Part shown: positions 1 to 64,000 of the stretch, one piece after another | Numbering within the stretch: the first letter of the stretch is position 1 | How the letters are laid out: the number at the start of each line of letters is the position of its first letter | DNA from: Dokdonella sp. | GTDB lineage: Bacteria > Pseudomonadota > Gammaproteobacteria > Xanthomonadales > Rhodanobacteraceae | Reading direction: 5' to 3' | Assembly: GCA_019634795.1 (NCBI GenBank) | Contig: JAHCAR010000007.1 | Span: 1-64,000 of the forward strand | DNA: 64,000 bases | Made by a program: the position numbers and the translations under genes | Notes under the pieces: model-generated | What the model was told of the DNA's origin: nothing | Seen by the model: the letters and a program-made list of their open reading frames with translations, nothing else | The model's database searches: none

Positions 1-52
1 CTCGCCATGAAATCCATCCGGAATTTCTTCGCGTTATTTGCGGGACACCACA

Positions 53-760
53 CTAGCCGCGGGCAAGACGTTCGAGTGCGGCGGGTATCGCACTCGCCGT
101 GCTGACCTGGATCACGCGTGGATTGTCCACGGCGAAATGCGGATCGGTCTCGAGCGACCAGGTCGAGTGATAGGGCATGTAGACGCCCCAGCCGCCGAGT
201 TCGACCACCGGCGCGATATCGGATCGCAGGGAATTGCCGACCATGGCGAAAGCAGCCGGTTCGACGCCGCATTCCTCGAGCACGCGGGCGTAGGCCGGCG
301 GATCCTTTTCCGAAACGATCTCGATCCGGTGAAACAGGTCGCCGAGATCGGAGCGTCGCACCTTGGCCTGCTGGTGGATCAGGTCACCCTTCGTGATCAA
401 CACGATGCGATGGCGTGCGGCGACCTCCTCGACCGCTTCGCGTATGCCCGGCAACAACGTCACCGGGTGGGCGAGCACTTCCTTGCCGATGCCGACCAGG
501 CGATGCAGGTCACCCGAACTGATCAGTCCGCCGGTGATCTCGAAGGCGGCCTCGATCATCGACAGGGTCATGCCCTTGGCGCCGTAGCCGAAGGCCTGGA
601 TGTTGCCGGCTTCCACCGCGAGCAGGCGCTCATGGACACGCACATCGGCGAGATCGACATAGGCGCCGACGATGCGCTCGAACTCCGCCTGCGCGGCATC
701 GTAGAAGTCCTGGCTTTGCCACAGCGTGTCGTCGCCGTCGAATCCGATCAGCTCAAGCAT
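53..760 (-). CDS. HAD-family hydrolase
   Basis: A 235-residue cytosolic protein of the haloacid dehalogenase superfamily, expected to hydrolyse a phosphate ester of unknown identity. Motif I is seen at residues 7-13 (FDGDDTL, nucleophile Asp8 and acid/base Asp10), a motif III lysine lies in the ITKGDL segment near residue 123, and motif IV is in the MVGNSLRSD segment. The helical cap region lies between motifs I and II. The start codon lies 8 nt inside the 3' end of the upstream diguanylate cyclase gene on the same strand, so the two are probably translationally coupled. Substrate cannot be told from sequence. Confidence 0.88.
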   Translation of the reverse strand: MLELIGFDGDDTLWQSQDFYDAAQAEFERIVGAYVDLADVRVHERLLAVEAGNIQAFGYGAKGMTLSMIEAAFEITGGLISSGDLHRLVGIGKEVLAHPVTLLPGIREAVEEVAARHRIVLITKGDLIHQQAKVRRSDLGDLFHRIEIVSEKDPPAYARVLEECGVEPAAFAMVGNSLRSDIAPVVELGGWGVYMPYHSTWSLETDPHFAVDNPRVIQVSTASAIPAALERLARG

Positions 761-1976
761 CCCGTTGGGTCCTCGGGCGAGGCCGCGGTGGCTGCGAAGA
801 CCGGCCGATGTTGCGCCGCGCGATCAGGCCCGGTTCGAGCATGCTGACCGAAACGATCCGGTTGCGGCCCTGCTGCTTGGCCGCGTACAGCGCGACGTCG
901 ACAGCTCCGTAGAATCCGTCATCGTCGATGTCGCGTTCGGCATGGAAGCTGCCGACGCCGATGCTGACCGTAACCGGCACCTCGATGCCGGCGCAGACGA
1001 CCGGCTCGGCCTCCAGTGCTTCGCGAAATGCCTCGGTCCGGATCATGGTCGAAATCTCGTCGTAGTCGCGCAGAATCAGGCCGAACTCCTCGCCGCCGGT
1101 CCTCGCGACGACGACATCGGGCTCGGGAAACGCCGCGCTCAGGCGCTCGGCAAGATGCCGCAGCACCTCATCGCCGATAACGTGGCCATGGCGGTCGTTG
1201 ATCGACTTGAAATGATCGATGTCGAGCAGGGCCAGCGCAACCCCTGCGCCGGACAGCCATTGCGCTTCGCGAACCTGTTCGTTGAGGGTCTCGGTGAAGT
1301 TGCGCCGGTTGCACAGTCCGGTCAGCGAATCGGTGCGACTCAACTCCTCGTAGCGGTCACGCTGTTCGACCAGGGCTTCGTCCACCTCCAGGCGCCGCCG
1401 GTAGTCGGCGCGCGAACGCATGGCGGCCGCGCTCAGGTAGCCGGCATAGAGGGTCAGCGTGAGGGCGAGGATATGCAGTTCCGGATCGAGCCAGAGAACC
1501 AGGCCGGTCGGCACGATCAGCACGCCGATGCCAATCAACGTCATGCGCAGCATGCTCGTGTACAGGTGCGCCAGCACGGTCGAGAAGGCGATCGTTCCAA
1601 ACAGCGAAACGCTCTTGACCAGCGGCGGGATCACCGGATCGGTGACGATCCAGACCTGAATGCCAGCCCAGATCGCCGTGCTGGAAAGTGCTGCGCAGGT
1701 GTATCGGTTGATCCAGCGCTCCTGCGCAGCGGCGTCGTGCCGGGGCGGACGTGTCCTGACCCGCACGATCGCCGCGGCGATGAAGAGCACGGTCAGGGCC
1801 AGCACGATCCAGGGGTGGCGGACATGCATCCGGGTTGCCACTGCCAGCGGCAGCCAGGCGATCAGGTAGAGGAAGCCGCCGATCGAGGAGCGCGCATAGG
1901 TGTCGAGGACGCGGGTCCGAAGTCGCCGCTCGCGGCGCCGCCTGACCTCCTCGTCGCTGACCCCTGAAGCGATCAT
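753..1976 (-). CDS. membrane diguanylate cyclase (GGDEF domain)
   Basis: Predicted inner-membrane diguanylate cyclase of 407 aa that makes c-di-GMP from two GTP. The N-terminal half carries about six hydrophobic segments (roughly residues 30-180) and no recognised periplasmic sensor domain. The C-terminal GGDEF domain begins at the DSLTGLCNRRNF segment and has an intact active-site motif GGEEF. The inhibitory RxxD site normally five residues upstream is not present (EPDV occupies it), so product inhibition through that site is unlikely. The ATG at 1976 was chosen because a purine-rich GGGGGAGA lies just upstream; the frame stays open further but without a better site. It overlaps the downstream HAD gene by 8 nt. 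Confidence 0.9.
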   Translation of the reverse strand: MIASGVSDEEVRRRRERRLRTRVLDTYARSSIGGFLYLIAWLPLAVATRMHVRHPWIVLALTVLFIAAAIVRVRTRPPRHDAAAQERWINRYTCAALSSTAIWAGIQVWIVTDPVIPPLVKSVSLFGTIAFSTVLAHLYTSMLRMTLIGIGVLIVPTGLVLWLDPELHILALTLTLYAGYLSAAAMRSRADYRRRLEVDEALVEQRDRYEELSRTDSLTGLCNRRNFTETLNEQVREAQWLSGAGVALALLDIDHFKSINDRHGHVIGDEVLRHLAERLSAAFPEPDVVVARTGGEEFGLILRDYDEISTMIRTEAFREALEAEPVVCAGIEVPVTVSIGVGSFHAERDIDDDGFYGAVDVALYAAKQQGRNRIVSVSMLEPGLIARRNIGRSSQPPRPRPRTQRDA

Positions 1977-2202
1977 GCTCGTCTCCCCCCGGACACAGCA
2001 AGCTTGCAAGCGTTCAATGATCCCATACTCGGGCCGGCGGATCAGCGCAGACGGGAGGCCCCGCCGCGATCGTTCAGGGAACTGCGTCACAACTCGGCAA
2101 GCTTGGCGCCGAGGCGTGGGGATTGCCGTCGGCAGGACATCGATGGGGCAGGTTCAGGCGCGAAGATGCAAAAAGGACCTCCCGTTCCGAAGGAGACCGA
2201 CC

Positions 2203-2391
2203 ATGCAAATCGATCATCTGCAAGCCTGTGCGCACCGCCCCTGCATTTGCCAGGTCACCGCCGAACAGCAGTTCTGCAGCGACCACTGCCGCGAAATGGC
2301 CGAAAAGAATGGTGACACCTGCGCCTGCACCCACGCCGAATGCGCCGAGAATCCCGAGTTGGCCAAACCCGCGCAATTCCAGCCGGCCTGA
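2203..2391 (+). CDS. small bacterial metallothionein-like protein
   Basis: A 62-residue Cys-rich protein with eight cysteines arranged as C-x4-C-x-C (9, 14, 16), C-x3-C (25, 29) and C-x-C-x4-C (40, 42, 47), plus His at 5, 11, 28 and 44. This spacing and the CxxCxC-YCSxxC style fit the bacterial SmtA/BmtA-type metallothioneins, which bind Zn, Cd or Cu ions in the cytosol. An AGGAG ribosome binding site lies 8 nt before the ATG. It stands alone between two minus-strand genes and no metal-regulator gene is adjacent. Metal preference cannot be read from the sequence. Confidence 0.82.
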   Translation: MQIDHLQACAHRPCICQVTAEQQFCSDHCREMAEKNGDTCACTHAECAENPELAKPAQFQPA

Positions 2392-2433
2392 ACAGCGCCA
2401 GCGCGGACTCCATTTGCACTGACGGGCCAGCGC

Positions 2434-3858
2434 CTACAGGCTCATCGAAAGCAACTCGAGCATGCGCCCGGTTATCGACTGGATCTTGAACGTATCGATG
2501 CCGCCGGAAGGATTGTTCGACAGCGCAATGACGACGTAGGGGTCCTCACCGGCGTTCTCGAGCATCCAGGCATGGGTCAGGACATGGTCGCCAGCGCCCG
2601 AGGCGAGGTTGCCGCCCTTGTACCAGACCCGATCCCACCTGGCCCGGACATCGGGTTGCGCGACACCGGCGCCGAGCGCGCTGTCGACGGTCTTGAACGC
2701 CTCGGACCCCTGAGGCAGTCGACGCAACTTCGCGAAGGCCCGGCAGATGTCATACGGGCTCGCCCGCCATGTACCGTCGGTCAGCAGCTGGGTGTGGAAG
2801 AACGGACCCCCGGTGTTCGGGCCGAGCGGTTCGATGCGGTCATGCAGGAAGGTGTATTTGAATGGCTGCGTGCCGTTGACGAAACTCAGCGCGTCGTTGA
2901 GGTTGAACGAACGGAATACATGGAACTGCTCGCTGATGCCGAGGAATGGGGTCAGCAGTTCCGGCTGGGCGACGCCCCAGGCCGGGACGAGTGCGTCGAG
3001 CCGATCGCGACCGACCCGTTCGTGCAGCAGGTCGGTTGCCGTATTGTCGCTGATGCCGATCATCAAGCGGGCCAGATCGGCGACCGGAAACGGCGTGTTC
3101 AGCGGTTCGCTGTTGATCGTTCCACCGGGGGCGATCTCGCTGGCGACCATCGGCAGGATGTCGGTCGACGCGATGTCGCCGTCGACGATCGCTTCGCCGA
3201 GGCCACCAAGAACCCAGATCTTGAAAACCGACGCGGTCGCCCGCGGCGTATTCGCGTTGCGATCCTGCAGGGCCGTGCATTGTCCGCTGCCATTGATGCG
3301 CCCGATCAGCAGGGAGGGCGATGGCGACAGTGTCGCAAACTTGTCGGCGGCCTGGGCCAGGCTCAGGCCCTGGTCCTCGGGATACTGCACCGACCCCCCA
3401 TAGGTGCTGACGCCGAACTGCACGATCAATCCACCATTGGTGTAGCGTGTTCCGAACGGCATGAAGCCGTACGGAGGGCCGCTTCCGGGCGAATCGATGA
3501 CGAGAGTGGCGCGGACCGGAGTCAATGAAACGACGTCTGTGATGACCGCGTTCGGATAGCTGCTGCGCACCGACTGGATGAAGGCCTGGGTCTGCGCGAC
3601 ATTGGTCTGGCTCAGCCAGGCCGGGTCGAAGTGCGCGTTGACCTCGGCCACGGTGGTCGTTTCGCCAGCGGCGAGTTCGCCCATAAGCCATTGCAACTGG
3701 TCGGCAGTCGGACCTGGGGGCAGTTGATAGACCCCACCGGACTGCGGGAACAGCGGCTCGATGTTCGGCGGATCGAAGCCGTCGACATAAAGCTGCGCGT
3801 GCAGCGGCGCGCAGAAACTCAGGGCGAGTAAGGCAAGCAGGCTGGAACGGCGTGGCAT
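2434..3858 (-). CDS. secreted class A beta-lactamase-type serine hydrolase
   Basis: Exported 474-residue protein with a signal peptide (residues 1-21, ending in LHA-Q) and a roughly 150-residue N-terminal region before a class A beta-lactamase/D-Ala-D-Ala-peptidase fold. Catalytic motifs are visible: SVFK as the SxxK motif, SDN in GISDNTATD, and KGG in WYKGGNLASG where beta-lactamases have KTG or KSG. Family members are penicillin-interactive or esterase-like hydrolases; the full Glu166 loop was not identified, so beta-lactam resistance should not be assumed. The mature protein starts with QLYVDGFDP, resembling the terminal GFD motif of other exported proteins here. The ATG at 3858 is preceded by GGGGAAG. 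Confidence 0.82.
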   Translation of the reverse strand: MPRRSSLLALLALSFCAPLHAQLYVDGFDPPNIEPLFPQSGGVYQLPPGPTADQLQWLMGELAAGETTTVAEVNAHFDPAWLSQTNVAQTQAFIQSVRSSYPNAVITDVVSLTPVRATLVIDSPGSGPPYGFMPFGTRYTNGGLIVQFGVSTYGGSVQYPEDQGLSLAQAADKFATLSPSPSLLIGRINGSGQCTALQDRNANTPRATASVFKIWVLGGLGEAIVDGDIASTDILPMVASEIAPGGTINSEPLNTPFPVADLARLMIGISDNTATDLLHERVGRDRLDALVPAWGVAQPELLTPFLGISEQFHVFRSFNLNDALSFVNGTQPFKYTFLHDRIEPLGPNTGGPFFHTQLLTDGTWRASPYDICRAFAKLRRLPQGSEAFKTVDSALGAGVAQPDVRARWDRVWYKGGNLASGAGDHVLTHAWMLENAGEDPYVVIALSNNPSGGIDTFKIQSITGRMLELLSMSL

Positions 3859-4000
3859 GGCGGTCTTCCCCGACAGCGATAAAGTGTGACGCAATTCGCG
3901 TTTTATCGGGGTCCGACCTTAGCAAAACCGCATCGGCTCTTCAAAAGTGCCGCGCATCACCACGCCACGGTCGCGCGTGAGATGAATCAGGGGAGCGCGA

Positions 4001-4957
4001 TCAGAACGTCAGCAGAACCTTGCCGATCGCTGCGCGGCTCTCGAGATACCTGTGCGCGGCGGCACCTTCGGCGATCGCGAAGCGCTTGGCAATGCGCGGC
4101 CGCAGGCGGCCGTCGAGGATTTCGGCGAACAGTGCCGCGGCGCGCTCGCGGCGAACCTCGGCGCTGACCAGCACGTTCCAGAGGTCGCCGCCGGTCAGGC
4201 TCAGCGAGCGATCCATCAGCAGGCGCGGATCGACCGGATCGGGATCGCCGGCCGCCATGCCGTAGAAGACGACGTGCCCGCCGACCCTTGCCGCGGCGAG
4301 GCTTTCACCGAGCGTGCGACCCACCGAGTCGTAGACGACATCGACGCCCTTGCCCTCACTCAGCGCTAGTGCCTGCGCGCTCCAGTTCTCGTAGTCGGCC
4401 GTGGCTTCGGCACCGGCATCGAGAACGGCTGCGCGCTTCTCTCGGCTCGAGGCGATGCCGAGCACGCGCACGCCGCGGGTGGCGAGCATTTGGGTCAGCA
4501 GAAGGCCGACGCCGCCGGCAGCCGCATGGACGATGGCGATTTCGCCGCTGCGCGGGACATGGCTGTCGGTCACGAGGTACTGCGCGGTGAGTCCCTGCAG
4601 CAACACCGCGGCGGCCAGCTCGAAGTCGATGCCTTCCGGAAGCGGAATGAGCTTATCGGCATCGACGGCGACGAGTTCCGCGTTCGCATGCGGCATGTCG
4701 GCGAAACCGACCCGTGTGCCCGCGGCAAATCCGCTGTCGCCGCCCTCCTCGATCACGCCCGCGCCTTCGTAGCCGAGGATCCACGGCGGGCTGCCCTTCA
4801 GGTGGTAATTGCCCTTGCGGCGATAGACATCGGCATAGTTGAGTCCGACGGCGTGCATACGCACGATCGCTTGCCCGGGGCCGCGCGCCGGCTCGGGATG
4901 CTCGCGCCACTGCAGGACATCGGCGCTGCCGAATGCCTCGAACACAAGGGCCTTCAT
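4001..4957 (-). CDS. zinc-independent quinone oxidoreductase (MDR superfamily)
   Basis: A 318-residue cytosolic NADPH-dependent quinone reductase/zeta-crystallin-like enzyme. The N-terminal GroES-like fold starts MKALVFEAFGSADVLQW, the GxEGAGV segment at about residue 60 is typical, and the Rossmann nucleotide site appears as VHAAAGGVGLLLTQ (AxxGGVG). The structural and catalytic zinc ligands of alcohol dehydrogenases are missing, which supports the quinone-reductase class. The start at 4957 has GAGGAG about nine bases upstream; an upstream in-frame ATG at 5011 has none. It lies about 100 bases downstream of the molybdenum hydroxylase operon in the same direction and may or may not be co-transcribed. 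Confidence 0.88.
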   Translation of the reverse strand: MKALVFEAFGSADVLQWREHPEPARGPGQAIVRMHAVGLNYADVYRRKGNYHLKGSPPWILGYEGAGVIEEGGDSGFAAGTRVGFADMPHANAELVAVDADKLIPLPEGIDFELAAAVLLQGLTAQYLVTDSHVPRSGEIAIVHAAAGGVGLLLTQMLATRGVRVLGIASSREKRAAVLDAGAEATADYENWSAQALALSEGKGVDVVYDSVGRTLGESLAAARVGGHVVFYGMAAGDPDPVDPRLLMDRSLSLTGGDLWNVLVSAEVRRERAAALFAEILDGRLRPRIAKRFAIAEGAAAHRYLESRAAIGKVLLTF

Positions 4958-5059
4958 CGGGATCGCTCTCCTCTCGGGGCGGTGCGCTGCGACGCCGGAA
5001 AACGTCTGCACCGCGATGCAGACCAGTTGTGGGCCATGCCCGCTTCGATCAAGAGACCC

Positions 5060-5641
5060 TCACGGCGATGGACACGGTGCCCCGTGACCGGCCCACTCGC
5101 GCAGGAACCCGGCCGCTTGCACTGCCGAATACGGGGCCGCCTCGCGATCGCCGCCGGGGGCCCAGCCCCAGCCGACCAGCGCATCGTGTTCGACATGGTC
5201 GGCGATTTCGGCCAGCGCGCGCCCGCCGTTGCGTTGCGGATCCTTGATCTGCGCGCAGATTTCGGCACTGCTGCGGCCGGACCACTGCATGCTCACCGGC
5301 GCCAGCAACCAGGCATGCGCGCCGGGCGGACCGTGGTTCGCCTCGGCATTGCGCGGACCATGGCAGCTCATGCAGAGCAGGCCGTTTTCGGCACCGATGC
5401 GGCTGGCCCCGGCATCGACGTGCATGCCGTGCGGACGCGGCTGCGAACCGTAGTGCGGGCCCGACCAGATCGGCAGGTTGTCGGCGCCGACATGGCAGTT
5501 CGCGCAGCGCGGATGCGAGAACACCTCGTTGACCTTGGCCCAGGCGGCGAGGCCTTCGTCCGCCGCGACCGCAGGTCCATGCACGAACGCGGCAACCACG
5601 ATGACGGCGAGGGTTGCCAGCCAGTACCGATGCGCGGCCAT
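5060..5641 (-). CDS. periplasmic di-heme cytochrome c of the molybdenum hydroxylase operon
   Basis: A 193-residue exported cytochrome with a signal peptide (residues 1-27, hydrophobic core LATLAVIVVAAFV, cleavage around AVA-A) and two c-type heme sites, CANCH (46-50) and CMSCH (90-94). It begins 2 nt after the stop of the molybdopterin-subunit gene, completing a three-gene operon. Aldehyde/isoquinoline oxidoreductases that lack a FAD subunit commonly pass electrons to a periplasmic c-type cytochrome, and that is the inferred job here. The start was set by the MAAHRYW signal peptide; the frame extends upstream only as an overlap with the previous gene. Confidence 0.85.
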   Translation of the reverse strand: MAAHRYWLATLAVIVVAAFVHGPAVAADEGLAAWAKVNEVFSHPRCANCHVGADNLPIWSGPHYGSQPRPHGMHVDAGASRIGAENGLLCMSCHGPRNAEANHGPPGAHAWLLAPVSMQWSGRSSAEICAQIKDPQRNGGRALAEIADHVEHDALVGWGWAPGGDREAAPYSAVQAAGFLREWAGHGAPCPSP

Positions 5642-5643
5642 GC

Positions 5644-7890
5644 CTAGACGAACCCGATCTGCTTGACCAGCGGCAGCTCGCGGATGCGCTGCCCGGTGGC
5701 GGCGAAGATCGCGTTGGCCAGGGCCGGCGCGACCGGCGGCACCGGCGGCTCGCCGATGCCACGTACTTCGCCGGTGGTCTCGAAGGTACGCACCTCGATG
5801 CGCGGAGTCTGGTAAAGACGCAGGCTCGTATAGTCGTGGAAATTGCTTTGCTCGACCCTGCCCCCGGCATGGGTCAGTTCGGCGAACATCGCGTGGCCTA
5901 GCCCCCACAGCACGCCGCCCTGCACCTGGGCTTCGAAATTGACCGGATCGATGACCTTGCCGACCTCGACGGCGACATGGACGGCATCGACGCGGATGCC
6001 GGCCGCGGTCGCCGTGACTTCGACCACCTCGGCGACCGGCACGCCGAACGAGAGCGTGTAGGCGAGACCGCGGCCGCGTCCGGCCGGCAACGGCGTGCCC
6101 CAGTCCGACATCTCGCCGACCGCCTGCAGCAGTCGGCGAGAGGGTTCGTGCGTGCACAGGCGCAGGCGCTCGGCGAGCGGATCGGCGCCGGCTGCGTGGA
6201 TCAGTTCGTCGAGCGCGCACTCGTGCAGGAATCCGTTGCCGGAGGCGCCCACGGATCGCCACGAGCTGACCGGCAGCGCGTCCGGCACGCGATAGCCGGT
6301 GACCCGATAGTTCGGTATCGCGAACGGCTGGTCCCAGGCACCGGCGACGATCGCAGTGTCGGGCCCGGGTACCGACTGGCCGATCCGGCCCATCTGCGAT
6401 GCAGTGACCGAGGCCGAAGCGATGCCGAGATCGAAAGCCTGCACGCGACCGTCGGCGACGACGCCACGCATGCGCGCCACCGCGAACGGTCGCGGAAAGT
6501 CATGACGCATGTCCTCTTCGCGCGTCCATGTCATCTTGATCGGCGGGCCCGGATGGGCCAGGGCGAGCTCGATGGCCTGGCGCACGTAGTCGTCCTCGAG
6601 CCGGCGGCCGAAGCTGCCGCCGCTGATCTGCTGGTGCAGGTGGATCTGATGTTCGTCGAGGCCGCTCAGTTCGGCCGCGGCGGCCAGCACGAAACGCGGA
6701 ATCTGCGTGCCGGTCCAGATGTCGAGGCGTCCATCCTGCCACTGCGCCACCGCATTCATCGGTTCGAGCGGTGCATGGGCGAGACAGGGCACGCGATACT
6801 CGGCTTCGATCGCCGACGCGCCTGCCGCGGCCAAGGCCGCATCGACATCGCCCTCGTCCTTGAACCGGCTGTCGCGACGCTCCGCGACGAACGAGGCGGC
6901 CGCTTCGGCAAACAGCGCGTCGGTGGCAAAGGCGTGCGCGGGCGGCCCCCAGTCGGCCTTGACCCTGGCCGCGGCTTCGAAGGCCCGCCAGGTATTGTCG
7001 GCGATCACGCCGAAGCCGCCCTTGACCGGCAGCACTGCGACCACGCCGCGCATGCTTCGCGCTTCCGCGGCATCGAAGCCGCGGATGCCGCCACCGAGAA
7101 ACGGGTTCGTGCGCACGGTGGCATGCAGCATGCCGGGCAGGCGCAGATCGATGCCGTAGGCTGCCGTACCGGTGCACTTGGCGACCATGTCGATGCGCTG
7201 CATCGGCTTGCCGAGCAGACGCCACTGCGAGGCCGGCTTCAGGGCAACCTCGTGCGGGGGGGCGAGCCGTGCCGCGGCCGGCGCCAGCGCGACATAACTG
7301 AATGCACGTCCGTCGGCGGTCAGGACCTGGCCGTCGCGCGTCGACAGGCTGTCGATCGGCTCGCCGGTCTGCTTCGCAGCGGCGATCAGCAGCATCCGGC
7401 GCGCGGTAGCCCCGGCGACGCGCAGGCGGTCGAAGGCATCGGCCACGGTCGATGAACCCCCGGTTACCTGCAGGCCAAGCAGCTTGCCGACGACGTCTCC
7501 GAAGGCGCGGCCATTGCGGGCGAAAAAACTGTCGCTGGTGGCCGCAATCGGAAATCCCTCGGCGGCGACCTTGCCGTTGTAGTAGGCCGCACTCGGCGGA
7601 CCCGGATCGACCTTGAACTGGCCCCAGGCGAGATCCAGTTCTTCGGCAATCAGGGCGGCCAGCACTGACCAGGCGCCCTGGCCGACATCGGCGCGCGGCG
7701 TGATCACGGTGATGCCTTGCGCGTCGATCAGCAGGAATGGATTGAGCGTCGAGGCACCGTCGGCGAGGTCGTCGAGGAGCGGATTCTTCGGGTCGCGCTT
7801 GTAAGCCACGTAGCCGACCGCGAATCCGCCGACGAGTGCAGCCGCTCCGACCAGGAAGGTACGCCGCGTGATCTTCGCGAGCCGCCCCAT
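5644..7890 (-). CDS. molybdopterin-binding subunit of xanthine oxidase-family hydroxylase (IorB-like)
   Basis: A 748-residue catalytic subunit that hydroxylates a small aldehyde or N-heterocycle using a molybdopterin cytosine dinucleotide cofactor. The N-terminus is a Tat signal (TRRTFLVGAAALVGGFAVG, with the twin arginines at 9-10), so the folded enzyme is exported. Family segments include DVGQG near residue 70, the substrate-channel region around HAPLEPMNAVAQW, the QQISGGSFGRRLEDDY segment, and the C-terminal EAQVQGG and GEPPVPPVAPALANAI blocks, which normally carry the catalytic Glu. It sits between its 2Fe-2S partner (3-nt gap) and a di-heme cytochrome (2-nt gap). The exact substrate is not predictable; IorAB and nicotinate/aldehyde dehydrogenases share this layout. 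Confidence 0.92.
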   Translation of the reverse strand: MGRLAKITRRTFLVGAAALVGGFAVGYVAYKRDPKNPLLDDLADGASTLNPFLLIDAQGITVITPRADVGQGAWSVLAALIAEELDLAWGQFKVDPGPPSAAYYNGKVAAEGFPIAATSDSFFARNGRAFGDVVGKLLGLQVTGGSSTVADAFDRLRVAGATARRMLLIAAAKQTGEPIDSLSTRDGQVLTADGRAFSYVALAPAAARLAPPHEVALKPASQWRLLGKPMQRIDMVAKCTGTAAYGIDLRLPGMLHATVRTNPFLGGGIRGFDAAEARSMRGVVAVLPVKGGFGVIADNTWRAFEAAARVKADWGPPAHAFATDALFAEAAASFVAERRDSRFKDEGDVDAALAAAGASAIEAEYRVPCLAHAPLEPMNAVAQWQDGRLDIWTGTQIPRFVLAAAAELSGLDEHQIHLHQQISGGSFGRRLEDDYVRQAIELALAHPGPPIKMTWTREEDMRHDFPRPFAVARMRGVVADGRVQAFDLGIASASVTASQMGRIGQSVPGPDTAIVAGAWDQPFAIPNYRVTGYRVPDALPVSSWRSVGASGNGFLHECALDELIHAAGADPLAERLRLCTHEPSRRLLQAVGEMSDWGTPLPAGRGRGLAYTLSFGVPVAEVVEVTATAAGIRVDAVHVAVEVGKVIDPVNFEAQVQGGVLWGLGHAMFAELTHAGGRVEQSNFHDYTSLRLYQTPRIEVRTFETTGEVRGIGEPPVPPVAPALANAIFAATGQRIRELPLVKQIGFV

Positions 7891-7893
7891 CGT

Positions 7894-8352
7894 TCAGGCC
7901 TCCCGCAGTTTCGCGGCGGCGGTGTGGACCACTTCACGGATGCGTGTGTACGTCCCGCATCGACACAGGTTCGCCGACATCGCGCGATCGATCTGTTCGT
8001 CGGTCGGCTCCGGCTGGATCGCGAGGAACGCAGCGGCAGCCATGATCTGTCCGGACTGGCAATAGCCGCATTGGGCGACCTGGTGTTCGATCCAGGCGGC
8101 CTGCACGGCGTGCAGCGCATCGGCTTGTCCGAGACCTTCAATCGTCGTTACCGGGCCCTGCACGTCACCGACGCGCAGGACGCACGAACGCACGGCGAGG
8201 CCGTTCACATGCACGGTGCAGGCGCCGCACTGGGCGATACCGCAGCCGTATTTGGGACCGGTGATGCCAAGCGCATCGCGCAGAGCCCACAGCAGCGGCA
8301 TTTCCGGCTCGACGTCGAGCTCGTGCTCGACTCCGTTCACGCTCAGCTTCAC
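7894..8352 (-). CDS. (2Fe-2S)-binding subunit of the molybdenum hydroxylase (IorA-like)
   Basis: A 152-residue electron-transfer subunit. The plant-ferredoxin-type cluster is bound by CGIAQCGAC and a further Cys in RSCVLRVG; the second, helical cluster by CGYCQSG and CRCGTYTRI. Partner of the Tat-exported molybdopterin subunit just downstream, most likely carried across the membrane with it because it has no signal of its own. No ATG fits: the GTG at 8352 was chosen because GGAGG lies 7 nt upstream and the protein then begins VKLSVNG as in the family. It is the first gene of the operon and is divergent from the EF-hand gene at 8612. Confidence 0.93.
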
Positions 8353-8611
8353 GGTGCGGCCTCCGAGGCGTCGCCACTTCGGCCCGACAGTAGCGAAGTC
8401 CGGCCGGCCTGTCATCGTTTGGCCGGCACGTCGATCGCACTTCGCATGTTCGAGGCAACCGGCACCGCTCGAGCTGCGATGAACAAAGGCTGACGCGTCG
8501 ACGCTCCGTTCAGGCGGGGCTTGGGCTGCAGGCAATAGCGTGCGCTCGAGGGCCGAACGGACCATCACGACCGCCGCAGCAGCCAGGCCCCACGATCGCA
8601 GGGAGACGTCG

Positions 8612-8884
8612 ATGAAGCTCAAAGGGTTTCGAACCGTATTGCTGGCCATGGCCGCGCTCGCAGCGCCGTCGGCATTCGCCGCGCAGGCGACGCCGTCGAC
8701 GCAAACCGTGTCCCATCCGCAGCAATGGACACCGGCCGACCGGAATCGCGACGGCCAACTCAGCCGCGAGGAGTTGATCCCGTTTCCGGCCTTCACCGAA
8801 CATTTCGACGCGATGGATACGAACCGCGATGGCAAGATCTCGCGGCCCGAATATGCGGCCTGGCTCGAATCCCGGAAGCAATAG
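8612..8884 (+). CDS. small exported EF-hand calcium-binding protein
   Basis: A 90-residue exported protein with a signal peptide (about residues 1-23, ending AFA-A) and two EF-hand loops, [12 protein letters not shown] and [12 protein letters not shown], each with the 1-3-5-12 ligand pattern and the central Gly. Such small periplasmic EF-hand proteins are common in Xanthomonadales and probably buffer or sense calcium. GGGAGA lies just upstream of the ATG. The gene is divergent from the molybdenum hydroxylase operon; no functional tie to it can be shown. Confidence 0.85.
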
Positions 8885-8977
8885 TCGACCCGGCGCGTTG
8901 CTGGCGCCGAAACGCCCGACCGCGCAACCGTCGCCACCGTGCGAATAGTGGCATCGACCACTGGAACGACCGCCGTA

Positions 8978-9262
8978 TCAGCGCTCGCGAAGACGATGGC
9001 TGTCGGAGGCGCTCAGCTCGAGTCCGTAGACACGACGCAGATCGGCAATGCGCCGCAGGGTCGCGGACGAAAATGGCGCCTTGTTCTCGAGTGCGTGCAG
9101 GGCGATGCCTTCGATCAGGTCGCCGAGGGACAGATCGAGTGCCTCGGCCAGCCCCTTGAGGACCTTGAGCAGGCGTTTCTCGATTCGCACGCCCGTTTGC
9201 ACGCGCTCGACCTCATGCCGGGACGCGTCGTCCAATTCCGGTTGCTTGCTGCGCGTCGCCAT
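8978..9262 (-). CDS. hypothetical protein, possible ribbon-helix-helix-type DNA-binding protein
   Basis: A 94-residue charged protein without signal or membrane segment. A short strand ([14 protein letters not shown]) followed by two helices ([25 protein letters not shown]) looks like the ribbon-helix-helix fold of CopG/Arc-type regulators, but no family was firmly recognised. The start at 9262 has GAGG upstream; a start at 9295 would fall inside a palindrome (9290-9299). It is divergent from the SRPBCC-domain gene, which it might regulate. Regulator function is an inference from fold appearance and position. Confidence 0.6.
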
Positions 9263-9289
9263 CGGCTTGGCCTCGGAATCCCTGATTGT

Positions 9290-9299
9290 TACCATGGTA
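9290..9299. promoter_or_regulatory. palindrome TACCATGGTA between divergent genes
   Basis: A perfect 10-bp palindrome, TACCATGGTA, sits in the short divergent region between the possible ribbon-helix-helix gene and the SRPBCC-domain gene. It could be a regulator half-site pair. A 10-bp palindrome can occur by chance in one window, so this is a weak call. Confidence 0.3.
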
Positions 9300-9328
9300 C
9301 ATACCTACCACGCTATATGGAATCCCCC

Positions 9329-9820
9329 ATGTCCCGAGCCCACGGAAGCCGCCATCACTCGTTCGAACTCGACGCTCCGCTCGCCGACGTCCTGCCGCTA
9401 TTCACGGCCGAAGGAGAGCGCGCATGGGTACCCGGCTGGGCGCCAGAAATACTCAGCGGCCACGGCGAGCGCGGCAGCGCGTTCCGGACGCGCTCCGTGG
9501 ACGGAACGGTCAGTACCTGGATATGTTGCCGGTTCGATCCGGTTGGTGGCTGCGCGAGCTATGTGCGGATTGCCGAAGGGTCGAACATCGGAATCATCGA
9601 CGTGGACTGCGTCGCGCTCGGACCGACCCGCGCGCGCATCGATGTCACCTATACCCTGACGGCACTCGGAGAGGCGGGCGACGGGTTCGTGGGCGAATTT
9701 CTCGATGAAGGCACGTACCGCGCATCGATCGAGTCATGGAAGTCCCTGATCGATGCATACCTCGCAGGCGCTGCAACGGACAGCCACTCGGGCGGTCCGT
9801 CGCAGCGCCTTGCGTGCTGA
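9329..9820 (+). CDS. SRPBCC (START-like) domain protein
   Basis: A 163-residue protein that reads as one SRPBCC/polyketide-cyclase-like domain: an initial HHSFELDAPLADVLPLFTAEGERAW segment (binding-pocket helix), alternating beta strands, and a long C-terminal helix EGTYRASIESWKSLIDAYL. Members bind small hydrophobic ligands in a deep cavity. No signal peptide. An in-frame ATG lies 12 nt upstream (9317); the internal start at 9329 was taken because most family members begin near the HHSF strand, but this choice is not firm. Divergent from the small gene at 8978-9262. Confidence 0.75.
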   Translation: MSRAHGSRHHSFELDAPLADVLPLFTAEGERAWVPGWAPEILSGHGERGSAFRTRSVDGTVSTWICCRFDPVGGCASYVRIAEGSNIGIIDVDCVALGPTRARIDVTYTLTALGEAGDGFVGEFLDEGTYRASIESWKSLIDAYLAGAATDSHSGGPSQRLAC

Positions 9821-9829
9821 TCTGGCGAA

Positions 9830-10303
9830 TCAGTGCTCGGCGTCACCGCAGCGCAGGCCGTAGCTGGCGAATCCGTGGGCGCTTCCGTTCTCGACGTCGA
9901 CACTGACGAAGATGCGCTCCGGCGGAATGCAGCTGATCGAGAGCTGCGCGTCGTAGCTCGGCGGATACGGATAGCTCACACCGCCGATCGTCACGTTCCA
10001 GTTGTAGATGAGATTCTTGCCGGACGATCCGCACACCTCCGGCACTTCGACCGGAAAGGCGTCGCAGGTCACCGTGTGGCTCGCGGACGTGGCACAGCTG
10101 AGCTCGCCGTTCACGGGTGAGTTGACCTGCAGGGTTTTCGGGCAGTGGTAGGTTTTCTCGATGACCGCAAATGAGCCGTTCGAGCAATCGTGTGCCGGGG
10201 CGACCGTGCACACCTCAGGGGGGTCCGCGTGCGCGACCGACGCAGCCGCGAAAAGGCCAGCAGCCGAAACGGTTGAGGCGATCAGGGTGGCAAAGCGAAG
10301 CAT
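9830..10303 (-). CDS. exported Cys-containing hypothetical protein
   Basis: A 157-residue protein with a clear signal peptide (residues 1-25, MLRFATLIAS... ending VAHA-D). The mature part is short, beta-rich in appearance and has an even set of cysteines (VCTV, DCSN, YHCP, LSCA, VTCD, EVCG, ISCI, LRCG), suggesting disulphide bonds in the periplasm or outside. No family was recognised. GGAGA precedes the ATG. It lies downstream of the Ser/Thr kinase and ECF sigma factor genes on the same strand and might be part of their regulon, which is only a guess from position. Confidence 0.7.
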   Translation of the reverse strand: MLRFATLIASTVSAAGLFAAASVAHADPPEVCTVAPAHDCSNGSFAVIEKTYHCPKTLQVNSPVNGELSCATSASHTVTCDAFPVEVPEVCGSSGKNLIYNWNVTIGGVSYPYPPSYDAQLSISCIPPERIFVSVDVENGSAHGFASYGLRCGDAEH

Positions 10304-10453
10304 GGCAGGTCTCCAGTCAAGGGGTGAAAGGTATGAAGGTACCGACTCCCGGCCCTTCGGCAGACGACAGGCGGCCTCGATTGCCGCGTCGTCCGTGGCG
10401 CCGGCGCGACGAAGCCCGCAGATCATCTACTCGGAATCCGATGCGCCGTTCGA

Positions 10454-12997
10454 TCAGGTCGGAGCGTCGTCGACCGTCGGCCGGTTGCAATAGAGCTCCC
10501 GCGCTCGCCCTTCGAAGGTGCCGAGGTCCGGCTCGCGCCCCGATTTCGGGCAATCGAGAGAACCGAAGACGGCCTCGATCTGCCCGCGGAATACCCTGGC
10601 GATGTCGGGACCGGCTCCAGCGAGATCCGGCATGACGCCCTCGGGCAACAGCACTTCGCGCGCCACGCCCTTTTCGCCTCGCGCGATCAGCGACTTTGCG
10701 TACTCGATGCGGAAGAACGTGACCAACGGGTCAGCCGGATTGCGGGCGATGCTGGCCCCGGCGATCGCCTTGCGGAAGCCTTCGGCGCTGCTCGGATCGC
10801 TCGGATCGACATAGTTCTGCATGAGCGCCAGGTTGAAATACGAGCGTGCCGTGGCGACGTGGTTTTCACCGAGGCTCTCGGCGAAAGACTGCGCCGCCTT
10901 GCGATAGGGCTCCAGTGACTCGCCATAGCGCTGGGCCCGGACCAGGGCCAGTGCCAGCGTCGACCAGGCCTGCGCCGACACCGACGAGGTGCGACCGTAG
11001 AGCGACTCGATCCGGGGCGAAACCGTCTGTGCTTCCGAGATCGCCTCGTCGACACGCTTGAGATCCAGAAGCACATTCACGCTGCGAAGCCGTGTCAGCA
11101 GGACCGTCGCGTGGTTCGCGCCGACGACCGGCTCGAGTCCGCCGAGCAGGGACTGCAGGGTCGACATGGCTGCGGCCGGATCCGGTTTCTGCCGCTGCGC
11201 TTCAGCCAGTTGCCAATGCGCGTCTATACGCTCGATATCGTCGGTTTCACGCGGAAGCGCAGCGACGGCACGCGTCAGGAACGGTATCGCCTCGGCCGGC
11301 TCGCCGCGAGCGACCCAGAACTTGCCGCGCGCGAGCAAGACCAGCGGATCGCCCGGCTTCTGCCGCTCGAGACGCAGAAGTGCCGCCTCTGCATCCGGAA
11401 ACGCATGCCTGGCGACCAGCCGTCGGGCCTGCAGCAGCGACAGGCGCCAGGCCAGATTCTCCTGTCCGGCTTCGCGGCCTGCCCACTCGAGTGCCCGCAT
11501 CACGCCGGTGTCGTCGACGTCGACGACGCCGAGCGCGAGCTGCACGTCCGCGACCTTTTCGGCGAGCTCGGCGTAGACGTCCGGCTTGCCGTCGACGTGT
11601 TCGGAAATGCGTCGACTCGCCGCATCGAGAATGTTGCGGGCGCTGATGTCTCCACCCGACAGACCCGTGGGGTCGGCCGAGACAAAGGCTTCGCCGAGCA
11701 CGGACAGTGCTTCGCGAGCGCGATCGCGCTCCCGATTCGCGGCAATCGTCTCGCGCAGCACCAGTGCGAAGGCGACGCCGATACTGGCGGCGACGATGAC
11801 GACGGCGGCCGTTGCTATCGCATTCCGACGCAGGAATTTTCGCAACCGGTACAGGCGCCCGGCTCCGGCCGCGCGAACCGGACGGTGTTCGAGCCAGTTG
11901 ACCAGGTCCTCATCCATCGCGTCCGCGCTTGCATATCGGCTGTCGGGTTCCTTGCGCAAGGCCCGCTGGACGATGCTTTCGAGTTCGCCGGACAGCTGAC
12001 GCCGCCACGGTCGGACGTCGCGACCGGCCAGCTCCAGGCGCCGCGACTCGTCGAGGCTCGAGAATGCCTGCGCCATCGGTCTCGGCGGCGTGACCAGGAT
12101 CAGGCGCTCGATCTCGGCCGCGCGCTTGTCCTTCAGTTCGAAGGGGGGGCGCCCGCAAAGAAGCTCGTACAGCAAAGCTCCGAGCGAATAAACGTCGCAG
12201 GCAACGGTGATGGGTGCTCCGATCAACTGCTCGGGCGGCGCATAGGCCGGCGTGAAGAAGCGATCAGCCGTCGCCGTTGCGGCCACGTCGTTCGCAAGCG
12301 GCTTGGCGATGCCGAAGTCGAGCAGCCGCACACGCCCCTCGCCGTCGACCATGACGTTGGAGGGCTTGATGTCCCGGTGCACGACCAGCGCCTTGTGCGC
12401 GTGGCTCACGGCCGCCACGACTTGCCGGAACAGGATCACGCGTTCCACGACGCCGAGGTGTCGCGACGCACAATACTCGATCAGGCCGAGTCCGCGCACG
12501 AGCTCCATGGCCACGAATGGCGTGCCGTCCCCGGTTTCTCCGGAATCGAGCAGGCGGGCAATACCGGGGTGATCGAGTCGCGCGAGCAATTCACGCTCGA
12601 CCAGGAAGCGTTCGAGCGCACGACGCTGTCGCAGATCGGTGCGCAGGATCTTGACGGCCGCCTCCTGGCGGACTCCTCCGTCCTCACGCACGCCGCGGTA
12701 TACGCAGCCCATGCCTCCGCGTCCGATTTCTTCGGCGAGAACGAACCGGCCCACGCACGCAGGGATCGGCGCGTCGGGCGACGCCTCGACCTTCAGTGCC
12801 GCCGCGAGCAGGCTGACGGGAAGGCCCTCCGGAAGCGCGTCGTTGCCGGCTTCGCGCAACAGCAATCGCCTCAGTTCGGCGACGGTCGCGGCATCGAGAT
12901 CGGCGCGCGACGAAATCCACTGCATGCGCGCTTCCGGGGGCTCCTGCATGGCCTCGTCGAACAGCGCACGCAATGTGCGAAATGCCTCAGGATCCAT
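10454..12997 (-). CDS. membrane Ser/Thr protein kinase with TPR-like C-terminal region
   Basis: An 847-residue PknB-like kinase. The kinase domain spans about 84-375: glycine loop IGRGGMG (91-97), Lys116 in AVK, HRDIKPSN (207-214), DFG (227-229) and an APPE segment (253-256). A single membrane span follows (about 394-414), then a long helical region with repeated A-L-rich pairs typical of tetratricopeptide repeats. The kinase faces the cytosol, the repeats the periplasm. Its ATG overlaps the end of the ECF sigma factor gene by 11 nt, so the two are coupled and the kinase may act in the same signal path. Similar sigma/kinase pairs are frequent in Xanthomonadales and Planctomycetes. Confidence 0.92.
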   Translation of the reverse strand: MDPEAFRTLRALFDEAMQEPPEARMQWISSRADLDAATVAELRRLLLREAGNDALPEGLPVSLLAAALKVEASPDAPIPACVGRFVLAEEIGRGGMGCVYRGVREDGGVRQEAAVKILRTDLRQRRALERFLVERELLARLDHPGIARLLDSGETGDGTPFVAMELVRGLGLIEYCASRHLGVVERVILFRQVVAAVSHAHKALVVHRDIKPSNVMVDGEGRVRLLDFGIAKPLANDVAATATADRFFTPAYAPPEQLIGAPITVACDVYSLGALLYELLCGRPPFELKDKRAAEIERLILVTPPRPMAQAFSSLDESRRLELAGRDVRPWRRQLSGELESIVQRALRKEPDSRYASADAMDEDLVNWLEHRPVRAAGAGRLYRLRKFLRRNAIATAAVVIVAASIGVAFALVLRETIAANRERDRAREALSVLGEAFVSADPTGLSGGDISARNILDAASRRISEHVDGKPDVYAELAEKVADVQLALGVVDVDDTGVMRALEWAGREAGQENLAWRLSLLQARRLVARHAFPDAEAALLRLERQKPGDPLVLLARGKFWVARGEPAEAIPFLTRAVAALPRETDDIERIDAHWQLAEAQRQKPDPAAAMSTLQSLLGGLEPVVGANHATVLLTRLRSVNVLLDLKRVDEAISEAQTVSPRIESLYGRTSSVSAQAWSTLALALVRAQRYGESLEPYRKAAQSFAESLGENHVATARSYFNLALMQNYVDPSDPSSAEGFRKAIAGASIARNPADPLVTFFRIEYAKSLIARGEKGVAREVLLPEGVMPDLAGAGPDIARVFRGQIEAVFGSLDCPKSGREPDLGTFEGRARELYCNRPTVDDAPT

Positions 12998-13574
12998 CGA
13001 GGGAAAGGTCCATTTGCTCGGCCAGCCACGTTCGTGCGAATCGCCACTGCCGTCCGACCGTCGCGACCGAACTCGACATGACCTCGGCGATCGACTCGTT
13101 GGACAGTCCGCCGAACAGACGCAGTTCGACGACTCGTGCAGACTCCGCATCGAGCTCCTGCAGCCGCGTCAGCGCCTGGTCGAGTGCGAGCCAGTCGATC
13201 TGGTCGCCGACCGCCGGCTGCTCGCCGCTCGGAACGTCTTCCCAGCGCAATCCGATCGCGCCGGCCCCGCGCTTCTCGGCGGAGCGCTCGCGCAGGTAGT
13301 CGATGACGACGCGCCGCACGACCGTCGCCGCGATGGCGAAGAAGTGTCCGCGATTGCGCCACTCGACTTCGCGCTGCTGCTCGAGGCGGATATAGGCCTC
13401 ATTGACCAATTCGGTTGCCGACAGCGTCAGTCCGCTCGGCGCGCGTCTGAGCTGCACACCGACCAGACCGCGCAGGACTGGATACAGGTGCTCGGCCAGT
13501 TCATTCTCGGCGCGTCGATCCCCCTCACGCCATTCTGCGAGCAGATCCGTGATTCCGGCCTGATCACTCCGCAT
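12987..13574 (-). CDS. ECF-type RNA polymerase sigma factor, kinase-linked group
   Basis: A 195-residue sigma-70 family factor with region 2 (ELVNEAYIRLEQQREVEWRNRGHFFAIAATVVRRVVIDYLRERSAEKR) and region 4 (DAESARVVELRLFGGLSNESIAEVMSSSVATVGRQWRFARTWL, a helix-turn-helix). The sequence style matches the ECF group often encoded next to Ser/Thr kinases rather than next to an anti-sigma factor; none is present here. The ATG at 13574 is preceded by GGAAGG at 8 nt. It overlaps the downstream kinase gene by 11 nt. Activation by phosphorylation is inferred from this linkage. Confidence 0.9.
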   Translation of the reverse strand: MRSDQAGITDLLAEWREGDRRAENELAEHLYPVLRGLVGVQLRRAPSGLTLSATELVNEAYIRLEQQREVEWRNRGHFFAIAATVVRRVVIDYLRERSAEKRGAGAIGLRWEDVPSGEQPAVGDQIDWLALDQALTRLQELDAESARVVELRLFGGLSNESIAEVMSSSVATVGRQWRFARTWLAEQMDLSLDGS

Positions 13575-13773
13575 GTACGATACCTTCCGTAGATGAGCCT
13601 GTCGCGAGTATAGACGGCTTCGACGGGGAGTTCGTCGCTCGGCGGACTTGAGAACGTTTTCCATGTGATCGACTCGACACCGACATGACGCGGCGACCGG
13701 CGTGGCGGCCGCCGCGTGTTGCGAACCGGACGACCGATGACCAAGGTCGACCGGTTCACGGTGGGAGCAGATA

Positions 13774-14157
13774 TCAGAAGCCGAACAGCCCGCCGGTGCG
13801 GCAGTTGACGCCCTTCTGGGTCGATTCGATGTGACCGTTCGGATAGGTCACGGTCACGTAGATCGTGCCGTTGCCGTAGTTCGGGTAGTTCGGGCTGTCG
13901 CCCTGATGCGGCAAGCAACTGCCGGTGATCGAGTTGTACTGCGCCGGGTCAAGGAGAAGGTTGGGCGTGGCCGAGAACGAGTAGGTATAGCCGGGGCCCT
14001 CCGGAAAGGCTTCGGCCAGGAAATTGCCGTTGACGCTTTCGACTTGCAGGTTGGCAGCGCTGACGGCGCCGCACGCAGCGAGACCGACGAGGGCCAATGT
14101 GGCCGAACGGAGAACGGAGAAGGCGCGCTTGCGCGAAGCGTTTGCATTGAGAGTCAT
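13774..14157 (-). CDS. small exported hypothetical protein
   Basis: A 127-residue protein with a signal peptide (about residues 1-35, hydrophobic core ATLALVGLAACGAVSA-A). The mature part has two cysteines (SCLP, NCRT) and is rich in Asn, Tyr and Gly (NYPNYGNGTIYVTVTYPNG), like a small beta-sandwich. No family was recognised. AGGA lies upstream of the ATG. It stands upstream of the ECF sigma/kinase pair on the same strand, separated by about 200 bases; a comparable exported protein lies on the other side of that pair. Confidence 0.68.
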   Translation of the reverse strand: MTLNANASRKRAFSVLRSATLALVGLAACGAVSAANLQVESVNGNFLAEAFPEGPGYTYSFSATPNLLLDPAQYNSITGSCLPHQGDSPNYPNYGNGTIYVTVTYPNGHIESTQKGVNCRTGGLFGF

Positions 14158-14698
14158 GAGCGAGTTTCCTGTTTGATTGGATGGCGAGGCTCCGACCATT
14201 GCGAAAGACCGGGACCGATCCGGGTCGCTCGCAGTCAGTCACCTCGTCTGAACTACTCGGAGTCAGGGCACGCGATCGCTCACGCCAGCGCGAATAATTC
14301 TCAGCCGTCGGTTCGGGTCGGTGTCACGAGATGAGGAACACGCAGTCAGGACGGCGGCAAACGCGCTGATCCCCAGCGAGCGGGCATCCGTGGCTGGCGG
14401 AACGCGCAGCGCACCCGTCGTGACACCGCGACTCGCCCGTCAACGTCGGAGCGCAATGCCGACGTGACGCCGGGGCCGACACGGGGAGTGAGGAGGTGTG
14501 CTCGATCTCGGGTGGATCGCGCTCGCGCGCCGCGCAAGCGTGGAATCGCAGTGCGATGCGAATGTGACTGCGAACGCTGCGCGGGCGCGCAGGCACGTGA
14601 GAGTCCGTTCTCGACGTGCCGCCGGAGCAGCGCTCCGTCTGGTGACCGGGAGCTTGCCGATCCGTATCCGATGTACTCGGACACGGATCGGCAACGCC
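14158..14698. other. intergenic region with a long inverted repeat at its right end
   Basis: No convincing gene here. Reading frames through it have poor codon character and no recognisable product. At 14654-14694, directly after the stop codon of the large BNR protein gene (minus strand), an 18-bp inverted repeat with one mismatch encloses a 5-nt loop (arms start TTGCCGATCCGT and end ACGGATCGGCAA). It is a strong hairpin but no T-run follows on the minus strand, so termination would need Rho or the hairpin may protect the mRNA 3' end. Confidence 0.6.
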
Positions 14699-17600
14699 CT
14701 AAGGCTTCCAGTCCGGAACGCGACCCGGCGTCCACGGCGCACCGGCCGCGTCGGCCTCGTTCTCGAGTGCCGTCAGATCGGTCAGGATGAGCGAACGAAG
14801 CTGAGCCAGGACCGGCGCGAACTGCTGCGCGGCGATCTCGTAGTTGCGATGGTGCGTGGCCGTCGCGTCGGCGGTCGAGTACCAGTGCCCGTAGACGACC
14901 TGGTTGATGCGATCGACGATCGCCGGTGGCGTCGGCTCGCCGCGACTGGCGCGCACGCGGTCGCCGCTCAGGGCGATCTGCAGGTCCTTCAGGCGACCCT
15001 CGATGGCGCGCAGGCGTCCGGCCAGTGCCGGCGCGGCGGCCGGCGTGTCGGTCAGCGCCTTCTTCAGGTGATCGATGCGTTTCTGCGCTTCGTCGGCCGC
15101 GGCAACGGCACCGAGCGCGGCGCGCTGCAGCTGGCCGGTCTGGCGCTGGAACGCGAGCAGGGCTTCGCGATCGGCCGGCGGCAGGCTGTCGCCGCCGAGC
15201 GGCGCGGCCTCGAAGGTCTGCGTCCCGCCCATCGGCACGAGGGCGCCGTCGATGCGCGCGGCCATCGTCACCTGGTATTGGCCCGGCGCGACCAGTGGTC
15301 CGACCGGTTCCGGGTCCCAGGGATCGCGCTCGCCGGAAGCGAGATCGGTCGGCACCGCGGCCGGATAGCGCAGGTCCCAGGCCACGCGCTGCATGCCGGC
15401 CTTGGCCGGTGCCTCGATGCGGCGCACGACCTGACCGTCGGCATCGCTGACCGTGAAAACGATGACCGGGGCTTCCTCGCGCGCTTCGCGTTCGAGTTCG
15501 TCCCATGAGGGATAAGGCGTGTCCTCACCCTTCTTCGCGCGCTGTTTCTCGGCGTCCTGGCGGGTCTTCGCGCGCGACTTCAGTTCGTCCTTCAGGTAGT
15601 AGGTGAACACGGCGCCCATCGGCGGGTTCGGCGCGGTGAAGAACTGATCGCCGTTGAAGCCCTTGCCGGTGCCGCCGAACGGCGTGCTCTGCACATAGGT
15701 GAAGGCACGCTTGACCGGAAACAGCAGCGCCTTCTGCGCCAGTGCCGCATCGTCGATGGCGCGCAGTGGCGAGTAGTCGTCGAGCACGTAAAAGCCGCGC
15801 CCGAAGGTGGCCGCGACGAGGTCGCCCTCGCGCTGCTGGATGGCCAGGTCGCGGACCTGGATGGTCGGCATGCCGCCCTTGAGCTGGATCCAGCGCCGAC
15901 CCTGGTCGGGCGAGAAATATAGGCCGAATTCGGTGCCGGCGAACAGCAGGCCCGGCTTGACCGGATCCTCGACCACGGCATACACGGTGCCGCGTTCGGG
16001 AAGCCCACCGGTTATCGCGGTCCAGCTGCGGCCGAGGTCGGTGCTGCGCAGCAGGTAGGGTTTGAAGTCGCCCTGCTTGTGGTTGTCGAAGGCTGCATAA
16101 AGCGTGTTCGCATCGTGCGGCGAGAACAGCACGCGCGAGACGTAGCTGCGCTCGGGCACCCCCGGAAACTTGTCGAGACGCCGCCAGCTGCCGCCGCCAT
16201 CGCTGGAAATCTGGATCAGGCCATCATCGGTGCCGATCGCCAGCTGGCCTTCGACCTGGCTGCTTTCCGAGAGCGCGACGATGTTGCCGTAGAACGAGGT
16301 CGAGGTGTTCTTGGCCACTGCATCCACGCTCCACACGCGCCCCATTATCGGCAGCGTGTTGCGGTCGATCTGGCGGGTCAGGTCGGGGCTGACCGGGCGC
16401 CACGAATTGCCACGGTCGTCGCTGCGGAACAGGCGCTGGGCGGCGAAGTACAGGCGCGTGTGCTGGTGCGGGCTGATGATCAGCGGCGAATCCCAGTTCC
16501 AGCGCAGCGGCGCATCGCCGAGACCGGCCTGCGGCTGGATGTCGACCGTTTCGCCGGTGCGCCGGTCGTAGCGGACGAGCACGGCGTGCTGGGCCTGCGA
16601 GTAGACGATGTTGGCGTCGGTCGGGTCGACCACGGTCTGGAAACCGTCGCCCTCGAGGGTGATGAACCAGTCCGAATTGACGATGCCGTGGGCCGTGCGC
16701 GTGCGCGATGGGCCGCCGACCGAGTTGTTGTCCTGGGTGCCGCCGTAGATCGTGTAGAACGGAGTCGCGTTGTCGAGGCCGACCTTGTAGAACTGCGACA
16801 GCGGCAGGTTGCGGAACCAGCGCCAGGTGGCGCCGCGATCGAAGCTCTCGTAGACGCCGCCGTCGCAGCCGGCGAGCAGGTGGTCGGTGTCGTCGGGATC
16901 GATCCAGAGCACGTGGTTGTCGACGTGCTTGTGCTTTTCGCCGACGCGATGGGCACTCTTGCCGCCGTCCTCGCTGACATGCATCCAGGTGTCCATCGCG
17001 TAGAAGCGATCGACCACCTTCGGATCGGCAAACAGCTTGTTGTAGTACTGGCCCGTGGTCGGCCTGTAGTCGGAACGCTTTTCCCAGTTCTCGCCGGCGT
17101 CGGTCGAGCGGTAGGTGCCGCTGTCCTTGCCGGCCGCGTCCATGACCGCGTAGATCGTGTCGGGCGCGGCCGGCGCGATGGCCAGGCCGATGCGGCCGAT
17201 GTCGCCCTTCGGCAGGCCGTTGGTGATCGTGCGCCAGCTCTTGCCGCCATCGGTGGACTTGCGCAGGCCCGACTCGGGGCCACCGTTGATCACGGTCCAG
17301 ACATGCCGGCGGCGCTGGTAGGTGGTCGCATACATGACGTCGGGATTGCGCGGATCGAGATGCACTTCGGTCACGCCGGTGTCGGGCGAAGTCTCGAAGG
17401 CCTTCTTCCAGGTCGTGCCGCCATCGCGCGTGACGTAGAGGCCGCGTTCGCCGCCCGAGGACCACAGCGGTCCCTGCGCGGCCACCCAGACCACGTTCGA
17501 GTCGCGCGGATCGACCACGATCATCGAGATGTGCTCGGAGGTCTTCAGGCCCATGTTGGTCCAGGTGGTGCCGCCATCGAGCGACTTGTAGACGCCGTCG

Positions 17601-18004
17601 CCGTAGGAAACGCTGCGCTGGGTGTTGTTCTCGCCGCTGCCGACCCAGACCACCAGCGGGTTGTTCGGATCGAGGGTCACGCAGCCGAGCGAGTAGGAAC
17701 CCTGGTCGTCGAAGATCGGATTCCAGGTCGTGCCGGCGTTGGTCGTCTTCCAGAGGCCGCCGGTGGCCGCAGCCACGTACCAGACCGACTTGTCCTTCGG
17801 ATTGACCGCAAGATCGGCGATGCGGCCCGAGATCATGGCCGGACCGATTCCGCGCAGGGCGAGGCCGCTGAAGGTTTCCGGCTTCATCGGCCGGCTTGCC
17901 GATTTTCCGGCAGACTCGCGCGCATGCAGAAGAGGCGCCGCGAACAGGATCGCAAGCAACGCAGGCACGGTGAATTTCGACCACAACCCGAATGACTTCA
18001 TCAC
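14699..18004 (-). CDS. large exported BNR/sortilin-type beta-propeller protein
   Basis: A 1101-residue exported protein with a signal peptide (first ~28 residues, ending LLHA-R). The first ~730 residues hold repeated Asp-box (SxDxGxxW) units, for example STDGGKSW, RDGGTTW, SDDRGNSW, STDLGRSW, folding into one or two beta-propellers. This is the 'WD40/YVTN/BNR-like glycosyl hydrolase' family often annotated as sialidase-like, although catalytic sialidase residues are not evident. The C-terminal 250 residues contain a coiled-coil-like helical segment after a beta domain. An immediately adjacent second ATG at 18001 is equally possible. The role is unknown: perhaps polysaccharide or protein binding outside the cell. 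Confidence 0.85.
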   Translation of the reverse strand: MMKSFGLWSKFTVPALLAILFAAPLLHARESAGKSASRPMKPETFSGLALRGIGPAMISGRIADLAVNPKDKSVWYVAAATGGLWKTTNAGTTWNPIFDDQGSYSLGCVTLDPNNPLVVWVGSGENNTQRSVSYGDGVYKSLDGGTTWTNMGLKTSEHISMIVVDPRDSNVVWVAAQGPLWSSGGERGLYVTRDGGTTWKKAFETSPDTGVTEVHLDPRNPDVMYATTYQRRRHVWTVINGGPESGLRKSTDGGKSWRTITNGLPKGDIGRIGLAIAPAAPDTIYAVMDAAGKDSGTYRSTDAGENWEKRSDYRPTTGQYYNKLFADPKVVDRFYAMDTWMHVSEDGGKSAHRVGEKHKHVDNHVLWIDPDDTDHLLAGCDGGVYESFDRGATWRWFRNLPLSQFYKVGLDNATPFYTIYGGTQDNNSVGGPSRTRTAHGIVNSDWFITLEGDGFQTVVDPTDANIVYSQAQHAVLVRYDRRTGETVDIQPQAGLGDAPLRWNWDSPLIISPHQHTRLYFAAQRLFRSDDRGNSWRPVSPDLTRQIDRNTLPIMGRVWSVDAVAKNTSTSFYGNIVALSESSQVEGQLAIGTDDGLIQISSDGGGSWRRLDKFPGVPERSYVSRVLFSPHDANTLYAAFDNHKQGDFKPYLLRSTDLGRSWTAITGGLPERGTVYAVVEDPVKPGLLFAGTEFGLYFSPDQGRRWIQLKGGMPTIQVRDLAIQQREGDLVAATFGRGFYVLDDYSPLRAIDDAALAQKALLFPVKRAFTYVQSTPFGGTGKGFNGDQFFTAPNPPMGAVFTYYLKDELKSRAKTRQDAEKQRAKKGEDTPYPSWDELEREAREEAPVIVFTVSDADGQVVRRIEAPAKAGMQRVAWDLRYPAAVPTDLASGERDPWDPEPVGPLVAPGQYQVTMAARIDGALVPMGGTQTFEAAPLGGDSLPPADREALLAFQRQTGQLQRAALGAVAAADEAQKRIDHLKKALTDTPAAAPALAGRLRAIEGRLKDLQIALSGDRVRASRGEPTPPAIVDRINQVVYGHWYSTADATATHHRNYEIAAQQFAPVLAQLRSLILTDLTALENEADAAGAPWTPGRVPDWKP

Positions 18005-18166
18005 GACAAGGGCCCCCTTTCCATGAAGCGCCCAGCATACCTGCCCGGCCCGCCACCGGGCCTATGTCAATTGGCATGGTCGCGCAGCGCGGACCATCGG
18101 CAAGGCCATGGTCGAATGGCCGCGACGCCCGAGCCGGCCTAGGATAGGGCCAAGGAGGCTGCTTCC

Positions 18167-18907
18167 ATGCGAATCGGACTACTCACGGATCTGCACGCCA
18201 ATCGGGACGCCGTCGAGACCTGCATGGCGGCGCTGGAGGCGAGCGGCTGCCGGCAGTGGGTGTTTCTCGGCGATCTGGTCGGCTATGGGGCCGATCCGGG
18301 CTGGGTCGTCGATTTCGTGCGGGCACGCGTCGAGCAGGGGGCCGTCGCCGTGCTCGGCAATCACGACCAGGCCGTCTGGGTCGAACCGCCGGAGCTGACC
18401 AGTGCCGACAACCTGGCATCGGTCCGCTGGACGCGCACCCGGCTCGACGAGTCGCAGATACGGTTTCTCCGTGATCTGCCCCTGAGCGTCGAACAGGACG
18501 ATCGCCTCTACGTGCACGCCAATGCCTGGGAACCCGACCAGTGGGCCTATGTATCGAACCCGCTCGCGGCCAAGCGCAGCCTGGCCGCGACCACGCACTG
18601 GCTGACCCTGTGCGGTCACGTGCACGCGCCGGCGCTCTACTATGAACAAGGACACTCGGTGAGCTACTTCGAGCCACGCAGCGGCGTCGCCATTCCGCTC
18701 TCCAGCCAGCGTCGCTGGCTGGCGATTCCGGGATCCTGCGGCCAGCCGCGCGACGGCAATCCTGCCGCCGCCTGTGCCTGGTTCGACACCGATACGCGCA
18801 CGATCGCTTTCCTGAGGGTTCCCTACGACCATACACGCAGCGCCGCCGCGATCCGCGCGGCCGGGCTGCCGGCGTCCTTCGCCGATCGACTCGAGCGGGG
18901 TACCTGA
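18167..18907 (+). CDS. metallophosphoesterase (PPP/ApaH-like phosphatase)
   Basis: A 246-residue cytosolic calcineurin-like phosphoesterase. All metal-binding blocks are seen: DLH (8-10, LTDLHAN), GDLVGYG, GNHD, and the C-terminal GHVH. The fold is that of the bacterial protein phosphatase/diadenosine polyphosphatase group. GGAGG is present upstream of the ATG. One nucleotide separates its stop codon from the start of a kinase-USP fusion gene, so the two form an operon in which this phosphatase may reverse that kinase's phosphorylation; that partnership is inferred from position only. Confidence 0.88.
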   Translation: MRIGLLTDLHANRDAVETCMAALEASGCRQWVFLGDLVGYGADPGWVVDFVRARVEQGAVAVLGNHDQAVWVEPPELTSADNLASVRWTRTRLDESQIRFLRDLPLSVEQDDRLYVHANAWEPDQWAYVSNPLAAKRSLAATTHWLTLCGHVHAPALYYEQGHSVSYFEPRSGVAIPLSSQRRWLAIPGSCGQPRDGNPAAACAWFDTDTRTIAFLRVPYDHTRSAAAIRAAGLPASFADRLERGT

Positions 18908-18908
18908 G

Positions 18909-20378
18909 ATGCCGCTCAAACTCCAGCCCGGCATGTCGATCGGTGGCTACACCCTGGTCGAGCCGCTGCATGAGGGTGGCATGTCGCGCCTGTGGAGCGT
19001 GACCCATCCCGACCAGGCAATGCCTCTGCTTATGAAGCTGCCGCGCATCGACTACGGCGAAGCGGTATCTCAGGTAGTCAGCTTCGAAGTCGAGCGCATG
19101 CTGATGCCGATGATCGGCGGCGAGCACGTGCCGCGTTACGTCGCCAGCGGAGAGCACGAGGACCAGCCCTGGCTGGTCATGCAGCACGTCGCCGGCGAGA
19201 CCCTGCAGCCGCTGCTCGAAAAGCTGCCGCTCGCCGCCGCGCGCGTTGCCGCGATCGGTGCGATGACGGCGCTTGCGCTCGAGGACCTGCATCATCAGCG
19301 GGTCGTCCATCTCGATGTGAAGCCCGGCAACGTGTTGCTGCATACGAACCCGCTGGATGGTCGCGAGAGCGCGGTGTTGCTCGATTTCGGCCTCTCGCAC
19401 CATGCCGACCTTCCCGACCTGCTCGCCGAACAGTTCCATGTTCCGATGGGAACTGCGCCCTACATCGCGCCGGAACAGGTGCTCGGCGTTCGCGACGAAC
19501 CGCGCAGCGACCTGTTCGCGCTCGGCGTCACGCTTTTTCAGCTGGCTACCGGCAAGCTGCCGTTCGGCGCTCCGGCCAGCACGGCCGGAATGCGCCGACG
19601 GCTCCACGACGAACCGCCGGCGCCGCGCCAGATCAACCCAGCCATACCGCGTTGGCTGCAGGAGATCATCCTGCGCTGCCTCGAGGTCGATCCGGATCGC
19701 CGCCACGCCAGTTCGGCGCAACTTGCTTTCGATCTGCAGCATCCGGAGCAGGTACCGTTGACTGCGCGCGCAGACCGCCTCGCTCGTCATGGCTGGGCCT
19801 CACGCGCGCTCATGTGGCTGTCCGCGCTCGGCACGCGCGCGACCATCGAACGCAGGAAGACCGTGGCGACCCGGCGCGCACCGCTGATCATGACCGCCAT
19901 CGACCTCAAGCAGACCGATCGGGCACTCGACGAGGCCCTGCGCGACATGACCACGCGCATCGTGCAGACGGCTGCGGATTCGCGCCTGGCCTGCGTCACC
20001 GTACTGCGTGTCGCCCGTATCGGCATCGAGCCGACCCTCGATATCGAAGGCCGCAACCGTCACGTCAAACGCCTGATCGCGCTGCGCGACTGGGCGCGTT
20101 CGCTGCCACTCGAGGAACACCGCATCACCTTCCATGTCCTCGAATCCAGCGACGTCGCCGACGCCCTCGTCGACTACGCCCGCAGCAATCGCATCGATCA
20201 GCTCATCATGGGTGCGCGCGGCGTGACCGGCGTGCGACGCATGCTCGGCAGCGTGTCCTCGCGCGTGGTGGCCGAGGCGAACTGCACGGTTACGGTGGTC
20301 CGTGCAGGCCGGGGGGTAGCAGCAGAGGAAGCTGCCGCCGGCAACGATGCTGCCGGGTCCGGGGCCGAACCCGAATGA
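18909..20378 (+). CDS. Ser/Thr protein kinase fused to a universal stress protein domain
   Basis: A 489-residue cytosolic fusion. Residues 10-280 form a Hanks-type kinase: short glycine loop (HEGGMS, 21-26), Lys43 in LLMKLP, catalytic HLDVKPGN (135-142, with HLD instead of the usual HRD), DFG (159-161) and APE (187-189). Residues about 323-466 form a UspA domain with the nucleotide-binding signature G435-x2-G438-x9-G448-S449 intact. A low-complexity Ala/Glu tail follows. Replacement of the HRD arginine suggests that activity does not depend on activation-loop phosphorylation. It is coupled to the phosphatase gene 1 nt upstream. Function in stress sensing, perhaps through ATP level, is inference. 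Confidence 0.9.
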   Translation: MPLKLQPGMSIGGYTLVEPLHEGGMSRLWSVTHPDQAMPLLMKLPRIDYGEAVSQVVSFEVERMLMPMIGGEHVPRYVASGEHEDQPWLVMQHVAGETLQPLLEKLPLAAARVAAIGAMTALALEDLHHQRVVHLDVKPGNVLLHTNPLDGRESAVLLDFGLSHHADLPDLLAEQFHVPMGTAPYIAPEQVLGVRDEPRSDLFALGVTLFQLATGKLPFGAPASTAGMRRRLHDEPPAPRQINPAIPRWLQEIILRCLEVDPDRRHASSAQLAFDLQHPEQVPLTARADRLARHGWASRALMWLSALGTRATIERRKTVATRRAPLIMTAIDLKQTDRALDEALRDMTTRIVQTAADSRLACVTVLRVARIGIEPTLDIEGRNRHVKRLIALRDWARSLPLEEHRITFHVLESSDVADALVDYARSNRIDQLIMGARGVTGVRRMLGSVSSRVVAEANCTVTVVRAGRGVAAEEAAAGNDAAGSGAEPE

Positions 20379-20417
20379 TGTCACCCGCTGACGCGGCCCG
20401 CAGCCGCAGTCGGTGGC

Positions 20418-20654
20418 TTACTGATTGGCCGCCGCTATCTCCCCGGTGTCGTCCGGCTCGAACTTCAGCAGATCGCCGGGCTGGCAACGCAGGTACTCGC
20501 AGATGCTGGCCAGCGTTTCAAAGCGGACACCCTTGACCTTGCCCTGCTTGAGCAGGGACAGGTTGGCTTCGGTTATGCCGACGAACTCGGCCAGTTCCTT
20601 CGAGCGCACCTTGCGTTCGGCCAGCATGACATCGAGCTTGACGATGATCGGCAT
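20418..20654 (-). CDS. small XRE-family regulator (YozG-like)
   Basis: A 78-residue helix-turn-helix protein: the HTH spans about residues 15-60 (SKELAEFVGITEANLSLLKQGKVKGVRFETLASICEYLRCQPGDLL). This short Cro/CI type is regularly found next to DUF2975 membrane proteins, as it is here (the membrane gene ends 5 nt upstream). The pair is probably one operon whose regulator binds a palindrome upstream of the membrane-protein gene. What it controls besides itself is unknown. Confidence 0.88.
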   Translation of the reverse strand: MPIIVKLDVMLAERKVRSKELAEFVGITEANLSLLKQGKVKGVRFETLASICEYLRCQPGDLLKFEPDDTGEIAAANQ

Positions 20655-20659
20655 GGGGC

Positions 20660-21220
20660 TCAGACGATCTGGGCATGGTCTTCGGCGAGCGCGACGGCGC
20701 GGCCGAGCACCCTGGCGATCTGCCAGCTGATTCCGGCGAACAGCAGCAGGAAGAGGTCATCCGAACCGAAACTGATCGTCAGCCTGGCTGGACCGGGGCC
20801 GGCCGTGGTCGCGATCAGGACCACCAGGGTCGGCACCACGATGCCGCTGATCGCGGCCCAGAACACTCGGGCTGAAAAGCGGCGCATGGGCCGCACCGCC
20901 TCGACAGTGAAGTACTGCCGTCGGGCAAATGCGGCCAGGCAACGGCTGGCCTCGAACAGCGCAGCTGCCATCAGCGACACCGGGATCATCGCCAGCACGA
21001 AGATCAGCAGCGATCGCCAGCGCGCCAGACTGGCCAGATCGGCATCGGCGCCGAGCGCCGGCATCGCAGTCGACAGGATCTCCGGCCAGCCGAGCGCGAG
21101 TACGCCGGCAACTGCTGGCACGAGCGCGAGTGCGAGCACGAGGCAAACACGGGAGAGCAGCCGCGCGGGTCGATCAACCGCGTCGGCGGGCGGCGCTGGA
21201 GACGATCGGGATGCAGCCAT
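20660..21220 (-). CDS. DUF2975 membrane protein
   Basis: A 186-residue inner-membrane protein with four hydrophobic segments (about residues 23-45, 70-92, 118-138, 150-168), matching the DUF2975 family whose members always sit beside a small XRE regulator. The function of the family is unknown. The start at 21220 was chosen because the protein then begins with a short polar tail before the first span; GAGG lies about 11 nt upstream. Alternative upstream starts at 21256 and 21289 would overlap the palindrome at 21245-21265, which argues against them. Confidence 0.78.
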   Translation of the reverse strand: MAASRSSPAPPADAVDRPARLLSRVCLVLALALVPAVAGVLALGWPEILSTAMPALGADADLASLARWRSLLIFVLAMIPVSLMAAALFEASRCLAAFARRQYFTVEAVRPMRRFSARVFWAAISGIVVPTLVVLIATTAGPGPARLTISFGSDDLFLLLFAGISWQIARVLGRAVALAEDHAQIV

Positions 21221-21244
21221 GCGGGAACACCTCGCGAAGCACTT

Positions 21245-21265
21245 GATTGTCCCCATGGGACAATC
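21245..21265. promoter_or_regulatory. operator-like palindrome upstream of the DUF2975/XRE operon
   Basis: Two 9-bp arms, GATTGTCCC and GGGACAATC, are exact reverse complements around a 3-nt centre. The site lies in a markedly AT-rich stretch (21240-21300) just upstream of the DUF2975 start and on the other side faces the plus-strand gene at 21330. The XRE protein encoded in the operon is the obvious candidate to bind it. A minus-strand promoter (TTGAAT then TAGATT about 16 bases on) would place the palindrome at or just after the -10 box. Confidence 0.65.
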
Positions 21266-21329
21266 TATTATTGTTTTACGATAATTCAATGTTGTTTAGA
21301 GTCTACCCTATTCCGACGTTCGACAACAC

Positions 21330-22112
21330 ATGACCGCCTCGACAACACCCTACCCGCGCCTTTCCATGCATCGCTGCGCGCAGCCCCGATGGCGGCTCTC
21401 GGGGTGGCTGCTCGCGGACCGTGTTCTGGAACAGCGGCGATACCGGAGCGGCATCGCCGTGCTCGGTGTGTGCTGTCTGCATCTGCTGTTCTTTCTCGCC
21501 CTGCAGACATTGCTCCGACCGGAACAAGGCTTGCCGCCCGAGTCAGCCGCAATCCAGGCTCGCCTGATCGATGACTCGATCGCCCCGACCGCGGCACCGG
21601 TGTTGCCGGTGCCTGCCCCGGATCAGGAAACGTCGCCGGCGCGGCGACCAATCGGCCCGAAGGAGTCGCGACCACGGCACGCCGAGGCCATGACGGCAGG
21701 GCTGGACCGCGGTGGTGCCGCGCCACCGCGGCGCGCGCGCAAGCCCGACCTGTTCGATCCTGCAGGAAGGGTGGTCCTGCCAACGCCCGAGCCTGCAGAG
21801 CCGACCGACCCATTCTCGACGACAAGGCGGACGCCTGAGTTCGCGGCCAATCCGCTTGATCACCTCGATGCACTGCCGTCTCGAAGCACACGCTTCAATC
21901 GCCGCTGGGTACCCGAAGGCGAAACCCTGGGCGGCGCTTTCGTACGCAAGGCTACCTTTGAAAAGCATTGGGACACCCGCGGCGGCAACCGCATCCAGTG
22001 CGCCGTCGTGGTGATCATTCCCGCCTGCCTGTGGGGCTGGATACCTCGCATGCCGATCGAGGAACTGCAGGCGATGCGCGCCGATCCACCGATACCGCGC
22101 CTTCGGCCCTGA
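21330..22112 (+). CDS. single-span membrane protein of unknown function
   Basis: A 260-residue protein not recognised as any family. It has a cytosolic Arg-rich N-terminus, one membrane span (about residues 41-60, SGIAVLGVCCLHLLFFLALQ), a Pro/Arg-rich extended middle (residues 70-170) and a conserved-looking C-terminal part (GETLGGAFVRKATFEKHW and IQCAVVVIIPACLWGWIP). This layout recalls TonB-like or energy-transducing proteins, but the TonB C-terminal motif is missing. A second ATG lies 36 nt downstream. No strong ribosome binding site is seen. It is divergent from the DUF2975/XRE operon. Confidence 0.6.
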   Translation: MTASTTPYPRLSMHRCAQPRWRLSGWLLADRVLEQRRYRSGIAVLGVCCLHLLFFLALQTLLRPEQGLPPESAAIQARLIDDSIAPTAAPVLPVPAPDQETSPARRPIGPKESRPRHAEAMTAGLDRGGAAPPRRARKPDLFDPAGRVVLPTPEPAEPTDPFSTTRRTPEFAANPLDHLDALPSRSTRFNRRWVPEGETLGGAFVRKATFEKHWDTRGGNRIQCAVVVIIPACLWGWIPRMPIEELQAMRADPPIPRLRP

Positions 22113-22127
22113 ATGCGAGAAGGCCGG

Positions 22128-23339
22128 TCAGGGATCAAATCCGTTGGCAAAAATGATGCGGTCGACTACCCCGGCGAACAGATCCACCGTGCTCGCCGGA
22201 GAACTGGCGACAATGAAGTCGAGGCGACCATCGCCGGAGACGTCCCCGAGACCGACGGCATCGAAGCCGAACTGACCGCCGGGCCGGGTGCCGTTCATGC
22301 GGGTCAGGAAACTCAGATCCGCACCACTGAAGATGCCGACCCGGCCACCCTGGCTCACACCGCCGCCTCCGTAGGTGTATGCACCGACGATGATGTCGGC
22401 ATGGCCGTCGCCATCTACGTCACCGGCACCTCGACCGGGGCCGAGGCCCTCACCGGGCGTGCCGGCAATCCGGTGGATGCGAAGACCCGTTGCACCCGAG
22501 AATACGTAGGCCGCACCGTTGGCACCGGTTTCGTTGTAGGCGCCGACATAGATGTCGGTCGTTCCGTCGGCATCGACGTCGCCGGCGTCGGCCACGAAGA
22601 AGTCGCCGAAACGGCCACCGGCACTCTGGGCGCTGAGGGTGTGCAGCAGTGCACCGCTGGCGCCCGAATAGGCATAGACCTTGCCAACGCCATCGTTCGG
22701 CGCACCGACGACATAGTCGCGCATCTGATCGCCATCGATGTCGGCGATGCTGCTCACGCCCGAACCAAACTGGCTGCCGGTCGCGCCTGTCTGCGTGCGC
22801 AGCACGCTGCCGTCGCTGCCCGATTGTACGTACACCGCGCCGTTGCCGCCCGGCGCACCAACCAGCAACTCGTCAGTCAGGTCGCCGTTGAGATCGGGCA
22901 AGGCTGACACCGCGTAGCCATACTGGCTTGCGCCGCTTGGCACTGGAAGAACCAGCACTACCTGCCCGTCGAGGCCCGACAGTACACGCGCGGCACCACC
23001 GCCAGCCGCGTTCGGCGCACCGGCGATGACCTCGCTGCGAAAGTCGCCATCAAGATCGCCGGCGTCGCCGATCGACCAGCCGAAGCCGGCGATGCCCGGC
23101 ATGGCCGTCCACAACGGCGTCGCCGACTGCGTCGAGTAGCCGACCACCCGGTTGCCGCCTGGCGCACCAGCGACGAAATCACGGCGACCGTCGCCGTCCA
23201 GATCCACCACCTCGGCGACCGCCCATCCCATGTTGCAGCAGTTGGTGTAACTACGCACCAGGTTCGCCATCGGCTGGGCCTGTGCCGTTCCCGCGAACAA
23301 CAACGTGCACCAGGGCACAAACCCGCGACGACTACTCAT
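22128..23339 (-). CDS. secreted FG-GAP beta-propeller protein, short copy
   Basis: A 403-residue exported protein with a signal peptide (about residues 1-22, ending AQA-Q) followed by seven FG-GAP/integrin-alpha-type repeats with Ca-binding DxDxDG loops (DLDGDGRRD, DLDGD, DIDGDQ, DVDADG, DVDGDG, DVSGDG). It ends in the short tail RIIFANGFDP. The repeat region is a close copy of the gene immediately upstream, with many silent base differences, so it is a tandem duplication. Its ATG overlaps the stop of that gene by 8 nt. Function unknown; FG-GAP propellers usually mediate binding at the cell surface. Confidence 0.88.
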   Translation of the reverse strand: MSSRRGFVPWCTLLFAGTAQAQPMANLVRSYTNCCNMGWAVAEVVDLDGDGRRDFVAGAPGGNRVVGYSTQSATPLWTAMPGIAGFGWSIGDAGDLDGDFRSEVIAGAPNAAGGGAARVLSGLDGQVVLVLPVPSGASQYGYAVSALPDLNGDLTDELLVGAPGGNGAVYVQSGSDGSVLRTQTGATGSQFGSGVSSIADIDGDQMRDYVVGAPNDGVGKVYAYSGASGALLHTLSAQSAGGRFGDFFVADAGDVDADGTTDIYVGAYNETGANGAAYVFSGATGLRIHRIAGTPGEGLGPGRGAGDVDGDGHADIIVGAYTYGGGGVSQGGRVGIFSGADLSFLTRMNGTRPGGQFGFDAVGLGDVSGDGRLDFIVASSPASTVDLFAGVVDRIIFANGFDP

Positions 23340-25554
23340 GTGCCTGTTGCTGCGCTGGGGCCACGGGGGCGCGGACGATCTGGAACTCGAACACGGCGGT
23401 CGACTCCTTGCGGCGCAGATTGATCCGATCGGTGTCCCCGAACGCCAGCGTGTCGGGGATGCCAAGGTCATACAGCACAATCGTTCCATTGGCTTCCCGG
23501 GTCACCGATCCCAGGCGGCCCGTCTCGTCGGGATTGATCCACAGCAGCATCGTCTCGGTTCCGGCCACACACGATGTTCCGCAGCGTGAGAGAAGGACTT
23601 CCGTGAGCAACTGGCAACCGCCGACGTCGGCATCGACGCATTGCAGCCGATACAGCCGCGCGCCAGCCTGAGGCGTCGCGATGCCGAACGGCGCCGCGCT
23701 TCCCGAGGCGTCGACTACACGGAAACCGCTCGGCGCGGCCAGACTCGAGAGCGCCACGCGCACGACCGCTTCATCATGTTGGCTCGCCGAGTCCCTGCTG
23801 CCGATCAATACCCAGTCGCCCGAGTAGTCGACCGGCGCAACCAGCGGCAACCCGCGCAGCGTGCCGACGATGTGATGACTGCGCTGGTCGGGCTGGCCCG
23901 GGTTGTCGATGAAGGTGCCGTCACGCGGCGAGCGGAACTCGATGCGGATGTTGCGCCCGGTGAATACCGGTGTTCCGTTGGTTCCGACGACCGGGTTCGA
24001 ATAGTCCGAACGCCCAGTGAAGGTGAACGTCGGTGAATCGAGCGTGGCGAAGATGCCCGTCTGCACGAGTTGCTCCTGGCTCGAGTAGATCAGATCGCCC
24101 TGGAAGAACACGACCCGGGCCGCACCATTTTCCTGGAACTGCCACTCGCCGTTGGCAACAGGTCGATCAACATCGAAGTTGAGGTCGAACGAGATACCAC
24201 CGAAGTTGCTGGTCGGTGAAATCCAGCCGCCCACCGCGGGCTTGATCGGGAACTTGAATTGAAGACCACCAGTCGTAGCTTGCGCATTCACCACACCGGC
24301 AAAAAGATCCACCGTGCTGGCCGGGGAACTGGCTACAATGAAGTCGAGACGCCCGTCGCCGGTGACGTCACCGAGACCGACGGCATCGAATCCGAACTGG
24401 CCGCCGGGCCGGGTGCCGTTCATGCGGGTCAGGAAGCTGAGGTCGGCGCCGCTGAAGATGCCGATCCGCCCGCCCTGGCTCACACCGCCACCGCCATAGG
24501 TGTAGGCACCGACGATGATGTCGGCATGCCCATCACCATCGACATCACCGGCACTTCGGCCCGGACCGAGGCCCTCTCCGGTCGTTCCGGCGATTCTATG
24601 GATGCGCAGACCCGTTGCGCCCGAGAATACGTAGGCAGCGCCGTTGGCGCCGGTTTCATTGTACGCGCCGACATAGATGTCGGTCGTTCCGTCGGCATCA
24701 ACGTCACCGGCATCGGCCACGAAGAAGTCGCCGAAGCGGCTACCGGCGCTCTGCGCGCTGAGCGTGTGCAGTAGCGCCCCGCTCGCCCCCGAATAGACGT
24801 AGGCTCGACCGGGACCATCGTTCGGCGCGCCAACCACGTAGTCGCGTATCTCATCACCATCGATGTCGGCAATGCTGCTCACACCCGAACCAAACTGGCT
24901 ACCAGCCGTACCTGTCTGAGTGCGCAGCACGCTGCCGTCGCTGCCCGATTGCACGTACACCGCGCCATTGCCGCCCGGCGCCCCGACCAGCAGTTCGCCG
25001 ATCAGGTCGCCATTGAGATCGGGCAACGATGACACCGCATAGCCGTACTGGCTGGCACCAGACGGACGCGGCAAGACCAGGCTCACCTGGCCGTCGAGGC
25101 CGGACAGCACGCGCGCGGCGCCGCCGCTGGCAGCGTTGGGAGCGCCCGCGATGATCTCGCTGCGCAGGTCGCCATCACGGTCGCCGGCATCACCGATCGA
25201 CCAGCCGAAGCTGCCGATGCCTGGCGTGGCCGTCCACAACGGCGTCGCTGACTGCGTCGAGTAGGCCACAACCTGACCACCATTCGGGGCGCCGGCGACA
25301 AAATCACGGCGACCGTCCCCATCCAGGTCGGCCACGTCGGCGACACCCCAGCCCATGTTGCAACAGCCCGTGTAGCTGCGCACCAGATCGGCGGCAGGTT
25401 GCGCATGGGCCACGGCCGACAAGGCGGCAACTGCTGGCAGCAAGAAGCGCGATGTCGCAAACCATGCCGTTCCTTTTCCGCTCTCAGCTCGAACAGCAGG
25501 GGCCAAGCGACTGCCGAACCTGGCCGACAAGAACGACTCAGTTGACTGCTTCAT
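23332..25554 (-). CDS. secreted FG-GAP beta-propeller protein, long copy with extra C-terminal domain
   Basis: A 740-residue paralogue of the downstream gene. Residues 1-50 hold an unusually long signal region (hydrophobic core SRFLLPAVAALSAVAHA-Q), about 52-430 the FG-GAP propeller, and 431-740 a beta-rich domain not found in the short copy and not recognised. The two proteins are nearly identical up to STVDLFAGVV, after which the short copy ends with the GFD tail while this one continues. The ATG at 25554 has GGAG about 10 nt upstream and overlaps the preceding cytochrome c gene by 17 nt. Six cysteines in the extra domain (ECV..GCQ..RCGTSC region) may form disulphides. Confidence 0.87.
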   Translation of the reverse strand: MKQSTESFLSARFGSRLAPAVRAESGKGTAWFATSRFLLPAVAALSAVAHAQPAADLVRSYTGCCNMGWGVADVADLDGDGRRDFVAGAPNGGQVVAYSTQSATPLWTATPGIGSFGWSIGDAGDRDGDLRSEIIAGAPNAASGGAARVLSGLDGQVSLVLPRPSGASQYGYAVSSLPDLNGDLIGELLVGAPGGNGAVYVQSGSDGSVLRTQTGTAGSQFGSGVSSIADIDGDEIRDYVVGAPNDGPGRAYVYSGASGALLHTLSAQSAGSRFGDFFVADAGDVDADGTTDIYVGAYNETGANGAAYVFSGATGLRIHRIAGTTGEGLGPGRSAGDVDGDGHADIIVGAYTYGGGGVSQGGRIGIFSGADLSFLTRMNGTRPGGQFGFDAVGLGDVTGDGRLDFIVASSPASTVDLFAGVVNAQATTGGLQFKFPIKPAVGGWISPTSNFGGISFDLNFDVDRPVANGEWQFQENGAARVVFFQGDLIYSSQEQLVQTGIFATLDSPTFTFTGRSDYSNPVVGTNGTPVFTGRNIRIEFRSPRDGTFIDNPGQPDQRSHHIVGTLRGLPLVAPVDYSGDWVLIGSRDSASQHDEAVVRVALSSLAAPSGFRVVDASGSAAPFGIATPQAGARLYRLQCVDADVGGCQLLTEVLLSRCGTSCVAGTETMLLWINPDETGRLGSVTREANGTIVLYDLGIPDTLAFGDTDRINLRRKESTAVFEFQIVRAPVAPAQQQAHE

Positions 25555-25930
25555 CGTTGTTTTCTCCGGAAGTTATAGTTTGCCCTGGTGCGAATCGCTG
25601 GCGCAGGTAGCGGACCCAGATATTGATCCGAGCGTCGTCGTATCGATCTCCCCAAGCCGGCATCGCCGCGCTCAGTCCCGCCGCCGCGCCCCCGCGTTTG
25701 ATTACGTCGAAGGCGCCCTGATCGACGCCTTCGCCGATCCAGAATCGTGGATCGCTGAAATTCGCCGGCGGCGGACCCATGGCCAACGCGGCCTGGCCGT
25801 CGCCGGCTCCGGATGCGCCATGGCAGTTGGCACAGAAGGCTTGATAATCTGCCTCGATGTTCCAGTCGCCAGCAGACATGGTGCTTGCTCCGAGTACGCT
25901 CGAAAGAAGGATCCGTTTGGGCAGAATCAT
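25538..25930 (-). CDS. small exported c-type cytochrome
   Basis: A 130-residue mono-heme cytochrome c with a signal-like N-terminus (MILPKRILLSSVLGASTMSA) and one heme site, CANCH, followed by GASGAGDGQAALAMGPPPANFSDP, typical of cytochrome class I/CcoP-like proteins. The axial Met is likely in AAMPAWGD. It is the first gene of a three-gene overlap chain: its 3' end overlaps the long FG-GAP gene by 17 nt. Why a cytochrome is coupled to FG-GAP proteins is unclear; an electron-transfer step in a secreted enzyme complex is one possibility. Confidence 0.85.
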   Translation of the reverse strand: MILPKRILLSSVLGASTMSAGDWNIEADYQAFCANCHGASGAGDGQAALAMGPPPANFSDPRFWIGEGVDQGAFDVIKRGGAAAGLSAAMPAWGDRYDDARINIWVRYLRQRFAPGQTITSGENNDEAVN

Positions 25931-26137
25931 GTTGCGGGGGAACTCCTCCGACAGGACGGACAGGCGTGGTTCCGTCGAGATGCGAAAGTTCGACGCGATC
26001 GATCGGGAGTCTGGGTGAGGGCCTCGGCCGTTGCCTGAAGTCGCACTGAAGTGGCGCTGCAAGATCGATGAAAATCCGCCACTTGCCACAATTCGGCGTT
26101 GCCCGGAGCGAGCAAGGCATGGTCATCCTCATCGCGT

Positions 26138-27607
26138 TCAGTTCGCGTCGAAGCCATCCTGGAAGATCGCATCGAAATTGGCCGAGGCCACGTAGAAGTC
26201 GCCGAGCGGGCGATTCCGATAGTCGGGCCACGCCATGTAGGCGTGGCCCCCCGCGGCCGCCATGCCAACGTAATCGCCCTGGAACGTGCTGGTCGTGGTA
26301 CTGGCCGCTCCGCTCAAGGTGACCGGCGCCTGCCAGACGCTGCCATCGGCGGAGCGTCGCAGGACCACATCGGCCAGCATGCGGTTTGGATCGCGGGCAG
26401 TATCCTTAAAGGCGACCAGCAGTTCGCCGGTCTGAGCATCGACGTCGGCCCAGGAAAAAAACTGATCGCCGGCGACCGCATCGAGCCCGGGAACGCGTTC
26501 GGGTGTCGACCAGGTCAGGCCGAGGTCATCGCTGTGCGAGATGTAGACGCCGCTGCGGCAGGTGTTGGCGGCGCTGCAGACCTTTGAACAGTTGAATGGC
26601 ACACCGGGAAGATAGTCGTTCCAGGACACCCACATCGACCGACCGAGCGGATGCGCGGCAAGCCGCAATCCGAGCGAGGTCTGGACATGCGCGCCCGGCG
26701 CATTGCAGGCGCCAGCCGGCTGGATGTTGAATGCCGAGCGATTGAGCGCGATCTGCGCCGGGGCCTGCCAACTGTCACCTTGATCGGTCGAGCGCTGCAC
26801 CTGGATGTTGAGCCGGGTCACACCGTCGGCAAATCCCTGGTTGAAACTGAGCAGAACCGTGCCGTCCTCGGCCGTGGCCAGGTCGAGGCCGGCCACGCCC
26901 AGCGACGGAATGGTGATCGGGCCGGTCCAGCTCAGGCCCTGGTTGCTCGAACGGGCGAAGAACATCGGCCCCGGCGGCAGCTTCCAGGCGACATAGACAT
27001 TGCCGAAGTAGGGACTTCCGGGGTGGTCATCGACGGCGATGGCCACTTTGTCGTCACGTGCGTCACGCGGCACAGCATCGTTGGTGAGCCGAACCATCGG
27101 CGTCCAGGTAAGTCCGCCATCGAGCGATCGATGCACGTCGATTCCCAGGTTGGTGTTGGTGAACGAATCGACAGGAATATGGGCGAGATAGGCGATGCCC
27201 TGTGCGTCGATGGCCAGCATCGGGTCGGCTTCGAAGACGGCGCCGGCGGCCTGGGGGATGTTGCCCAGGGTCCAATTCAGGCCGCCATCGAACGTGGCGG
27301 CGGTATCGATGCCCTTGTTGCTCGCGTCGCCCATGATCGCGGCGACCGCGTGCAAAGGATTGTTGCCCTGCACAGCCATGCTCGTCTCGCGTGCGTTGTG
27401 CGGGCCGCTGGTCAGCATTTGCTCGGTGACCAATGCGCCCGAGGCGCTGCCCTGCGGGTTTACTCGGGCTGACGCGGCATGATTGCCGACACCCGATGCC
27501 AGGTGCTCCGGCCATCCGGACTGCCGGTTCTCGAGACGGGTACATGCACTCCCGGCAAGGCATGCGCACAATGAAAGAATCAACGCACTTGTTCGCTTCA
27601 CCAACAT
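26138..27607 (-). CDS. secreted BNR (Asp-box) beta-propeller protein
   Basis: A 489-residue exported protein. The N-terminus (MLVKRTSALILSLCACLAGSACTR) is a signal peptide that may be a lipoprotein signal, although the lipobox is not canonical. Asp-box repeats appear as SLDGGLTW, SSNQGLSW, STDQGDSW and SDDLGLTW, typical of sialidase-like six-bladed propellers; the catalytic sialidase arginine triad cannot be assigned. The last residues are AIFQDGFDAN, the same type of GFD tail seen in the short FG-GAP protein. GGGGAGGAAA precedes the ATG. It is downstream of a CadC-like regulator and upstream of the cytochrome/FG-GAP genes, all on the same strand. Confidence 0.83.
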   Translation of the reverse strand: MLVKRTSALILSLCACLAGSACTRLENRQSGWPEHLASGVGNHAASARVNPQGSASGALVTEQMLTSGPHNARETSMAVQGNNPLHAVAAIMGDASNKGIDTAATFDGGLNWTLGNIPQAAGAVFEADPMLAIDAQGIAYLAHIPVDSFTNTNLGIDVHRSLDGGLTWTPMVRLTNDAVPRDARDDKVAIAVDDHPGSPYFGNVYVAWKLPPGPMFFARSSNQGLSWTGPITIPSLGVAGLDLATAEDGTVLLSFNQGFADGVTRLNIQVQRSTDQGDSWQAPAQIALNRSAFNIQPAGACNAPGAHVQTSLGLRLAAHPLGRSMWVSWNDYLPGVPFNCSKVCSAANTCRSGVYISHSDDLGLTWSTPERVPGLDAVAGDQFFSWADVDAQTGELLVAFKDTARDPNRMLADVVLRRSADGSVWQAPVTLSGAASTTTSTFQGDYVGMAAAGGHAYMAWPDYRNRPLGDFYVASANFDAIFQDGFDAN

Positions 27608-27899
27608 GTGTTTCCTCCCCGGCCCGGGCTGTGCAACGACTGCCACATGTCCGCCATGGCAAATTCGCTTGCAAGTGAACTGGATTTGCCAAATTTCCGA
27701 TGGCTGGCGGGCCGGGCCTGCGCGGCGCGCGGCTCGAGTGGACACGGATGTTGCCCTGTCCGTGATGCCATCGTCCTGCCGGGCAGATTCCAGCATCCAG
27801 GTGCGCGGGTGTCTCGAAGGCTCGCTGAGAATTCGCTGAAGTTTCGCTGTATGCGGCCGAAAATCGACCTCGCTCGGCAAACGGGCGTGGACCAGGTTG

Positions 27900-30149
27900 C
27901 TATTCGTCCAGCGCGATCACGGCGATGTCGGTTTCATCGGCCAGTTCGGTGCGAACAAGTACGCGACGGGCATCGCCGCTGATGTCGAGCAGGGGATAGT
28001 TGCGATCCTCGCCCAGGTCCAGAGCGGTTTCGGCACGCATCGGACCCGGCATCGCGGCGCGATATACCTGAAAGTGACCGATCTCCGGATTCATCCACGC
28101 ATACCAGATGGCGTCTCCGGACAGGCGCCATCGACTCGCCTGCCAGGTCGCCAGATGCGCGAGTTCCACGCGAACGCGCTGATAGGGCGGTTCGGACACG
28201 AGAATTTCGGCGCGCGCCGGATCGGTCAGGTAGATGTCATTGCCGCGCACTTCGAGGTGGGGATCGATACCGCCCACATCGATGGTTTGCAAGGATTCTT
28301 CAGGCTGGCCCAGGTCGATCACAAAGGCTCTCCAGCCGGCTTCGGTCATGCCGCTGTAGACGATGTCGTTTGTGTTCGGCAGCCGCCTCGGCGAACGCAG
28401 TTCGGTATGTGCCAGTGGCCGGCATGCCGGTGTCGTCGCCGACTGGGCCAGATCGAGCACGCAGACCTGATCGTCGGCACGTTCAGCACTGACTACCCAG
28501 AGCAGTTCATTGCCGTCCTGGCTGAACGACAGATCATGCAGACGCTCGCCTCCGAACCTGGTCAGTTGCACGGGGGCATCTTCCTGCGCCGGCGTCATCC
28601 AGATCTGGGTACTGCCGGATCGATCCGAGATCAACGCAATGCGGCTGGCATCCGGGGCATAGACAGCTTCGAGGTCGGTTCCCGTGGACGGCGCGATCCA
28701 GCGCGCGCCGATGGATGGATCGACGAGCGAATATTCGCGAATGCGAAGGCGAACACGCAGGCGCTCGAATACGGCCAGATTGGCTGCTTCGGCAATATCG
28801 ACATTGTCGGCGTCATGGATACCGAGAGGCTCCTGCTCGAGCGTTCGCGTATCGAGCCGAAACAGCTCGGTCTGCTCGTGCAGTTTCCGCGAATACAGCA
28901 GATGGCGGCTATCGGGATACCAGTCGAAGCGTCCGAAGTACCCTTGGCTGCGGGTCAGACGCTGCACGGCGCCGCCCTCGCTGGCGACCATGAACAGCGC
29001 ACCACGTGGATGCACGCCGCGACGAAATGCGATCCAGCGACCGTCCGGCGACTGCCGCGGGTCGCGATCGAAGTCTTCGGCATTACGATCGTAGTCGAGC
29101 CAGTGGTCCCTGCCTTCGAGATCGCGCAGCAGGAGTTGGGTCACCTTTCCGTCAGGCAATTGGGGCCGAGAAAGCCAGAGGCCACGGTCGCCGACGGCCC
29201 AGTCGAACAGATCGTAAACCTCGCTGTTGCAGCCGCCGAGGAAACGACGAGCGGTCACTTCGATCCCGTTCATCGCAACCAGGCTGATGCCGCAGCTTCC
29301 TTCAGTGCTGCTCTGGAACGCCAGCATCGAACCGTCGCGAGACCATTGCGGATAGAAGTTCTGCTGCCTTTCCGGAACCGAAACGATGGCGTGCCCGTGG
29401 CCGTCCATCGTAGCGGCGACGATGCGCGTCACTCCGCTGTCACCCACCCACTCCGTATAGGCGTAGCGTCGGCCGTCGCTGGTCACTGTCGGCATACGCT
29501 CGGCCTGCAGTGACGATGTCAGCAGCTTCGGCGCCCGCCCCGCCACGCGCTCGGGACGAACGGGAGAGTGCGGTCGCATGATCACGGACATACCTGCCAG
29601 CAGAATGAACAGCAGGCCTAGTACGCCGAGCATCCAGCGCGCAGTGCGCACCGAACGAGGCTGCGAACGCGTGTCATCGAGTTCACTCTCGAGCTCGGCC
29701 TGCAGCGCGAACGCCGCCTTCTGTCGATCTTCACCGTCGACATCCGGCGCTACCGGCTCCCCCGGATCCTCGATGCGTCGCGCCAGTGCCACCAGCCGGT
29801 AGCCGATGCGCGGAACCGTCTGGATCCGGACCGGATTAGGCATCTGGTCACCAAGTGCACGGCGCAGCTCGCGGATCGCATGACTGAGCACGTCCTGGGT
29901 CGGGTAGTCACCCGGCCAGACCATGTCGAGCAGCTGGTCGCGGCTCAATGTTTCGCCGGGGTTTCTGGCCAGCGCCAGAAGCACGCCCATGGCCTTCGGC
30001 GCGAGGCGCGATTTCCTTTCCCCGAGCTGGATCAGCAATGTCCCGAAACTGACCCTTGCCTCACCGATTTCCCAGTTTCCGGCGGCGGCAAGCTGTTCCG
30101 CGCCGATGATCTCAGCGCTCGACAATTCGGTTTCGTCACGTCCGCTCAT
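27900..30149 (-). CDS. CadC-like transmembrane transcriptional regulator with TolB-type propeller
   Basis: A 749-residue one-component regulator. Residues 28-122 form an OmpR-type winged helix (LLIQLGERKSRLAPKAMGVLLALARNPGETLSRDQLL ... VDVLSHAIRELRRALGD ... PRIGYRLV), followed by an acidic linker, one membrane span (about 172-190) and a periplasmic part with repeated WSRDG/SPDGRW/SQDGNEL units typical of TolB/PD40 beta-propellers. The design, cytosolic DNA-binding and periplasmic sensing, is that of CadC/ToxR. It lies upstream of the secreted BNR/cytochrome/FG-GAP genes on the same strand and is the natural candidate to control them. The target sites are not evident. Confidence 0.88.
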   Translation of the reverse strand: MSGRDETELSSAEIIGAEQLAAAGNWEIGEARVSFGTLLIQLGERKSRLAPKAMGVLLALARNPGETLSRDQLLDMVWPGDYPTQDVLSHAIRELRRALGDQMPNPVRIQTVPRIGYRLVALARRIEDPGEPVAPDVDGEDRQKAAFALQAELESELDDTRSQPRSVRTARWMLGVLGLLFILLAGMSVIMRPHSPVRPERVAGRAPKLLTSSLQAERMPTVTSDGRRYAYTEWVGDSGVTRIVAATMDGHGHAIVSVPERQQNFYPQWSRDGSMLAFQSSTEGSCGISLVAMNGIEVTARRFLGGCNSEVYDLFDWAVGDRGLWLSRPQLPDGKVTQLLLRDLEGRDHWLDYDRNAEDFDRDPRQSPDGRWIAFRRGVHPRGALFMVASEGGAVQRLTRSQGYFGRFDWYPDSRHLLYSRKLHEQTELFRLDTRTLEQEPLGIHDADNVDIAEAANLAVFERLRVRLRIREYSLVDPSIGARWIAPSTGTDLEAVYAPDASRIALISDRSGSTQIWMTPAQEDAPVQLTRFGGERLHDLSFSQDGNELLWVVSAERADDQVCVLDLAQSATTPACRPLAHTELRSPRRLPNTNDIVYSGMTEAGWRAFVIDLGQPEESLQTIDVGGIDPHLEVRGNDIYLTDPARAEILVSEPPYQRVRVELAHLATWQASRWRLSGDAIWYAWMNPEIGHFQVYRAAMPGPMRAETALDLGEDRNYPLLDISGDARRVLVRTELADETDIAVIALDE

Positions 30150-30759
30150 CGGGTCTCAGGGCCAGCCCTTGTGCATGGGCGGAGCAAATGCCGCTGGGAA
30201 GCCTTCGCCTCCGCCCAAGCTCGGACTGTACCTCATCGACATAACGACGGCGATGCAGGACACTCCATCCTTGTCATGTGCCTGGAAGTGCTCGTTGCAG
30301 GAAGGGCTGCCCCGCAAGCCTCATCGAAGACGGATGAACTGGACTATCGGCATTGCTCCGTCGCCCGGGCATGCGTGTCCAAGGGCTTGGCGAGTTCGGC
30401 TGACAACGAGTCGGGCCGGGGCGGGAATCCCGTGTACTCGGGAATTCGATTCAACAGGCCACTCATTTCAAGACGATGCAATTCCGGTCGGCTTGGCCGT
30501 GCCCTTTGACACTTGTGCTTCATTTCCCGACGCTGAGCACAAGGGGACCGACCACCGCGCTCACCCAGTCCGCGAAATCACTACTATACAAAGCAGCTAA
30601 TCTGCCGGAAAATGCAAGCTTTCCAGGGGTTGCCGGTCCGGCGTTTGCCGGATCGGAAATTCGTCGGTTTCTCCCGACTCGGCCCGACCGAGCCCGCGCG
30701 GACGCAGTCTGGCGCGCATTTCGCACGCGTACCTCATCCAAACAACCGGACCTCACTCC
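30150..30759. other. long intergenic region without a recognised gene
   Basis: About 600 bases between the divergent CadC-like regulator and the ACP gene. No reading frame has a recognisable product or good codon use. It is less GC-rich near 30430-30600 and should hold the promoters of both neighbouring transcription units. A consensus -35 hexamer TTGACA at 30506-30511 lacks a matching -10 at 17 bases; a TATACA at 30585-30590 lacks a good -35. No promoter is called. Confidence 0.5.
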
Positions 30760-31017
30760 ATGGCCATTCCCGATTCGGAAAACATTCTCGCCACGCTGCA
30801 GGGCTTCCTCGCCGAGCGCTTCGACATTCCGGCCGATCAGGCGACTCCCGATGCCCGGCTCCGCGACATCGGGCTCGATTCGATGATGGTGCTCGACGTG
30901 ATGATGGAGGTCGAGGACCAGCTCGGGGTCAAGCTCGACGACGTCTCGCTGCCGCGCGACGCGACGCTCGGCGACGTCGTTGCGCTGGTCAGGCGCAACC
31001 TCGAAGTCCGCGCCTGA
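30760..31017 (+). CDS. acyl carrier protein paired with ketosynthase and RpfF
   Basis: An 85-residue acyl carrier protein. The phosphopantetheine attachment site is Ser41 in DIGLDSMMVLD, followed by the acidic helix EVEDQLGVKLDD. It is not in the housekeeping fabD-fabG-acpP setting but directly upstream (2-nt gap) of a ketosynthase and then an rpfF-like DSF synthase. RpfF-type enzymes take acyl-ACP substrates, so this ACP may carry the precursor of the signal. No strong ribosome binding site is seen upstream. Confidence 0.9.
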   Translation: MAIPDSENILATLQGFLAERFDIPADQATPDARLRDIGLDSMMVLDVMMEVEDQLGVKLDDVSLPRDATLGDVVALVRRNLEVRA

Positions 31018-31019
31018 AC

Positions 31020-32303
31020 ATGGCCAACGACGCGCATGATGTAGTCATCACCGGCATCGGCATCCTCTCCCCGGTCGGCCTGAACATGGCCGAGTTCGGC
31101 CAGAGCCTGCGCTCGAACCGCTCCGGCATTCGGCTCTGGGAGTCGCCGCAACTTTCGCGGCGCATTCCCGCCGGCGTCATCGAGCAGGATTTCAGCAGCC
31201 AGTTCAGCAAGCTCGAACTGCCCTACATGGACCGCTGCAGCCAGATCGCCATGCTCGCCGCCAGGCAGGCAATGGCGGATGCCGGCATCGATCAGTTCGC
31301 CGAACACGCCCAGCGCGCAGGCCTCTACTACGGATCGGTCGGCGGCGGAGTCAAGACCGAGCACGACTGGGTGCGCCAGTTCCATGTCGACCATGTCGAG
31401 GGGGCCAAGCCCTACACGATCATGGCCAGCATGCTGAATGCCGCGCCCGCGCTCATTTCGATCAAGCACAAGATCCTCGGGCCGGTGATCACCAACAGCA
31501 GCGCCTGTTCCTCGTCGGGAGCGGCCATCGGCGAAGCCTGCCGTGCCATCCGCGACGGCTACCTCGATCTGGCCCTGGCCGGTGGCGCCGAAGCGGCCCT
31601 GACACCGACCTTCGTCGCCCTCTGGAGCGGACTGCGCGCACTCGCCGAAGCGGACCCCAACGACGTATCGCGCAGCTGCCGGCCGTTCTCGGTCGACCGC
31701 ACCGGACTCGTGCTCAGCGAGGGCGCCGTGTTCCTGATGCTGGAATCGCGAGCCCATGCGGAAAAGCGCGGCGCTGCCGCGTATTGTCGTTTGTCGGGAT
31801 ACGGCATCGCTTCGGATGGGTATCATATAGGCACTCCCAATTCCCAGGGCCAGGCTGCTGCGTTGCGCGCGGTGCTGGCCGACGCAGGGCTGCGTCCAGA
31901 CCAGATCAGCTACTACAACGCGCACGCCACTGCGACCCGCGGCGGCGATCCCGTTGAGAGCGCTGCCGTCCGGGAGGTGTTTGCCGACGCGACCGATCAA
32001 TTGCCCGTCAGTTCGACCAAGGGAATCCACGGCCACCTGCTCGGTGGCGCCAGCGCGATCGAACTCGCCGCCTGCGTGCTGGCGATCGAAGGCTCGTTCC
32101 TGCCCGCGACGGCCCATCTCGACGCGGTCGATCCGGAGTGCCCGCTTCGCCACGTCGCCAATCGCCCCTGGCTCGACACCCCGGTCGAACATGCCGTTTC
32201 CCTGTCCGCCGGGTTCGGCGGGACCAATGTCGCCCTGGCAGTTTCGAAGGAGCACGATTTGCGCACCAAAACTGTCGCCGGGGAAGAGTCAACTATCACC
32301 TGA
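31020..32303 (+). CDS. beta-ketoacyl-ACP synthase II-type enzyme
   Basis: A 427-residue condensing enzyme of the FabF/KAS II family, elongating an acyl chain with malonyl-ACP. The catalytic triad is complete: Cys163 in SSACSSSG, His302 in NAHATATRGGDP and His339 in GIHGHLLGGASA, with Lys334. The glycine-rich C-terminus GFGGTNVAL is present. It begins 2 nt after the ACP stop codon and ends 44 nt before rpfF. A ketosynthase dedicated to the DSF synthase would be unusual: Xanthomonas takes the acyl-ACP from the general pool. Alternatively it belongs to another small fatty-acid or aryl-polyene-like path. Confidence 0.92.
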   Translation: MANDAHDVVITGIGILSPVGLNMAEFGQSLRSNRSGIRLWESPQLSRRIPAGVIEQDFSSQFSKLELPYMDRCSQIAMLAARQAMADAGIDQFAEHAQRAGLYYGSVGGGVKTEHDWVRQFHVDHVEGAKPYTIMASMLNAAPALISIKHKILGPVITNSSACSSSGAAIGEACRAIRDGYLDLALAGGAEAALTPTFVALWSGLRALAEADPNDVSRSCRPFSVDRTGLVLSEGAVFLMLESRAHAEKRGAAAYCRLSGYGIASDGYHIGTPNSQGQAAALRAVLADAGLRPDQISYYNAHATATRGGDPVESAAVREVFADATDQLPVSSTKGIHGHLLGGASAIELAACVLAIEGSFLPATAHLDAVDPECPLRHVANRPWLDTPVEHAVSLSAGFGGTNVALAVSKEHDLRTKTVAGEESTIT

Positions 32304-32328
32304 GCGCTTCATGTCGAGGCGCTCTTTT
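32302..32328 (+). terminator. hairpin with T-run between ketosynthase and rpfF
   Basis: Six-bp arms GAGCGC (32302-32307) and GCGCTC (32319-32324) are followed directly by TTTT. The stem starts inside the ketosynthase stop codon. It resembles a weak intrinsic terminator and could partly uncouple rpfF transcription from the ACP-ketosynthase genes. The stem is short and the loop 11 nt long, so efficiency is uncertain. Confidence 0.45.
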
Positions 32329-32347
32329 CATCCAGGAGAGTGCCGCC

Positions 32348-33223
32348 ATGAACGCTGTACACGTTTTTCCCTCGCCACCGGCTGCCCGCCATGTCCAGGC
32401 CCATTTCGACGTCGGGCCACAGAACACCCTGTGGGTCACGCTACCCGGGTCGATCGACGGCAATCCGCCCTACTTCTCGCCGCCGCTGATCGAAGACCTC
32501 ATGGGCATGCTGCAACTGATGAAGCAGCGTGGCGCCGCCTGGCCGTCCCAGGGCCTGCTGCGACCAATCCATTACACGGTTATGAATTCGGCGCATCCCG
32601 AATATTTCAATCTCGGTGGCGATCTTGCCCACTTCCACGACTGCATCCAGCGCCGCGACCGCGATGCCCTGCATCACTATTCATTGACTTGTGCCGACAT
32701 GCTCTTCGAGTGGTCGAGCGCGCTCGGCAAGCAGGCGACCAGCATCGCCCTCGTCCAGGGCCGCGCCCTCGGTGGCGGTTTCGAAACCGCGCTGGCGGCC
32801 GACTTCATCGTCGCCGAGGAACACAGCGAGTTCGGCTTTCCGGAAATACTGTTCGGCCTGTTTCCGTGCACCGGTGGCATGAGCCTGCTGGCCCAAAGGA
32901 TCGGCGCACGGGCCGCCGAACGCATGCTCGGCGACGGACGCGTCTACAGCGCGGCCGCGCTCAAGGAGATGGGCGTGATCGACGTGGTCTGCCCGACCGG
33001 CGAGGGCGAGCGGACCGTGGAGAAATTCATTGCCGAACACGCCAAACATCGGCAGGCCAGGCTGATGCTGCAACGCAGCCGGCACCGGATCGCACCACTG
33101 GACCTCGACGAGCTGCACACCGTGGTCGACGAATGGACCGACACCGCCATGCAACTGGGCCCGCAAGAGCTGCGGGTCATGGAAATGCTAGTCAAGTTGC
33201 AACGAGGCCGACGCGTCGGCTGA
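32348..33223 (+). CDS. rpfF: DSF synthase, RpfF-like crotonase
   Basis: A 291-residue member of the crotonase superfamily matching RpfF, which dehydrates 3-hydroxyacyl-ACP and releases the cis-2-unsaturated fatty acid signal (DSF). Both glutamates known to be essential in RpfF are present with the same spacing: Glu146 in ALGGGFE and Glu166 in EFGFPEILFGLFP (Xanthomonas E141 and E161). The N-terminal extension before the crotonase core is also RpfF-like. AGGAGAG lies just upstream of the ATG. An RpfC-like kinase gene is convergent and overlaps by 36 bp, as in the rpf cluster arrangement. General enoyl-CoA hydratases lack this context, so the call is fairly sure. Confidence 0.85.
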   Translation: MNAVHVFPSPPAARHVQAHFDVGPQNTLWVTLPGSIDGNPPYFSPPLIEDLMGMLQLMKQRGAAWPSQGLLRPIHYTVMNSAHPEYFNLGGDLAHFHDCIQRRDRDALHHYSLTCADMLFEWSSALGKQATSIALVQGRALGGGFETALAADFIVAEEHSEFGFPEILFGLFPCTGGMSLLAQRIGARAAERMLGDGRVYSAAALKEMGVIDVVCPTGEGERTVEKFIAEHAKHRQARLMLQRSRHRIAPLDLDELHTVVDEWTDTAMQLGPQELRVMEMLVKLQRGRRVG

Positions 33224-35353
33224 AAGGGCCACCGCCCCCTCCGGTAGCTCCTTTTGCAAAGCGATGACGGTGACGCGTGTCGCCTCGGCCAGATCAGCCG
33301 ACCAGCGTAGATGCGCAGTTTCGAGTTCTTCCCGCGTTGCGGCCATCAGGTTTCCGGCCAGCGCGACCAGACGAACCGCACCCACATCGCCACTTACCCC
33401 CTTGAGAGCATGCGCCGCGTCTCGCACCGCGGCATAGTGGCGCTCGGCCAGGGCAGCGCTGATCTGCCCTACATTGCGCCGGATATCGTTGCAGGCTTCG
33501 AGCAGCAGGTTGGGAAAGAACTCGGGCCGGCTGCTGACCTGCTTCAGTTCCTCGATGACGCTCGCGTCGATCGGACTGGCGACGATGGCAGTCAAGACCG
33601 GTCGCGTCTGGCGCGGACCCGCGTCCACCGGCGGTGTCGGATCGGATACATCGAGTACCGCGCCCGGATCGGCCACCTTTCCGAGATCGCGGATCGCCAT
33701 GCGCAACCTGGCCAGGGTGATCGGCTTGTACATCACGCCCACTGCGCCGCACTCGCGCAGGCGGATCGCGGTCTGCTGGGACGTATCGGCAGTGAGGAAC
33801 ATGGCCGGAGCCGCATCGATACGGCCGAAACGGTAGGTCTGCAACAGGCGTACGCCGTCCATGTCGCCGAGATTGTAGTCGAGCAGCAGCAGATCGAAGT
33901 CCTGCTCGGCAAGCGCGTCGAGCGCGGCCATGCCGCTGGCGCAGGTGGTTACCTCATGACCGTCGCCGACAAGCAATTCGTGCAGCAGCATGAGATTGGT
34001 TTCATTGTCTTCGGCGACCAGGATGCGCAGTCGGTCCGCATCACTCGACGCTGGCGTCGATGGCGTGGCATCGAACGATTCCTCGACCGCTGCGCTGCGC
34101 GCCAGGTTGACCTCGAACCAGAACCTGCTGCCCTTGCCGGGCTTGCTTTCGAACAGCAGCTCGCTGCCCATCAGTTCGACGATCTGCCGGGAAAAGGCGA
34201 GGCCCAATCCGGTTCCCCCGAAGCGGCGACCCGGGCCCTGATCGACTTGCGCGAACGGCTGGAAAATCGACCCATGGAACGATTCGGGAATGCCGATGCC
34301 GGTATCTTCGACGCTGAAGCGCAATCGGTATTCGAGCGGCGTTTCCTCGAGCAGGTCGACGGCGACGTTGACCTGGCCGCGTTCGGTGAACTTGACCGCA
34401 TTGCCAGCCAGGTTGAGCAGGACCCGCCCGAGGTGATGCGCGTCGGCTTCTACCCGGTCGGTGATGGCCGGGTCGAGCGCGACACAGAAGGACGTGCCCT
34501 TCTTGGCGGCGCTCGGTGCAAGCGCGTCGTGCACCATCTGCATTTTTTCGGCCAGATCGAACGGGGCCGACTCGAGTTGCGCGGCGCGCGACCCGAACTT
34601 GGCCACGTCGAGCAGCTCGTTGATTTCACGCAGCAGCTCGTTCGACAAGGTGAGGATGGTGTCGGTCCGGCGCGTCACCGTTTCATAGCCGACCTCGGCG
34701 GCCAGCAGTTCGGTCGCGGAGATGATGCCGGTCAATGGGGTGCGCAGTTCATGGCTGACCTTGGCCAGCAGCGCCGATTTGGCCTGACTCTCGCGCTCGG
34801 CGTGTTCGCGCGACTCTCGCAGGGTCTTGATCAGGACCCCGGCGTACATCGGCACAACCACCAGCGGAAGCATCAGGGCGACCCACACGGTCGGATTGGC
34901 CTGCCAGTACGGCACACTGAGAAAGACCAGCAGGAAACTCGCAATCGCGGTCAGCTGGCACAGGTGCATGAGCGGCCGGCCCGTGCGGAAGCCGAAGCCG
35001 AGAATCGTGAACAGGTAGAAGCCGACCATGATGCTGCCGTACTCGCCCATCACGACCAGCCAGGCCGACAGCGCCAGCGGATCGAGTACCGCCGAGGCCA
35101 CAAGCAGGTAGTGGGCAGGCACCGACTTGCGATAGTGGACCAGCACGTGCATGGCGACCACATAGGCGCAGTAGCCCAGGGTCAGTGCGAACAACCGGCC
35201 TGCGACACCCTCGGTGGAGGCCAGATAGAGGTAGGCCTCGACGAGCACGACCGGCACGGCGATAACGACGCGCACCCGGGCCTGCGCGGCAAGGATCGCC
35301 CTCAGGCCGGTCTCGGTCTTGTCGAGAGCGCCTTCAACGATATCTGGGATCAC
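33188..35353 (-). CDS. rpfC: RpfC-like hybrid histidine kinase (DSF receptor)
   Basis: A 721-residue hybrid sensor kinase: five or six membrane spans (about residues 28-175), HisKA with His201 in SHELRTPLTG, HATPase with N-box NAVKFT and G-boxes DTGIGIP and GGTGLGLAFS, receiver domain (442-555) with phosphoacceptor Asp492 and Lys543, and an HPt domain with His648 in HALKGVSGD. This domain order and the neighbouring rpfF point to RpfC, which senses DSF and restrains RpfF. Its partner RpfG (HD-GYP phosphodiesterase) is not in this window. The start codon is GTG at 35353. The last 36 bases overlap the 3' end of rpfF on the other strand. Confidence 0.85.
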   Translation of the reverse strand: MIPDIVEGALDKTETGLRAILAAQARVRVVIAVPVVLVEAYLYLASTEGVAGRLFALTLGYCAYVVAMHVLVHYRKSVPAHYLLVASAVLDPLALSAWLVVMGEYGSIMVGFYLFTILGFGFRTGRPLMHLCQLTAIASFLLVFLSVPYWQANPTVWVALMLPLVVVPMYAGVLIKTLRESREHAERESQAKSALLAKVSHELRTPLTGIISATELLAAEVGYETVTRRTDTILTLSNELLREINELLDVAKFGSRAAQLESAPFDLAEKMQMVHDALAPSAAKKGTSFCVALDPAITDRVEADAHHLGRVLLNLAGNAVKFTERGQVNVAVDLLEETPLEYRLRFSVEDTGIGIPESFHGSIFQPFAQVDQGPGRRFGGTGLGLAFSRQIVELMGSELLFESKPGKGSRFWFEVNLARSAAVEESFDATPSTPASSDADRLRILVAEDNETNLMLLHELLVGDGHEVTTCASGMAALDALAEQDFDLLLLDYNLGDMDGVRLLQTYRFGRIDAAPAMFLTADTSQQTAIRLRECGAVGVMYKPITLARLRMAIRDLGKVADPGAVLDVSDPTPPVDAGPRQTRPVLTAIVASPIDASVIEELKQVSSRPEFFPNLLLEACNDIRRNVGQISAALAERHYAAVRDAAHALKGVSGDVGAVRLVALAGNLMAATREELETAHLRWSADLAEATRVTVIALQKELPEGAVALSADASASLQLD

Positions 35354-35888
35354 GGAAGGCCACCCGCAAAGGACATGCTGAAGTTCGCTAGCTTATATGG
35401 AAAACGACATAAAAGCATGGTATGAGTACAAATCCCATTAAGAAGATCGTCCCGGACAGTTGCCTGCCCGGCGATTCGGCCAAACCGGCAGACGTGCCGG
35501 CCTGAGCGGGCCGCACGGCGTCCTTGCCACTGCACTTGCAAGATGCCGGCCAAGCCTCTGGCCAGGCCGCGTCGAAACCGCCAATGCCGCCACGCTCCGC
35601 GATCCCGCAGCGGATGGCGCGCCCCCTGTGAGGAGCCATGTACAGCCGGGCAGGTCGCTCATGATCGAACCTGTGGAAGCGCCGGCGCTCGCCTGGCCGG
35701 GTGGGTTCGACCCGGCAGTCTTTCTACCCGGACCGGAGCCGACCGGCACTTGGGCGCGGCGCCGCGCACGCATTGTACGGGCGTCCTCGAAGCCCGCATC
35801 GGATTGGCGAGCTGATCGAACCTTGCCTGGAGGGCCCCCGGGCCGGGCCGCGTGGCGCGGCTCGGGGCAGCCAGCAGCGATGCGCCCC
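35354..35888. other. intergenic region upstream of rpfC, no gene recognised
   Basis: About 530 bases between the rpfC start and the stop of the YdeI-like gene (both minus strand). An AT-rich stretch at about 35390-35450 is the likely rpfC promoter area, with a possible -10 TATAAG (minus strand), but no convincing -35. The rest is GC-rich and contains a segment (around 35685-35720) resembling the repeat-like stretch at 39040-39062 (both contain GCCTGGCCGGG). Reading frames here have no recognisable product. Confidence 0.5.
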
Positions 35889-36437
35889 CTAGCCGTCCGC
35901 CTGCGGCGCCTTGAGGCTCTTGCTGTAGAAACCGGATTGATCGAAACAGCACACCCGCTTCTTGCCTGATGAAAGCATGTCGCGGGCGCCTTCGACGCGG
36001 CTCTGTCGGGTCCGGGCCTGCTTGGCCGATTCTATCCAGTGAATCCAGTCGATGCGGGCAATCGTGGTGGTCTCATTCCAGGTCGCCAGGGCTGCCGGAC
36101 AGCCGGCAAGCACCTCCCCGAGATCCTCCGGCGGCTGCGGCTCCGGCTCCGGATTGGCCGGAGCGATGCGGACGCTCACCGTGTCGCCGACTTCCGCGCC
36201 GGCCGCCAGGCGCAGCTTCTCGTCGACCCTGAGCCAGTGGCTCAATTGTCCGTCCGGCTCGAGCGTGGCCTGAAACGGACGGCCGTTGAGGCTGCCATCG
36301 ACGGTTGTCCTGCCGCGCCTCGGCAAGGTGTCGCTCGCGCTTTTCGGAAGCACGAGAAACGACCACGATTCGTCCTTGCCGGACTTTGCCGGTCGCAGCA
36401 ACCGTGTCTCGAAAACGCCCGCGCCCTGATCGGCCAT
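35889..36437 (-). CDS. YdeI/OmpD-associated-type protein with DUF1905 domain
   Basis: A 182-residue cytosolic protein. Residues about 8-92 form the DUF1905 beta-barrel (FETRLLRP...SWSFLVLPKSASDTLPRRGRTTVDGSLNG...), and the C-terminal part (ARIDWIHWIESAKQARTRQSRVEGARDMLSSGKKRVCCFD) is the YdeI/OmdA-type helix region usually ending in GKRRPCCFD. The family's biochemical function is unknown, though some members are linked to antimicrobial peptide tolerance. No clear ribosome binding site precedes the ATG. Confidence 0.82.
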   Translation of the reverse strand: MADQGAGVFETRLLRPAKSGKDESWSFLVLPKSASDTLPRRGRTTVDGSLNGRPFQATLEPDGQLSHWLRVDEKLRLAAGAEVGDTVSVRIAPANPEPEPQPPEDLGEVLAGCPAALATWNETTTIARIDWIHWIESAKQARTRQSRVEGARDMLSSGKKRVCCFDQSGFYSKSLKAPQADG

Positions 36438-36657
36438 TGGAAGAATGCCTGCACACCTCGACGCCGCATTTTAACCTCCGCGGGGAAGCGCCGGAGCGTC
36501 CCCGGAGCCCGGATTGCACGACCGGCCCTGCGAGCCGGGGCCGGCCAGGATCCCGACTACCAGATCGTTTGGGATCCGGCCCCCTGGCATCCCGATCGCC
36601 AACCCTGTTGCGCCGACCGCCGCTATCACTCACGGCGCCCGCAACCGGAGAAACCCG

Positions 36658-37317
36658 ATGTCACTCGCCCTGTACGGCCACCCGTTCTCCTCGTACACGC
36701 AGAAGGCGTTGATCGCCCTGTACGAAAACGACATCGCGTTCGAGTTCCGCTGCATCAGTCCCGACACACCACAGCACTCGGCCGACTGGCAGCGGCGCTG
36801 GCCGCTGCGCAAGTTCCCGGTGCTCGTGGACGGCGAGCGCAGCCTCGCCGAAGCGAGCATCATCATCGAATACCTGCAGATCGCCCACCCGGGGCCCGTG
36901 ACCCTGCTGCCGGCCGATCCGATGGCCGCGCTCGAGGTGCGCTTCCTCGACCGTTTCTTCGACCTGCATGTGATGGACGCCATGCAGGTCGCGGTCGAAG
37001 CCGCCCTTGGCAGGCTGCCGATGAAGAAAGAAGAGGGATTGGCCATTGCCGGCGAAAGGCTGGATCGGGCCTATGCCTGGCTCGAGACGCACCTAGCCGG
37101 AAAGACCTGGGCGGCCGGGGACGACTTCAGCCTGGCGGACTGCGCCGCCGCGCCGTCGCTGTTCTATGCGGACTGGACACACCGGATCCCCGAATCCTGC
37201 CCCGTCCTCCGCGCCTATCGCGCCCGCCTGCTCGAACACCCCTCGTTCGCCCGGGCCGTCGAAGAAGCACGCCCGTTCCGATCGTACTTTCCGCTGGGCG
37301 CGCCGGATCGGGACTGA
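36658..37317 (+). CDS. glutathione S-transferase family protein
   Basis: A 219-residue cytosolic protein with the thioredoxin-like N-terminal domain (MSLALYGHPFSSYTQKALIALYENDI, cis-Pro segment RKFPVLVDGE, and glutathione gamma-Glu binding segment LAEASIIIEYL) and an all-helical C-terminal domain from about residue 88. GGAG lies 7 nt before the ATG. It likely conjugates or reduces small electrophiles; the substrate is unknown. It stands alone and is followed by a toxin-antitoxin module. Confidence 0.9.
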   Translation: MSLALYGHPFSSYTQKALIALYENDIAFEFRCISPDTPQHSADWQRRWPLRKFPVLVDGERSLAEASIIIEYLQIAHPGPVTLLPADPMAALEVRFLDRFFDLHVMDAMQVAVEAALGRLPMKKEEGLAIAGERLDRAYAWLETHLAGKTWAAGDDFSLADCAAAPSLFYADWTHRIPESCPVLRAYRARLLEHPSFARAVEEARPFRSYFPLGAPDRD

Positions 37318-37502
37318 GACCCCGAGCGACCTCGCACTTTGTCGCGCGCAATTCCGGAGCGTTCCGGCCAAATTGCACGCCCACAATTCTCAACCCAAGG
37401 CGGTCCGGCCGGTTTAGATGGCTGGCCGCTTGAGAAGGCTTGCCCGCTTCTACGTCAGGCACTGACGGCACACCGTCCAGGAAAATTTTCGCCCCTCACA
37501 CG

Positions 37503-37542
37503 TTGCAACTCAGTCCCCTTGCACGATATAACGTGCGTTATA
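37503..37542 (+). promoter_or_regulatory. promoter with overlapping operator palindrome of the AbrB-Doc module
   Basis: TTGCAA (37503-37508) and TATAAC (37527-37532) form a good promoter with an 18-bp spacer. The -10 box is inside an inverted repeat, TATAACG-TG-CGTTATA (37527-37542), whose 7-bp arms are exact. Autoregulation by the AbrB-type antitoxin, which would block the -10 box, is the natural reading. Confidence 0.6.
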
Positions 37543-37561
37543 ACTCGCTCAGGAAACTGCC

Positions 37562-37783
37562 ATGAAACTCAAGATCACAACCATCGGCAACTCGGCCGGA
37601 GTGATCCTGCCGCGCGAACTGCTGGCACGCCTGCGCCTTGAAAAAGGCGACGAACTGTTCGCGCTAGAGACGCCGGACGGCATCCGCCTGACCACCTACG
37701 ACCCCGAGCTGGCCCGGCAGATGGAAGTGGCCGAGGACGTCATGCGCAAGGATAGAAACGTCCTGCGCAAACTGGCGCAGTAG
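37562..37783 (+). CDS. AbrB/MazE-type antitoxin
   Basis: A 73-residue swapped-hairpin AbrB DNA-binding protein (MKLKITTIGNSAGVILPRELLARLRLEKGDELF is the canonical core) with a C-terminal tail (LARQMEVAEDVMRKDRNVLRKLAQ) that should wrap the toxin. It lies 9 nt upstream of a Doc-family toxin. AbrB-type antitoxins paired with Doc are a known variant of the usual Phd-Doc module. AGGA precedes the ATG. Confidence 0.9.
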   Translation: MKLKITTIGNSAGVILPRELLARLRLEKGDELFALETPDGIRLTTYDPELARQMEVAEDVMRKDRNVLRKLAQ

Positions 37784-37792
37784 GCGGCAGCG

Positions 37793-38224
37793 ATGATCAT
37801 CTGGATCGAGAGACCACTCGCCTTGGCCATTCATGAGCGCCAGTTGGCCGAGCATGGTGGCGGTATCGGCGTGCGCGACGAGAGCCTGCTGATATCGGCG
37901 CTCGCGCGTCCGCAGCAACTGCATGCGTATGGCGATCCGCCGCCCGATCTCGCCGACCTCGCTGCCAGCCTTGCGTTCGGTCTGGCCCGCAACCATCCCT
38001 TTGTCGACGGCAACAAGCGCACCGCCCACGTCTGTTACCGCGTCTTCCTCGCGCTCAACAGCGTCGAAATCGTCGCAAGCGATGAAGAAAAGTATGTCGC
38101 GATGATCTCCCTGGCCGAGGGAAGCCAGTCCGAAGCCGAGTTCGCTGACTGGCTGCGCCAGCGCACCAAACTCGATGTCGAAAAGCAGGTGAACGAACCG
38201 CGCACAGGCTACGCGCGGAGATAG
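37793..38224 (+). CDS. doc: Doc-family toxin (Fic fold)
   Basis: A 143-residue death-on-curing toxin with the active-site motif HPFVDGNKR (68-76), matching the Doc signature HxFx(N/D)xNKR. Doc proteins phosphorylate elongation factor Tu and stop translation. The motif differs from AMP-transferring Fic proteins (HPFxxGNGR), so kinase-type activity on EF-Tu is expected. It is the second gene of an operon with the AbrB-type antitoxin. The tail is Arg-rich. The first 35-bp repeat array begins about 40 bases after its stop codon. Confidence 0.92.
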   Translation: MIIWIERPLALAIHERQLAEHGGGIGVRDESLLISALARPQQLHAYGDPPPDLADLAASLAFGLARNHPFVDGNKRTAHVCYRVFLALNSVEIVASDEEKYVAMISLAEGSQSEAEFADWLRQRTKLDVEKQVNEPRTGYARR

Positions 38225-38264
38225 ATAGCGCCCATTGCAAATGGCGCGCCCCGAGAGAATGGAC

Positions 38265-38410
38265 TCCATTGGTCCTGAGCGTAACGCAGCGAAAAAAAGT
38301 CCGTTCTTCTTGAGCGCAGCGCAGCGAAAAAAAGTTCGTTCGCCCTGAGCGTAGCGCTCCGAAAAAACGTCCGTTCGTCCTGAGCGTAGCGCAGCGAAGT
38401 CGAAGGATGA
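38265..38410. repeat. tandem repeat array 1, period 35 bp, four units
   Basis: Four 26-bp cores start at 38265, 38300, 38335 and 38370, an exact 35-bp period. The consensus begins TCCGTTCGTCCTGAGCG and continues with TAGCGCAGC; the units are separated by 9-nt A-rich spacers (GAAAAAAAG-like). The last unit runs on into CGAAGTCGAAGGA, the form in which this repeat is often found singly in bacterial genomes. A second array with the same period and opposite orientation lies at 42128-42293. Confidence 0.88.
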
Positions 38411-38767
38411 TCACTCGAGATCCTCAAGACCCGAATCAATAGTGCCGATTGCCCGAACGCATCGATCCGGAGAGGGGTGACTAGAATCCGAAGTCTATCT
38501 GCTCCGACAGCAAGGTTGCCTCGTCAATGGTGCGAAGGCAAACCTGACCACAAGCAGAACCTGGCCGGACGCTTGGAATTCAAACGCATCATTCCTCCGG
38601 CCCTTTTCCGCCTGCCCCTGAAGACTCACATCCGCTTCTGCTTCTGCCCACGCTCTTGACGTTGCTCTTCGCTCTGGCGCGCAGGATGCGCGCTACCAGG
38701 GTCCCGTAAGCGGTGGCGGCAGGGCGCAGGAAAGGCCCGCAGGGTGGGCGCGAGGGATCGCACCCAG
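38411..38767. other. gene-free accessory stretch
   Basis: No gene is supported between array 1 and the hairpin element. Base use is mixed and reading frames are short with no recognisable product. The segment from about 38690 (GCGCTACCAGGGTCCCGT) onwards leads into the hairpin element and may be part of the same repeat. Confidence 0.5.
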
Positions 38768-38925
38768 TTCGCTGCCAGCACACGGACGTGCTGTCAGCGA
38801 ACCCCCGGAGTCCTGTCGCGAAGTCGGAGGACAGGAGTCCGGAGACCACCGCTTTGGGGTGGCCTTCTCTTTGGTTACTTTCTCTTGGCCACGCAAGAGA
38901 AAGTAACTCGCTCGCCGAAGGCGAG
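38768..38925. repeat. structured repeat element with four successive hairpins
   Basis: Four inverted repeats follow each other: 38768-38781/38788-38801 (14-bp arms, one mismatch, TTCGCTGCCAGCAC), 38807-38817/38830-38840 (11-bp perfect arms, GGAGTCCTGTC), 38874-38887/38894-38907 (14-bp perfect arms, GTTACTTTCTCTTG, loop GCCACG) and 38911-38916/38920-38925 (CTCGCC-GAA-GGCGAG). The third hairpin and its surroundings belong to a repeat seen widely in Xanthomonadales and Pseudomonas intergenic DNA, where it is often mis-annotated as small hypothetical proteins. Reading frames across it are not supported as genes. Confidence 0.8.
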
Positions 38926-39523
38926 TGAAAGCCCTTTGCTGCAATTGTTCGCCGCGCAGTTCCTCCCGATCGAGGACTTGCGGATGGTACAAAGGTAGAC
39001 CTGACCCTCAAGCTCGCCAGGGTCATTCTTGGTGATGACCCTGCGCTTGCCTGGCCGGGAGGTATCAATGAACCTGTTCGCACCGACCCGGAGCGGATAG
39101 GTCCGCTCCCACCAATGGCACGAACGTAGACCTGCTCCCTTATTCCGCCCTCAGGATACAAGCGTTGACACGCTCCTTCATTGAGGGGAACTGGCCAATC
39201 AGCAGGGAGGAATCCTGCCTTCGTCCTGAATCGCTGACGATGCCGAGCCAGACTTTAACATTGCCGCCAAGATGCCCGCCGATCAGGCACAACCCCACTC
39301 AGCGGAAAATGATACGAAGATTGATCCCGTCGCTTCCCCAATCAAATTGGATTCCAGCCTGCGCTGGAATGACGGCGAGGTAGAGGCCGATCATGTGGCC
39401 TGACCTGCCCTCGGTACGGGGATGGCGGCGTTTCCCGGCTCCCGAAGTCAGTCCCCATGCGCTTTCGCCTGAGCCGGACGCCTCAAGAGAGCGCCATTTG
39501 GCGCTGTCGTCCTGTCCGGAGAT
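38926..39523. other. gene-free stretch with dispersed repeat remnants
   Basis: No gene is supported. At 39351-39370 there is a small hairpin ATTCCAGC-CTGC-GCTGGAAT followed by GACGGCGAGG, the common 'ATTCC-GGAATGAC' dispersed repeat. Around 39005-39065 is a repeat-like stretch with GCCTGGCCGGG that recurs near 35690. The region is typical of repeat accumulation between genes. Confidence 0.5.
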
Positions 39524-40000
39524 TCAATGGTCGCTCGCCATCACCTGCTGTTGCTGGAGTTCGCGCTCGACCCCGTCGGCCGAAACTTCCATCAGCTTGA
39601 ACAAGAAGGTCGATTCCTCGAGCTCGGCTCGCAGCTTGTAGGTCTTTCCCGCTTCCATGACCACCCTCATGTAGCCCTGCCCGGTCATCCAGCTTTTTGC
39701 GGCACCCGTAGTGACGTAATGGATACCCGGCTCGACGCAGACCGAATTTCGTGTTCCCACCCTATTGCCATCAATCATCCGAATGGCCGCGTGTGCCGCG
39801 TCGCCCATCAGAAACTTGGACAAGTTGGCGAGGTCCCCCGAAATGCAACTGAGCGAGGGGTTCTTCCGCAAGTCCTCCTTGACGCCGCCCGAAGAGCAGG
39901 CACCGAGCAGGATCGCGGCCGCGATCGGAAAAAGTCGGCACTTGGTATTCAATCGCAAGGTCTTGAGCCCGTGCCGAATCTGGTCGGCCGCATGATCCAT
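39524..40000 (-). CDS. putative lipoprotein of unknown function
   Basis: A 158-residue protein with a lipoprotein signal (LFPIAAAILLGACSSGG, lipobox LGAC, Cys35), so it is anchored in a membrane facing the periplasm. The N-region before the hydrophobic core is long (about 23 residues), and a later non-ATG start is possible. The mature part (IHYVTTGAAKSWMTGQGYMRVVMEAGKTYKLRAELEE) recalls small 'PEGA-like' or DUF-type domains that describe response to polar solutes, but no family is claimed. It lies in a repeat-rich accessory stretch and has slightly lower GC than its surroundings. Confidence 0.68.
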   Translation of the reverse strand: MDHAADQIRHGLKTLRLNTKCRLFPIAAAILLGACSSGGVKEDLRKNPSLSCISGDLANLSKFLMGDAAHAAIRMIDGNRVGTRNSVCVEPGIHYVTTGAAKSWMTGQGYMRVVMEAGKTYKLRAELEESTFLFKLMEVSADGVERELQQQQVMASDH

Positions 40001-40433
40001 GGGGCATATCGCTTCAGTACTGACAAGTGGCCGGCAAATAGCCCGATGATGGCGATCCGGAAGAATGACAAAGCTCTGTCATGCGCACGCTTCAAGACCT
40101 GACCCCCGAGCTTGTGACCCCCGAGCTTGGAGAACCGCCTTCGCAGCAGGAAACGTCAGTGACATACCGCCGCGGTCGAACGATTCGACAACTTCCTCAA
40201 TTTTGGAAAATGGTGTCGTACTCATGATATGTGACGAACGCTAGCACAATAGCGGGATTAGGTCCTAAAACTTGAATGAATTCAAACTTCAAGACCCCCG
40301 TCTATTGCACTTTCAGCGCGCCAACCGGCTAGTTTGATCTCCATGTCCGAACTCGCCGCACTGTGGCTGCATACGCGTTTCAAGTCCGAATCAAGGATGG
40401 ACAGATAGCCGCGGGATGACTGGGTTCGTCGGA
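40001..40433. other. gene-free region of reduced GC
   Basis: About 430 bases with distinctly lower GC content than the window as a whole, especially 40190-40300. A direct repeat TGACCCCCGAGCTTG occurs twice in succession near 40105-40135. An imperfect inverted stretch TTGAATGAATTCAA lies near 40273. No reading frame has a recognisable product. The region may hold the promoter of the lipoprotein gene. Confidence 0.5.
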
Positions 40434-41033
40434 CTATTGCCGCTTCTCACTCGCGAACGACTTCTTCATGAGATTGAATGGCGAGAATCTCACGTCCATG
40501 CCAGAGCCAATTATGCGAATCGACTTGACGTCAAACTCGCATTTGACAGTAGTGCCCAAAGTTTGACCGTCGATCATCAGAGCCAGTTCGCTCGCAGCGA
40601 TTGCGTAAAGACCAAAGCTGATCGGCTTGCCCACCTTCAATTCGGCACCGATCGGAAGATGTGGTGTATCGCCTCCGCGCCAGATATCAGCCTCGACCCT
40701 TCTGGTCGAGCGGTCCGCCGTGAAGGTCAATGAAAGTACCTTGCGCTGCTTCTCGTCGCCCTCACCGTAAAGATTGATGCGCGCGATCGAAGCCCATCTG
40801 TCCTTTGGCTTGCCCTTGACGTCCTGGATATCGATGGTCGTGGACAGACCCTCGAACTTGGAAATCTGCCGTTTTTCCCACGCCGTGTATTGGCCGGATT
40901 CGCCACCTAGCTCAAAGGAATAGAACTCGACGGGCGTGAACTTCAGTGAGTCGTTCGGACTGTCCGGCTGATTTGCGTTTGACGCTGAGGACGATGCCGC
41001 AGCGACCATTGCAACAAGGAGCAGACCTCGCAT
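40434..41033 (-). CDS. exported protein of unknown function
   Basis: A 199-residue protein with a signal peptide (about residues 1-20, MRGLLLVAMVAAASSSASNA-N). The mature part is a beta-rich single domain with one cysteine (VKCEFDV) and no recognised family. AGGAGAGCGAAGGA precedes the ATG. Its codon use is less GC-rich than the neighbouring housekeeping genes, so it may have been acquired. It is followed on the same strand by nothing for 430 bases and preceded by nrdJb, 38 nt upstream. Confidence 0.68.
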   Translation of the reverse strand: MRGLLLVAMVAAASSSASNANQPDSPNDSLKFTPVEFYSFELGGESGQYTAWEKRQISKFEGLSTTIDIQDVKGKPKDRWASIARINLYGEGDEKQRKVLSLTFTADRSTRRVEADIWRGGDTPHLPIGAELKVGKPISFGLYAIAASELALMIDGQTLGTTVKCEFDVKSIRIIGSGMDVRFSPFNLMKKSFASEKRQ

Positions 41034-41071
41034 TCCTTCGCTCTCCTCTGCTTACCTTCGAACCCAATCGC

Positions 41072-41959
41072 CTACCCGCATTTCGAATAGCCACAATTCA
41101 AACACGTCGCGCACCCATCCATGATGATGGTCGCGTTGGTGTTGCATTTATGGCACATGGTGGCGCCGGGCGGGAAGCTCGGGGTGTCGTCTTCGGCTTC
41201 GGGCGGGGAAGGCATCGCGGCTGAAGCCGCTCCTACGGAAGCAGAAGCGGAAGCGCTGGATCCTGGCGTTCGCCGGGATGACGAAGCAGAAGCAGAGTCA
41301 CTGGGTCCCGGCTTTCGCCGGGATGACGGTTCAGCAGTGGATGCCGCCGCTGCGGCATCGGTCACTTCAAATTTTTTTTTTGACTTGGCTTCGTAGGCGG
41401 CGCGCTTTTCGGCGATCAGGGCACGCTGGGCCGGGTCCATTTCAGGATCGTGGAGCAGGCCGATCATCTTCATGTGGCGCTCGATGACGGCGCCGAGCTC
41501 GGCGACGATGCTCGGCATGTAGACGCCGCCGGCCTTGAAGTAGCCGCCGCGCGGGTCGAACACCGCCTTCAGCTCCTCGACCAGGAAGGTCACGTCGCCG
41601 CCCTTGCGGAACACGGCCGACATGATACGGGTCAGCGCGACGATCCACTGGAAGTGTTCCATGCTCTTCGAGTTGACGAAGATCTCAAAGGGCCGGCGCA
41701 GCTCGTGCTCGGTACCGGGGTTGAGCACGATATCGTTGATCGTCACGTACAGGGCGTGCTCGACCAGCGGCGACTTGATCTTGTAGGTGGCGCCGATCAG
41801 CTGGTCCGGGCGCTCGACCTTTTCGTGCATGTGGATGACTTCGGCGCTGGCCGGTTCATCCGCCTCGACCGTGGGCGCGGGCGCGGCGACGGGTGCCGGC
41901 TTCTCGTCGGGCTGGACAACGGTGTATGCCTTGATCTTCTTTTCAATCTTGATCGCCAT
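41072..41959 (-). CDS. nrdJb: B12-dependent ribonucleotide reductase small component NrdJb
   Basis: A 295-residue accessory chain of the split class II ribonucleotide reductase, as in Pseudomonas aeruginosa NrdJa/NrdJb. Residues about 40-205 form the TSCPD-like domain (ATYKIKSPLVEHALYVTINDIVLNPGTE...RRPFEIFVNSKSMEHFQWIVALTRIMSAVFRKGGD). The C-terminus is Cys-rich (CHKC ... CATCLNCGYSKCG), likely a zinc site and shuttle dithiol. Between them is a low-complexity linker (about 206-265) coded by inserted dispersed repeats (41213-41328), preceded by a ten-A homopolymer (10 T on the plus strand, about 41372-41381). The protein is therefore longer than the P. aeruginosa counterpart. nrdJa lies about 1.3 kb upstream. 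Confidence 0.85.
   Translation of the reverse strand: MAIKIEKKIKAYTVVQPDEKPAPVAAPAPTVEADEPASAEVIHMHEKVERPDQLIGATYKIKSPLVEHALYVTINDIVLNPGTEHELRRPFEIFVNSKSMEHFQWIVALTRIMSAVFRKGGDVTFLVEELKAVFDPRGGYFKAGGVYMPSIVAELGAVIERHMKMIGLLHDPEMDPAQRALIAEKRAAYEAKSKKKFEVTDAAAAASTAEPSSRRKPGPSDSASASSSRRTPGSSASASASVGAASAAMPSPPEAEDDTPSFPPGATMCHKCNTNATIIMDGCATCLNCGYSKCG
41213..41328. repeat. dispersed repeats inside the nrdJb coding sequence
   Basis: Three repeat units lie in frame. 41213-41236 carries a REP-like unit (GTAGGAGCGGCTTCAGCCGC on the minus strand). 41256-41283 and 41301-41328 are two copies of the CTGGxTCCxGGC..TCGCCGGGATGACG repeat, a relative of the hairpin at 39351-39370. They encode the linker VGAASAAM and two RRxPGxS segments separated by Ser/Ala runs. 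Confidence 0.8.
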
Positions 41960-42445
41960 GCCGGCGTGCTCCTGGTTTTCTGCCTGACGGTCGCGCGCTG
42001 CGCGCGGGTCAGTTCGGTCTGTGCCTTCGGTGCCTTGGGGCCCGGTGTGGCGGAATTTTCTTGTTCGATCCTTCGCTGGCGCCGATGGGTTGTCCTTCGA
42101 CTTTGGTGCTCCATGTCCTTCGACTTCGCTGCGCTACGCTCAGGACGAACGGACATTTTTTTGCTGCGCTACGCTCAGGACGAACGGAATTTTATTCACT
42201 GCGCTAAGCTCAGGACGAACGGAGATTTGTTAGCTTCGCTGCGCTCAGGTCGAACGGACCTCGGTTCGCTGCGTTGCGCTCCGGACGATCGGTTTCCATT
42301 CAATTCATGGGCCATAACCCTACGGTCCAAGGTCGGCCCGGACCCGGGACGATTCAAGCGCCGGCGAGGCTGTGCCCTGCCTACGCCCTCCTGCTCGAGT
42401 CATCGGGGAAACCCTGGCCGCGGAGGCCGCGGCCAGGGCCACCGA
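41960..42445. other. intergenic region holding repeat array 2
   Basis: Between the nrdJb start and the end of the histone-like gene (both minus strand). Apart from the 35-bp array at 42128-42293, a single degenerate unit fragment (CCTTCGACTT) occurs at about 42094-42103. No gene is supported. The nrdJb promoter should be close to 41960-42060; none was clear. Confidence 0.55.
42128..42293. repeat. tandem repeat array 2, period 35 bp, five units
   Basis: Five 26-bp cores start at 42128, 42163, 42198, 42233 and 42268, again an exact 35-bp period. The consensus begins GCTGCGCTACGCTCAGGACG and ends AACGGA; it is the reverse complement of array 1. Spacers of 9 nt differ between units (for example CATTTTTTT, ATTTTATTC-like). 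The units become more degenerate towards the right. The preceding bases CCTTCGACTTC extend the first unit. Confidence 0.88.
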
Positions 42446-43135
42446 TCACTTGCGGCCTTTCTTGCCGGCCTTCTTTGCAGCCTTCTTCGCGGGTGCTTTC
42501 TTCGCTGCCTTCTTGGCGGCCTTTGCCGCTGCGGGCGCCTTCTTCACGGCCTTCTTGGCCGACTTCTTCGAAGCGGCGGCCTTCTTCACGGCTTTCTTGG
42601 CGGCCTTCCTGGCTGGCGACTTCTTCACGGCCTTCTTCGCGGCGGAAGCCTTTTTGGTGGCTTTCTTGACCGCTTTCTTCACGGCCTTCTTGGTTGCCGC
42701 CTTCTTGGCTACTGCTTTCTTCGCGACCTTCCTGGACGCCTTCTTCGCCGCGCCCTTCTTGGCGGCGGCCTTCTTCGCGACCTTCTTCTTGGCGGCCTTG
42801 GCCTTCGGCTTGGCCTTGGCTGCGCTCTTGGTCACCGACTTGGTGGCTTCCTCGGCGGCCTTGGTCACCGACTTGGCGGCCTTCTTGATCTTCTTGGCGG
42901 CGGCCTTTTCGACCTTCTTCATCTTGGCGACGACGGTCTTGACCTTGCGCGCGGCCTGCTTGCGCGCCTTCTGCACCTGGGCCACGGCCTTCTTGCCGGC
43001 GGCTGCAGCGGTTTCCTTGGCATCGGTGGCCATGGCACTGGCGGAGCTGGCGACCGCACCGGCGGCGTCGGAAATTGCGCCACCCATTTCCTTCAGACTG
43101 TCTTTGACTTCTTCAACCGGACTTTCGGTACTCAT
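42446..43135 (-). CDS. histone H1-like Lys/Ala-rich DNA-binding protein
   Basis: A 229-residue basic protein. Residues 1-50 are an acidic to neutral helical head (MSTESPVEEVKDSLKEMGGAISDAAG...), and the remaining 180 residues are dominated by KKAAKKAVKKA-type repeats like histone H1, AlgP of Pseudomonas and Hc1 of chlamydiae. Such tails bind DNA without sequence preference and condense it. GGAGAGGGGA lies before the ATG at 43135. The repeated nature makes length variation by recombination likely. It lies between nrdJa and nrdJb on the same strand; a functional tie is not known. Confidence 0.85.
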   Translation of the reverse strand: MSTESPVEEVKDSLKEMGGAISDAAGAVASSASAMATDAKETAAAAGKKAVAQVQKARKQAARKVKTVVAKMKKVEKAAAKKIKKAAKSVTKAAEEATKSVTKSAAKAKPKAKAAKKKVAKKAAAKKGAAKKASRKVAKKAVAKKAATKKAVKKAVKKATKKASAAKKAVKKSPARKAAKKAVKKAAASKKSAKKAVKKAPAAAKAAKKAAKKAPAKKAAKKAGKKGRK

Positions 43136-43237
43136 GTTTCCCCTCTCCGCGCTCACCGCGCATGTTGATTGGCTGGGTTGGAAAACGCACTGCAGTTAAA
43201 CCGTCACGCGCGAGCGCATGCCGGGCCCACCTTCGAA

Positions 43238-45385
43238 TCAGAACTTGCCGTAATAGCCTTCCTTCAGGGCATCGAACAGATTGGCTGCGGTGTGGACCTC
43301 GCCATCGTACTCGATCTCTTCGTTGCCCTTGACTTCGACTATCGACCCATCCTCGAGTTCGAATCGGTACTTGGTGTTTTCCAGATCATGCTCCTTTACG
43401 AGCACTCCTTGGAAGGCCGCCGGATTGAATCGGAACGTGGTGCAGCCCTTCAATCCCTGCTGATGGGCGTAATGGTAGATGTGCTTGAAGTCCTCGTAGG
43501 GGTACGCGGTCGGCACATTGGCGGTCTTGGAGATCGACGAATCGATCCAGCGCTGCGAGGCGGCCTGGATGTCGACGTGCTCGGTCGGGCTGATGTCGTC
43601 GGCGGCGACGAAGTATTCGGGCAGCTTTTCCTCGGCCTTTTCCGAGAACGGCATGGCCTTGCCGTTGATCAGCTCGCGATAGGCGAGCAGCTCGTAGCTG
43701 AACACCTCGACCTTTTCCTTGGACTTCTTGCCTTCGCGGATCACATTGCGGCTGTAGTGATGGGCGAAGCTCGGCTCGATGCCGTTGGAGGCATTGTTGG
43801 CCAAGGACAGGGAAATGGTGCCGGTCGGGGCGATCGAGGTGTGGTGGGTGAAGCGCGCACCGACCTCGGCCAGCTCGGCGACGAGGTCGGGGGCGACCGA
43901 GGCGATGCGCTGCATGTAGCGGCTGTATTTGGCGTGCAGGACGCGGCCCGGGATGCTGTCGCCGATCTTGTAGCCGTCGGCGGCCATTTCCGGGCGCTTG
44001 CGCAGCATTTCGCCGGTGACGGTGAAATCGCGGGTCAGGACCGGCGCCGGGCCCTTCTCGCGGGCCAGGCCGAGGGCGACTTCCCAGCCGGCCACGGCCA
44101 TCTCGCGCGAGACATCTTCGGTGAAGGCGCAGGCCTCGGGCGTGCCGTAGCGCATCTTGAGCATGGTCAGGGTGCTGCCGAGGCCGAGGAAGCCCATGCC
44201 GTGGCGGCGCTTGCTCTCGATCTCCTCGCGCTGCTCGGCCAGTGGCAGGCCGTTGATTTCGACCACGTTGTCGAGCATGCGCGTGAATACGCGCACGACC
44301 TCGCGGTATTCCTCCATGTCGAAACGCGCCTTCGGTCCGAACGGATCGCGCACGAACTTGGTCAGGTTGACCGAGCCGAGCAGGCAGGAGCCGTACGGCG
44401 GCAGCGGCTGCTCGCCGCAGGGGTTGGTCGCGCGGATGTGTTCGCACCACCAGTTGTTGTTCATCTCGTTGACACGGTCGATCAGGATGAAGCCCGGCTC
44501 GGCGAAGTCGTAGGTGGACACCATGATCATGTCCCACAGGTGGCGGGCGCGGATCTGGCTGTAGACCTTGCACGCGACCAGGCCGTCGTCGCGCACCACG
44601 TAGTGCTTGGTCGTCGGCCATTCGCGCCAGACCACCTTGCCGGCGTCTGCGAGGTCGATCTCGTGCTGTTCCTTGATGTGGATCGGGAACACCAGCGGCC
44701 AGTCGGCGTCGTCCTCGACCGCCTTCATGAATCCGTCGGTGATCAGCAGGCTCAGGTTGAACTGGCGCAGGCGCCCGTCCTCGCGCTTGGCCCGGATGAA
44801 TTCCTTCACGTCCGGATGCGAGACATCGAAGGTGCCCATCTGCGCACCGCGCCGGCCGCCGGCCGAGGACACGGTGAAGCACATCTTGTCGTAGATATCC
44901 ATGAACGACAGCGGGCCCGAGGTGTAGGCGCCGGCGCCCGACACATAGGCGCCGCGCGGACGCAGGGTCGAGAATTCGTAGCCGATGCCGCAGCCGGCCT
45001 TCAGCGTGAGGCCGGCCTCATGGACCTTGTCGAGGATGTTGTACATCGAATCCTCGATCGTGCCGGAAACCGTGCAGTTGATCGTCGAGGTCTTCGGCTT
45101 GTGTTCGTTGGCGCCGGCATTCGAGGTGATGCGCCCGGCCGGAATCGCGCCGCGACGCAGCGCCCAGAGGAAGCGTTCGTACCAGTAGTCTTGCTTTTCC
45201 TTGGCCGTCTCGACCTCGGCCAGGGCGCGGGCGACGCGCTGGTAGGTGTGGTCGATGCTGACATCGACCGGCGCACCCTGTTTGGTCTTGAGCCTGTATT
45301 TCTTGTCCCAGATGTCCAGGGAAGCAGGTTGAAGCGGAATCTCTACCGCGCCGCGCGCGAGCCCCTCTAGTCGCACCGTGCTCAT
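43238..45385 (-). CDS. nrdJ: B12-dependent ribonucleotide reductase catalytic chain NrdJa
   Basis: A 715-residue class II ribonucleotide reductase that reduces ribonucleotides using adenosylcobalamin. Active-site residues are seen: Cys104 in TINCTVSG, NPCGE with thiyl Cys323, Glu325 and Asn321, and Cys334 in YGSCLLGS; the 11-residue spacing between the last two is that of the class II enzyme of Thermotoga. It lacks the C-terminal Cys-rich tail, which is supplied by NrdJb. The ATG at 45385 has GGGAGG about 11 nt upstream; the frame is open further upstream but without family similarity. Two NrdR-like boxes lie 150-195 bases upstream. Confidence 0.94.
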   Translation of the reverse strand: MSTVRLEGLARGAVEIPLQPASLDIWDKKYRLKTKQGAPVDVSIDHTYQRVARALAEVETAKEKQDYWYERFLWALRRGAIPAGRITSNAGANEHKPKTSTINCTVSGTIEDSMYNILDKVHEAGLTLKAGCGIGYEFSTLRPRGAYVSGAGAYTSGPLSFMDIYDKMCFTVSSAGGRRGAQMGTFDVSHPDVKEFIRAKREDGRLRQFNLSLLITDGFMKAVEDDADWPLVFPIHIKEQHEIDLADAGKVVWREWPTTKHYVVRDDGLVACKVYSQIRARHLWDMIMVSTYDFAEPGFILIDRVNEMNNNWWCEHIRATNPCGEQPLPPYGSCLLGSVNLTKFVRDPFGPKARFDMEEYREVVRVFTRMLDNVVEINGLPLAEQREEIESKRRHGMGFLGLGSTLTMLKMRYGTPEACAFTEDVSREMAVAGWEVALGLAREKGPAPVLTRDFTVTGEMLRKRPEMAADGYKIGDSIPGRVLHAKYSRYMQRIASVAPDLVAELAEVGARFTHHTSIAPTGTISLSLANNASNGIEPSFAHHYSRNVIREGKKSKEKVEVFSYELLAYRELINGKAMPFSEKAEEKLPEYFVAADDISPTEHVDIQAASQRWIDSSISKTANVPTAYPYEDFKHIYHYAHQQGLKGCTTFRFNPAAFQGVLVKEHDLENTKYRFELEDGSIVEVKGNEEIEYDGEVHTAANLFDALKEGYYGKF

Positions 45386-45895
45386 TGCCAGCGTGTCCTC
45401 CCGGTTCTTTTTCTGTGCCCGGGATTTCTTCCCGGTTTCGTTGTTGCGTTTCACGATCGAATGCCACGTCTTGCATGGACGGATGAGGGTGGCCAAAGCG
45501 GACGGAATGCCCAGACATTCCCCGAATCGCTCCACAATGGCTTGGCTCTCCCCCGCCCAAGGCACACAACATCTTGTGGTGTCGCCTGCGCGGTACCCTA
45601 CGCCCGGGATTCGCGAATGTAAAGAAGCACTTGCCCTGATCTCCTTCAATCGCATTGAAGCGCAGCTGCGGCCCCGATTTTTCCTTCGCTGGTGGAATTC
45701 GATGAAACCCACGGCCGTCGATGCGGTCTGTATGCCAGCCCCCGGCGTAAGCAAGGCGCTCGCCGGATCCGGCAGACATCATTCTTTACATCGGCGACCC
45801 GCGAGTGCGCCTTCGGTCGGGCGACCGCTCCCGCCAGGGACGCGGCGCCAGGCGCCCGCGACGGCCGACGATCGCCATTCAATTCAAGCCTCGGA
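45386..45895. other. divergent promoter region between nrdJa and the HtrA-type protease
   Basis: About 510 bases without a gene. It contains two NrdR-like boxes (45532-45547 and 45564-45579). No cobalamin riboswitch core (the conserved B12 box) was found by eye. Reading frames that run in from the protease gene upstream of 45896 lack a signal peptide and are not considered coding. Confidence 0.6.
45532..45579. promoter_or_regulatory. two tandem NrdR-box-like sites upstream of nrdJa
   Basis: The right box, ACACAACATCTTGTGG (45564-45579), fits the NrdR palindrome ACACAATATATTGTGT at 13 of 16 positions. A weaker box, CCACAATGGCTTGGCT (45532-45547), starts 32 bp away, three helical turns, the usual layout for NrdR pairs. 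NrdR is the ATP/dATP-sensing repressor of ribonucleotide reductase genes. The sites are 150-195 bases from the nrdJa start codon. Confidence 0.6.
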
Positions 45896-47278
45896 ATGAC
45901 TCAAATGCACTGGAAACCCGCTTCCCCGTCTCTGTTCGCGCCGATCCTGGCCCTCGTTCTCGCACTGGCCTCGGGCGCCGTCGCGGCCAGCCTGCCCCCC
46001 GCGGTCGACGGCCAGCCGCTGCCGACCCTGGCCCCGATGATCGACCGGGTCACGCCGGCCGTGGTCAACATCAACACGAAGACCCGTGTGCAGGTACGCG
46101 ACCCGTTCTTCGACGACCCGATCTTCCGGCGCTTCTTCAACATCCCGAACCAGCCGCGCGAACGCGTCCAGCAATCGCTCGGCTCGGGCGTGATCGTCGA
46201 CGCCGACCGCGGCTACGTGCTGACCAACAACCACGTCACCCAGGGCGCCGACGACATCGACGTGACCCTGCACGACAACCGCACGGTCAAGGCCCGCGTG
46301 ATCGGCTCGGACCCGGACACCGACCTGACCGTGCTGCAGATCCCGGCCGAAGGGCTGCAGGCGATCCCGCTGGCGCGCTCGAAGGATCTGCGCGTCGGCG
46401 ATTTCGTGGTCGCCATCGGCGATCCGTTCGGACTCGGGCAGACCGTCACTTCGGGCATCGTCTCGGCGCTCGACCGCACCGGCCTGAGCCGCGGCTACCA
46501 GAACTTCATCCAGACCGACGCTTCGATCAACCCGGGCAATTCGGGCGGCGCCCTGGTCAACCTGCGCGGCGAACTGGTCGGCATCAACTCGATGATCTTT
46601 TCGCCGTCCGGGGCCAGCGTCGGCATCGGTTTCGCGATTCCTAGCGATCTGGCTGCCAATGTCATGCGCCAGCTCGTCGCCTACGGTGAGGTGCGCCGCG
46701 GTGCGCTCGGCGTCGACACCCAGGACATCACCCCCGAGATCGCCAGCCTGCTCGGCATCGATCCCGGCAAGGGTGCCGTGGTCACCCGCGTGCGCAGCGG
46801 CACGGCCGCGGCCTCGGCCGGACTCAAACCCGGCGACGTGATCACCGCGGTCAACGGCAAGGCCATCGGCTCCGGCCAGGAACTGCACAACATCGAGGGT
46901 CTGACCCCGGTCGGCACGGTCCTCAGCATCGACCTGATGCGCGAAGGCAAGCTGATCAACGTGGCCATGACCCTGAACGCCAGCGCCTCGACCCGCCTAC
47001 GCGGCACCGATCTCGACGCGCGCCTGGCCGGTGTCGTGCTGAGCGACCTCAGCGATTCGCAGCGGCGTCCGGGTCTGAGCGGTAGCGTGGCGAAGAGCGT
47101 CGAACGTTCGAGCCGGGCCTACGCCAGCGGCCTGCGCCCCGGTGACGTCATCGTCGGCGTCAACCAGCGCGACATCGAGGACACCGGCGAACTGGCCGAC
47201 CTGCTGCAGCGCACGCCACGCCAGCTGCTGCTGACCGTGGTGCGCGGCCAGAGCGTGTTCTATCTGCTGCTGAAGTGA
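45896..47278 (+). CDS. HtrA/Deg-type periplasmic serine protease
   Basis: A 460-residue trypsin-like protease and chaperone of the DegP/DegQ/MucD group. Signal peptide about 1-31 (FAPILALVLALASGAVA-A), protease domain with catalytic His113 (NNHVTQ), Asp143 (DPDTDLTVLQ) and Ser216 (NPGNSGGAL), then two PDZ domains (about 265-355 and 370-455; GLKPGDVITAVNGK and GLRPGDVIVGVNQR). It degrades or refolds damaged envelope proteins. The start is one of two ATGs three codons apart (45896 or 45905); neither has a strong ribosome binding site. Confidence 0.92.
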   Translation: MTQMHWKPASPSLFAPILALVLALASGAVAASLPPAVDGQPLPTLAPMIDRVTPAVVNINTKTRVQVRDPFFDDPIFRRFFNIPNQPRERVQQSLGSGVIVDADRGYVLTNNHVTQGADDIDVTLHDNRTVKARVIGSDPDTDLTVLQIPAEGLQAIPLARSKDLRVGDFVVAIGDPFGLGQTVTSGIVSALDRTGLSRGYQNFIQTDASINPGNSGGALVNLRGELVGINSMIFSPSGASVGIGFAIPSDLAANVMRQLVAYGEVRRGALGVDTQDITPEIASLLGIDPGKGAVVTRVRSGTAAASAGLKPGDVITAVNGKAIGSGQELHNIEGLTPVGTVLSIDLMREGKLINVAMTLNASASTRLRGTDLDARLAGVVLSDLSDSQRRPGLSGSVAKSVERSSRAYASGLRPGDVIVGVNQRDIEDTGELADLLQRTPRQLLLTVVRGQSVFYLLLK

Positions 47279-47294
47279 GGCCGCGGAGCGGTGG

Positions 47295-47654
47295 TCAAGG
47301 CCCGGACCGTGGCATCGGTTCGACGACGCGCGGTCGGGCAGGCGCTGCAATGGCGCCCTGCCCGCCCGGGTAGAGCGTGGCGACCTGTTCGCGCAGCTGT
47401 TGCACGAGCGATGCGTACTCGCGATGGGCAAAATACTCCCAGACATCGCTCCACAGGCAGAAACTGACTTTCTCGACCTGGCTGAAATCGGTCAGAAGGA
47501 TGTCGTCGGGCCCCTTGCCCAGGGCGTGCGGCAGCAGATGCCCGGCCCAGACCATGATCCCGTGGGGCGGCCGGTTGTGCAGGGACACCGCAAGGACGCT
47601 GCCATCGTCACGGGGTTGCGGGTCTCGCTCGAGCAATGATCCCTTTCTGAGCAT
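47295..47654 (-). CDS. conserved hypothetical protein
   Basis: A 119-residue soluble protein with no signal peptide and no family recognised. The best-ordered part is residues 20-95 (VLAVSLHNRPPHGIMVWAGHLLPHALGKGPDDILLTDFSQVEKVSFCLWSDVWEYFAHREYASLVQQL), an alpha/beta-looking core; the C-terminus is Pro/Arg-rich. AGGAGAGG lies 13 nt upstream of the ATG. Convergent with the HtrA-type protease gene, 16 bases apart. Confidence 0.6.
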   Translation of the reverse strand: MLRKGSLLERDPQPRDDGSVLAVSLHNRPPHGIMVWAGHLLPHALGKGPDDILLTDFSQVEKVSFCLWSDVWEYFAHREYASLVQQLREQVATLYPGGQGAIAAPARPRVVEPMPRSGP

Positions 47655-47911
47655 GGCATCGGTCCTCTCCTTGAAGGCCGGATGCTATGACTTTCGCAAT
47701 TCCGTGGAAAGGGAGCCTGCCATTCGGTTTCGACTTCGTTTAGGCGGCCATCGGGACCGCCCATCCGGTGCTGCGCCTGCAGACATTCCGCCGGGGCTCA
47801 CGTCGCATCGGCGCGCCGCGTACCGGCACGGTTGCGGCCCGTTCACGTGCCATCAACCGACCACTTGCGCTCCTGCATTAAGGTGCTTGCGTGCGAACGA
47901 GCGGAGACGCC

Positions 47912-48160
47912 ATGAACGACCTTGACTGCGTCCAGTGGCCGGCCATGGTTGCCACGCTGCTGGCCGCCTGGCTGGTCGCTTCAAAGCAGCAGTCCCGGCG
48001 CGACCGCGGCTTCTGGGTGTTCCTCCTCAGCAACCTGCTCTGGGTGATCTGGGCCGTGCCATCGCAGGCCTGGGCACTGGTCGTGCTCCAGATCGGCCTG
48101 GCCTTCTCCAATGTGCGTGGCGTAATCAAGAACCGGCGTACGCCCGCCCGCTCGGGCTGA
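47912..48160 (+). CDS. small membrane protein of unknown function
   Basis: An 82-residue protein with three hydrophobic segments: one near the N-terminus (ATLLAAWLVA) and two further ones (FWVFLLSNLLWVIWAV and AWALVVLQIGLAFSNVRGV). The pattern ends in NVRGVIKN, reminiscent of a fragment of the PnuC/YgjV type of small integral proteins, but no firm family. GGAG lies 6 nt before the ATG at 47912; a GTG at 47891 is a less likely start. Confidence 0.68.
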   Translation: MNDLDCVQWPAMVATLLAAWLVASKQQSRRDRGFWVFLLSNLLWVIWAVPSQAWALVVLQIGLAFSNVRGVIKNRRTPARSG

Positions 48161-48302
48161 ATGGCGAGCACCGGCGACGCAGTACTGATCGACACCACGG
48201 GCGAACCTCAGGCCGGGGTGATCGCGAGCAAGGACTGGCTGACCACGATTGCTGCCGTGGACGGCATCGCCGGTCTGCAGCGCCGCTTATCGAGGCTGGC
48301 GC

Positions 48303-49178
48303 TCAGGACTCCTCGAGATCGGGCAGCGATTGCTCGATCGAGGCGATGTCAGCCCAGGGGTCGCTGTCGCGCTTCTCGATCCATGTCATCGCATTCTTCA
48401 GCGTGAACTGATCGGGTTTGCGTACGCGGCTCAGGTCTTCCCAGGCCAGCGGCATGGCCACGCCGGCAGCCGGGCGGGCGCGCAGCGAGTACGAGGCGAT
48501 GCTGGTTGCGCCATGGGCGTTGCGCAGCCAGTCGATGAAGATGCGCCCCTTGCGCTGGTTCTTGTCGGCGACACTGACGAAGCGCTCGGCATCGGCCTCC
48601 ACCATGGCCTCGGCAATCGCGCGCGCGAAGAGCTTGACCGCGTCCCATGCGACCGCAGGCCGAAGTGGCACGACCACATGCAGGCCCTTGCCGCCGGTCG
48701 TTCGCAGGAACGATTGCAGCTCGATCGATTCGAGCCGGCGGTGCAAGCGTCGAGCCGCGCGCTTGACCTCGCCCCAGGGTACCGAAGGCCCCGGATCGAG
48801 GTCGAAGACGATCCGGTCCGCGCGTTCCGGATCGTCCGATCGCGCGCCCCAGGGATGGAACTCGAGCGTATTCATCTGCACCAGTTCGAGCAGGCCTTCG
48901 GCATCGTCGATGCAGAGATAGTGGTGGCGACCGCTCTTCTCGCTGATCGGTACGGTGCGGACATGCTTGCCGATGCCTCCGGTCGAATGCTTCTGGAAGA
49001 AGCAGCCATCACCAACGCCCTGCGGACAGCGCACGATTGAGAGCGGTCGCCCGCAAACCTGCGCGAGCAGCCATGGTGCGACCGCATTGTAGTAGTCGGC
49101 TACGTCCTGCTTGGTCAGGCCGCCATCGGGAAAGACGATGCGATCGGGATGGGTGATCACGACGCTTTTGCCGTTCAT
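48303..49178 (-). CDS. stand-alone LigD polymerase-domain protein (primase/polymerase)
   Basis: A 291-residue archaeo-eukaryotic primase-type polymerase matching the polymerase domain of the non-homologous end-joining ligase LigD. The catalytic acidic pair is in IVFDLDPGP, with the SFLRTTGGKGLHVVVPL block and the GRIFIDWLRN segment typical of the family. No ligase or phosphoesterase domain is attached and no Ku or ligase gene is adjacent. It may fill gaps in end joining or repair using ribonucleotides. The start at 49178 is preceded by GGAGA at 4 nt; two upstream ATGs (49190, 49196) are possible. Confidence 0.88.
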   Translation of the reverse strand: MNGKSVVITHPDRIVFPDGGLTKQDVADYYNAVAPWLLAQVCGRPLSIVRCPQGVGDGCFFQKHSTGGIGKHVRTVPISEKSGRHHYLCIDDAEGLLELVQMNTLEFHPWGARSDDPERADRIVFDLDPGPSVPWGEVKRAARRLHRRLESIELQSFLRTTGGKGLHVVVPLRPAVAWDAVKLFARAIAEAMVEADAERFVSVADKNQRKGRIFIDWLRNAHGATSIASYSLRARPAAGVAMPLAWEDLSRVRKPDQFTLKNAMTWIEKRDSDPWADIASIEQSLPDLEES

Positions 49179-49401
49179 CGCTGTCTCCATCGGCACGCTG
49201 GCCGGAGCATCGCCGAAAAGCGGGATGCGGCGGGCGCAGGCCGCATCGCCCCGGCGGTCGGCGAGCGCGCGCCGACACTCGACAATCTCCGTTCACACCG
49301 ATCATCCGGCCGCCAAGGCCGTGCCATCACGAAGCACCCGTGCGACGACCGGCCGCCGAACCATGGCCAAACGGCCAGCACGAGCGCCTGGCCAGAAAAA
49401 G

Positions 49402-49780
<379 letters not shown>

Positions 49781-49956
49781 GTGCGCAGTCTAGCCGGTTT
49801 GTCCTCGGCTCGCCGAGACCGTCGGCTTCCACGCGGCAAGCACCGGCCCGGGGCCTGCAATGGACTCGCAGTGCACGGCGGCGATCCGGATGAACCCGGC
49901 CAAACATGCCTTGGACTCCATGGCCGGCTTGATTGAGGCCGCGAGTGGGCTCCGCT

Positions 49957-52596
49957 ATGCTGCCGCGCTGCTTTGCGCTACGCGCCGGTCACCACGGGTT
50001 CCCCTTGATCAATACGCACTCCCAGGTGGTGGAAAAATCGTTCTGGCGCGCCGTTCTGTTCGCCGTCACGATCGCCGCCCTGAATTTCGGCCTGTGGGCC
50101 TTCCTGAACCGGCCGATGCAGGTACCGGACTGGAGCGGCCGCGTCGAGGGCATGGCCTTCAGCGCGTTCCAGCGCTACCAGGATCCGACCAAGGACCTGT
50201 TTCCGAGCGAGGCCGAGCTGGCCAGCGACATCCGCCTGCTCTCGCAGCACACCAAGCGGCTGCGCACGTATTCCTCGGTCGAGAGCCCGCAGATTCCGCG
50301 CCTGGCCGCGTTCTACGACATGGAAGTGATGGCCGGGGCCTGGATCGACAAGCGCATGCGCAACAACGAGGCCGAACTCGAGGCCCTGGTAGCGCTGTCG
50401 CGCAAGCACGAGAACATCACCCGCGCTATGGTCGGCAACGAGACGATCCTGCGCGGCGACGTCAGCGTCGACCAGTTGATCGCCTACATCGACCGTGCCC
50501 GCGCCCAGCTTAAGATCCCGGTCTCGACCGCCGAGCCGTTCTTCGTCTGGGAGCGCAACCCGAAACTGGCCGACCACGTCGACTTCATCAGCGTGCACCT
50601 GCTGCCGTACTGGGAAAAGATTCCACGCAAGGATGCGATCAACTTCACCCTCGGCCAGTACAACCGGCTCAGGGAACTGTTCCCGGGCAAGCCGGTCGTG
50701 ATCGCCGAAATCGGCTGGCCCTCGAATGGCGACCGCAAGGAATACGCGCAGCCCTCGATCGAGAACGAGGCGCAGTTCCTGCGCGAATGGTTCAACGTGG
50801 CCGAACGCGAGCACATCGACTACTACGTGATGGAAGCGATCGACCAGCCCTGGAAGGAAGACATCGGCGGCCGCGCCGAAGCCTACTGGGGCATGTTCAA
50901 TGCGGCGCGCGAGCCGAAGTTCTCGCTGACCGGCAAGGTCACCGAGGATCCGACCTGGCCGATCAAGGCGATCTGCGCGTCCCTGCTCGCCCTGCTGCCG
51001 ATGTTCTGGTTCGCCCGCCATTTCATGCGCTTCTACGTCAGCGGCATCCTGTTCTTCCTCGGTCTGATCCAGCTTTCGGCCTCGGTCGTGGTGTGGTCGG
51101 TCAGCGTGCCGATGGCCTTTTATCTGAGCCCGTTCGACTGGACCATGTTCCTGCTCCTGGTACCGGCCCAGCTCGCCATCATCGGGGTCCTGCTGATCAA
51201 CGGCTTCGAGTTCACCGAGGTACTGTGGCGGCCGCGTTGGCTGCGCCACTACGGCCTGCTCGAACCCTCGCCGCCGGCCGCGCAACCGTTCGTGTCGATC
51301 CACCTGGCCTGCTGCAACGAACCGCCCGAGATGGTCATCCTGACCCTCGATTCGCTGGCCGCGCTCGATTACGAGAACTACGAGGTACTCGTGATCGACA
51401 ACAACACCAAGCGCGAGGAGGTCTGGAAGCCGGTCGAGGAATACTGTGCCCGGCTCGGCCCGCGCTTTCGCTTCTTCCACCTCAACCCGTGGCCGGGATT
51501 CAAGGCCGGCGCGCTCAACTTCGGCCTCGAGCAGACCGATCCGCGCGCCGAAGTGGTCGCTGTGGTCGACGCCGACTATGTCGTGCGCCGCGACTGGCTC
51601 AGCGCGCTGACCGGCCACTTCGCCGATCCGAAGATTGCCGTCGTGCAGTGCCCGCAGGCGCATCGCGAATTCGAGGACAACGCATTCCGGCGCATGACTG
51701 CCTGGGAATACGACGGCTTCTTCCGTATCGGCATGCACCATCGCAACGAGCGCAACGCGATCATCCAGCACGGCACGATGACCATGGTGCGCAAGGACCT
51801 GCTGGCGAATACCGGTTGCTGGTCGGAGTGGACGATCTGCGAGGACGCCGAACTCGGCCTGCGCCTGATGCATGCCGGGCATGAGCTGGTCTACGTCGAC
51901 GAGCTGATGGGCAAGGGCCTGACCCCGGCCGACTTCACCGCCTACAAGTCGCAGCGCTACCGCTGGGCCTTCGGCGCGATGCAGATCATGAAGGCGCGCT
52001 TCGGCTGGATGACGCGCAAGGACAGCCCGCTCAGCCGCGGCCAGAAATTCCACTTCCTGACCGGCTGGTTCTCGTGGTTCGCCGATGCCCTGCATCTGGT
52101 CTTCACGATGATGGCGATCGTCTGGACGATCGGCATGGTCGGCTGGCCGAAGTACTTCACCCTGCCGATGGAGCTGTTCCTGATCCCGATCATCGGCTTC
52201 ATCATCAGCAAGGCCGTGTTCGGCATCGTGCTCTACCGCAAGCGCGTGCCGTGCTCGTGGTACGACACGATCATGGCCTCGATCGCGAGCATGGGCCTCA
52301 GCCACGCGATTGCACGCGGCATCTTCCTCGGCCTCTGGAAGAAGAAGGGCGAGTTCGTGCGCACGGCCAAGAGCCGGCGCATGAGCAGCAAGCCGAGCGC
52401 GTTCTCCTCGGTGCGCGAGGAACTGCTGATGTTCATCGCCCTGGTCGGCTGCGTGGTCGGCATGGTCTCCTCGAGCGCCATGCAATACACCGAAGGCAAG
52501 CTGTGGATCGCGATCCTGGCCGCGCAGGCCATTCCGTATGCCTCGGCCCTGATCGGCGCCTGGGTCGCCCATCGCAGCAACGACAAGGCCGACTGA
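49957..52596 (+). CDS. NdvB-like membrane beta-glucan synthase (GH17 + GT2)
   Basis: An 879-residue inner-membrane enzyme. After one N-terminal span comes a periplasmic GH17-like domain with both catalytic glutamates (GNE, Glu162, and AEIGWPS, Glu251), then two to three spans, then a cytosolic GT2 domain with DAD (538-540), ED (629-630) and QRYRW (666-670), and four to five C-terminal spans. This order matches NdvB of Pseudomonas and Bradyrhizobium, which makes cyclic or linear beta-1,3-glucans linked to biofilm tolerance and osmoprotection. The start is uncertain: 49957 is the first ATG, but TTG and GTG codons nearer the first span are also possible. It is divergent from rnpB. Confidence 0.87.
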   Translation: MLPRCFALRAGHHGFPLINTHSQVVEKSFWRAVLFAVTIAALNFGLWAFLNRPMQVPDWSGRVEGMAFSAFQRYQDPTKDLFPSEAELASDIRLLSQHTKRLRTYSSVESPQIPRLAAFYDMEVMAGAWIDKRMRNNEAELEALVALSRKHENITRAMVGNETILRGDVSVDQLIAYIDRARAQLKIPVSTAEPFFVWERNPKLADHVDFISVHLLPYWEKIPRKDAINFTLGQYNRLRELFPGKPVVIAEIGWPSNGDRKEYAQPSIENEAQFLREWFNVAEREHIDYYVMEAIDQPWKEDIGGRAEAYWGMFNAAREPKFSLTGKVTEDPTWPIKAICASLLALLPMFWFARHFMRFYVSGILFFLGLIQLSASVVVWSVSVPMAFYLSPFDWTMFLLLVPAQLAIIGVLLINGFEFTEVLWRPRWLRHYGLLEPSPPAAQPFVSIHLACCNEPPEMVILTLDSLAALDYENYEVLVIDNNTKREEVWKPVEEYCARLGPRFRFFHLNPWPGFKAGALNFGLEQTDPRAEVVAVVDADYVVRRDWLSALTGHFADPKIAVVQCPQAHREFEDNAFRRMTAWEYDGFFRIGMHHRNERNAIIQHGTMTMVRKDLLANTGCWSEWTICEDAELGLRLMHAGHELVYVDELMGKGLTPADFTAYKSQRYRWAFGAMQIMKARFGWMTRKDSPLSRGQKFHFLTGWFSWFADALHLVFTMMAIVWTIGMVGWPKYFTLPMELFLIPIIGFIISKAVFGIVLYRKRVPCSWYDTIMASIASMGLSHAIARGIFLGLWKKKGEFVRTAKSRRMSSKPSAFSSVREELLMFIALVGCVVGMVSSSAMQYTEGKLWIAILAAQAIPYASALIGAWVAHRSNDKAD

Positions 52597-52722
52597 TCCG
52601 CTGCCGCGAACGCTCGAATGCAAACATTCGTGGCCGAAACATGAACGGCAGCCATTCGCCCTAACACCACGCTCAGGCCCGTCCTGTTATAAATCCGTCA
52701 TGGCGTTCCCCGACCCCCACGC

Positions 52723-54486
52723 ATGACCGGATTTCGTCGCCGCTCGCGCACATCGTTATCGTTCTGGCTGCTCCTGGCGCTGTGCGCCCCGGCCGCGGAA
52801 GCGGCGCGCGTGACGGTCCAGCTCGACGGTATCGACGGCGATCTGCGCGCAGCCGCGCTCGGCGCGGTCGAGCTGCAGCAATACGAATCGCGCGAGGTCA
52901 GCCTGGCCCAGGTGCGTCGTCTTTACCGGCGCGCGGAGAGCCAGATCAAGCAGGCCCTGGAGCCTTACGGCTATTACGACGCCAGCATCGACGGCGAACT
53001 GCTCAACGAGGGCGAGAATTTCCGTGCGATCCTGCACGTCAAGAGCGGTCAGCCGGTCAAGGTCAGCGAGCTCTCCATCGGCATCGGCGACGAGGCGAGG
53101 AAATTGCGCGCCGTAAGTTCGGCCGTCTCTGCGTTTTCGCCGCAAAAGGGCCAGCGACTCGATCATGCCGCCTACGAGCGCAGCAAGGCCGCCATCCATG
53201 CGTCGCTTTTCAGCGTGGGCTACCTCGACGCCGAGCTCGCCACCCACCGCGTCGAGGTCGAACGGGCCTCGAACACGGCAAAGGTCGAACTCGAATGGAA
53301 GCTCGGACCACGCTACCGGTTCGCCGACACGAACTTCGAGGGCGGTCAGTTCGGCGACGACTTCATGCAGCGTTTCATCCCCTGGGATGTCGGCGACTAC
53401 TACTCGCAGGACAAGCTGCTCGAACTGCAGCAACGCCTGTTCGACGCCAACTACTTCGCCATCTCGCAGGTCCAGCCGGATACCGAGCACGCGACCGAAG
53501 GCAAGGTGCCGATCGCGGTGACCCTGGCCCCGGCCAAGCGCACCGTCTACACGGCCGGGCTGTTCATCGGCACCGACACCGGGGTCGGCGTGCGCGGCGG
53601 CATCGAACGGCGCTGGGTCAATCGGCGCGGGCACAAGCTCAAGTTCGAGACCATCCTCGCCCAGCGCCTGAAGACGCTTTCGACGCTGTACCAGGTTCCG
53701 CTGCCGGGTCCGGACAACCACAGCCTCAATTTCGGCATCACCTACCGCGACGAGAACACCAAGACCAGCGAGTCGAAGACGCTGCGCCTGGCGGCCAATG
53801 ATTCGAGGATCTGGCACGGCTGGACCCGCACGATAGGCCTGCAGTTCCTGACCGGTGATTTCAAGGTCGCCGACGAAAAGGGCAGCACGACCCTGCTCTA
53901 CCCCGAGGTCTCGCTGACCAGGAAGCGTGCCGACGACTTCAATTTCCCGCGCAAGGGCTGGTCGCTGACCCTGGCCGCGCGCGCCGGGCAGAAGGGCCTG
54001 ATCTCGGACACGAGTTTCGCCCAGGTCACCGCCGACGCAAAATGGATCCACGGCCTCGGCGACAACGGCCGCTTCATTGCACGCGGTTCGGGCGGCTACA
54101 CCCAGGTCGGCGACTTCGACAAATTGCCGCCGGAATTGCGCTTCTTCGCCGGCGGCGATCGCTCGATCCGCGGATACACGTTCCAGACCATCGGACCGCG
54201 CCGCCTGACCGACGACAACACCGAGCCGAAGGTGATCGGTGGCGATCGCCTGCTGGTCGGCAGCGCCGAGTACGAGTATTACTTCACGCCGACCTGGGGC
54301 GCCGCCGCTTTCGTCGATGCCGGCGATGCCTTCATGGGCAACGACTTCGATCTCAAGGTTGGCGCCGGCCTCGGCGTGCGCTGGCGTTCGCCGGTCGGCC
54401 TCGTGCGTGTCGACCTCGGCACGCCGATCGGCGATGAGTTCGCCAGCGGCGTCGAGCTGCATGTCATCATCGGGCCGGACCTGTGA
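52723..54486 (+). CDS. tamA: translocation and assembly module outer-membrane protein TamA
   Basis: A 587-residue Omp85-family protein with a signal peptide (about 1-28, LLLALCAPAAEA-A), three POTRA domains (about 29-265) and a C-terminal 16-stranded barrel. The Omp85 signature RGY appears as DRSIRGYTF near residue 485. The last residues VIIGPDL are typical for TamA. With TamB it helps insert outer membrane proteins and shape lipid transport. The next gene, tamB, starts within its stop codon (4-nt overlap). Confidence 0.93.
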   Translation: MTGFRRRSRTSLSFWLLLALCAPAAEAARVTVQLDGIDGDLRAAALGAVELQQYESREVSLAQVRRLYRRAESQIKQALEPYGYYDASIDGELLNEGENFRAILHVKSGQPVKVSELSIGIGDEARKLRAVSSAVSAFSPQKGQRLDHAAYERSKAAIHASLFSVGYLDAELATHRVEVERASNTAKVELEWKLGPRYRFADTNFEGGQFGDDFMQRFIPWDVGDYYSQDKLLELQQRLFDANYFAISQVQPDTEHATEGKVPIAVTLAPAKRTVYTAGLFIGTDTGVGVRGGIERRWVNRRGHKLKFETILAQRLKTLSTLYQVPLPGPDNHSLNFGITYRDENTKTSESKTLRLAANDSRIWHGWTRTIGLQFLTGDFKVADEKGSTTLLYPEVSLTRKRADDFNFPRKGWSLTLAARAGQKGLISDTSFAQVTADAKWIHGLGDNGRFIARGSGGYTQVGDFDKLPPELRFFAGGDRSIRGYTFQTIGPRRLTDDNTEPKVIGGDRLLVGSAEYEYYFTPTWGAAAFVDAGDAFMGNDFDLKVGAGLGVRWRSPVGLVRVDLGTPIGDEFASGVELHVIIGPDL

Positions 54487-57400
54487 GCGCGCCGCGCCCA
54501 ACCCGGACCAGGCCCCAACCGCCAGCGCGCAAGCGCCGCGTGTGGCGTGGCCTTGCGTTCGGCGTCATGGCCACGCTGGTCGTGCTGGCCCTCGCGCTGG
54601 CCTGGCTGCTGCGTACCGAATCGGGCGCCGGTTTCGTCCTCGCCCGCGTGCAATCGGCCCTCGATGGCAAGCTCGAGGTCGAGCGTCATGCCGGTACGCT
54701 GGCCGGGCCACTGCAACTCGACGGCATCCGATACCGCGATCCGGCCAGTGGCGTCGACACCCGCATTGGCCACGCCAGCATCGACCTCGGCGTCCTCGCC
54801 CTGCTCGGCGGGCGCGTCGAGATCCAGAGCCTCGATGCCGGCGACATCGATGTCGCGCTGACCCCGGTGTCGCCGAAGCCGGACCAGCCCGAGCAGCCGT
54901 TCTCGCTCGAACCACCGATCGACATCGCACTCGAGCAGGTCGCCCTTCGCAACCTCAAGGTACGCCAGAACGGCGAACCGGTACTGGTCGTCGACCGGCT
55001 CGACCTCGGTGGCGGCTGGACCCGACAGGGCCTGCTGGTACGTTCCCTGAGCCTGCGCTCGCCACAAGGCCGCATCGACATGAACGGCACGCTGGGCACG
55101 GTCGATGGCTATTCCGGCAATGCCGAGACGACGTTTACGTGGAAGGCCGGAGCGCGTGATCTGGCCGGCGCACTGAAGAGCACGAGCGATGGCCGCACGG
55201 CGCGCCTCGAGTTGTCGCTGACCGAACCGACTCCGCTCGAGGCAACGCTGACGATCGGTCAGAGCGGTGCCGCGCCCTGGAACCTGCAACTCGACGTGCC
55301 GCCGTTCGCCGCTGATCGCGTTCTGCCGGGCAGTACGCTCGGACAGCTGGCCCTGCATCTCGAAGGCCAGGGAGACCGTCGCGGCGGCAGCGTCAGTGGC
55401 CACGCTACGCTCGACGGTCACCGCGTCGATCTCGATCCGCTGCGTGTCGCCATCAACGACGGCGTCGTCACGATCGACGCACTGCATCTGAGTGCGCCCG
55501 AAGCGTCCGGCACGCTCGAGATCAGCGGCACGATCGACAGCGCCAAGGCGCCGCTGACGGCCACTCTGAACGCACATTGGAGCGATATCGAATTGCCCGC
55601 CGATCTGGTCGGCCAGGCCCTGGCCAGTCATGGCGAGCTGGCCATCGAAGGCAATCCCGAAACCTTCAGCGCGCGCGGAAACCTCGCCCTCGGCCCCCCC
55701 GGCGCACTCGCCGACATCGGCCTCGACATCGCCGGCACGCCCGCGGCGATCACGCTCAACACGGTGCGCCTCAAACAGGAAAAGGGCGGGCTCGAGGCGA
55801 CCGGCACGATCAGCCTGCAACCGACCCTGGGCTGGCAGATCGATGCGACCGCCACACACTTCGATCCGGGCGCCTTCTTCGCCGACTGGCCCGGTGCGGT
55901 CGATTTCGTTCTTGCCAGCGCGGGTACGCAATCCGACGCCGGCCCCGACGCGACCCTGCGCCTGACCAAGGTGGGCGGCAGCCTGCGCGGCCGGCAGCTC
56001 GAAGGTTCGGCCGACCTGCACCTGCAGCCCGGCTACATCGTCGACGGCCGTCTCGACCTGCGTTCCGGCGGCAGCCGCATCAGCCTCGAGGGTCGCGGCG
56101 GAGACCAGACCGATGCGCGCGTCCGCTTCGAGATCGCCTCGCTCGGCGACTGGCTGCCGGCGGCGGGCGGCAATGCGCGCGGCAACGTGCACATCGAGGG
56201 CCGGTGGCCCCGGCTCGATGTCGACGGCGACATGAACGCGCGCGAGCTGGCCTGGTCCGGCCTGCGCGCCGATTCGGTCGAGCTCGTGGCCAAGGTCCGC
56301 GACCTCGAACATCCGGCCGGCGCACTGACCCTCAAGGCCGCGAATGCCTCGCGAGGCGACATCCATTTCGACACGCTGGTCCTCGAAGGCGATGGCAACC
56401 GTGTCTCGCACAAGCTGAGCCTGGTCGCCGACGGCAATCCGGCCAGCCTGCGCGTCGACCTCAGCGGCGGCAGCGAAGAGGGTCACTGGCAGGGCCGCCT
56501 GAATGCGCTCGATCTCGATCCGGTCGGACGCAATCTTCCCGACTTTGCGCTCGACAGTCCGGCCAACCTGAGCTGGGATGGCCAGACCTTCGCTCTTGCA
56601 GAAACCTGCCTGCTCGGCAGCGTTCGGGAACCGAGGCGGCGCGGGGCCGAAGCGGCGCAAGCGGCACCGGCTACGGCGCAAACCGCCGAACAGACCGAGG
56701 CGGACGCAAGCACTGAGGACAATGACGGGCAAGCGCTGCCGACTTCGCAGGAAGTGGCCGCCGAATCGGTCGAGCCCGACCAACCGGAAGCACAGGCGCG
56801 CCTCTGCGTCGAGGGCAACAGCGGTAGTGATGGGCGTTTCAGCGCAACCTATCGGCTCGAGCATCTGCCGGTGCGCCTGCTGGTGCGACTGGCCGCACCC
56901 GATTCGCCGCTGCGCCTGCGCGGCGAACTCGGCGGCAACGGTGATTTCTCGCGCGCCGCCGATGGCAGACTGAGCGGCCAGGCGCACATCGTTTCGGACA
57001 AGGGCGAGCTGTTCTACAGCGGCGGCGGCAACCAGCCCCTGCTCAGCTACACCGGTTTCGCGGTCGAGGCCGAACTGGCCGGCACAACGACGACCGCGAC
57101 GGTCCGTGCCGCGCTCGATCACGACGGCCACATCGACGGCCGCCTGCGCCTGGTGCCTGCCGAGGGCGATACCGAGGCGATCGACGGCAAGCTCGCGGTC
57201 GACCTCAACAGCCTGGCCTTCCTCGAGCTGCTCAGCGCCGAAATCACCAACCCGAAAGGCAGCCTGTCGGCCAACTACGACATTGCCGGCACGCTGGCCG
57301 AACCGCGCCTCGAAGGCGCCCTGACCGTGGCCGGCTTCGCCAGCGAAATCCCGGCCGCCGGACTCAAGCTGCATGATGGCGCGCTGAGCCTGCGCGCGGC

Positions 57401-58442
57401 CGATGCCCGGCATTTCGTCCTCGAAGGATCAGTTGCTTCGGGCAAGGGCAAGCTGTCGCTTTCGGGTGAAGGCGGGCTCGGCGTAGGCGAATCGATGACG
57501 ATCACGCTCAAGGGCGATCAGTTCCTGGCCGCCGACATCCCGGCAGCCCGCGTGATCCTGAGCCCGGACCTCGCGATCACGCGCAACAGCGAGGGCTACC
57601 TCGTGAGCGGCGCGGTCGCCGTACCTTCGGCCGACGTCGACTTGGCAAAACTGCCCGGCGCCGGTGCCAGCTCCGCTTCTGCCGACGTGGTCGTGGTCGA
57701 CGCCGAGAAACCCGAGCCGGGCAAGCCGGTTCCGCTGACCGCGCGGGTCACGGTCTCGCTCGGCGACAAGGTCAAGATCAAGGGTTACGGTTTCGATGGC
57801 ACGATCAGCGGCGATCTCGCCGTCATCGAGCGACCGGGGCGGACCACGACCGGCAGCGGTACGCTCAATGCCGGCGGCACCTACAAGGCCTACGGCCAGA
57901 ACCTCAAGATCGAGACCGGACGCATCCTGTTCGCCGGCACCGCGATCGACAATCCCGGCATCGACATCCGCGCCACGCGCAAGATCGAAGCCGACAACGT
58001 GACCGCCGGACTGCTCGTGCGTGGCACCGCCCAGGTGCCGGTGCTGACCGTGTTCTCGGAGCCGTCGATGGAGCAATCCGAAGCGCTCTCCTACCTGGTC
58101 ACCGGCAAGCCGCTGTCCTCGCTCAAGAGCGGCGAAGGCGACATGCTCGGCACCGCCGCGCGCGCCCTCGGCACGGCCGGTGGCGACCTGCTGGCGAAGA
58201 GCATCGGCGGCCGCCTCGGCGTCGACGACATCGGCGTGGCCGACAACGGCGCGCTCGGCGGCGCCGCCTTCACGGTCGGCAAGTACCTCTCGCCGAAGCT
58301 CTACCTGAGCTACGGTGTCGGCATCTTCGAACCGGGCGAAGTAGTCACCCTGCGCTACCTGTTCAGCCGCCACTGGAATTTCGAGGCGCAGAACGCAACG
58401 ACCGGCAGCCGCGCCGGCATCAACTACCGGATCGAGCGCTAG
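54483..58442 (+). CDS. tamB: translocation and assembly module inner-membrane protein TamB
   Basis: A 1319-residue AsmA-like/DUF490 protein. A single N-terminal anchor (about residues 20-42, GLAFGVMATLVVLALALAWLL) is followed by a very long repetitive beta region that forms a hydrophobic groove across the periplasm; a Gln/Ala-rich acidic insertion lies near residues 718-765. The C-terminal TamB domain (about 960-1319) includes ARRIEADNVTAGLLVRG-like and SEALSYLVTGKPLS segments. The start codon is GTG overlapping the tamA stop (GTGA). The last 23 bases overlap the convergent histidine kinase gene. Confidence 0.93.
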   Translation: MSAPRPTRTRPQPPARKRRVWRGLAFGVMATLVVLALALAWLLRTESGAGFVLARVQSALDGKLEVERHAGTLAGPLQLDGIRYRDPASGVDTRIGHASIDLGVLALLGGRVEIQSLDAGDIDVALTPVSPKPDQPEQPFSLEPPIDIALEQVALRNLKVRQNGEPVLVVDRLDLGGGWTRQGLLVRSLSLRSPQGRIDMNGTLGTVDGYSGNAETTFTWKAGARDLAGALKSTSDGRTARLELSLTEPTPLEATLTIGQSGAAPWNLQLDVPPFAADRVLPGSTLGQLALHLEGQGDRRGGSVSGHATLDGHRVDLDPLRVAINDGVVTIDALHLSAPEASGTLEISGTIDSAKAPLTATLNAHWSDIELPADLVGQALASHGELAIEGNPETFSARGNLALGPPGALADIGLDIAGTPAAITLNTVRLKQEKGGLEATGTISLQPTLGWQIDATATHFDPGAFFADWPGAVDFVLASAGTQSDAGPDATLRLTKVGGSLRGRQLEGSADLHLQPGYIVDGRLDLRSGGSRISLEGRGGDQTDARVRFEIASLGDWLPAAGGNARGNVHIEGRWPRLDVDGDMNARELAWSGLRADSVELVAKVRDLEHPAGALTLKAANASRGDIHFDTLVLEGDGNRVSHKLSLVADGNPASLRVDLSGGSEEGHWQGRLNALDLDPVGRNLPDFALDSPANLSWDGQTFALAETCLLGSVREPRRRGAEAAQAAPATAQTAEQTEADASTEDNDGQALPTSQEVAAESVEPDQPEAQARLCVEGNSGSDGRFSATYRLEHLPVRLLVRLAAPDSPLRLRGELGGNGDFSRAADGRLSGQAHIVSDKGELFYSGGGNQPLLSYTGFAVEAELAGTTTTATVRAALDHDGHIDGRLRLVPAEGDTEAIDGKLAVDLNSLAFLELLSAEITNPKGSLSANYDIAGTLAEPRLEGALTVAGFASEIPAAGLKLHDGALSLRAADARHFVLEGSVASGKGKLSLSGEGGLGVGESMTITLKGDQFLAADIPAARVILSPDLAITRNSEGYLVSGAVAVPSADVDLAKLPGAGASSASADVVVVDAEKPEPGKPVPLTARVTVSLGDKVKIKGYGFDGTISGDLAVIERPGRTTTGSGTLNAGGTYKAYGQNLKIETGRILFAGTAIDNPGIDIRATRKIEADNVTAGLLVRGTAQVPVLTVFSEPSMEQSEALSYLVTGKPLSSLKSGEGDMLGTAARALGTAGGDLLAKSIGGRLGVDDIGVADNGALGGAAFTVGKYLSPKLYLSYGVGIFEPGEVVTLRYLFSRHWNFEAQNATTGSRAGINYRIER

Positions 58443-59703
58443 GGATCTGCACGATGGCGGCGAAGCCGCCGGTCTCGCGGTTGTAGAAGCCGATCTCGCC
58501 GGCGTGTTCCTCGACGATGCGAACCGCGCTGGCGAGACCAAGGCCGCTGCGCTCGACACCGCCCCCGGCACTGGAGCGCAGGAACGGCCGGCCGAGTTGG
58601 TCGAGCACGCCCGGATCGACCCCCGATCCGCCATCGAGCACTTCGACGCGCAGCGTGCCGGCGGACTCCCCGACCCGCAATACGAGCGGCGGACGCCCGT
58701 GATGGTGCGCGTTGTCCATGAGGTTGCCGAACGCGCGCCGCAGGGCCTGTGGCTTGCCATGCAGCCACGAGCAAGCGGCGCCCTCGAGGGTCCATTCGAT
58801 GCCGCTGCGCTGGCGGCTCAGGACGAGCTCGCGCAGCAGGCCGACGAGTTCGACTCGCTGCATGGCCTCTTCCGGACCATCGCGTGCGATCGCGATGCCT
58901 TGTCCGATGAGGGCGTCGAGTTCGTCGATATCGGCATGCATGCCATCGCGGATGCGCGCATCGAGCTCGGCGATCTCGCTGGCCAGGCGCAAGCGCGCAA
59001 GCGGCGTGCGCATGTCGTGCGAGAGCGTGGCCAGGACCAGTCCGCGGTCCTTCGATTGCGTGCGCACCGCATCGGCCGCCGCAGCCAGGGCGGCATGCAG
59101 ATCGACGAGTTCCCTCGCGGCCTTGTCGGCCAGCACCGGCGGCCGGATGCCGGCGGCGATATGCGGTGCCGCCGCGGCCAGCTGACCCAAGGGCAGGGTG
59201 AGCTTGCGGGCCTGCCACGCGGCACAGACGAGAATGATCGCGATACTTGCGACGAGGACCATGAGCGGACCGGCACTGGCGCTCTCGCGCAGGTTCCCGG
59301 CCGCAAAGACGATCCAGCCCTGCGCCGGCGGCAGGGCCCGGATGTGGATTTGCGGACTGCCGCGTCCAAGCACGCCGACGCTGCGCCCCGGCAGGCGTTC
59401 GTCGAGTCCGCGGGCGACCTCGTTCCAGAAACGCATCGGCGGCGGATCGCCGGTCGGTCGATCCCTGCGAAAACCCATTTCGACTGCACCGAGCACTTGT
59501 GCGGGATCGGCGTCCCTGCCCGCCTCGCGCAGCAGCGAATCGGCGACCAGGACCTTGAGCACTTCGGTCCGCGTCACCTCGGCACGCAATGATTCTCCCG
59601 CAACGAGCCGCTGGACGATGACACCGACGATGACGACGAGCAGGACCGTGCCGGCCAGCAGCCAGACGAAACGCCGGAACAGTCCCGAATTCCGGCGGGT
59701 CAC
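58420..59703 (-). CDS. EnvZ/CpxA-like sensor histidine kinase
   Basis: A 427-residue sensor kinase with two membrane spans (about 13-35 and 141-162) enclosing a short periplasmic domain, a HAMP-like linker (ARKLTLPLGQLAAAAPHIAAG), HisKA with the phospho-His in SHDMRTPLAR, and a HATPase domain with N-box LMDNAHHHG, G1 box DGGSGVDPG and G2 SGLGLASAV. It starts 4 nt inside the response-regulator gene, so the two are coupled. The opposite orientation of a CpxP/Spy-like gene upstream suggests an envelope-stress role. Confidence 0.92.
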   Translation of the reverse strand: MTRRNSGLFRRFVWLLAGTVLLVVIVGVIVQRLVAGESLRAEVTRTEVLKVLVADSLLREAGRDADPAQVLGAVEMGFRRDRPTGDPPPMRFWNEVARGLDERLPGRSVGVLGRGSPQIHIRALPPAQGWIVFAAGNLRESASAGPLMVLVASIAIILVCAAWQARKLTLPLGQLAAAAPHIAAGIRPPVLADKAARELVDLHAALAAAADAVRTQSKDRGLVLATLSHDMRTPLARLRLASEIAELDARIRDGMHADIDELDALIGQGIAIARDGPEEAMQRVELVGLLRELVLSRQRSGIEWTLEGAACSWLHGKPQALRRAFGNLMDNAHHHGRPPLVLRVGESAGTLRVEVLDGGSGVDPGVLDQLGRPFLRSSAGGGVERSGLGLASAVRIVEEHAGEIGFYNRETGGFAAIVQIPSARSGS

Positions 59704-60422
59704 GATGTGGAATCCGGCACGAACACGTAACCGTGCCCCCAGATCGTCTGCAGCCAGCGTGGGCGCTTCGGATCGTCTTCGACGAGACGGCGCAGGCGGC
59801 TGATCATGACGTCCATGCTGCGCTCGAAGGCCTCATGTTCGCGACCGCGCGCGAAGCTCATGAGCTGGTCGCGGGTCAGCGGCTGGCGCGGCCGCTGGAC
59901 CATCGCGGCGAGCACGGCGAATTCGCCCGAGGTCAGCTTCAGCGATTCATCGCCGCGCCGCAGTTCGCGGGTACCGAGGTCGAGCACGAAGGCGCCGAAG
60001 CGGACGCGCTCGCCGGCTGCCTGCGGGGCACCGGCAGGTGCGCGACCGCGGCGCAGGACCGCGCGGATGCGGGCAACGAGCTCGCGCGGATTGCCGGGCT
60101 TGGGCAGGTAGTCGTCGGCGCCGATCTCGAGACCGATGATGCGGTCGATGTCGTCGCCCCTGGCCGTCAGCATGATGATCGGCGTTTCGACCCCCGATCC
60201 GCGCAGGCGCCGGCAGATCGACAGGCCATCCTCGCCCGGCAGCATCAGGTCGAGCACGATCAGGTCGACGTGGCGGCGCACGAGCTCTCGGTCGAGCGCG
60301 GCTCCATCACCGACGGCCGAGGCGACGAAGCCCTGTTGCTCGAAATAGCGCACGAGCAGCTCGCGCAGTCGCGCATCGTCATCGACGATCAGGATCCGGG
60401 ACTGACTGTCTGCGTCGCTCAT
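59700..60422 (-). CDS. OmpR-family response regulator
   Basis: A 240-residue two-component regulator. Receiver domain (about 9-122) with acidic pocket DDD, phosphoacceptor in DLIVLDLMLPGEDG, Thr in MLTARGDD and Lys in DYLPKPGNPRE; winged-helix DNA-binding domain (about 140-235, ELRRGDESLKLTSGEFAVLAAMV ... SRLRRLVEDDPKRPRWLQTIWGHGYVF). Its target genes probably include the divergent exported-protein gene at 60610. The start at 60422 was preferred over an in-frame ATG at 60440; neither has a strong ribosome binding site. Confidence 0.93.
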   Translation of the reverse strand: MSDADSQSRILIVDDDARLRELLVRYFEQQGFVASAVGDGAALDRELVRRHVDLIVLDLMLPGEDGLSICRRLRGSGVETPIIMLTARGDDIDRIIGLEIGADDYLPKPGNPRELVARIRAVLRRGRAPAGAPQAAGERVRFGAFVLDLGTRELRRGDESLKLTSGEFAVLAAMVQRPRQPLTRDQLMSFARGREHEAFERSMDVMISRLRRLVEDDPKRPRWLQTIWGHGYVFVPDSTS

Positions 60423-60609
60423 GCATTCATTCTGCGGCATTCGCGCCGGATCGTCGCGACGAGGCGGGCGCCGCGAATGTAAGCGAATGTTTCCAGCCAC
60501 GCATTCGGCAACATCGACTTGCATCTTGCCGCAACACGGAAAGGACGCCGACCGGGCCCGGCGCGGATCCTTGCAACACGGACGCCGGGTCCGTCACCAG
60601 GAGACCTCG

Positions 60610-61065
60610 ATGAAACCGATCCTTGCCCTACTCGCCGCCGCCGCGATCAGCACCGCGATCGGGGCGACCGCGTACGCGGCGACACCCCGCAATCGTGCCG
60701 GCACGCCGCCGAGTGCGACCGAACTCGGCCTCGATAGCAGCCACGCCGCGGCCTGGGAACAGCTGCGTGCCGAGACGATCGCCTTGCGCGATGCCGGTCG
60801 CAGTGAACTGCGCGAGCGTCTGCGGCAGGCCGACGCAATCCTTGCCGACGAGCACGCCGACCTGCGCGCGTTCAGCGCCGACCTCGACAGCGATGTCGAC
60901 GCCTGGCTGGCCCGCTCGCGTGATCTGCGTGCACGCAAGCTCGCCTTCTTCGAGTCGCTCAGCGACAGCGAGAAGGCCAACGTGCGCAACGTCATGCGCG
61001 AACGCCTGGCCCGCCTCGCACGCCTTCGCAGCGCCTTCACGACCCTGGTCCAGGATCTCGACTAG
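60610..61065 (+). CDS. CpxP/Spy-like periplasmic helical protein
   Basis: A 151-residue exported protein with a signal peptide (about 1-23, ALLAAAAISTAIGATAYA-A) and an all-helical, Arg/Ala/Leu-rich mature part (SELRERLRQADAILADEHADLRAF ... FFESLSDSEKANVRNVMRERLARLARL). It resembles Spy/CpxP periplasmic chaperones, including an LSDSEKANVRN segment like the family's LTxxQ motif. It is divergent from an OmpR/EnvZ-type pair, as cpxP is from cpxRA in E. coli. AGGAGA lies just before the ATG. Confidence 0.75.
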   Translation: MKPILALLAAAAISTAIGATAYAATPRNRAGTPPSATELGLDSSHAAAWEQLRAETIALRDAGRSELRERLRQADAILADEHADLRAFSADLDSDVDAWLARSRDLRARKLAFFESLSDSEKANVRNVMRERLARLARLRSAFTTLVQDLD

Positions 61066-61122
61066 GGCCTGTTCGTCCGCGTCCCACACCGCTATCACAC
61101 TGCAACCAGAGGGATTCCAGCC

Positions 61123-61731
61123 ATGAACACGCGAATCGCCCTGATCACCTGCACCATGCTTGTCGGTGCATTTCTCCACGCCCAGCCGGCCGATGCAGTC
61201 GGCCGTGCCAAGGTCCGCGGCGCGCATGCGAACGCGTCCGGCGGTGTCAGCAGCGGCAGCGCCTCGGTCGCCCGCGGACCGAACGGCGGAGCCGCTGCCC
61301 GAGGCCGCGCCTGGACCACCGACGGCCAGGGCAACGCGGCCGGCGGCAGCGCCGCCGCCGTGCGCGGACCGAAAGGCGGTGCCGCCTATCGCCAGGGCAG
61401 CACCCAGGTCCACGCCGACGGTTCGGCCTATCACCAGTCCGGCAGCCAGGGCTACTCGGCGGCCGGCGGCTCGTACGCGACCTCCGGCAGCAGCCAGCGC
61501 AATGCCGACGGCACCCGCAGCGGCGCACGCAGCACGACCGCGTACGGCGCCAACGGCGGCTCATACGCCGGCTCGACCAGCGGCGCCAGCGGCCAGGGCG
61601 TGACCCACAACAGCCACGCCACCGGCGCCAACGGCAATACCTACGCCGGCACCACGACCGTGGTCCAGGATGGCGTCAGCCACAGCGGCACGTGCCACGA
61701 CGCCTACGGCAACGTCATCAACTGCCGATGA
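61123..61731 (+). CDS. Gly/Ser/Ala-rich exported protein
   Basis: A 202-residue exported protein of low complexity. Signal peptide about 1-25 (ending PADA-V). The mature part consists of short Gly-rich repeats with recurrent ARGPNGG, VRGPKGG, GANGG and GANGN motifs and Tyr residues (GSYAGST, GSYATSG), ending in a small cap with two cysteines (GTCHDAYGNVINCR). Such sequences form extended or amyloid-like structures; no family is assigned. A terminator follows directly. Confidence 0.78.
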   Translation: MNTRIALITCTMLVGAFLHAQPADAVGRAKVRGAHANASGGVSSGSASVARGPNGGAAARGRAWTTDGQGNAAGGSAAAVRGPKGGAAYRQGSTQVHADGSAYHQSGSQGYSAAGGSYATSGSSQRNADGTRSGARSTTAYGANGGSYAGSTSGASGQGVTHNSHATGANGNTYAGTTTVVQDGVSHSGTCHDAYGNVINCR

Positions 61732-61737
61732 GGCTTT

Positions 61738-61776
61738 CGGGTGGCGGCCGCTCGCCGGGTCGCCACCCGCTTTTTC
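61738..61776 (+). terminator. Rho-independent terminator
   Basis: The arms CGGGTGGCG (61738-61746) and CGCCACCCG (61761-61769) are exact reverse complements and are followed by CTTTTT. It lies 7 nt after the stop of the Gly-rich protein gene. Confidence 0.8.
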
Positions 61777-61817
61777 CACATTGACCGCGCGCCGCGCGCG
61801 AACCGAGGAGTGCCAAG

Positions 61818-62783
61818 ATGTCCCCGACCCCGTCCCGTGCCCGACGTCTCCGTTTCCTGCTCGTCATCGCGGCGCTCGCACTCGGCTCGCTCGTGACCGT
61901 GACCGACGCCAGTGCGCGGCGACCGCTCGGCGAGAATCCCGATCGCGATTTCCTCGTCCACGACGGCCTGCGTCGCAGCTACGTCGTGCGCGTGCCCGAC
62001 TCGGTACGGGCCTCGCGCAAACCGGTGCCGCTCGTGATCGTGCTGCACGGCGGCGGAGGCAATGCCGTGATCACCGAACGCATGACCGGCTTCACGGCGA
62101 AGGCCATGAAGGAGGGATTCATCGTCGTCTATCCCGAAGGCACGGGCCGTCGCGACGGCATCCTGCTGACCTGGAACGCCGGGCATTGCTGCGGCTATGC
62201 GATGGACCACGATGTCGATGACGTCGGCTTCGTCCGCAGCCTCATCGACACGCTGTCGCGCCGCTACCCCATCGATCCGAAGCGCATCTACGCCACCGGC
62301 ATGTCGAACGGCGCGATGATGGCGCACACGCTCGGCATCCGTCTGTCGGACCGCCTCGCCGCGATCGCACCGGTGGTCGGCGCCGTCTTCGGGGACGAGC
62401 CGCTGCCGGCATCTCCCGTTTCGGCGCTGATGATCAACGGCGCCCTCGACCACCATATCGCCCAGGCCGGTGGCCCGCCGTCCGGTCCGTTCGCACGCGC
62501 CTGGGACGGCACGCCGACGCGACCGGCCGCCGAGCAGGCGCTGTTCTGGGCCCGCGCCGACAACTGCGGTCCGGCCGCGCAGGCGGCCGAACACGCGCCC
62601 GTCGCGCACTGGGTCCAGCGCTGCCCGCACGGTCGCGCCGTCGAGCGCTACGTGCTGGCCGACAATGGCCATGCCTGGCCCGGCGGCGAAGCCGGCTCGC
62701 GCCGCGGCGATGTACCGAGCACGGCAATCGATGCCACCGATGTGATCTGGCGATTCTTTGCCGACCATCCGAACCCGCCCTGA
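61818..62783 (+). CDS. secreted PHB depolymerase/feruloyl esterase-like alpha/beta hydrolase
   Basis: A 321-residue exported esterase of the LpqC/PHB-depolymerase family. Signal peptide about 1-31 (FLLVIAALALGSLVTVTDASA). The oxyanion stretch LVIVLHGGGGN and the nucleophile GMSNG (Ser in GxSxG) are seen, with a likely Asp in GALDHHI and the catalytic His in NGHAWPGG near the end. Substrates of this family include polyhydroxyalkanoates and feruloylated sugars; which one applies here is unknown. Confidence 0.88.
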   Translation: MSPTPSRARRLRFLLVIAALALGSLVTVTDASARRPLGENPDRDFLVHDGLRRSYVVRVPDSVRASRKPVPLVIVLHGGGGNAVITERMTGFTAKAMKEGFIVVYPEGTGRRDGILLTWNAGHCCGYAMDHDVDDVGFVRSLIDTLSRRYPIDPKRIYATGMSNGAMMAHTLGIRLSDRLAAIAPVVGAVFGDEPLPASPVSALMINGALDHHIAQAGGPPSGPFARAWDGTPTRPAAEQALFWARADNCGPAAQAAEHAPVAHWVQRCPHGRAVERYVLADNGHAWPGGEAGSRRGDVPSTAIDATDVIWRFFADHPNPP

Positions 62784-62829
62784 AGCCCGACTGCAACGGA
62801 ATGCCTGATCGACGCCGTATCATGTGCGC

Positions 62830-63309
62830 ATGGACGAACGTGCAGAACACCTCAAGCGACTGCTGGCCCTCGAACCGCATGTCGAAGGCGGCCACTACCG
62901 GCGCATCTACGAATCGACGACCCAGCTACCGTTCGGCGCCGACCAGCGCCCGCGCGCCGTGGCCACCTCGATCTACTACCTGCTCGGCGAAGGCGAGGTC
63001 AGTCGATGGCATCGCATCGATGCCGACGAGATCTGGCACTGGTACGAGGGCGATGCGCTCGAAATGCTGCGCTTCGATCCGCGCGACCGCCGCTTCACGC
63101 GTCATCGGCTCGGCCCGGTCGACCACGAGACCGCCCCGGTCTTCGTCGTCCCGGCCGGTTGCTGGCAATCCGCGCGTCCGTTGGGGCGCTACGCCCTGGT
63201 CGGCTGCACGGTCGCGCCGGGCTACGAGTGGCGCGGGTTTTCGACGCTCGAGGATGCGCCCGACATCGCCCAGCTGCTGGCCGGATTCGAGCCCACGGAT
63301 TTGCCATGA
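62830..63309 (+). CDS. DUF985 cupin protein
   Basis: A 159-residue cytosolic cupin. The family pattern is visible: EPHVEGGHYRRIYES, TSIYYLL, WHRIDADEIWHWYEGD (metal-binding His/Glu) and WQSARPLGRYALVGCTVAPGYEW. DUF985 members bind a metal in a beta barrel; the function is not known, although some are epimerase-like. A GTG at 62824 precedes the ATG at 62830 in frame; the ATG was taken. Confidence 0.85.
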   Translation: MDERAEHLKRLLALEPHVEGGHYRRIYESTTQLPFGADQRPRAVATSIYYLLGEGEVSRWHRIDADEIWHWYEGDALEMLRFDPRDRRFTRHRLGPVDHETAPVFVVPAGCWQSARPLGRYALVGCTVAPGYEWRGFSTLEDAPDIAQLLAGFEPTDLP

Positions 63310-63636
63310 TCCTGCGAGGCGCGTGCGGCGTACAACATTCCGCGTGATTTCGCTATCGGAAAATTGATCCATTTGGCATAGATCAAGAATCGATCATCGC
63401 CTCATCGCCAGCCCGATTCTCAGCGAAAGCATCGGCCGCGACTGGTTTCCGGACTGTCACCAATTACCTATACGAAACGGAACGTATTCGGTGTACTCTC
63501 GATTCCGCCAGCGTCATTGGCCGCAACCGGGGGGCTGCGGAAATCCGGCCAACCGGCCGCTGCCGAACCTGCCCTTCCATGAGCCGCGTGGATACATCCG
63601 CGCTCGTTTGCATCCGCCTGCGTGAGGAGAGGAATC
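63310..63636. other. intergenic region upstream of the CSLREA-domain gene
   Basis: About 330 bases with no gene. The part 63345-63500 is less GC-rich and probably contains the promoter of the downstream gene, but no clean -35/-10 pair was found. An imperfect TTGATC...GATCAA pair at about 63364-63386 has too long a spacer for an FNR site. AGGAGAGGAATC at 63627-63636 is the ribosome binding site of the next gene. Confidence 0.5.
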
Positions 63637-64000
63637 ATGGCATCAGCATCCCGCGGTATCCCGAAATCACCCCGCCGCAACCCGCCACGGCGCAAGCACC
63701 TGTATCTGAGCCTGCTCACCGGCCTGCTCTGTGCGGGCAGTCCCCTGCAGGCGCTGGCACTCAGTTTTTCAGTCAATACCGTGCTCGACACCGCAGACGC
63801 CAATCCGGGCGACGGTCTCGCCCAGGACAGCCTCGGGCGCACCTCGCTGCGTGCCGCCATCGACGAAGCCAACGCCCTCAGCGGGGCGCACTCGATCGGT
63901 TTCGATAGCGCGCTGCTGAGCAGCGGCGATGTCGGCATCACCCTGACCCTGTTCGATACCGGACTCGACAACGGCGAATACGGCAAGACCGCTTTCATCA
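63637..64000 (+). CDS. secreted CSLREA-domain protein, N-terminal part (cut by window edge)
   Basis: The first 121 residues of a secreted protein that runs out of the window. An Arg-rich N-region and hydrophobic core (HLYLSLLTGLLCAGSPLQALA) form the signal peptide. Next comes the CSLREA-type domain: FSVNTVLDTADANPGDGLA then RTSLRAAIDEANAL, the signature that usually precedes right-handed beta-helix repeats in surface proteins. AGGAGAGG lies upstream of the ATG. The remaining domains and the length cannot be seen. Confidence 0.85.
   Translation, partial: MASASRGIPKSPRRNPPRRKHLYLSLLTGLLCAGSPLQALALSFSVNTVLDTADANPGDGLAQDSLGRTSLRAAIDEANALSGAHSIGFDSALLSSGDVGITLTLFDTGLDNGEYGKTAFI

Follow-up and report, generated by a model that had tools for sequence, protein, structure and literature searches.

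The DSF quorum-sensing signals are thought to come from the housekeeping fatty-acid pool, a view that does not explain how a species fixes the chain length of its signal. The locus considered here lies in a window of 64,000 nt of Dokdonella sp. DNA (the whole stretch that was analysed), where genes for an acyl carrier protein (ACP) and a ketosynthase stand directly 5' of an rpfF-like gene with rpfC convergent to it. This raises the question of whether such a pair belongs to the DSF locus and, if it does, what it contributes.

Organisation of the locus

The arrangement reported in a preliminary description, with 2 nt between the ACP and ketosynthase genes, agrees with the coordinates read in the window, where a spacer of 44 nt then separates the ketosynthase gene from rpfF.

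30760 to 31017, + strand: ACP gene, 85 aa (direct reading and PP-binding match)
31020 to 32303, + strand: FabF-like ketosynthase gene of a cassette-specific group, 427 aa
32335 to 32338, + strand: Shine-Dalgarno sequence of rpfF, GGAG (direct reading)
32348 to 33223, + strand: RpfF-type DSF synthase gene of the cassette clade, 291 aa
33188 to 33223, no strand assigned: rpfF and rpfC overlapping by 36 nt at their 3' ends (direct reading)
33188 to 35353, - strand: RpfC-type hybrid sensor kinase gene, GTG start, convergent with rpfF

Together the genes for ACP, ketosynthase, RpfF and RpfC form one four-gene DSF-type cassette, the coupling of which is conserved. The explanation we favour, with a probability of about 0.72, is that this is a compact quorum-sensing cassette of DSF type in which the private pair builds the acyl chain for RpfF, assisted by the housekeeping FabD and FabG. 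A CadC-like regulator (27900-30149) was considered as a further member and rejected, there being no tblastn match to it in loci L031-L057 of the relatives described below. Other partners may have been missed, since the clustering of ORFs from L031-L055 gave the most widespread clusters with many wrong-frame echoes among them, and 11 were identified by eye.

The cassette proteins

The private ACP carries Ser41 within a DSM motif and matches the general Pfam PP-binding domain above its cut-off (45.6 bits). It stays under the cut-off of the AcpP equivalog TIGR00517 (29.8 bits against 70.45), none of the 12 listed NCBIfam ACP models reaches its cut-off with this protein, and it is only 22% identical to the AcpP of its own genome, where a housekeeping acpP-fabF is present separately on another contig.

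The ketosynthase matches the N- and C-terminal Pfam ketoacyl-synt domains with 144 and 104.8 bits and the FabF equivalog TIGR03150 with 351 bits, under the cut-off of 493.75; in a quickly built, long-branched tree the 31 cassette ketosynthases all fall on one side of a branch with an SH-aLRT support of 100. Because it misses that cut-off and groups separately in the tree we call it FabF-like and not FabF. Residues C163, H302, K334 and H337 are invariant in all 25 cassette ketosynthases that were aligned.

The synthase is matched by Pfam ECH_1 (92.1 bits) and by NCBIfam NF006452 (284.6 bits, above the cut-off of 177). Its score of 205.7 bits against the strict RpfF equivalog NF053515 is far under the cut-off of 550, which counts against the favoured explanation, and for this reason it is labelled "RpfF-type" and not RpfF in NCBI's strict sense. 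In its predicted structure the crotonase fold is closest to the known DSF synthases, the 12 best PDB chains all being RpfF or DfsA before a gap in the scores, and its best four sequence matches among PDB chains are 7zq7, 3m6m, 6dgn and 5fus. E146 and E166 are invariant in 27/27 aligned cassette RpfFs and align to two glutamates, 20 residues apart, in the X. campestris structure 3m6m, which we take to be the catalytic pair. The statement that the catalytic residues of ACP, ketosynthase and RpfF are intact is borne out for all three. A tree of RpfF proteins splits 33 from 18 sequences with support of 100/100 in a bootstrap that had not fully converged, and places the cassette RpfFs on their own side.

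The kinase has HisKA, HATPase_c, Response_reg and Hpt domains, all above the Pfam cut-off and in the order HisKA-HATPase-REC-Hpt, with phospho-sites in the window protein at H201 (HisKA), D492 (REC) and H648 (Hpt). Across 27 loci the HisKA motif is found in 25, the exceptions being L038, where a contig end cuts the gene, and L052; the Hpt motif is likewise found in 25 (not in L040 and L053). A REC motif pattern of our own design matched 0 of the 27, so the REC assignment rests on Pfam and applies to the window kinase alone.

RpfG is encoded near the cassette in 16/25 loci (L034-L036, L041, L043-L052, L054 and L055), and there is a short match in L040. It was not found in the Dokdonella assembly, which is 85% complete, and this is counted against the favoured explanation; as a search for lysS in that assembly was also empty, the native rpf region is possibly just missing from it. 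An HD-GYP match in the same genome was rejected as RpfG since its architecture is different, the protein presumably being of the DUF3369 type.

Distribution and co-inheritance

Relatives were collected with RpfF as the query (80 loci of 108 relatives kept), of which L031-L057 were analysed, the counts being taken from L031-L055 with L058-L110 outside them. This survey of rpfF neighbourhoods finds the pair: L031-L055 have the ketosynthase and an RpfC-type kinase in 25/25 and the ACP in 23/25, both misses lying at contig ends and the ACP of L055 having been identified via an ORF cluster and not with the window ACP as query. Their record titles name Gamma- and Betaproteobacteria. Beyond them, L056 (39%) and L057 (35%) have neither a cassette ACP nor RpfC, and L056 has only a distant ketosynthase match of 30% some 7 kb away.

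The reverse search, with the ketosynthase as query in a 398-genome sample of the order, gave 9 matches at E<=1e-150, every one with a cassette RpfF and RpfC, and with the ACP all four genes are present in 9/9. Four of these genomes are from one genus and two from another. With the RpfF query, also over 398 genomes, the same 9 score 395-481 bits and the other matches listed 208-263. No ketosynthase at E<=1e-150 lay away from the cassette RpfF clade in this sample; the search used that threshold only and scored 4 candidates per genome, so weaker kin elsewhere would escape it. The suggestion that the pair might be a piece of another conserved pathway was rejected, as 9/9 genomes reached with the ketosynthase query at this threshold proved to carry the cassette rpfF. 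Chance adjacency was also rejected (hypergeometric 1.6e-18, with shared ancestry ignored). A phylum-wide sample yielded the cassette in 1/398 genomes, the Dokdonella genome itself, and this sample is thin, given that betaproteobacterial cassettes are known from the RpfF-query loci. The set of loci and the set of genomes overlap (L031-L035 are contigs of G002, G005, G007, G003 and G004), and the 31 genomes referred to here are the window, L031-L055, G024, G290, G306, G324 and G328.

Pairwise distances of the four cassette proteins correlate with r of 0.80-0.92 in a Mantel test on the 22 loci with a single copy of each gene, a value that includes shared species ancestry. In 8 loci (L040, L049, L051, L053 and L182-L185) rpfC and rpfF separate the ACP gene from its usual place, the ACP being found beyond rpfC, and L045 has the ketosynthase there as well as the ACP, so a single transcript is not universal. 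That the pair stays with rpfF and rpfC through several such rearrangements supports the view that it belongs to the DSF-type locus.

Comparison with known DSF systems

The canonical Xanthomonadales cluster, rpfA-rpfB-rpfF / rpfC-rpfG-lysS-prfB, shares the convergent RpfF and RpfC with the cassette, whereas the cassette adds ACP and ketosynthase and its RpfF and RpfC are of another clade (about 35-46% and 30-34% identity to the canonical proteins). The pair is found in 0/16 canonical rpf loci within about 9 kb, a weak match in G028 being left out of these loci. Absence of the pair beside rpfF in close relatives had been named as evidence against the link; it was seen only among relatives with an rpfF from the canonical clade. 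At 8 loci the canonical chromosomal site, between acnA-fadD and rpfG-lysS-prfB, is occupied by the cassette.

In Lysobacter capsici AZ78 the rpfF and rpfC genes (AZ78_3297/3298) are reported to be 34-35% and 29-31% identical to canonical ones and distant from rpfG-rpfB (PMC8416617), a layout resembling the cassette-only genomes G324 and G306 (RpfF 32-40%, RpfC 30-31% against canonical). From layout and identities, and not from its own sequence, AZ78 would group with the cassette genomes; the terms 'acyl carrier' and 'ketoacyl' are absent from the main text of that paper. The cassette may account for the report that another L. capsici genome lacks rpfF and rpfC (PMC4657364) and for the divergence of these genes described in AZ78 (PMC8416617). 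Xcc FabG2 is, like the cassette pair, described as a non-housekeeping fatty-acid enzyme that boosts the supply of DSF precursor, whereas it is a reductase, and its gene stands singly at another place in the genome rather than as an ACP-ketosynthase pair next to rpfF (PMC5941067).

The RpfF (DfsA)-RpfR systems of Burkholderia and Cronobacter (5fus, 6dgn) have the same synthase fold as the cassette RpfF, although their synthases score below Xcc RpfF in sequence match to it. Their sensor is RpfR, where the cassette has a hybrid kinase, and we know of no ACP-ketosynthase pair in these systems. The coupling had been thought undescribed for DSF systems, and in keeping with this our literature search found no paper describing an ACP-ketosynthase pair coupled to a DSF locus.

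Role of the pair

Under the favoured explanation the private ketosynthase would condense malonyl units onto an acyl chain, the private ACP being the carrier, with housekeeping FabD supplying the malonyl group and housekeeping FabG reducing the 3-keto product. The cassette RpfF would then dehydrate the 3-hydroxyacyl-ACP to its cis-2-enoyl form and free the fatty-acid signal, which the convergent RpfC would sense; RpfC may also hold RpfF via its receiver domain, as in Xanthomonas. Xcc RpfF acts on 3-hydroxyacyl-ACP, and cerulenin, a ketosynthase inhibitor, lowers DSF in Xcc (PMC4542539). The DSF-positive reporter result for AZ78 and the altered acyl pocket of the cassette ketosynthases, both taken up below, also count in favour of this explanation. 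We infer that the most likely role of the pair is to feed 3-hydroxyacyl-ACP to the cassette RpfF, which would provide a substrate channel and control over chain length.

The preliminary description held that the pair belongs to the DSF locus and would let the bacterium set the chain length or supply of its signal independently of growth metabolism. The former stands, the pair having survived rearrangements with a ketosynthase group of its own, but the claim of independence is too strong: a FabG query of the 31 cassette loci gave one match only (32%, in L182) and no reductase recurs, so the cassette must borrow at least the reductase step from housekeeping.

The lack of a recurrent reductase also favours an explanation that we consider improbable, in which ketosynthase and ACP act after RpfF, which would mainly dehydrate; the cis-2-enoyl (or a 3-keto) chain would then be lengthened by the ketosynthase with the private ACP as carrier, giving a released signal other than classical DSF. 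The acyl pocket fits this as well, since the position equivalent to FabF Ile108 is Ile in 7/7 FabFs and in 1/31 cassette ketosynthases, differing in the other 30 (Arg in 12, Asn in 7), and the substrate may thus be unusual. However, the RpfF glutamate pair is intact, and AZ78, which appears to have only the cassette type, is DSF-positive in an Xcc reporter (PMC8416617). A regulatory role, with a private acyl-ACP reporting fatty-acid supply to RpfF or RpfC, would account for the ACP being kept even where it adjoins rpfC rather than the ketosynthase; we hold it to be very improbable, as a pure sensor would have no need of the ketosynthase catalytic residues found in 25/25. Least credible is a spare fatty-acid elongation set that accompanies rpfF but has no part in making the signal, which suits the general families to which Pfam and NCBIfam assign both proteins but not the recovery of the same 9 genomes from either query, the retention of the pair through rearrangements, the separation of the ketosynthases from FabF, the housekeeping acpP-fabF already present, or the absence from the order sample of any member of the ketosynthase group without rpfF at E<=1e-150.

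A pair that builds the chain for RpfF, as we favour, makes the chain-length question testable by single-gene deletion, the cassette having its own carrier and condensing enzyme. More tentatively, and with somewhat less than even odds, the cassette could be a transferable second, insulated DSF channel, the chain made by its private ACP and its ketosynthase with an altered pocket being unused by canonical RpfF and the product read only by its own RpfC; it would then operate alongside a canonical system in G002, G290 and G328 and would have taken the place of one in G306 and G324. Genomes of Gamma- and Betaproteobacteria with a possible second DSF dialect could be recognised by the cassette.

Leader and spacer

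Two non-coding features may bear on transcription of the cassette.

30552 to 30759, + strand: leader 5' of the ACP gene, possible promoter region, conserved with Dokdonella immobilis from 30552 onward
32302 to 32324, + strand: hairpin of 9 pairs and then TTTT, between the ketosynthase gene and rpfF, the best fold of the longer spacer pairing the rpfF ribosome site instead; terminator- or attenuator-like (z -3.34)

No sigma-70 match was found, and searches gave no Rfam match and no tRNA. The spacer hairpin could even uncouple the ketosynthase from rpfF expression and is counted against the favoured explanation, although the number of terminator-like sites in the region (4) is no higher than in shuffles (mean 3.7). 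A different hairpin in related spacers shows covariation. The two covariation counts come from 5 and from 6 sequences, L044 having been shortened at the 5' end, and the second of them is weak.

A four-gene DSF-type cassette

The layout proposed in the preliminary description, an acyl carrier protein (ACP) and a ketosynthase (together the pair) ahead of a DSF synthase gene faced by a convergent kinase gene, was borne out when coordinates were read directly and gene types were confirmed by family searches:

30760 to 31017, + strand: ACP (sequence reading and family search)
31020 to 32303, + strand: ketosynthase, 2 nt after the ACP (family search)
32302 to 32324: terminator-like hairpin of 9 pairs, then TTTT, between ketosynthase and rpfF
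32348 to 33223, + strand: rpfF, 44 nt after the ketosynthase (family search)
33188 to 35353, - strand: RpfC-type hybrid kinase, converging on rpfF with a 36-nt overlap (family search)

In the NCBIfam search RpfF scores above the broad model NF006452 and under the cut-off of the strict RpfF equivalog, the ketosynthase falls under the FabF cut-off and the ACP under that of all 12 ACP models listed; these are therefore RpfF-type, FabF-like and ACP-like proteins, each of its own subfamily. Alignments show the active-site residues to be conserved, as had been claimed, and the AlphaFold2 model of RpfF (mean pLDDT 88.9) suggests a DSF synthase fold, its best 12 matches among PDB chains all being DSF synthases with a clear gap after them.

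Distribution of the cassette

Among 99 genomes comprising the host and its relatives, 23 have an RpfF match. In seven the protein is 58-100% identical to that of the window and is surrounded by ACP, ketosynthase and RpfC; 15 others, and a second copy in G002, have canonical RpfF (the classical Xanthomonadales type, about 35-46%) with RpfC and no pair within 1.5 kb, a weak match in G028 having been excluded from this set. The search of ~9 kb either side likewise found the pair at none of the 16 canonical loci. An RpfF profile run against a named genome collection recovered 25 loci (L031-L055) at 46-93% identity, from taxa including Rhodanobacteraceae, Pseudoxanthomonas koreensis and Betaproteobacteria, the closest named relative being Dokdonella immobilis (93%). 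All 25 have the ketosynthase and RpfC and 23 have the ACP; in the other two, L039 and L046, the ketosynthase itself is cut by the contig end. The samples overlap, as L031-L035 are contigs of G002, G005, G007, G003 and G004 respectively.

Across 398 genomes of the order the ketosynthase profile identified nine at E<=1e-150, all with cassette RpfF adjoining, RpfC beyond and an ACP present. An RpfF profile on 398 genomes drawn likewise found relatives in 134 (E<=1e-35), scoring 395-481 bits in the same nine and 208-263 among the other matches listed; three of the nine (G002, G290 and G328) additionally have a canonical copy. The coupling noticed in the window thus holds well beyond it, and ACP-ketosynthase-RpfF-RpfC is a conserved set.

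One branch of the RpfF tree, with support of 100/100, splits 33 cassette from 18 canonical sequences, and in a quick tree a branch with an SH-aLRT of 100 divides the 31 cassette ketosynthases from 7 housekeeping FabFs and 13 other sequences. Distances of the four proteins correlate (r 0.80-0.92 at 22 loci, with no species-tree control). The position equivalent to FabF Ile108, a known chain-length position, is Ile in 7/7 FabFs vs 1/31 cassette ketosynthases.

Gene orders and chromosomal sites

The cassette is one unit through REARRANGEMENTS, and several gene orders are seen. In the window ACP-ketosynthase-RpfF faces RpfC; in L040, L049, L051, L053 and L182-L185 ketosynthase-RpfF faces RpfC with the ACP on its far side, in L045 both ketosynthase and ACP lie beyond RpfC-RpfG, and in L047, L048 and L052 ACP-ketosynthase-RpfF is divergent from RpfC-RpfG. 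L050 and L054 have two different ketosynthase-RpfF pairs and a single kinase; the L050 RpfF at 5611-6360 has its N-terminal part missing.

At eight loci (L034, L035, L041, L043, L044, L049, L051 and L136) the classical cluster harbours the unit, flanked by acnA-fadD (known as rpfA and rpfB) and rpfG-lysS-prfB. In G328 the cassette has rpfB on one side and a full canonical rpfF-rpfC-rpfG on the other, so that two DSF-type systems stand in tandem between rpfB and lysS. G324 and G306 have rpfG opposite rpfB with no rpfF-rpfC in between, the cassette of G324 being ~3.25 Mb from that site. L. capsici AZ78 matches these two genomes in layout and identities to canonical proteins (rpfF 34-35%, rpfC 29-31%, far from rpfG-rpfB) and is positive in an Xcc DSF reporter (PMC8416617); we infer that all three are of the same kind. 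For a different L. capsici rpfF and rpfC are reported absent (PMC4657364).

Neither rpfG nor canonical rpfF was found in the host assembly (3.87 Mb, 85% complete), which is hardly informative because lysS, located in the native rpf region in relatives, was not found there either.

Proposed function

Housekeeping acpP-fabF of the host lies elsewhere, on contig C45, and the cassette pair is therefore extra; its ACP is 22% identical to host AcpP. In X. campestris RpfF converts 3-hydroxyacyl-ACP to cis-2-enoic acid and cerulenin, an inhibitor of FabF and FabB, lowers DSF about five-fold (PMC4542539), and FabH (PMC5011732) and a lone FabG2 (PMC5941067) influence DSF supply. The private ACP and ketosynthase would therefore most likely load RpfF. 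Full independence of signal supply from growth metabolism is not supported, as a FabG query matched at only 1 of the 31 cassette loci and the cassette therefore relies on housekeeping reduction. No description of an ACP-ketosynthase pair coupled to a DSF locus was found in a search of open-access literature.

The ketosynthase-rpfF spacer

The spacer hairpin may allow rpfF to be expressed differently from the pair. It is one of 4 terminator-like sites in the region, where shuffles average 3.7. For 32290-32355 only one shuffle in 200 folds as well (z -3.34), and the best structure of this stretch pairs the rpfF ribosome site instead of the terminator-like stem; the stem may take a terminator-like form or refold across that site. 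Support for paired changes is weak in the window's own spacer group (n=6 sequences). Spacers of L039, L041, L043, L044 and L136 form a different hairpin with 4 pairs changed on both sides (equalled by 1/500 shuffles), the short ones of L037, L038 and L042 have little or no structure, and those of L047 and L048 are below foldable length.

Other features of the window

Upstream of the cassette, ~8.4 kb (22112-30552) encoding an FG-GAP protein, a cytochrome c, a BNR-repeat protein and a CadC-like regulator are without DNA match in Dokdonella immobilis L031, and both flanks match again. A protein at 42446-43156, rich in lysine and alanine and histone H1-like by eye, has no Pfam match at E<=0.001. 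At 37562-38224 a MazE-type antitoxin gene precedes one of the Fic/Doc family, with a glutathione S-transferase gene upstream, and 35-nt tandem repeats of the CTGCGCTACGCTCAGGACGAACGG type form two arrays, 42125-42299 and 38269-38398, in opposite orientation ~3.8 kb apart.
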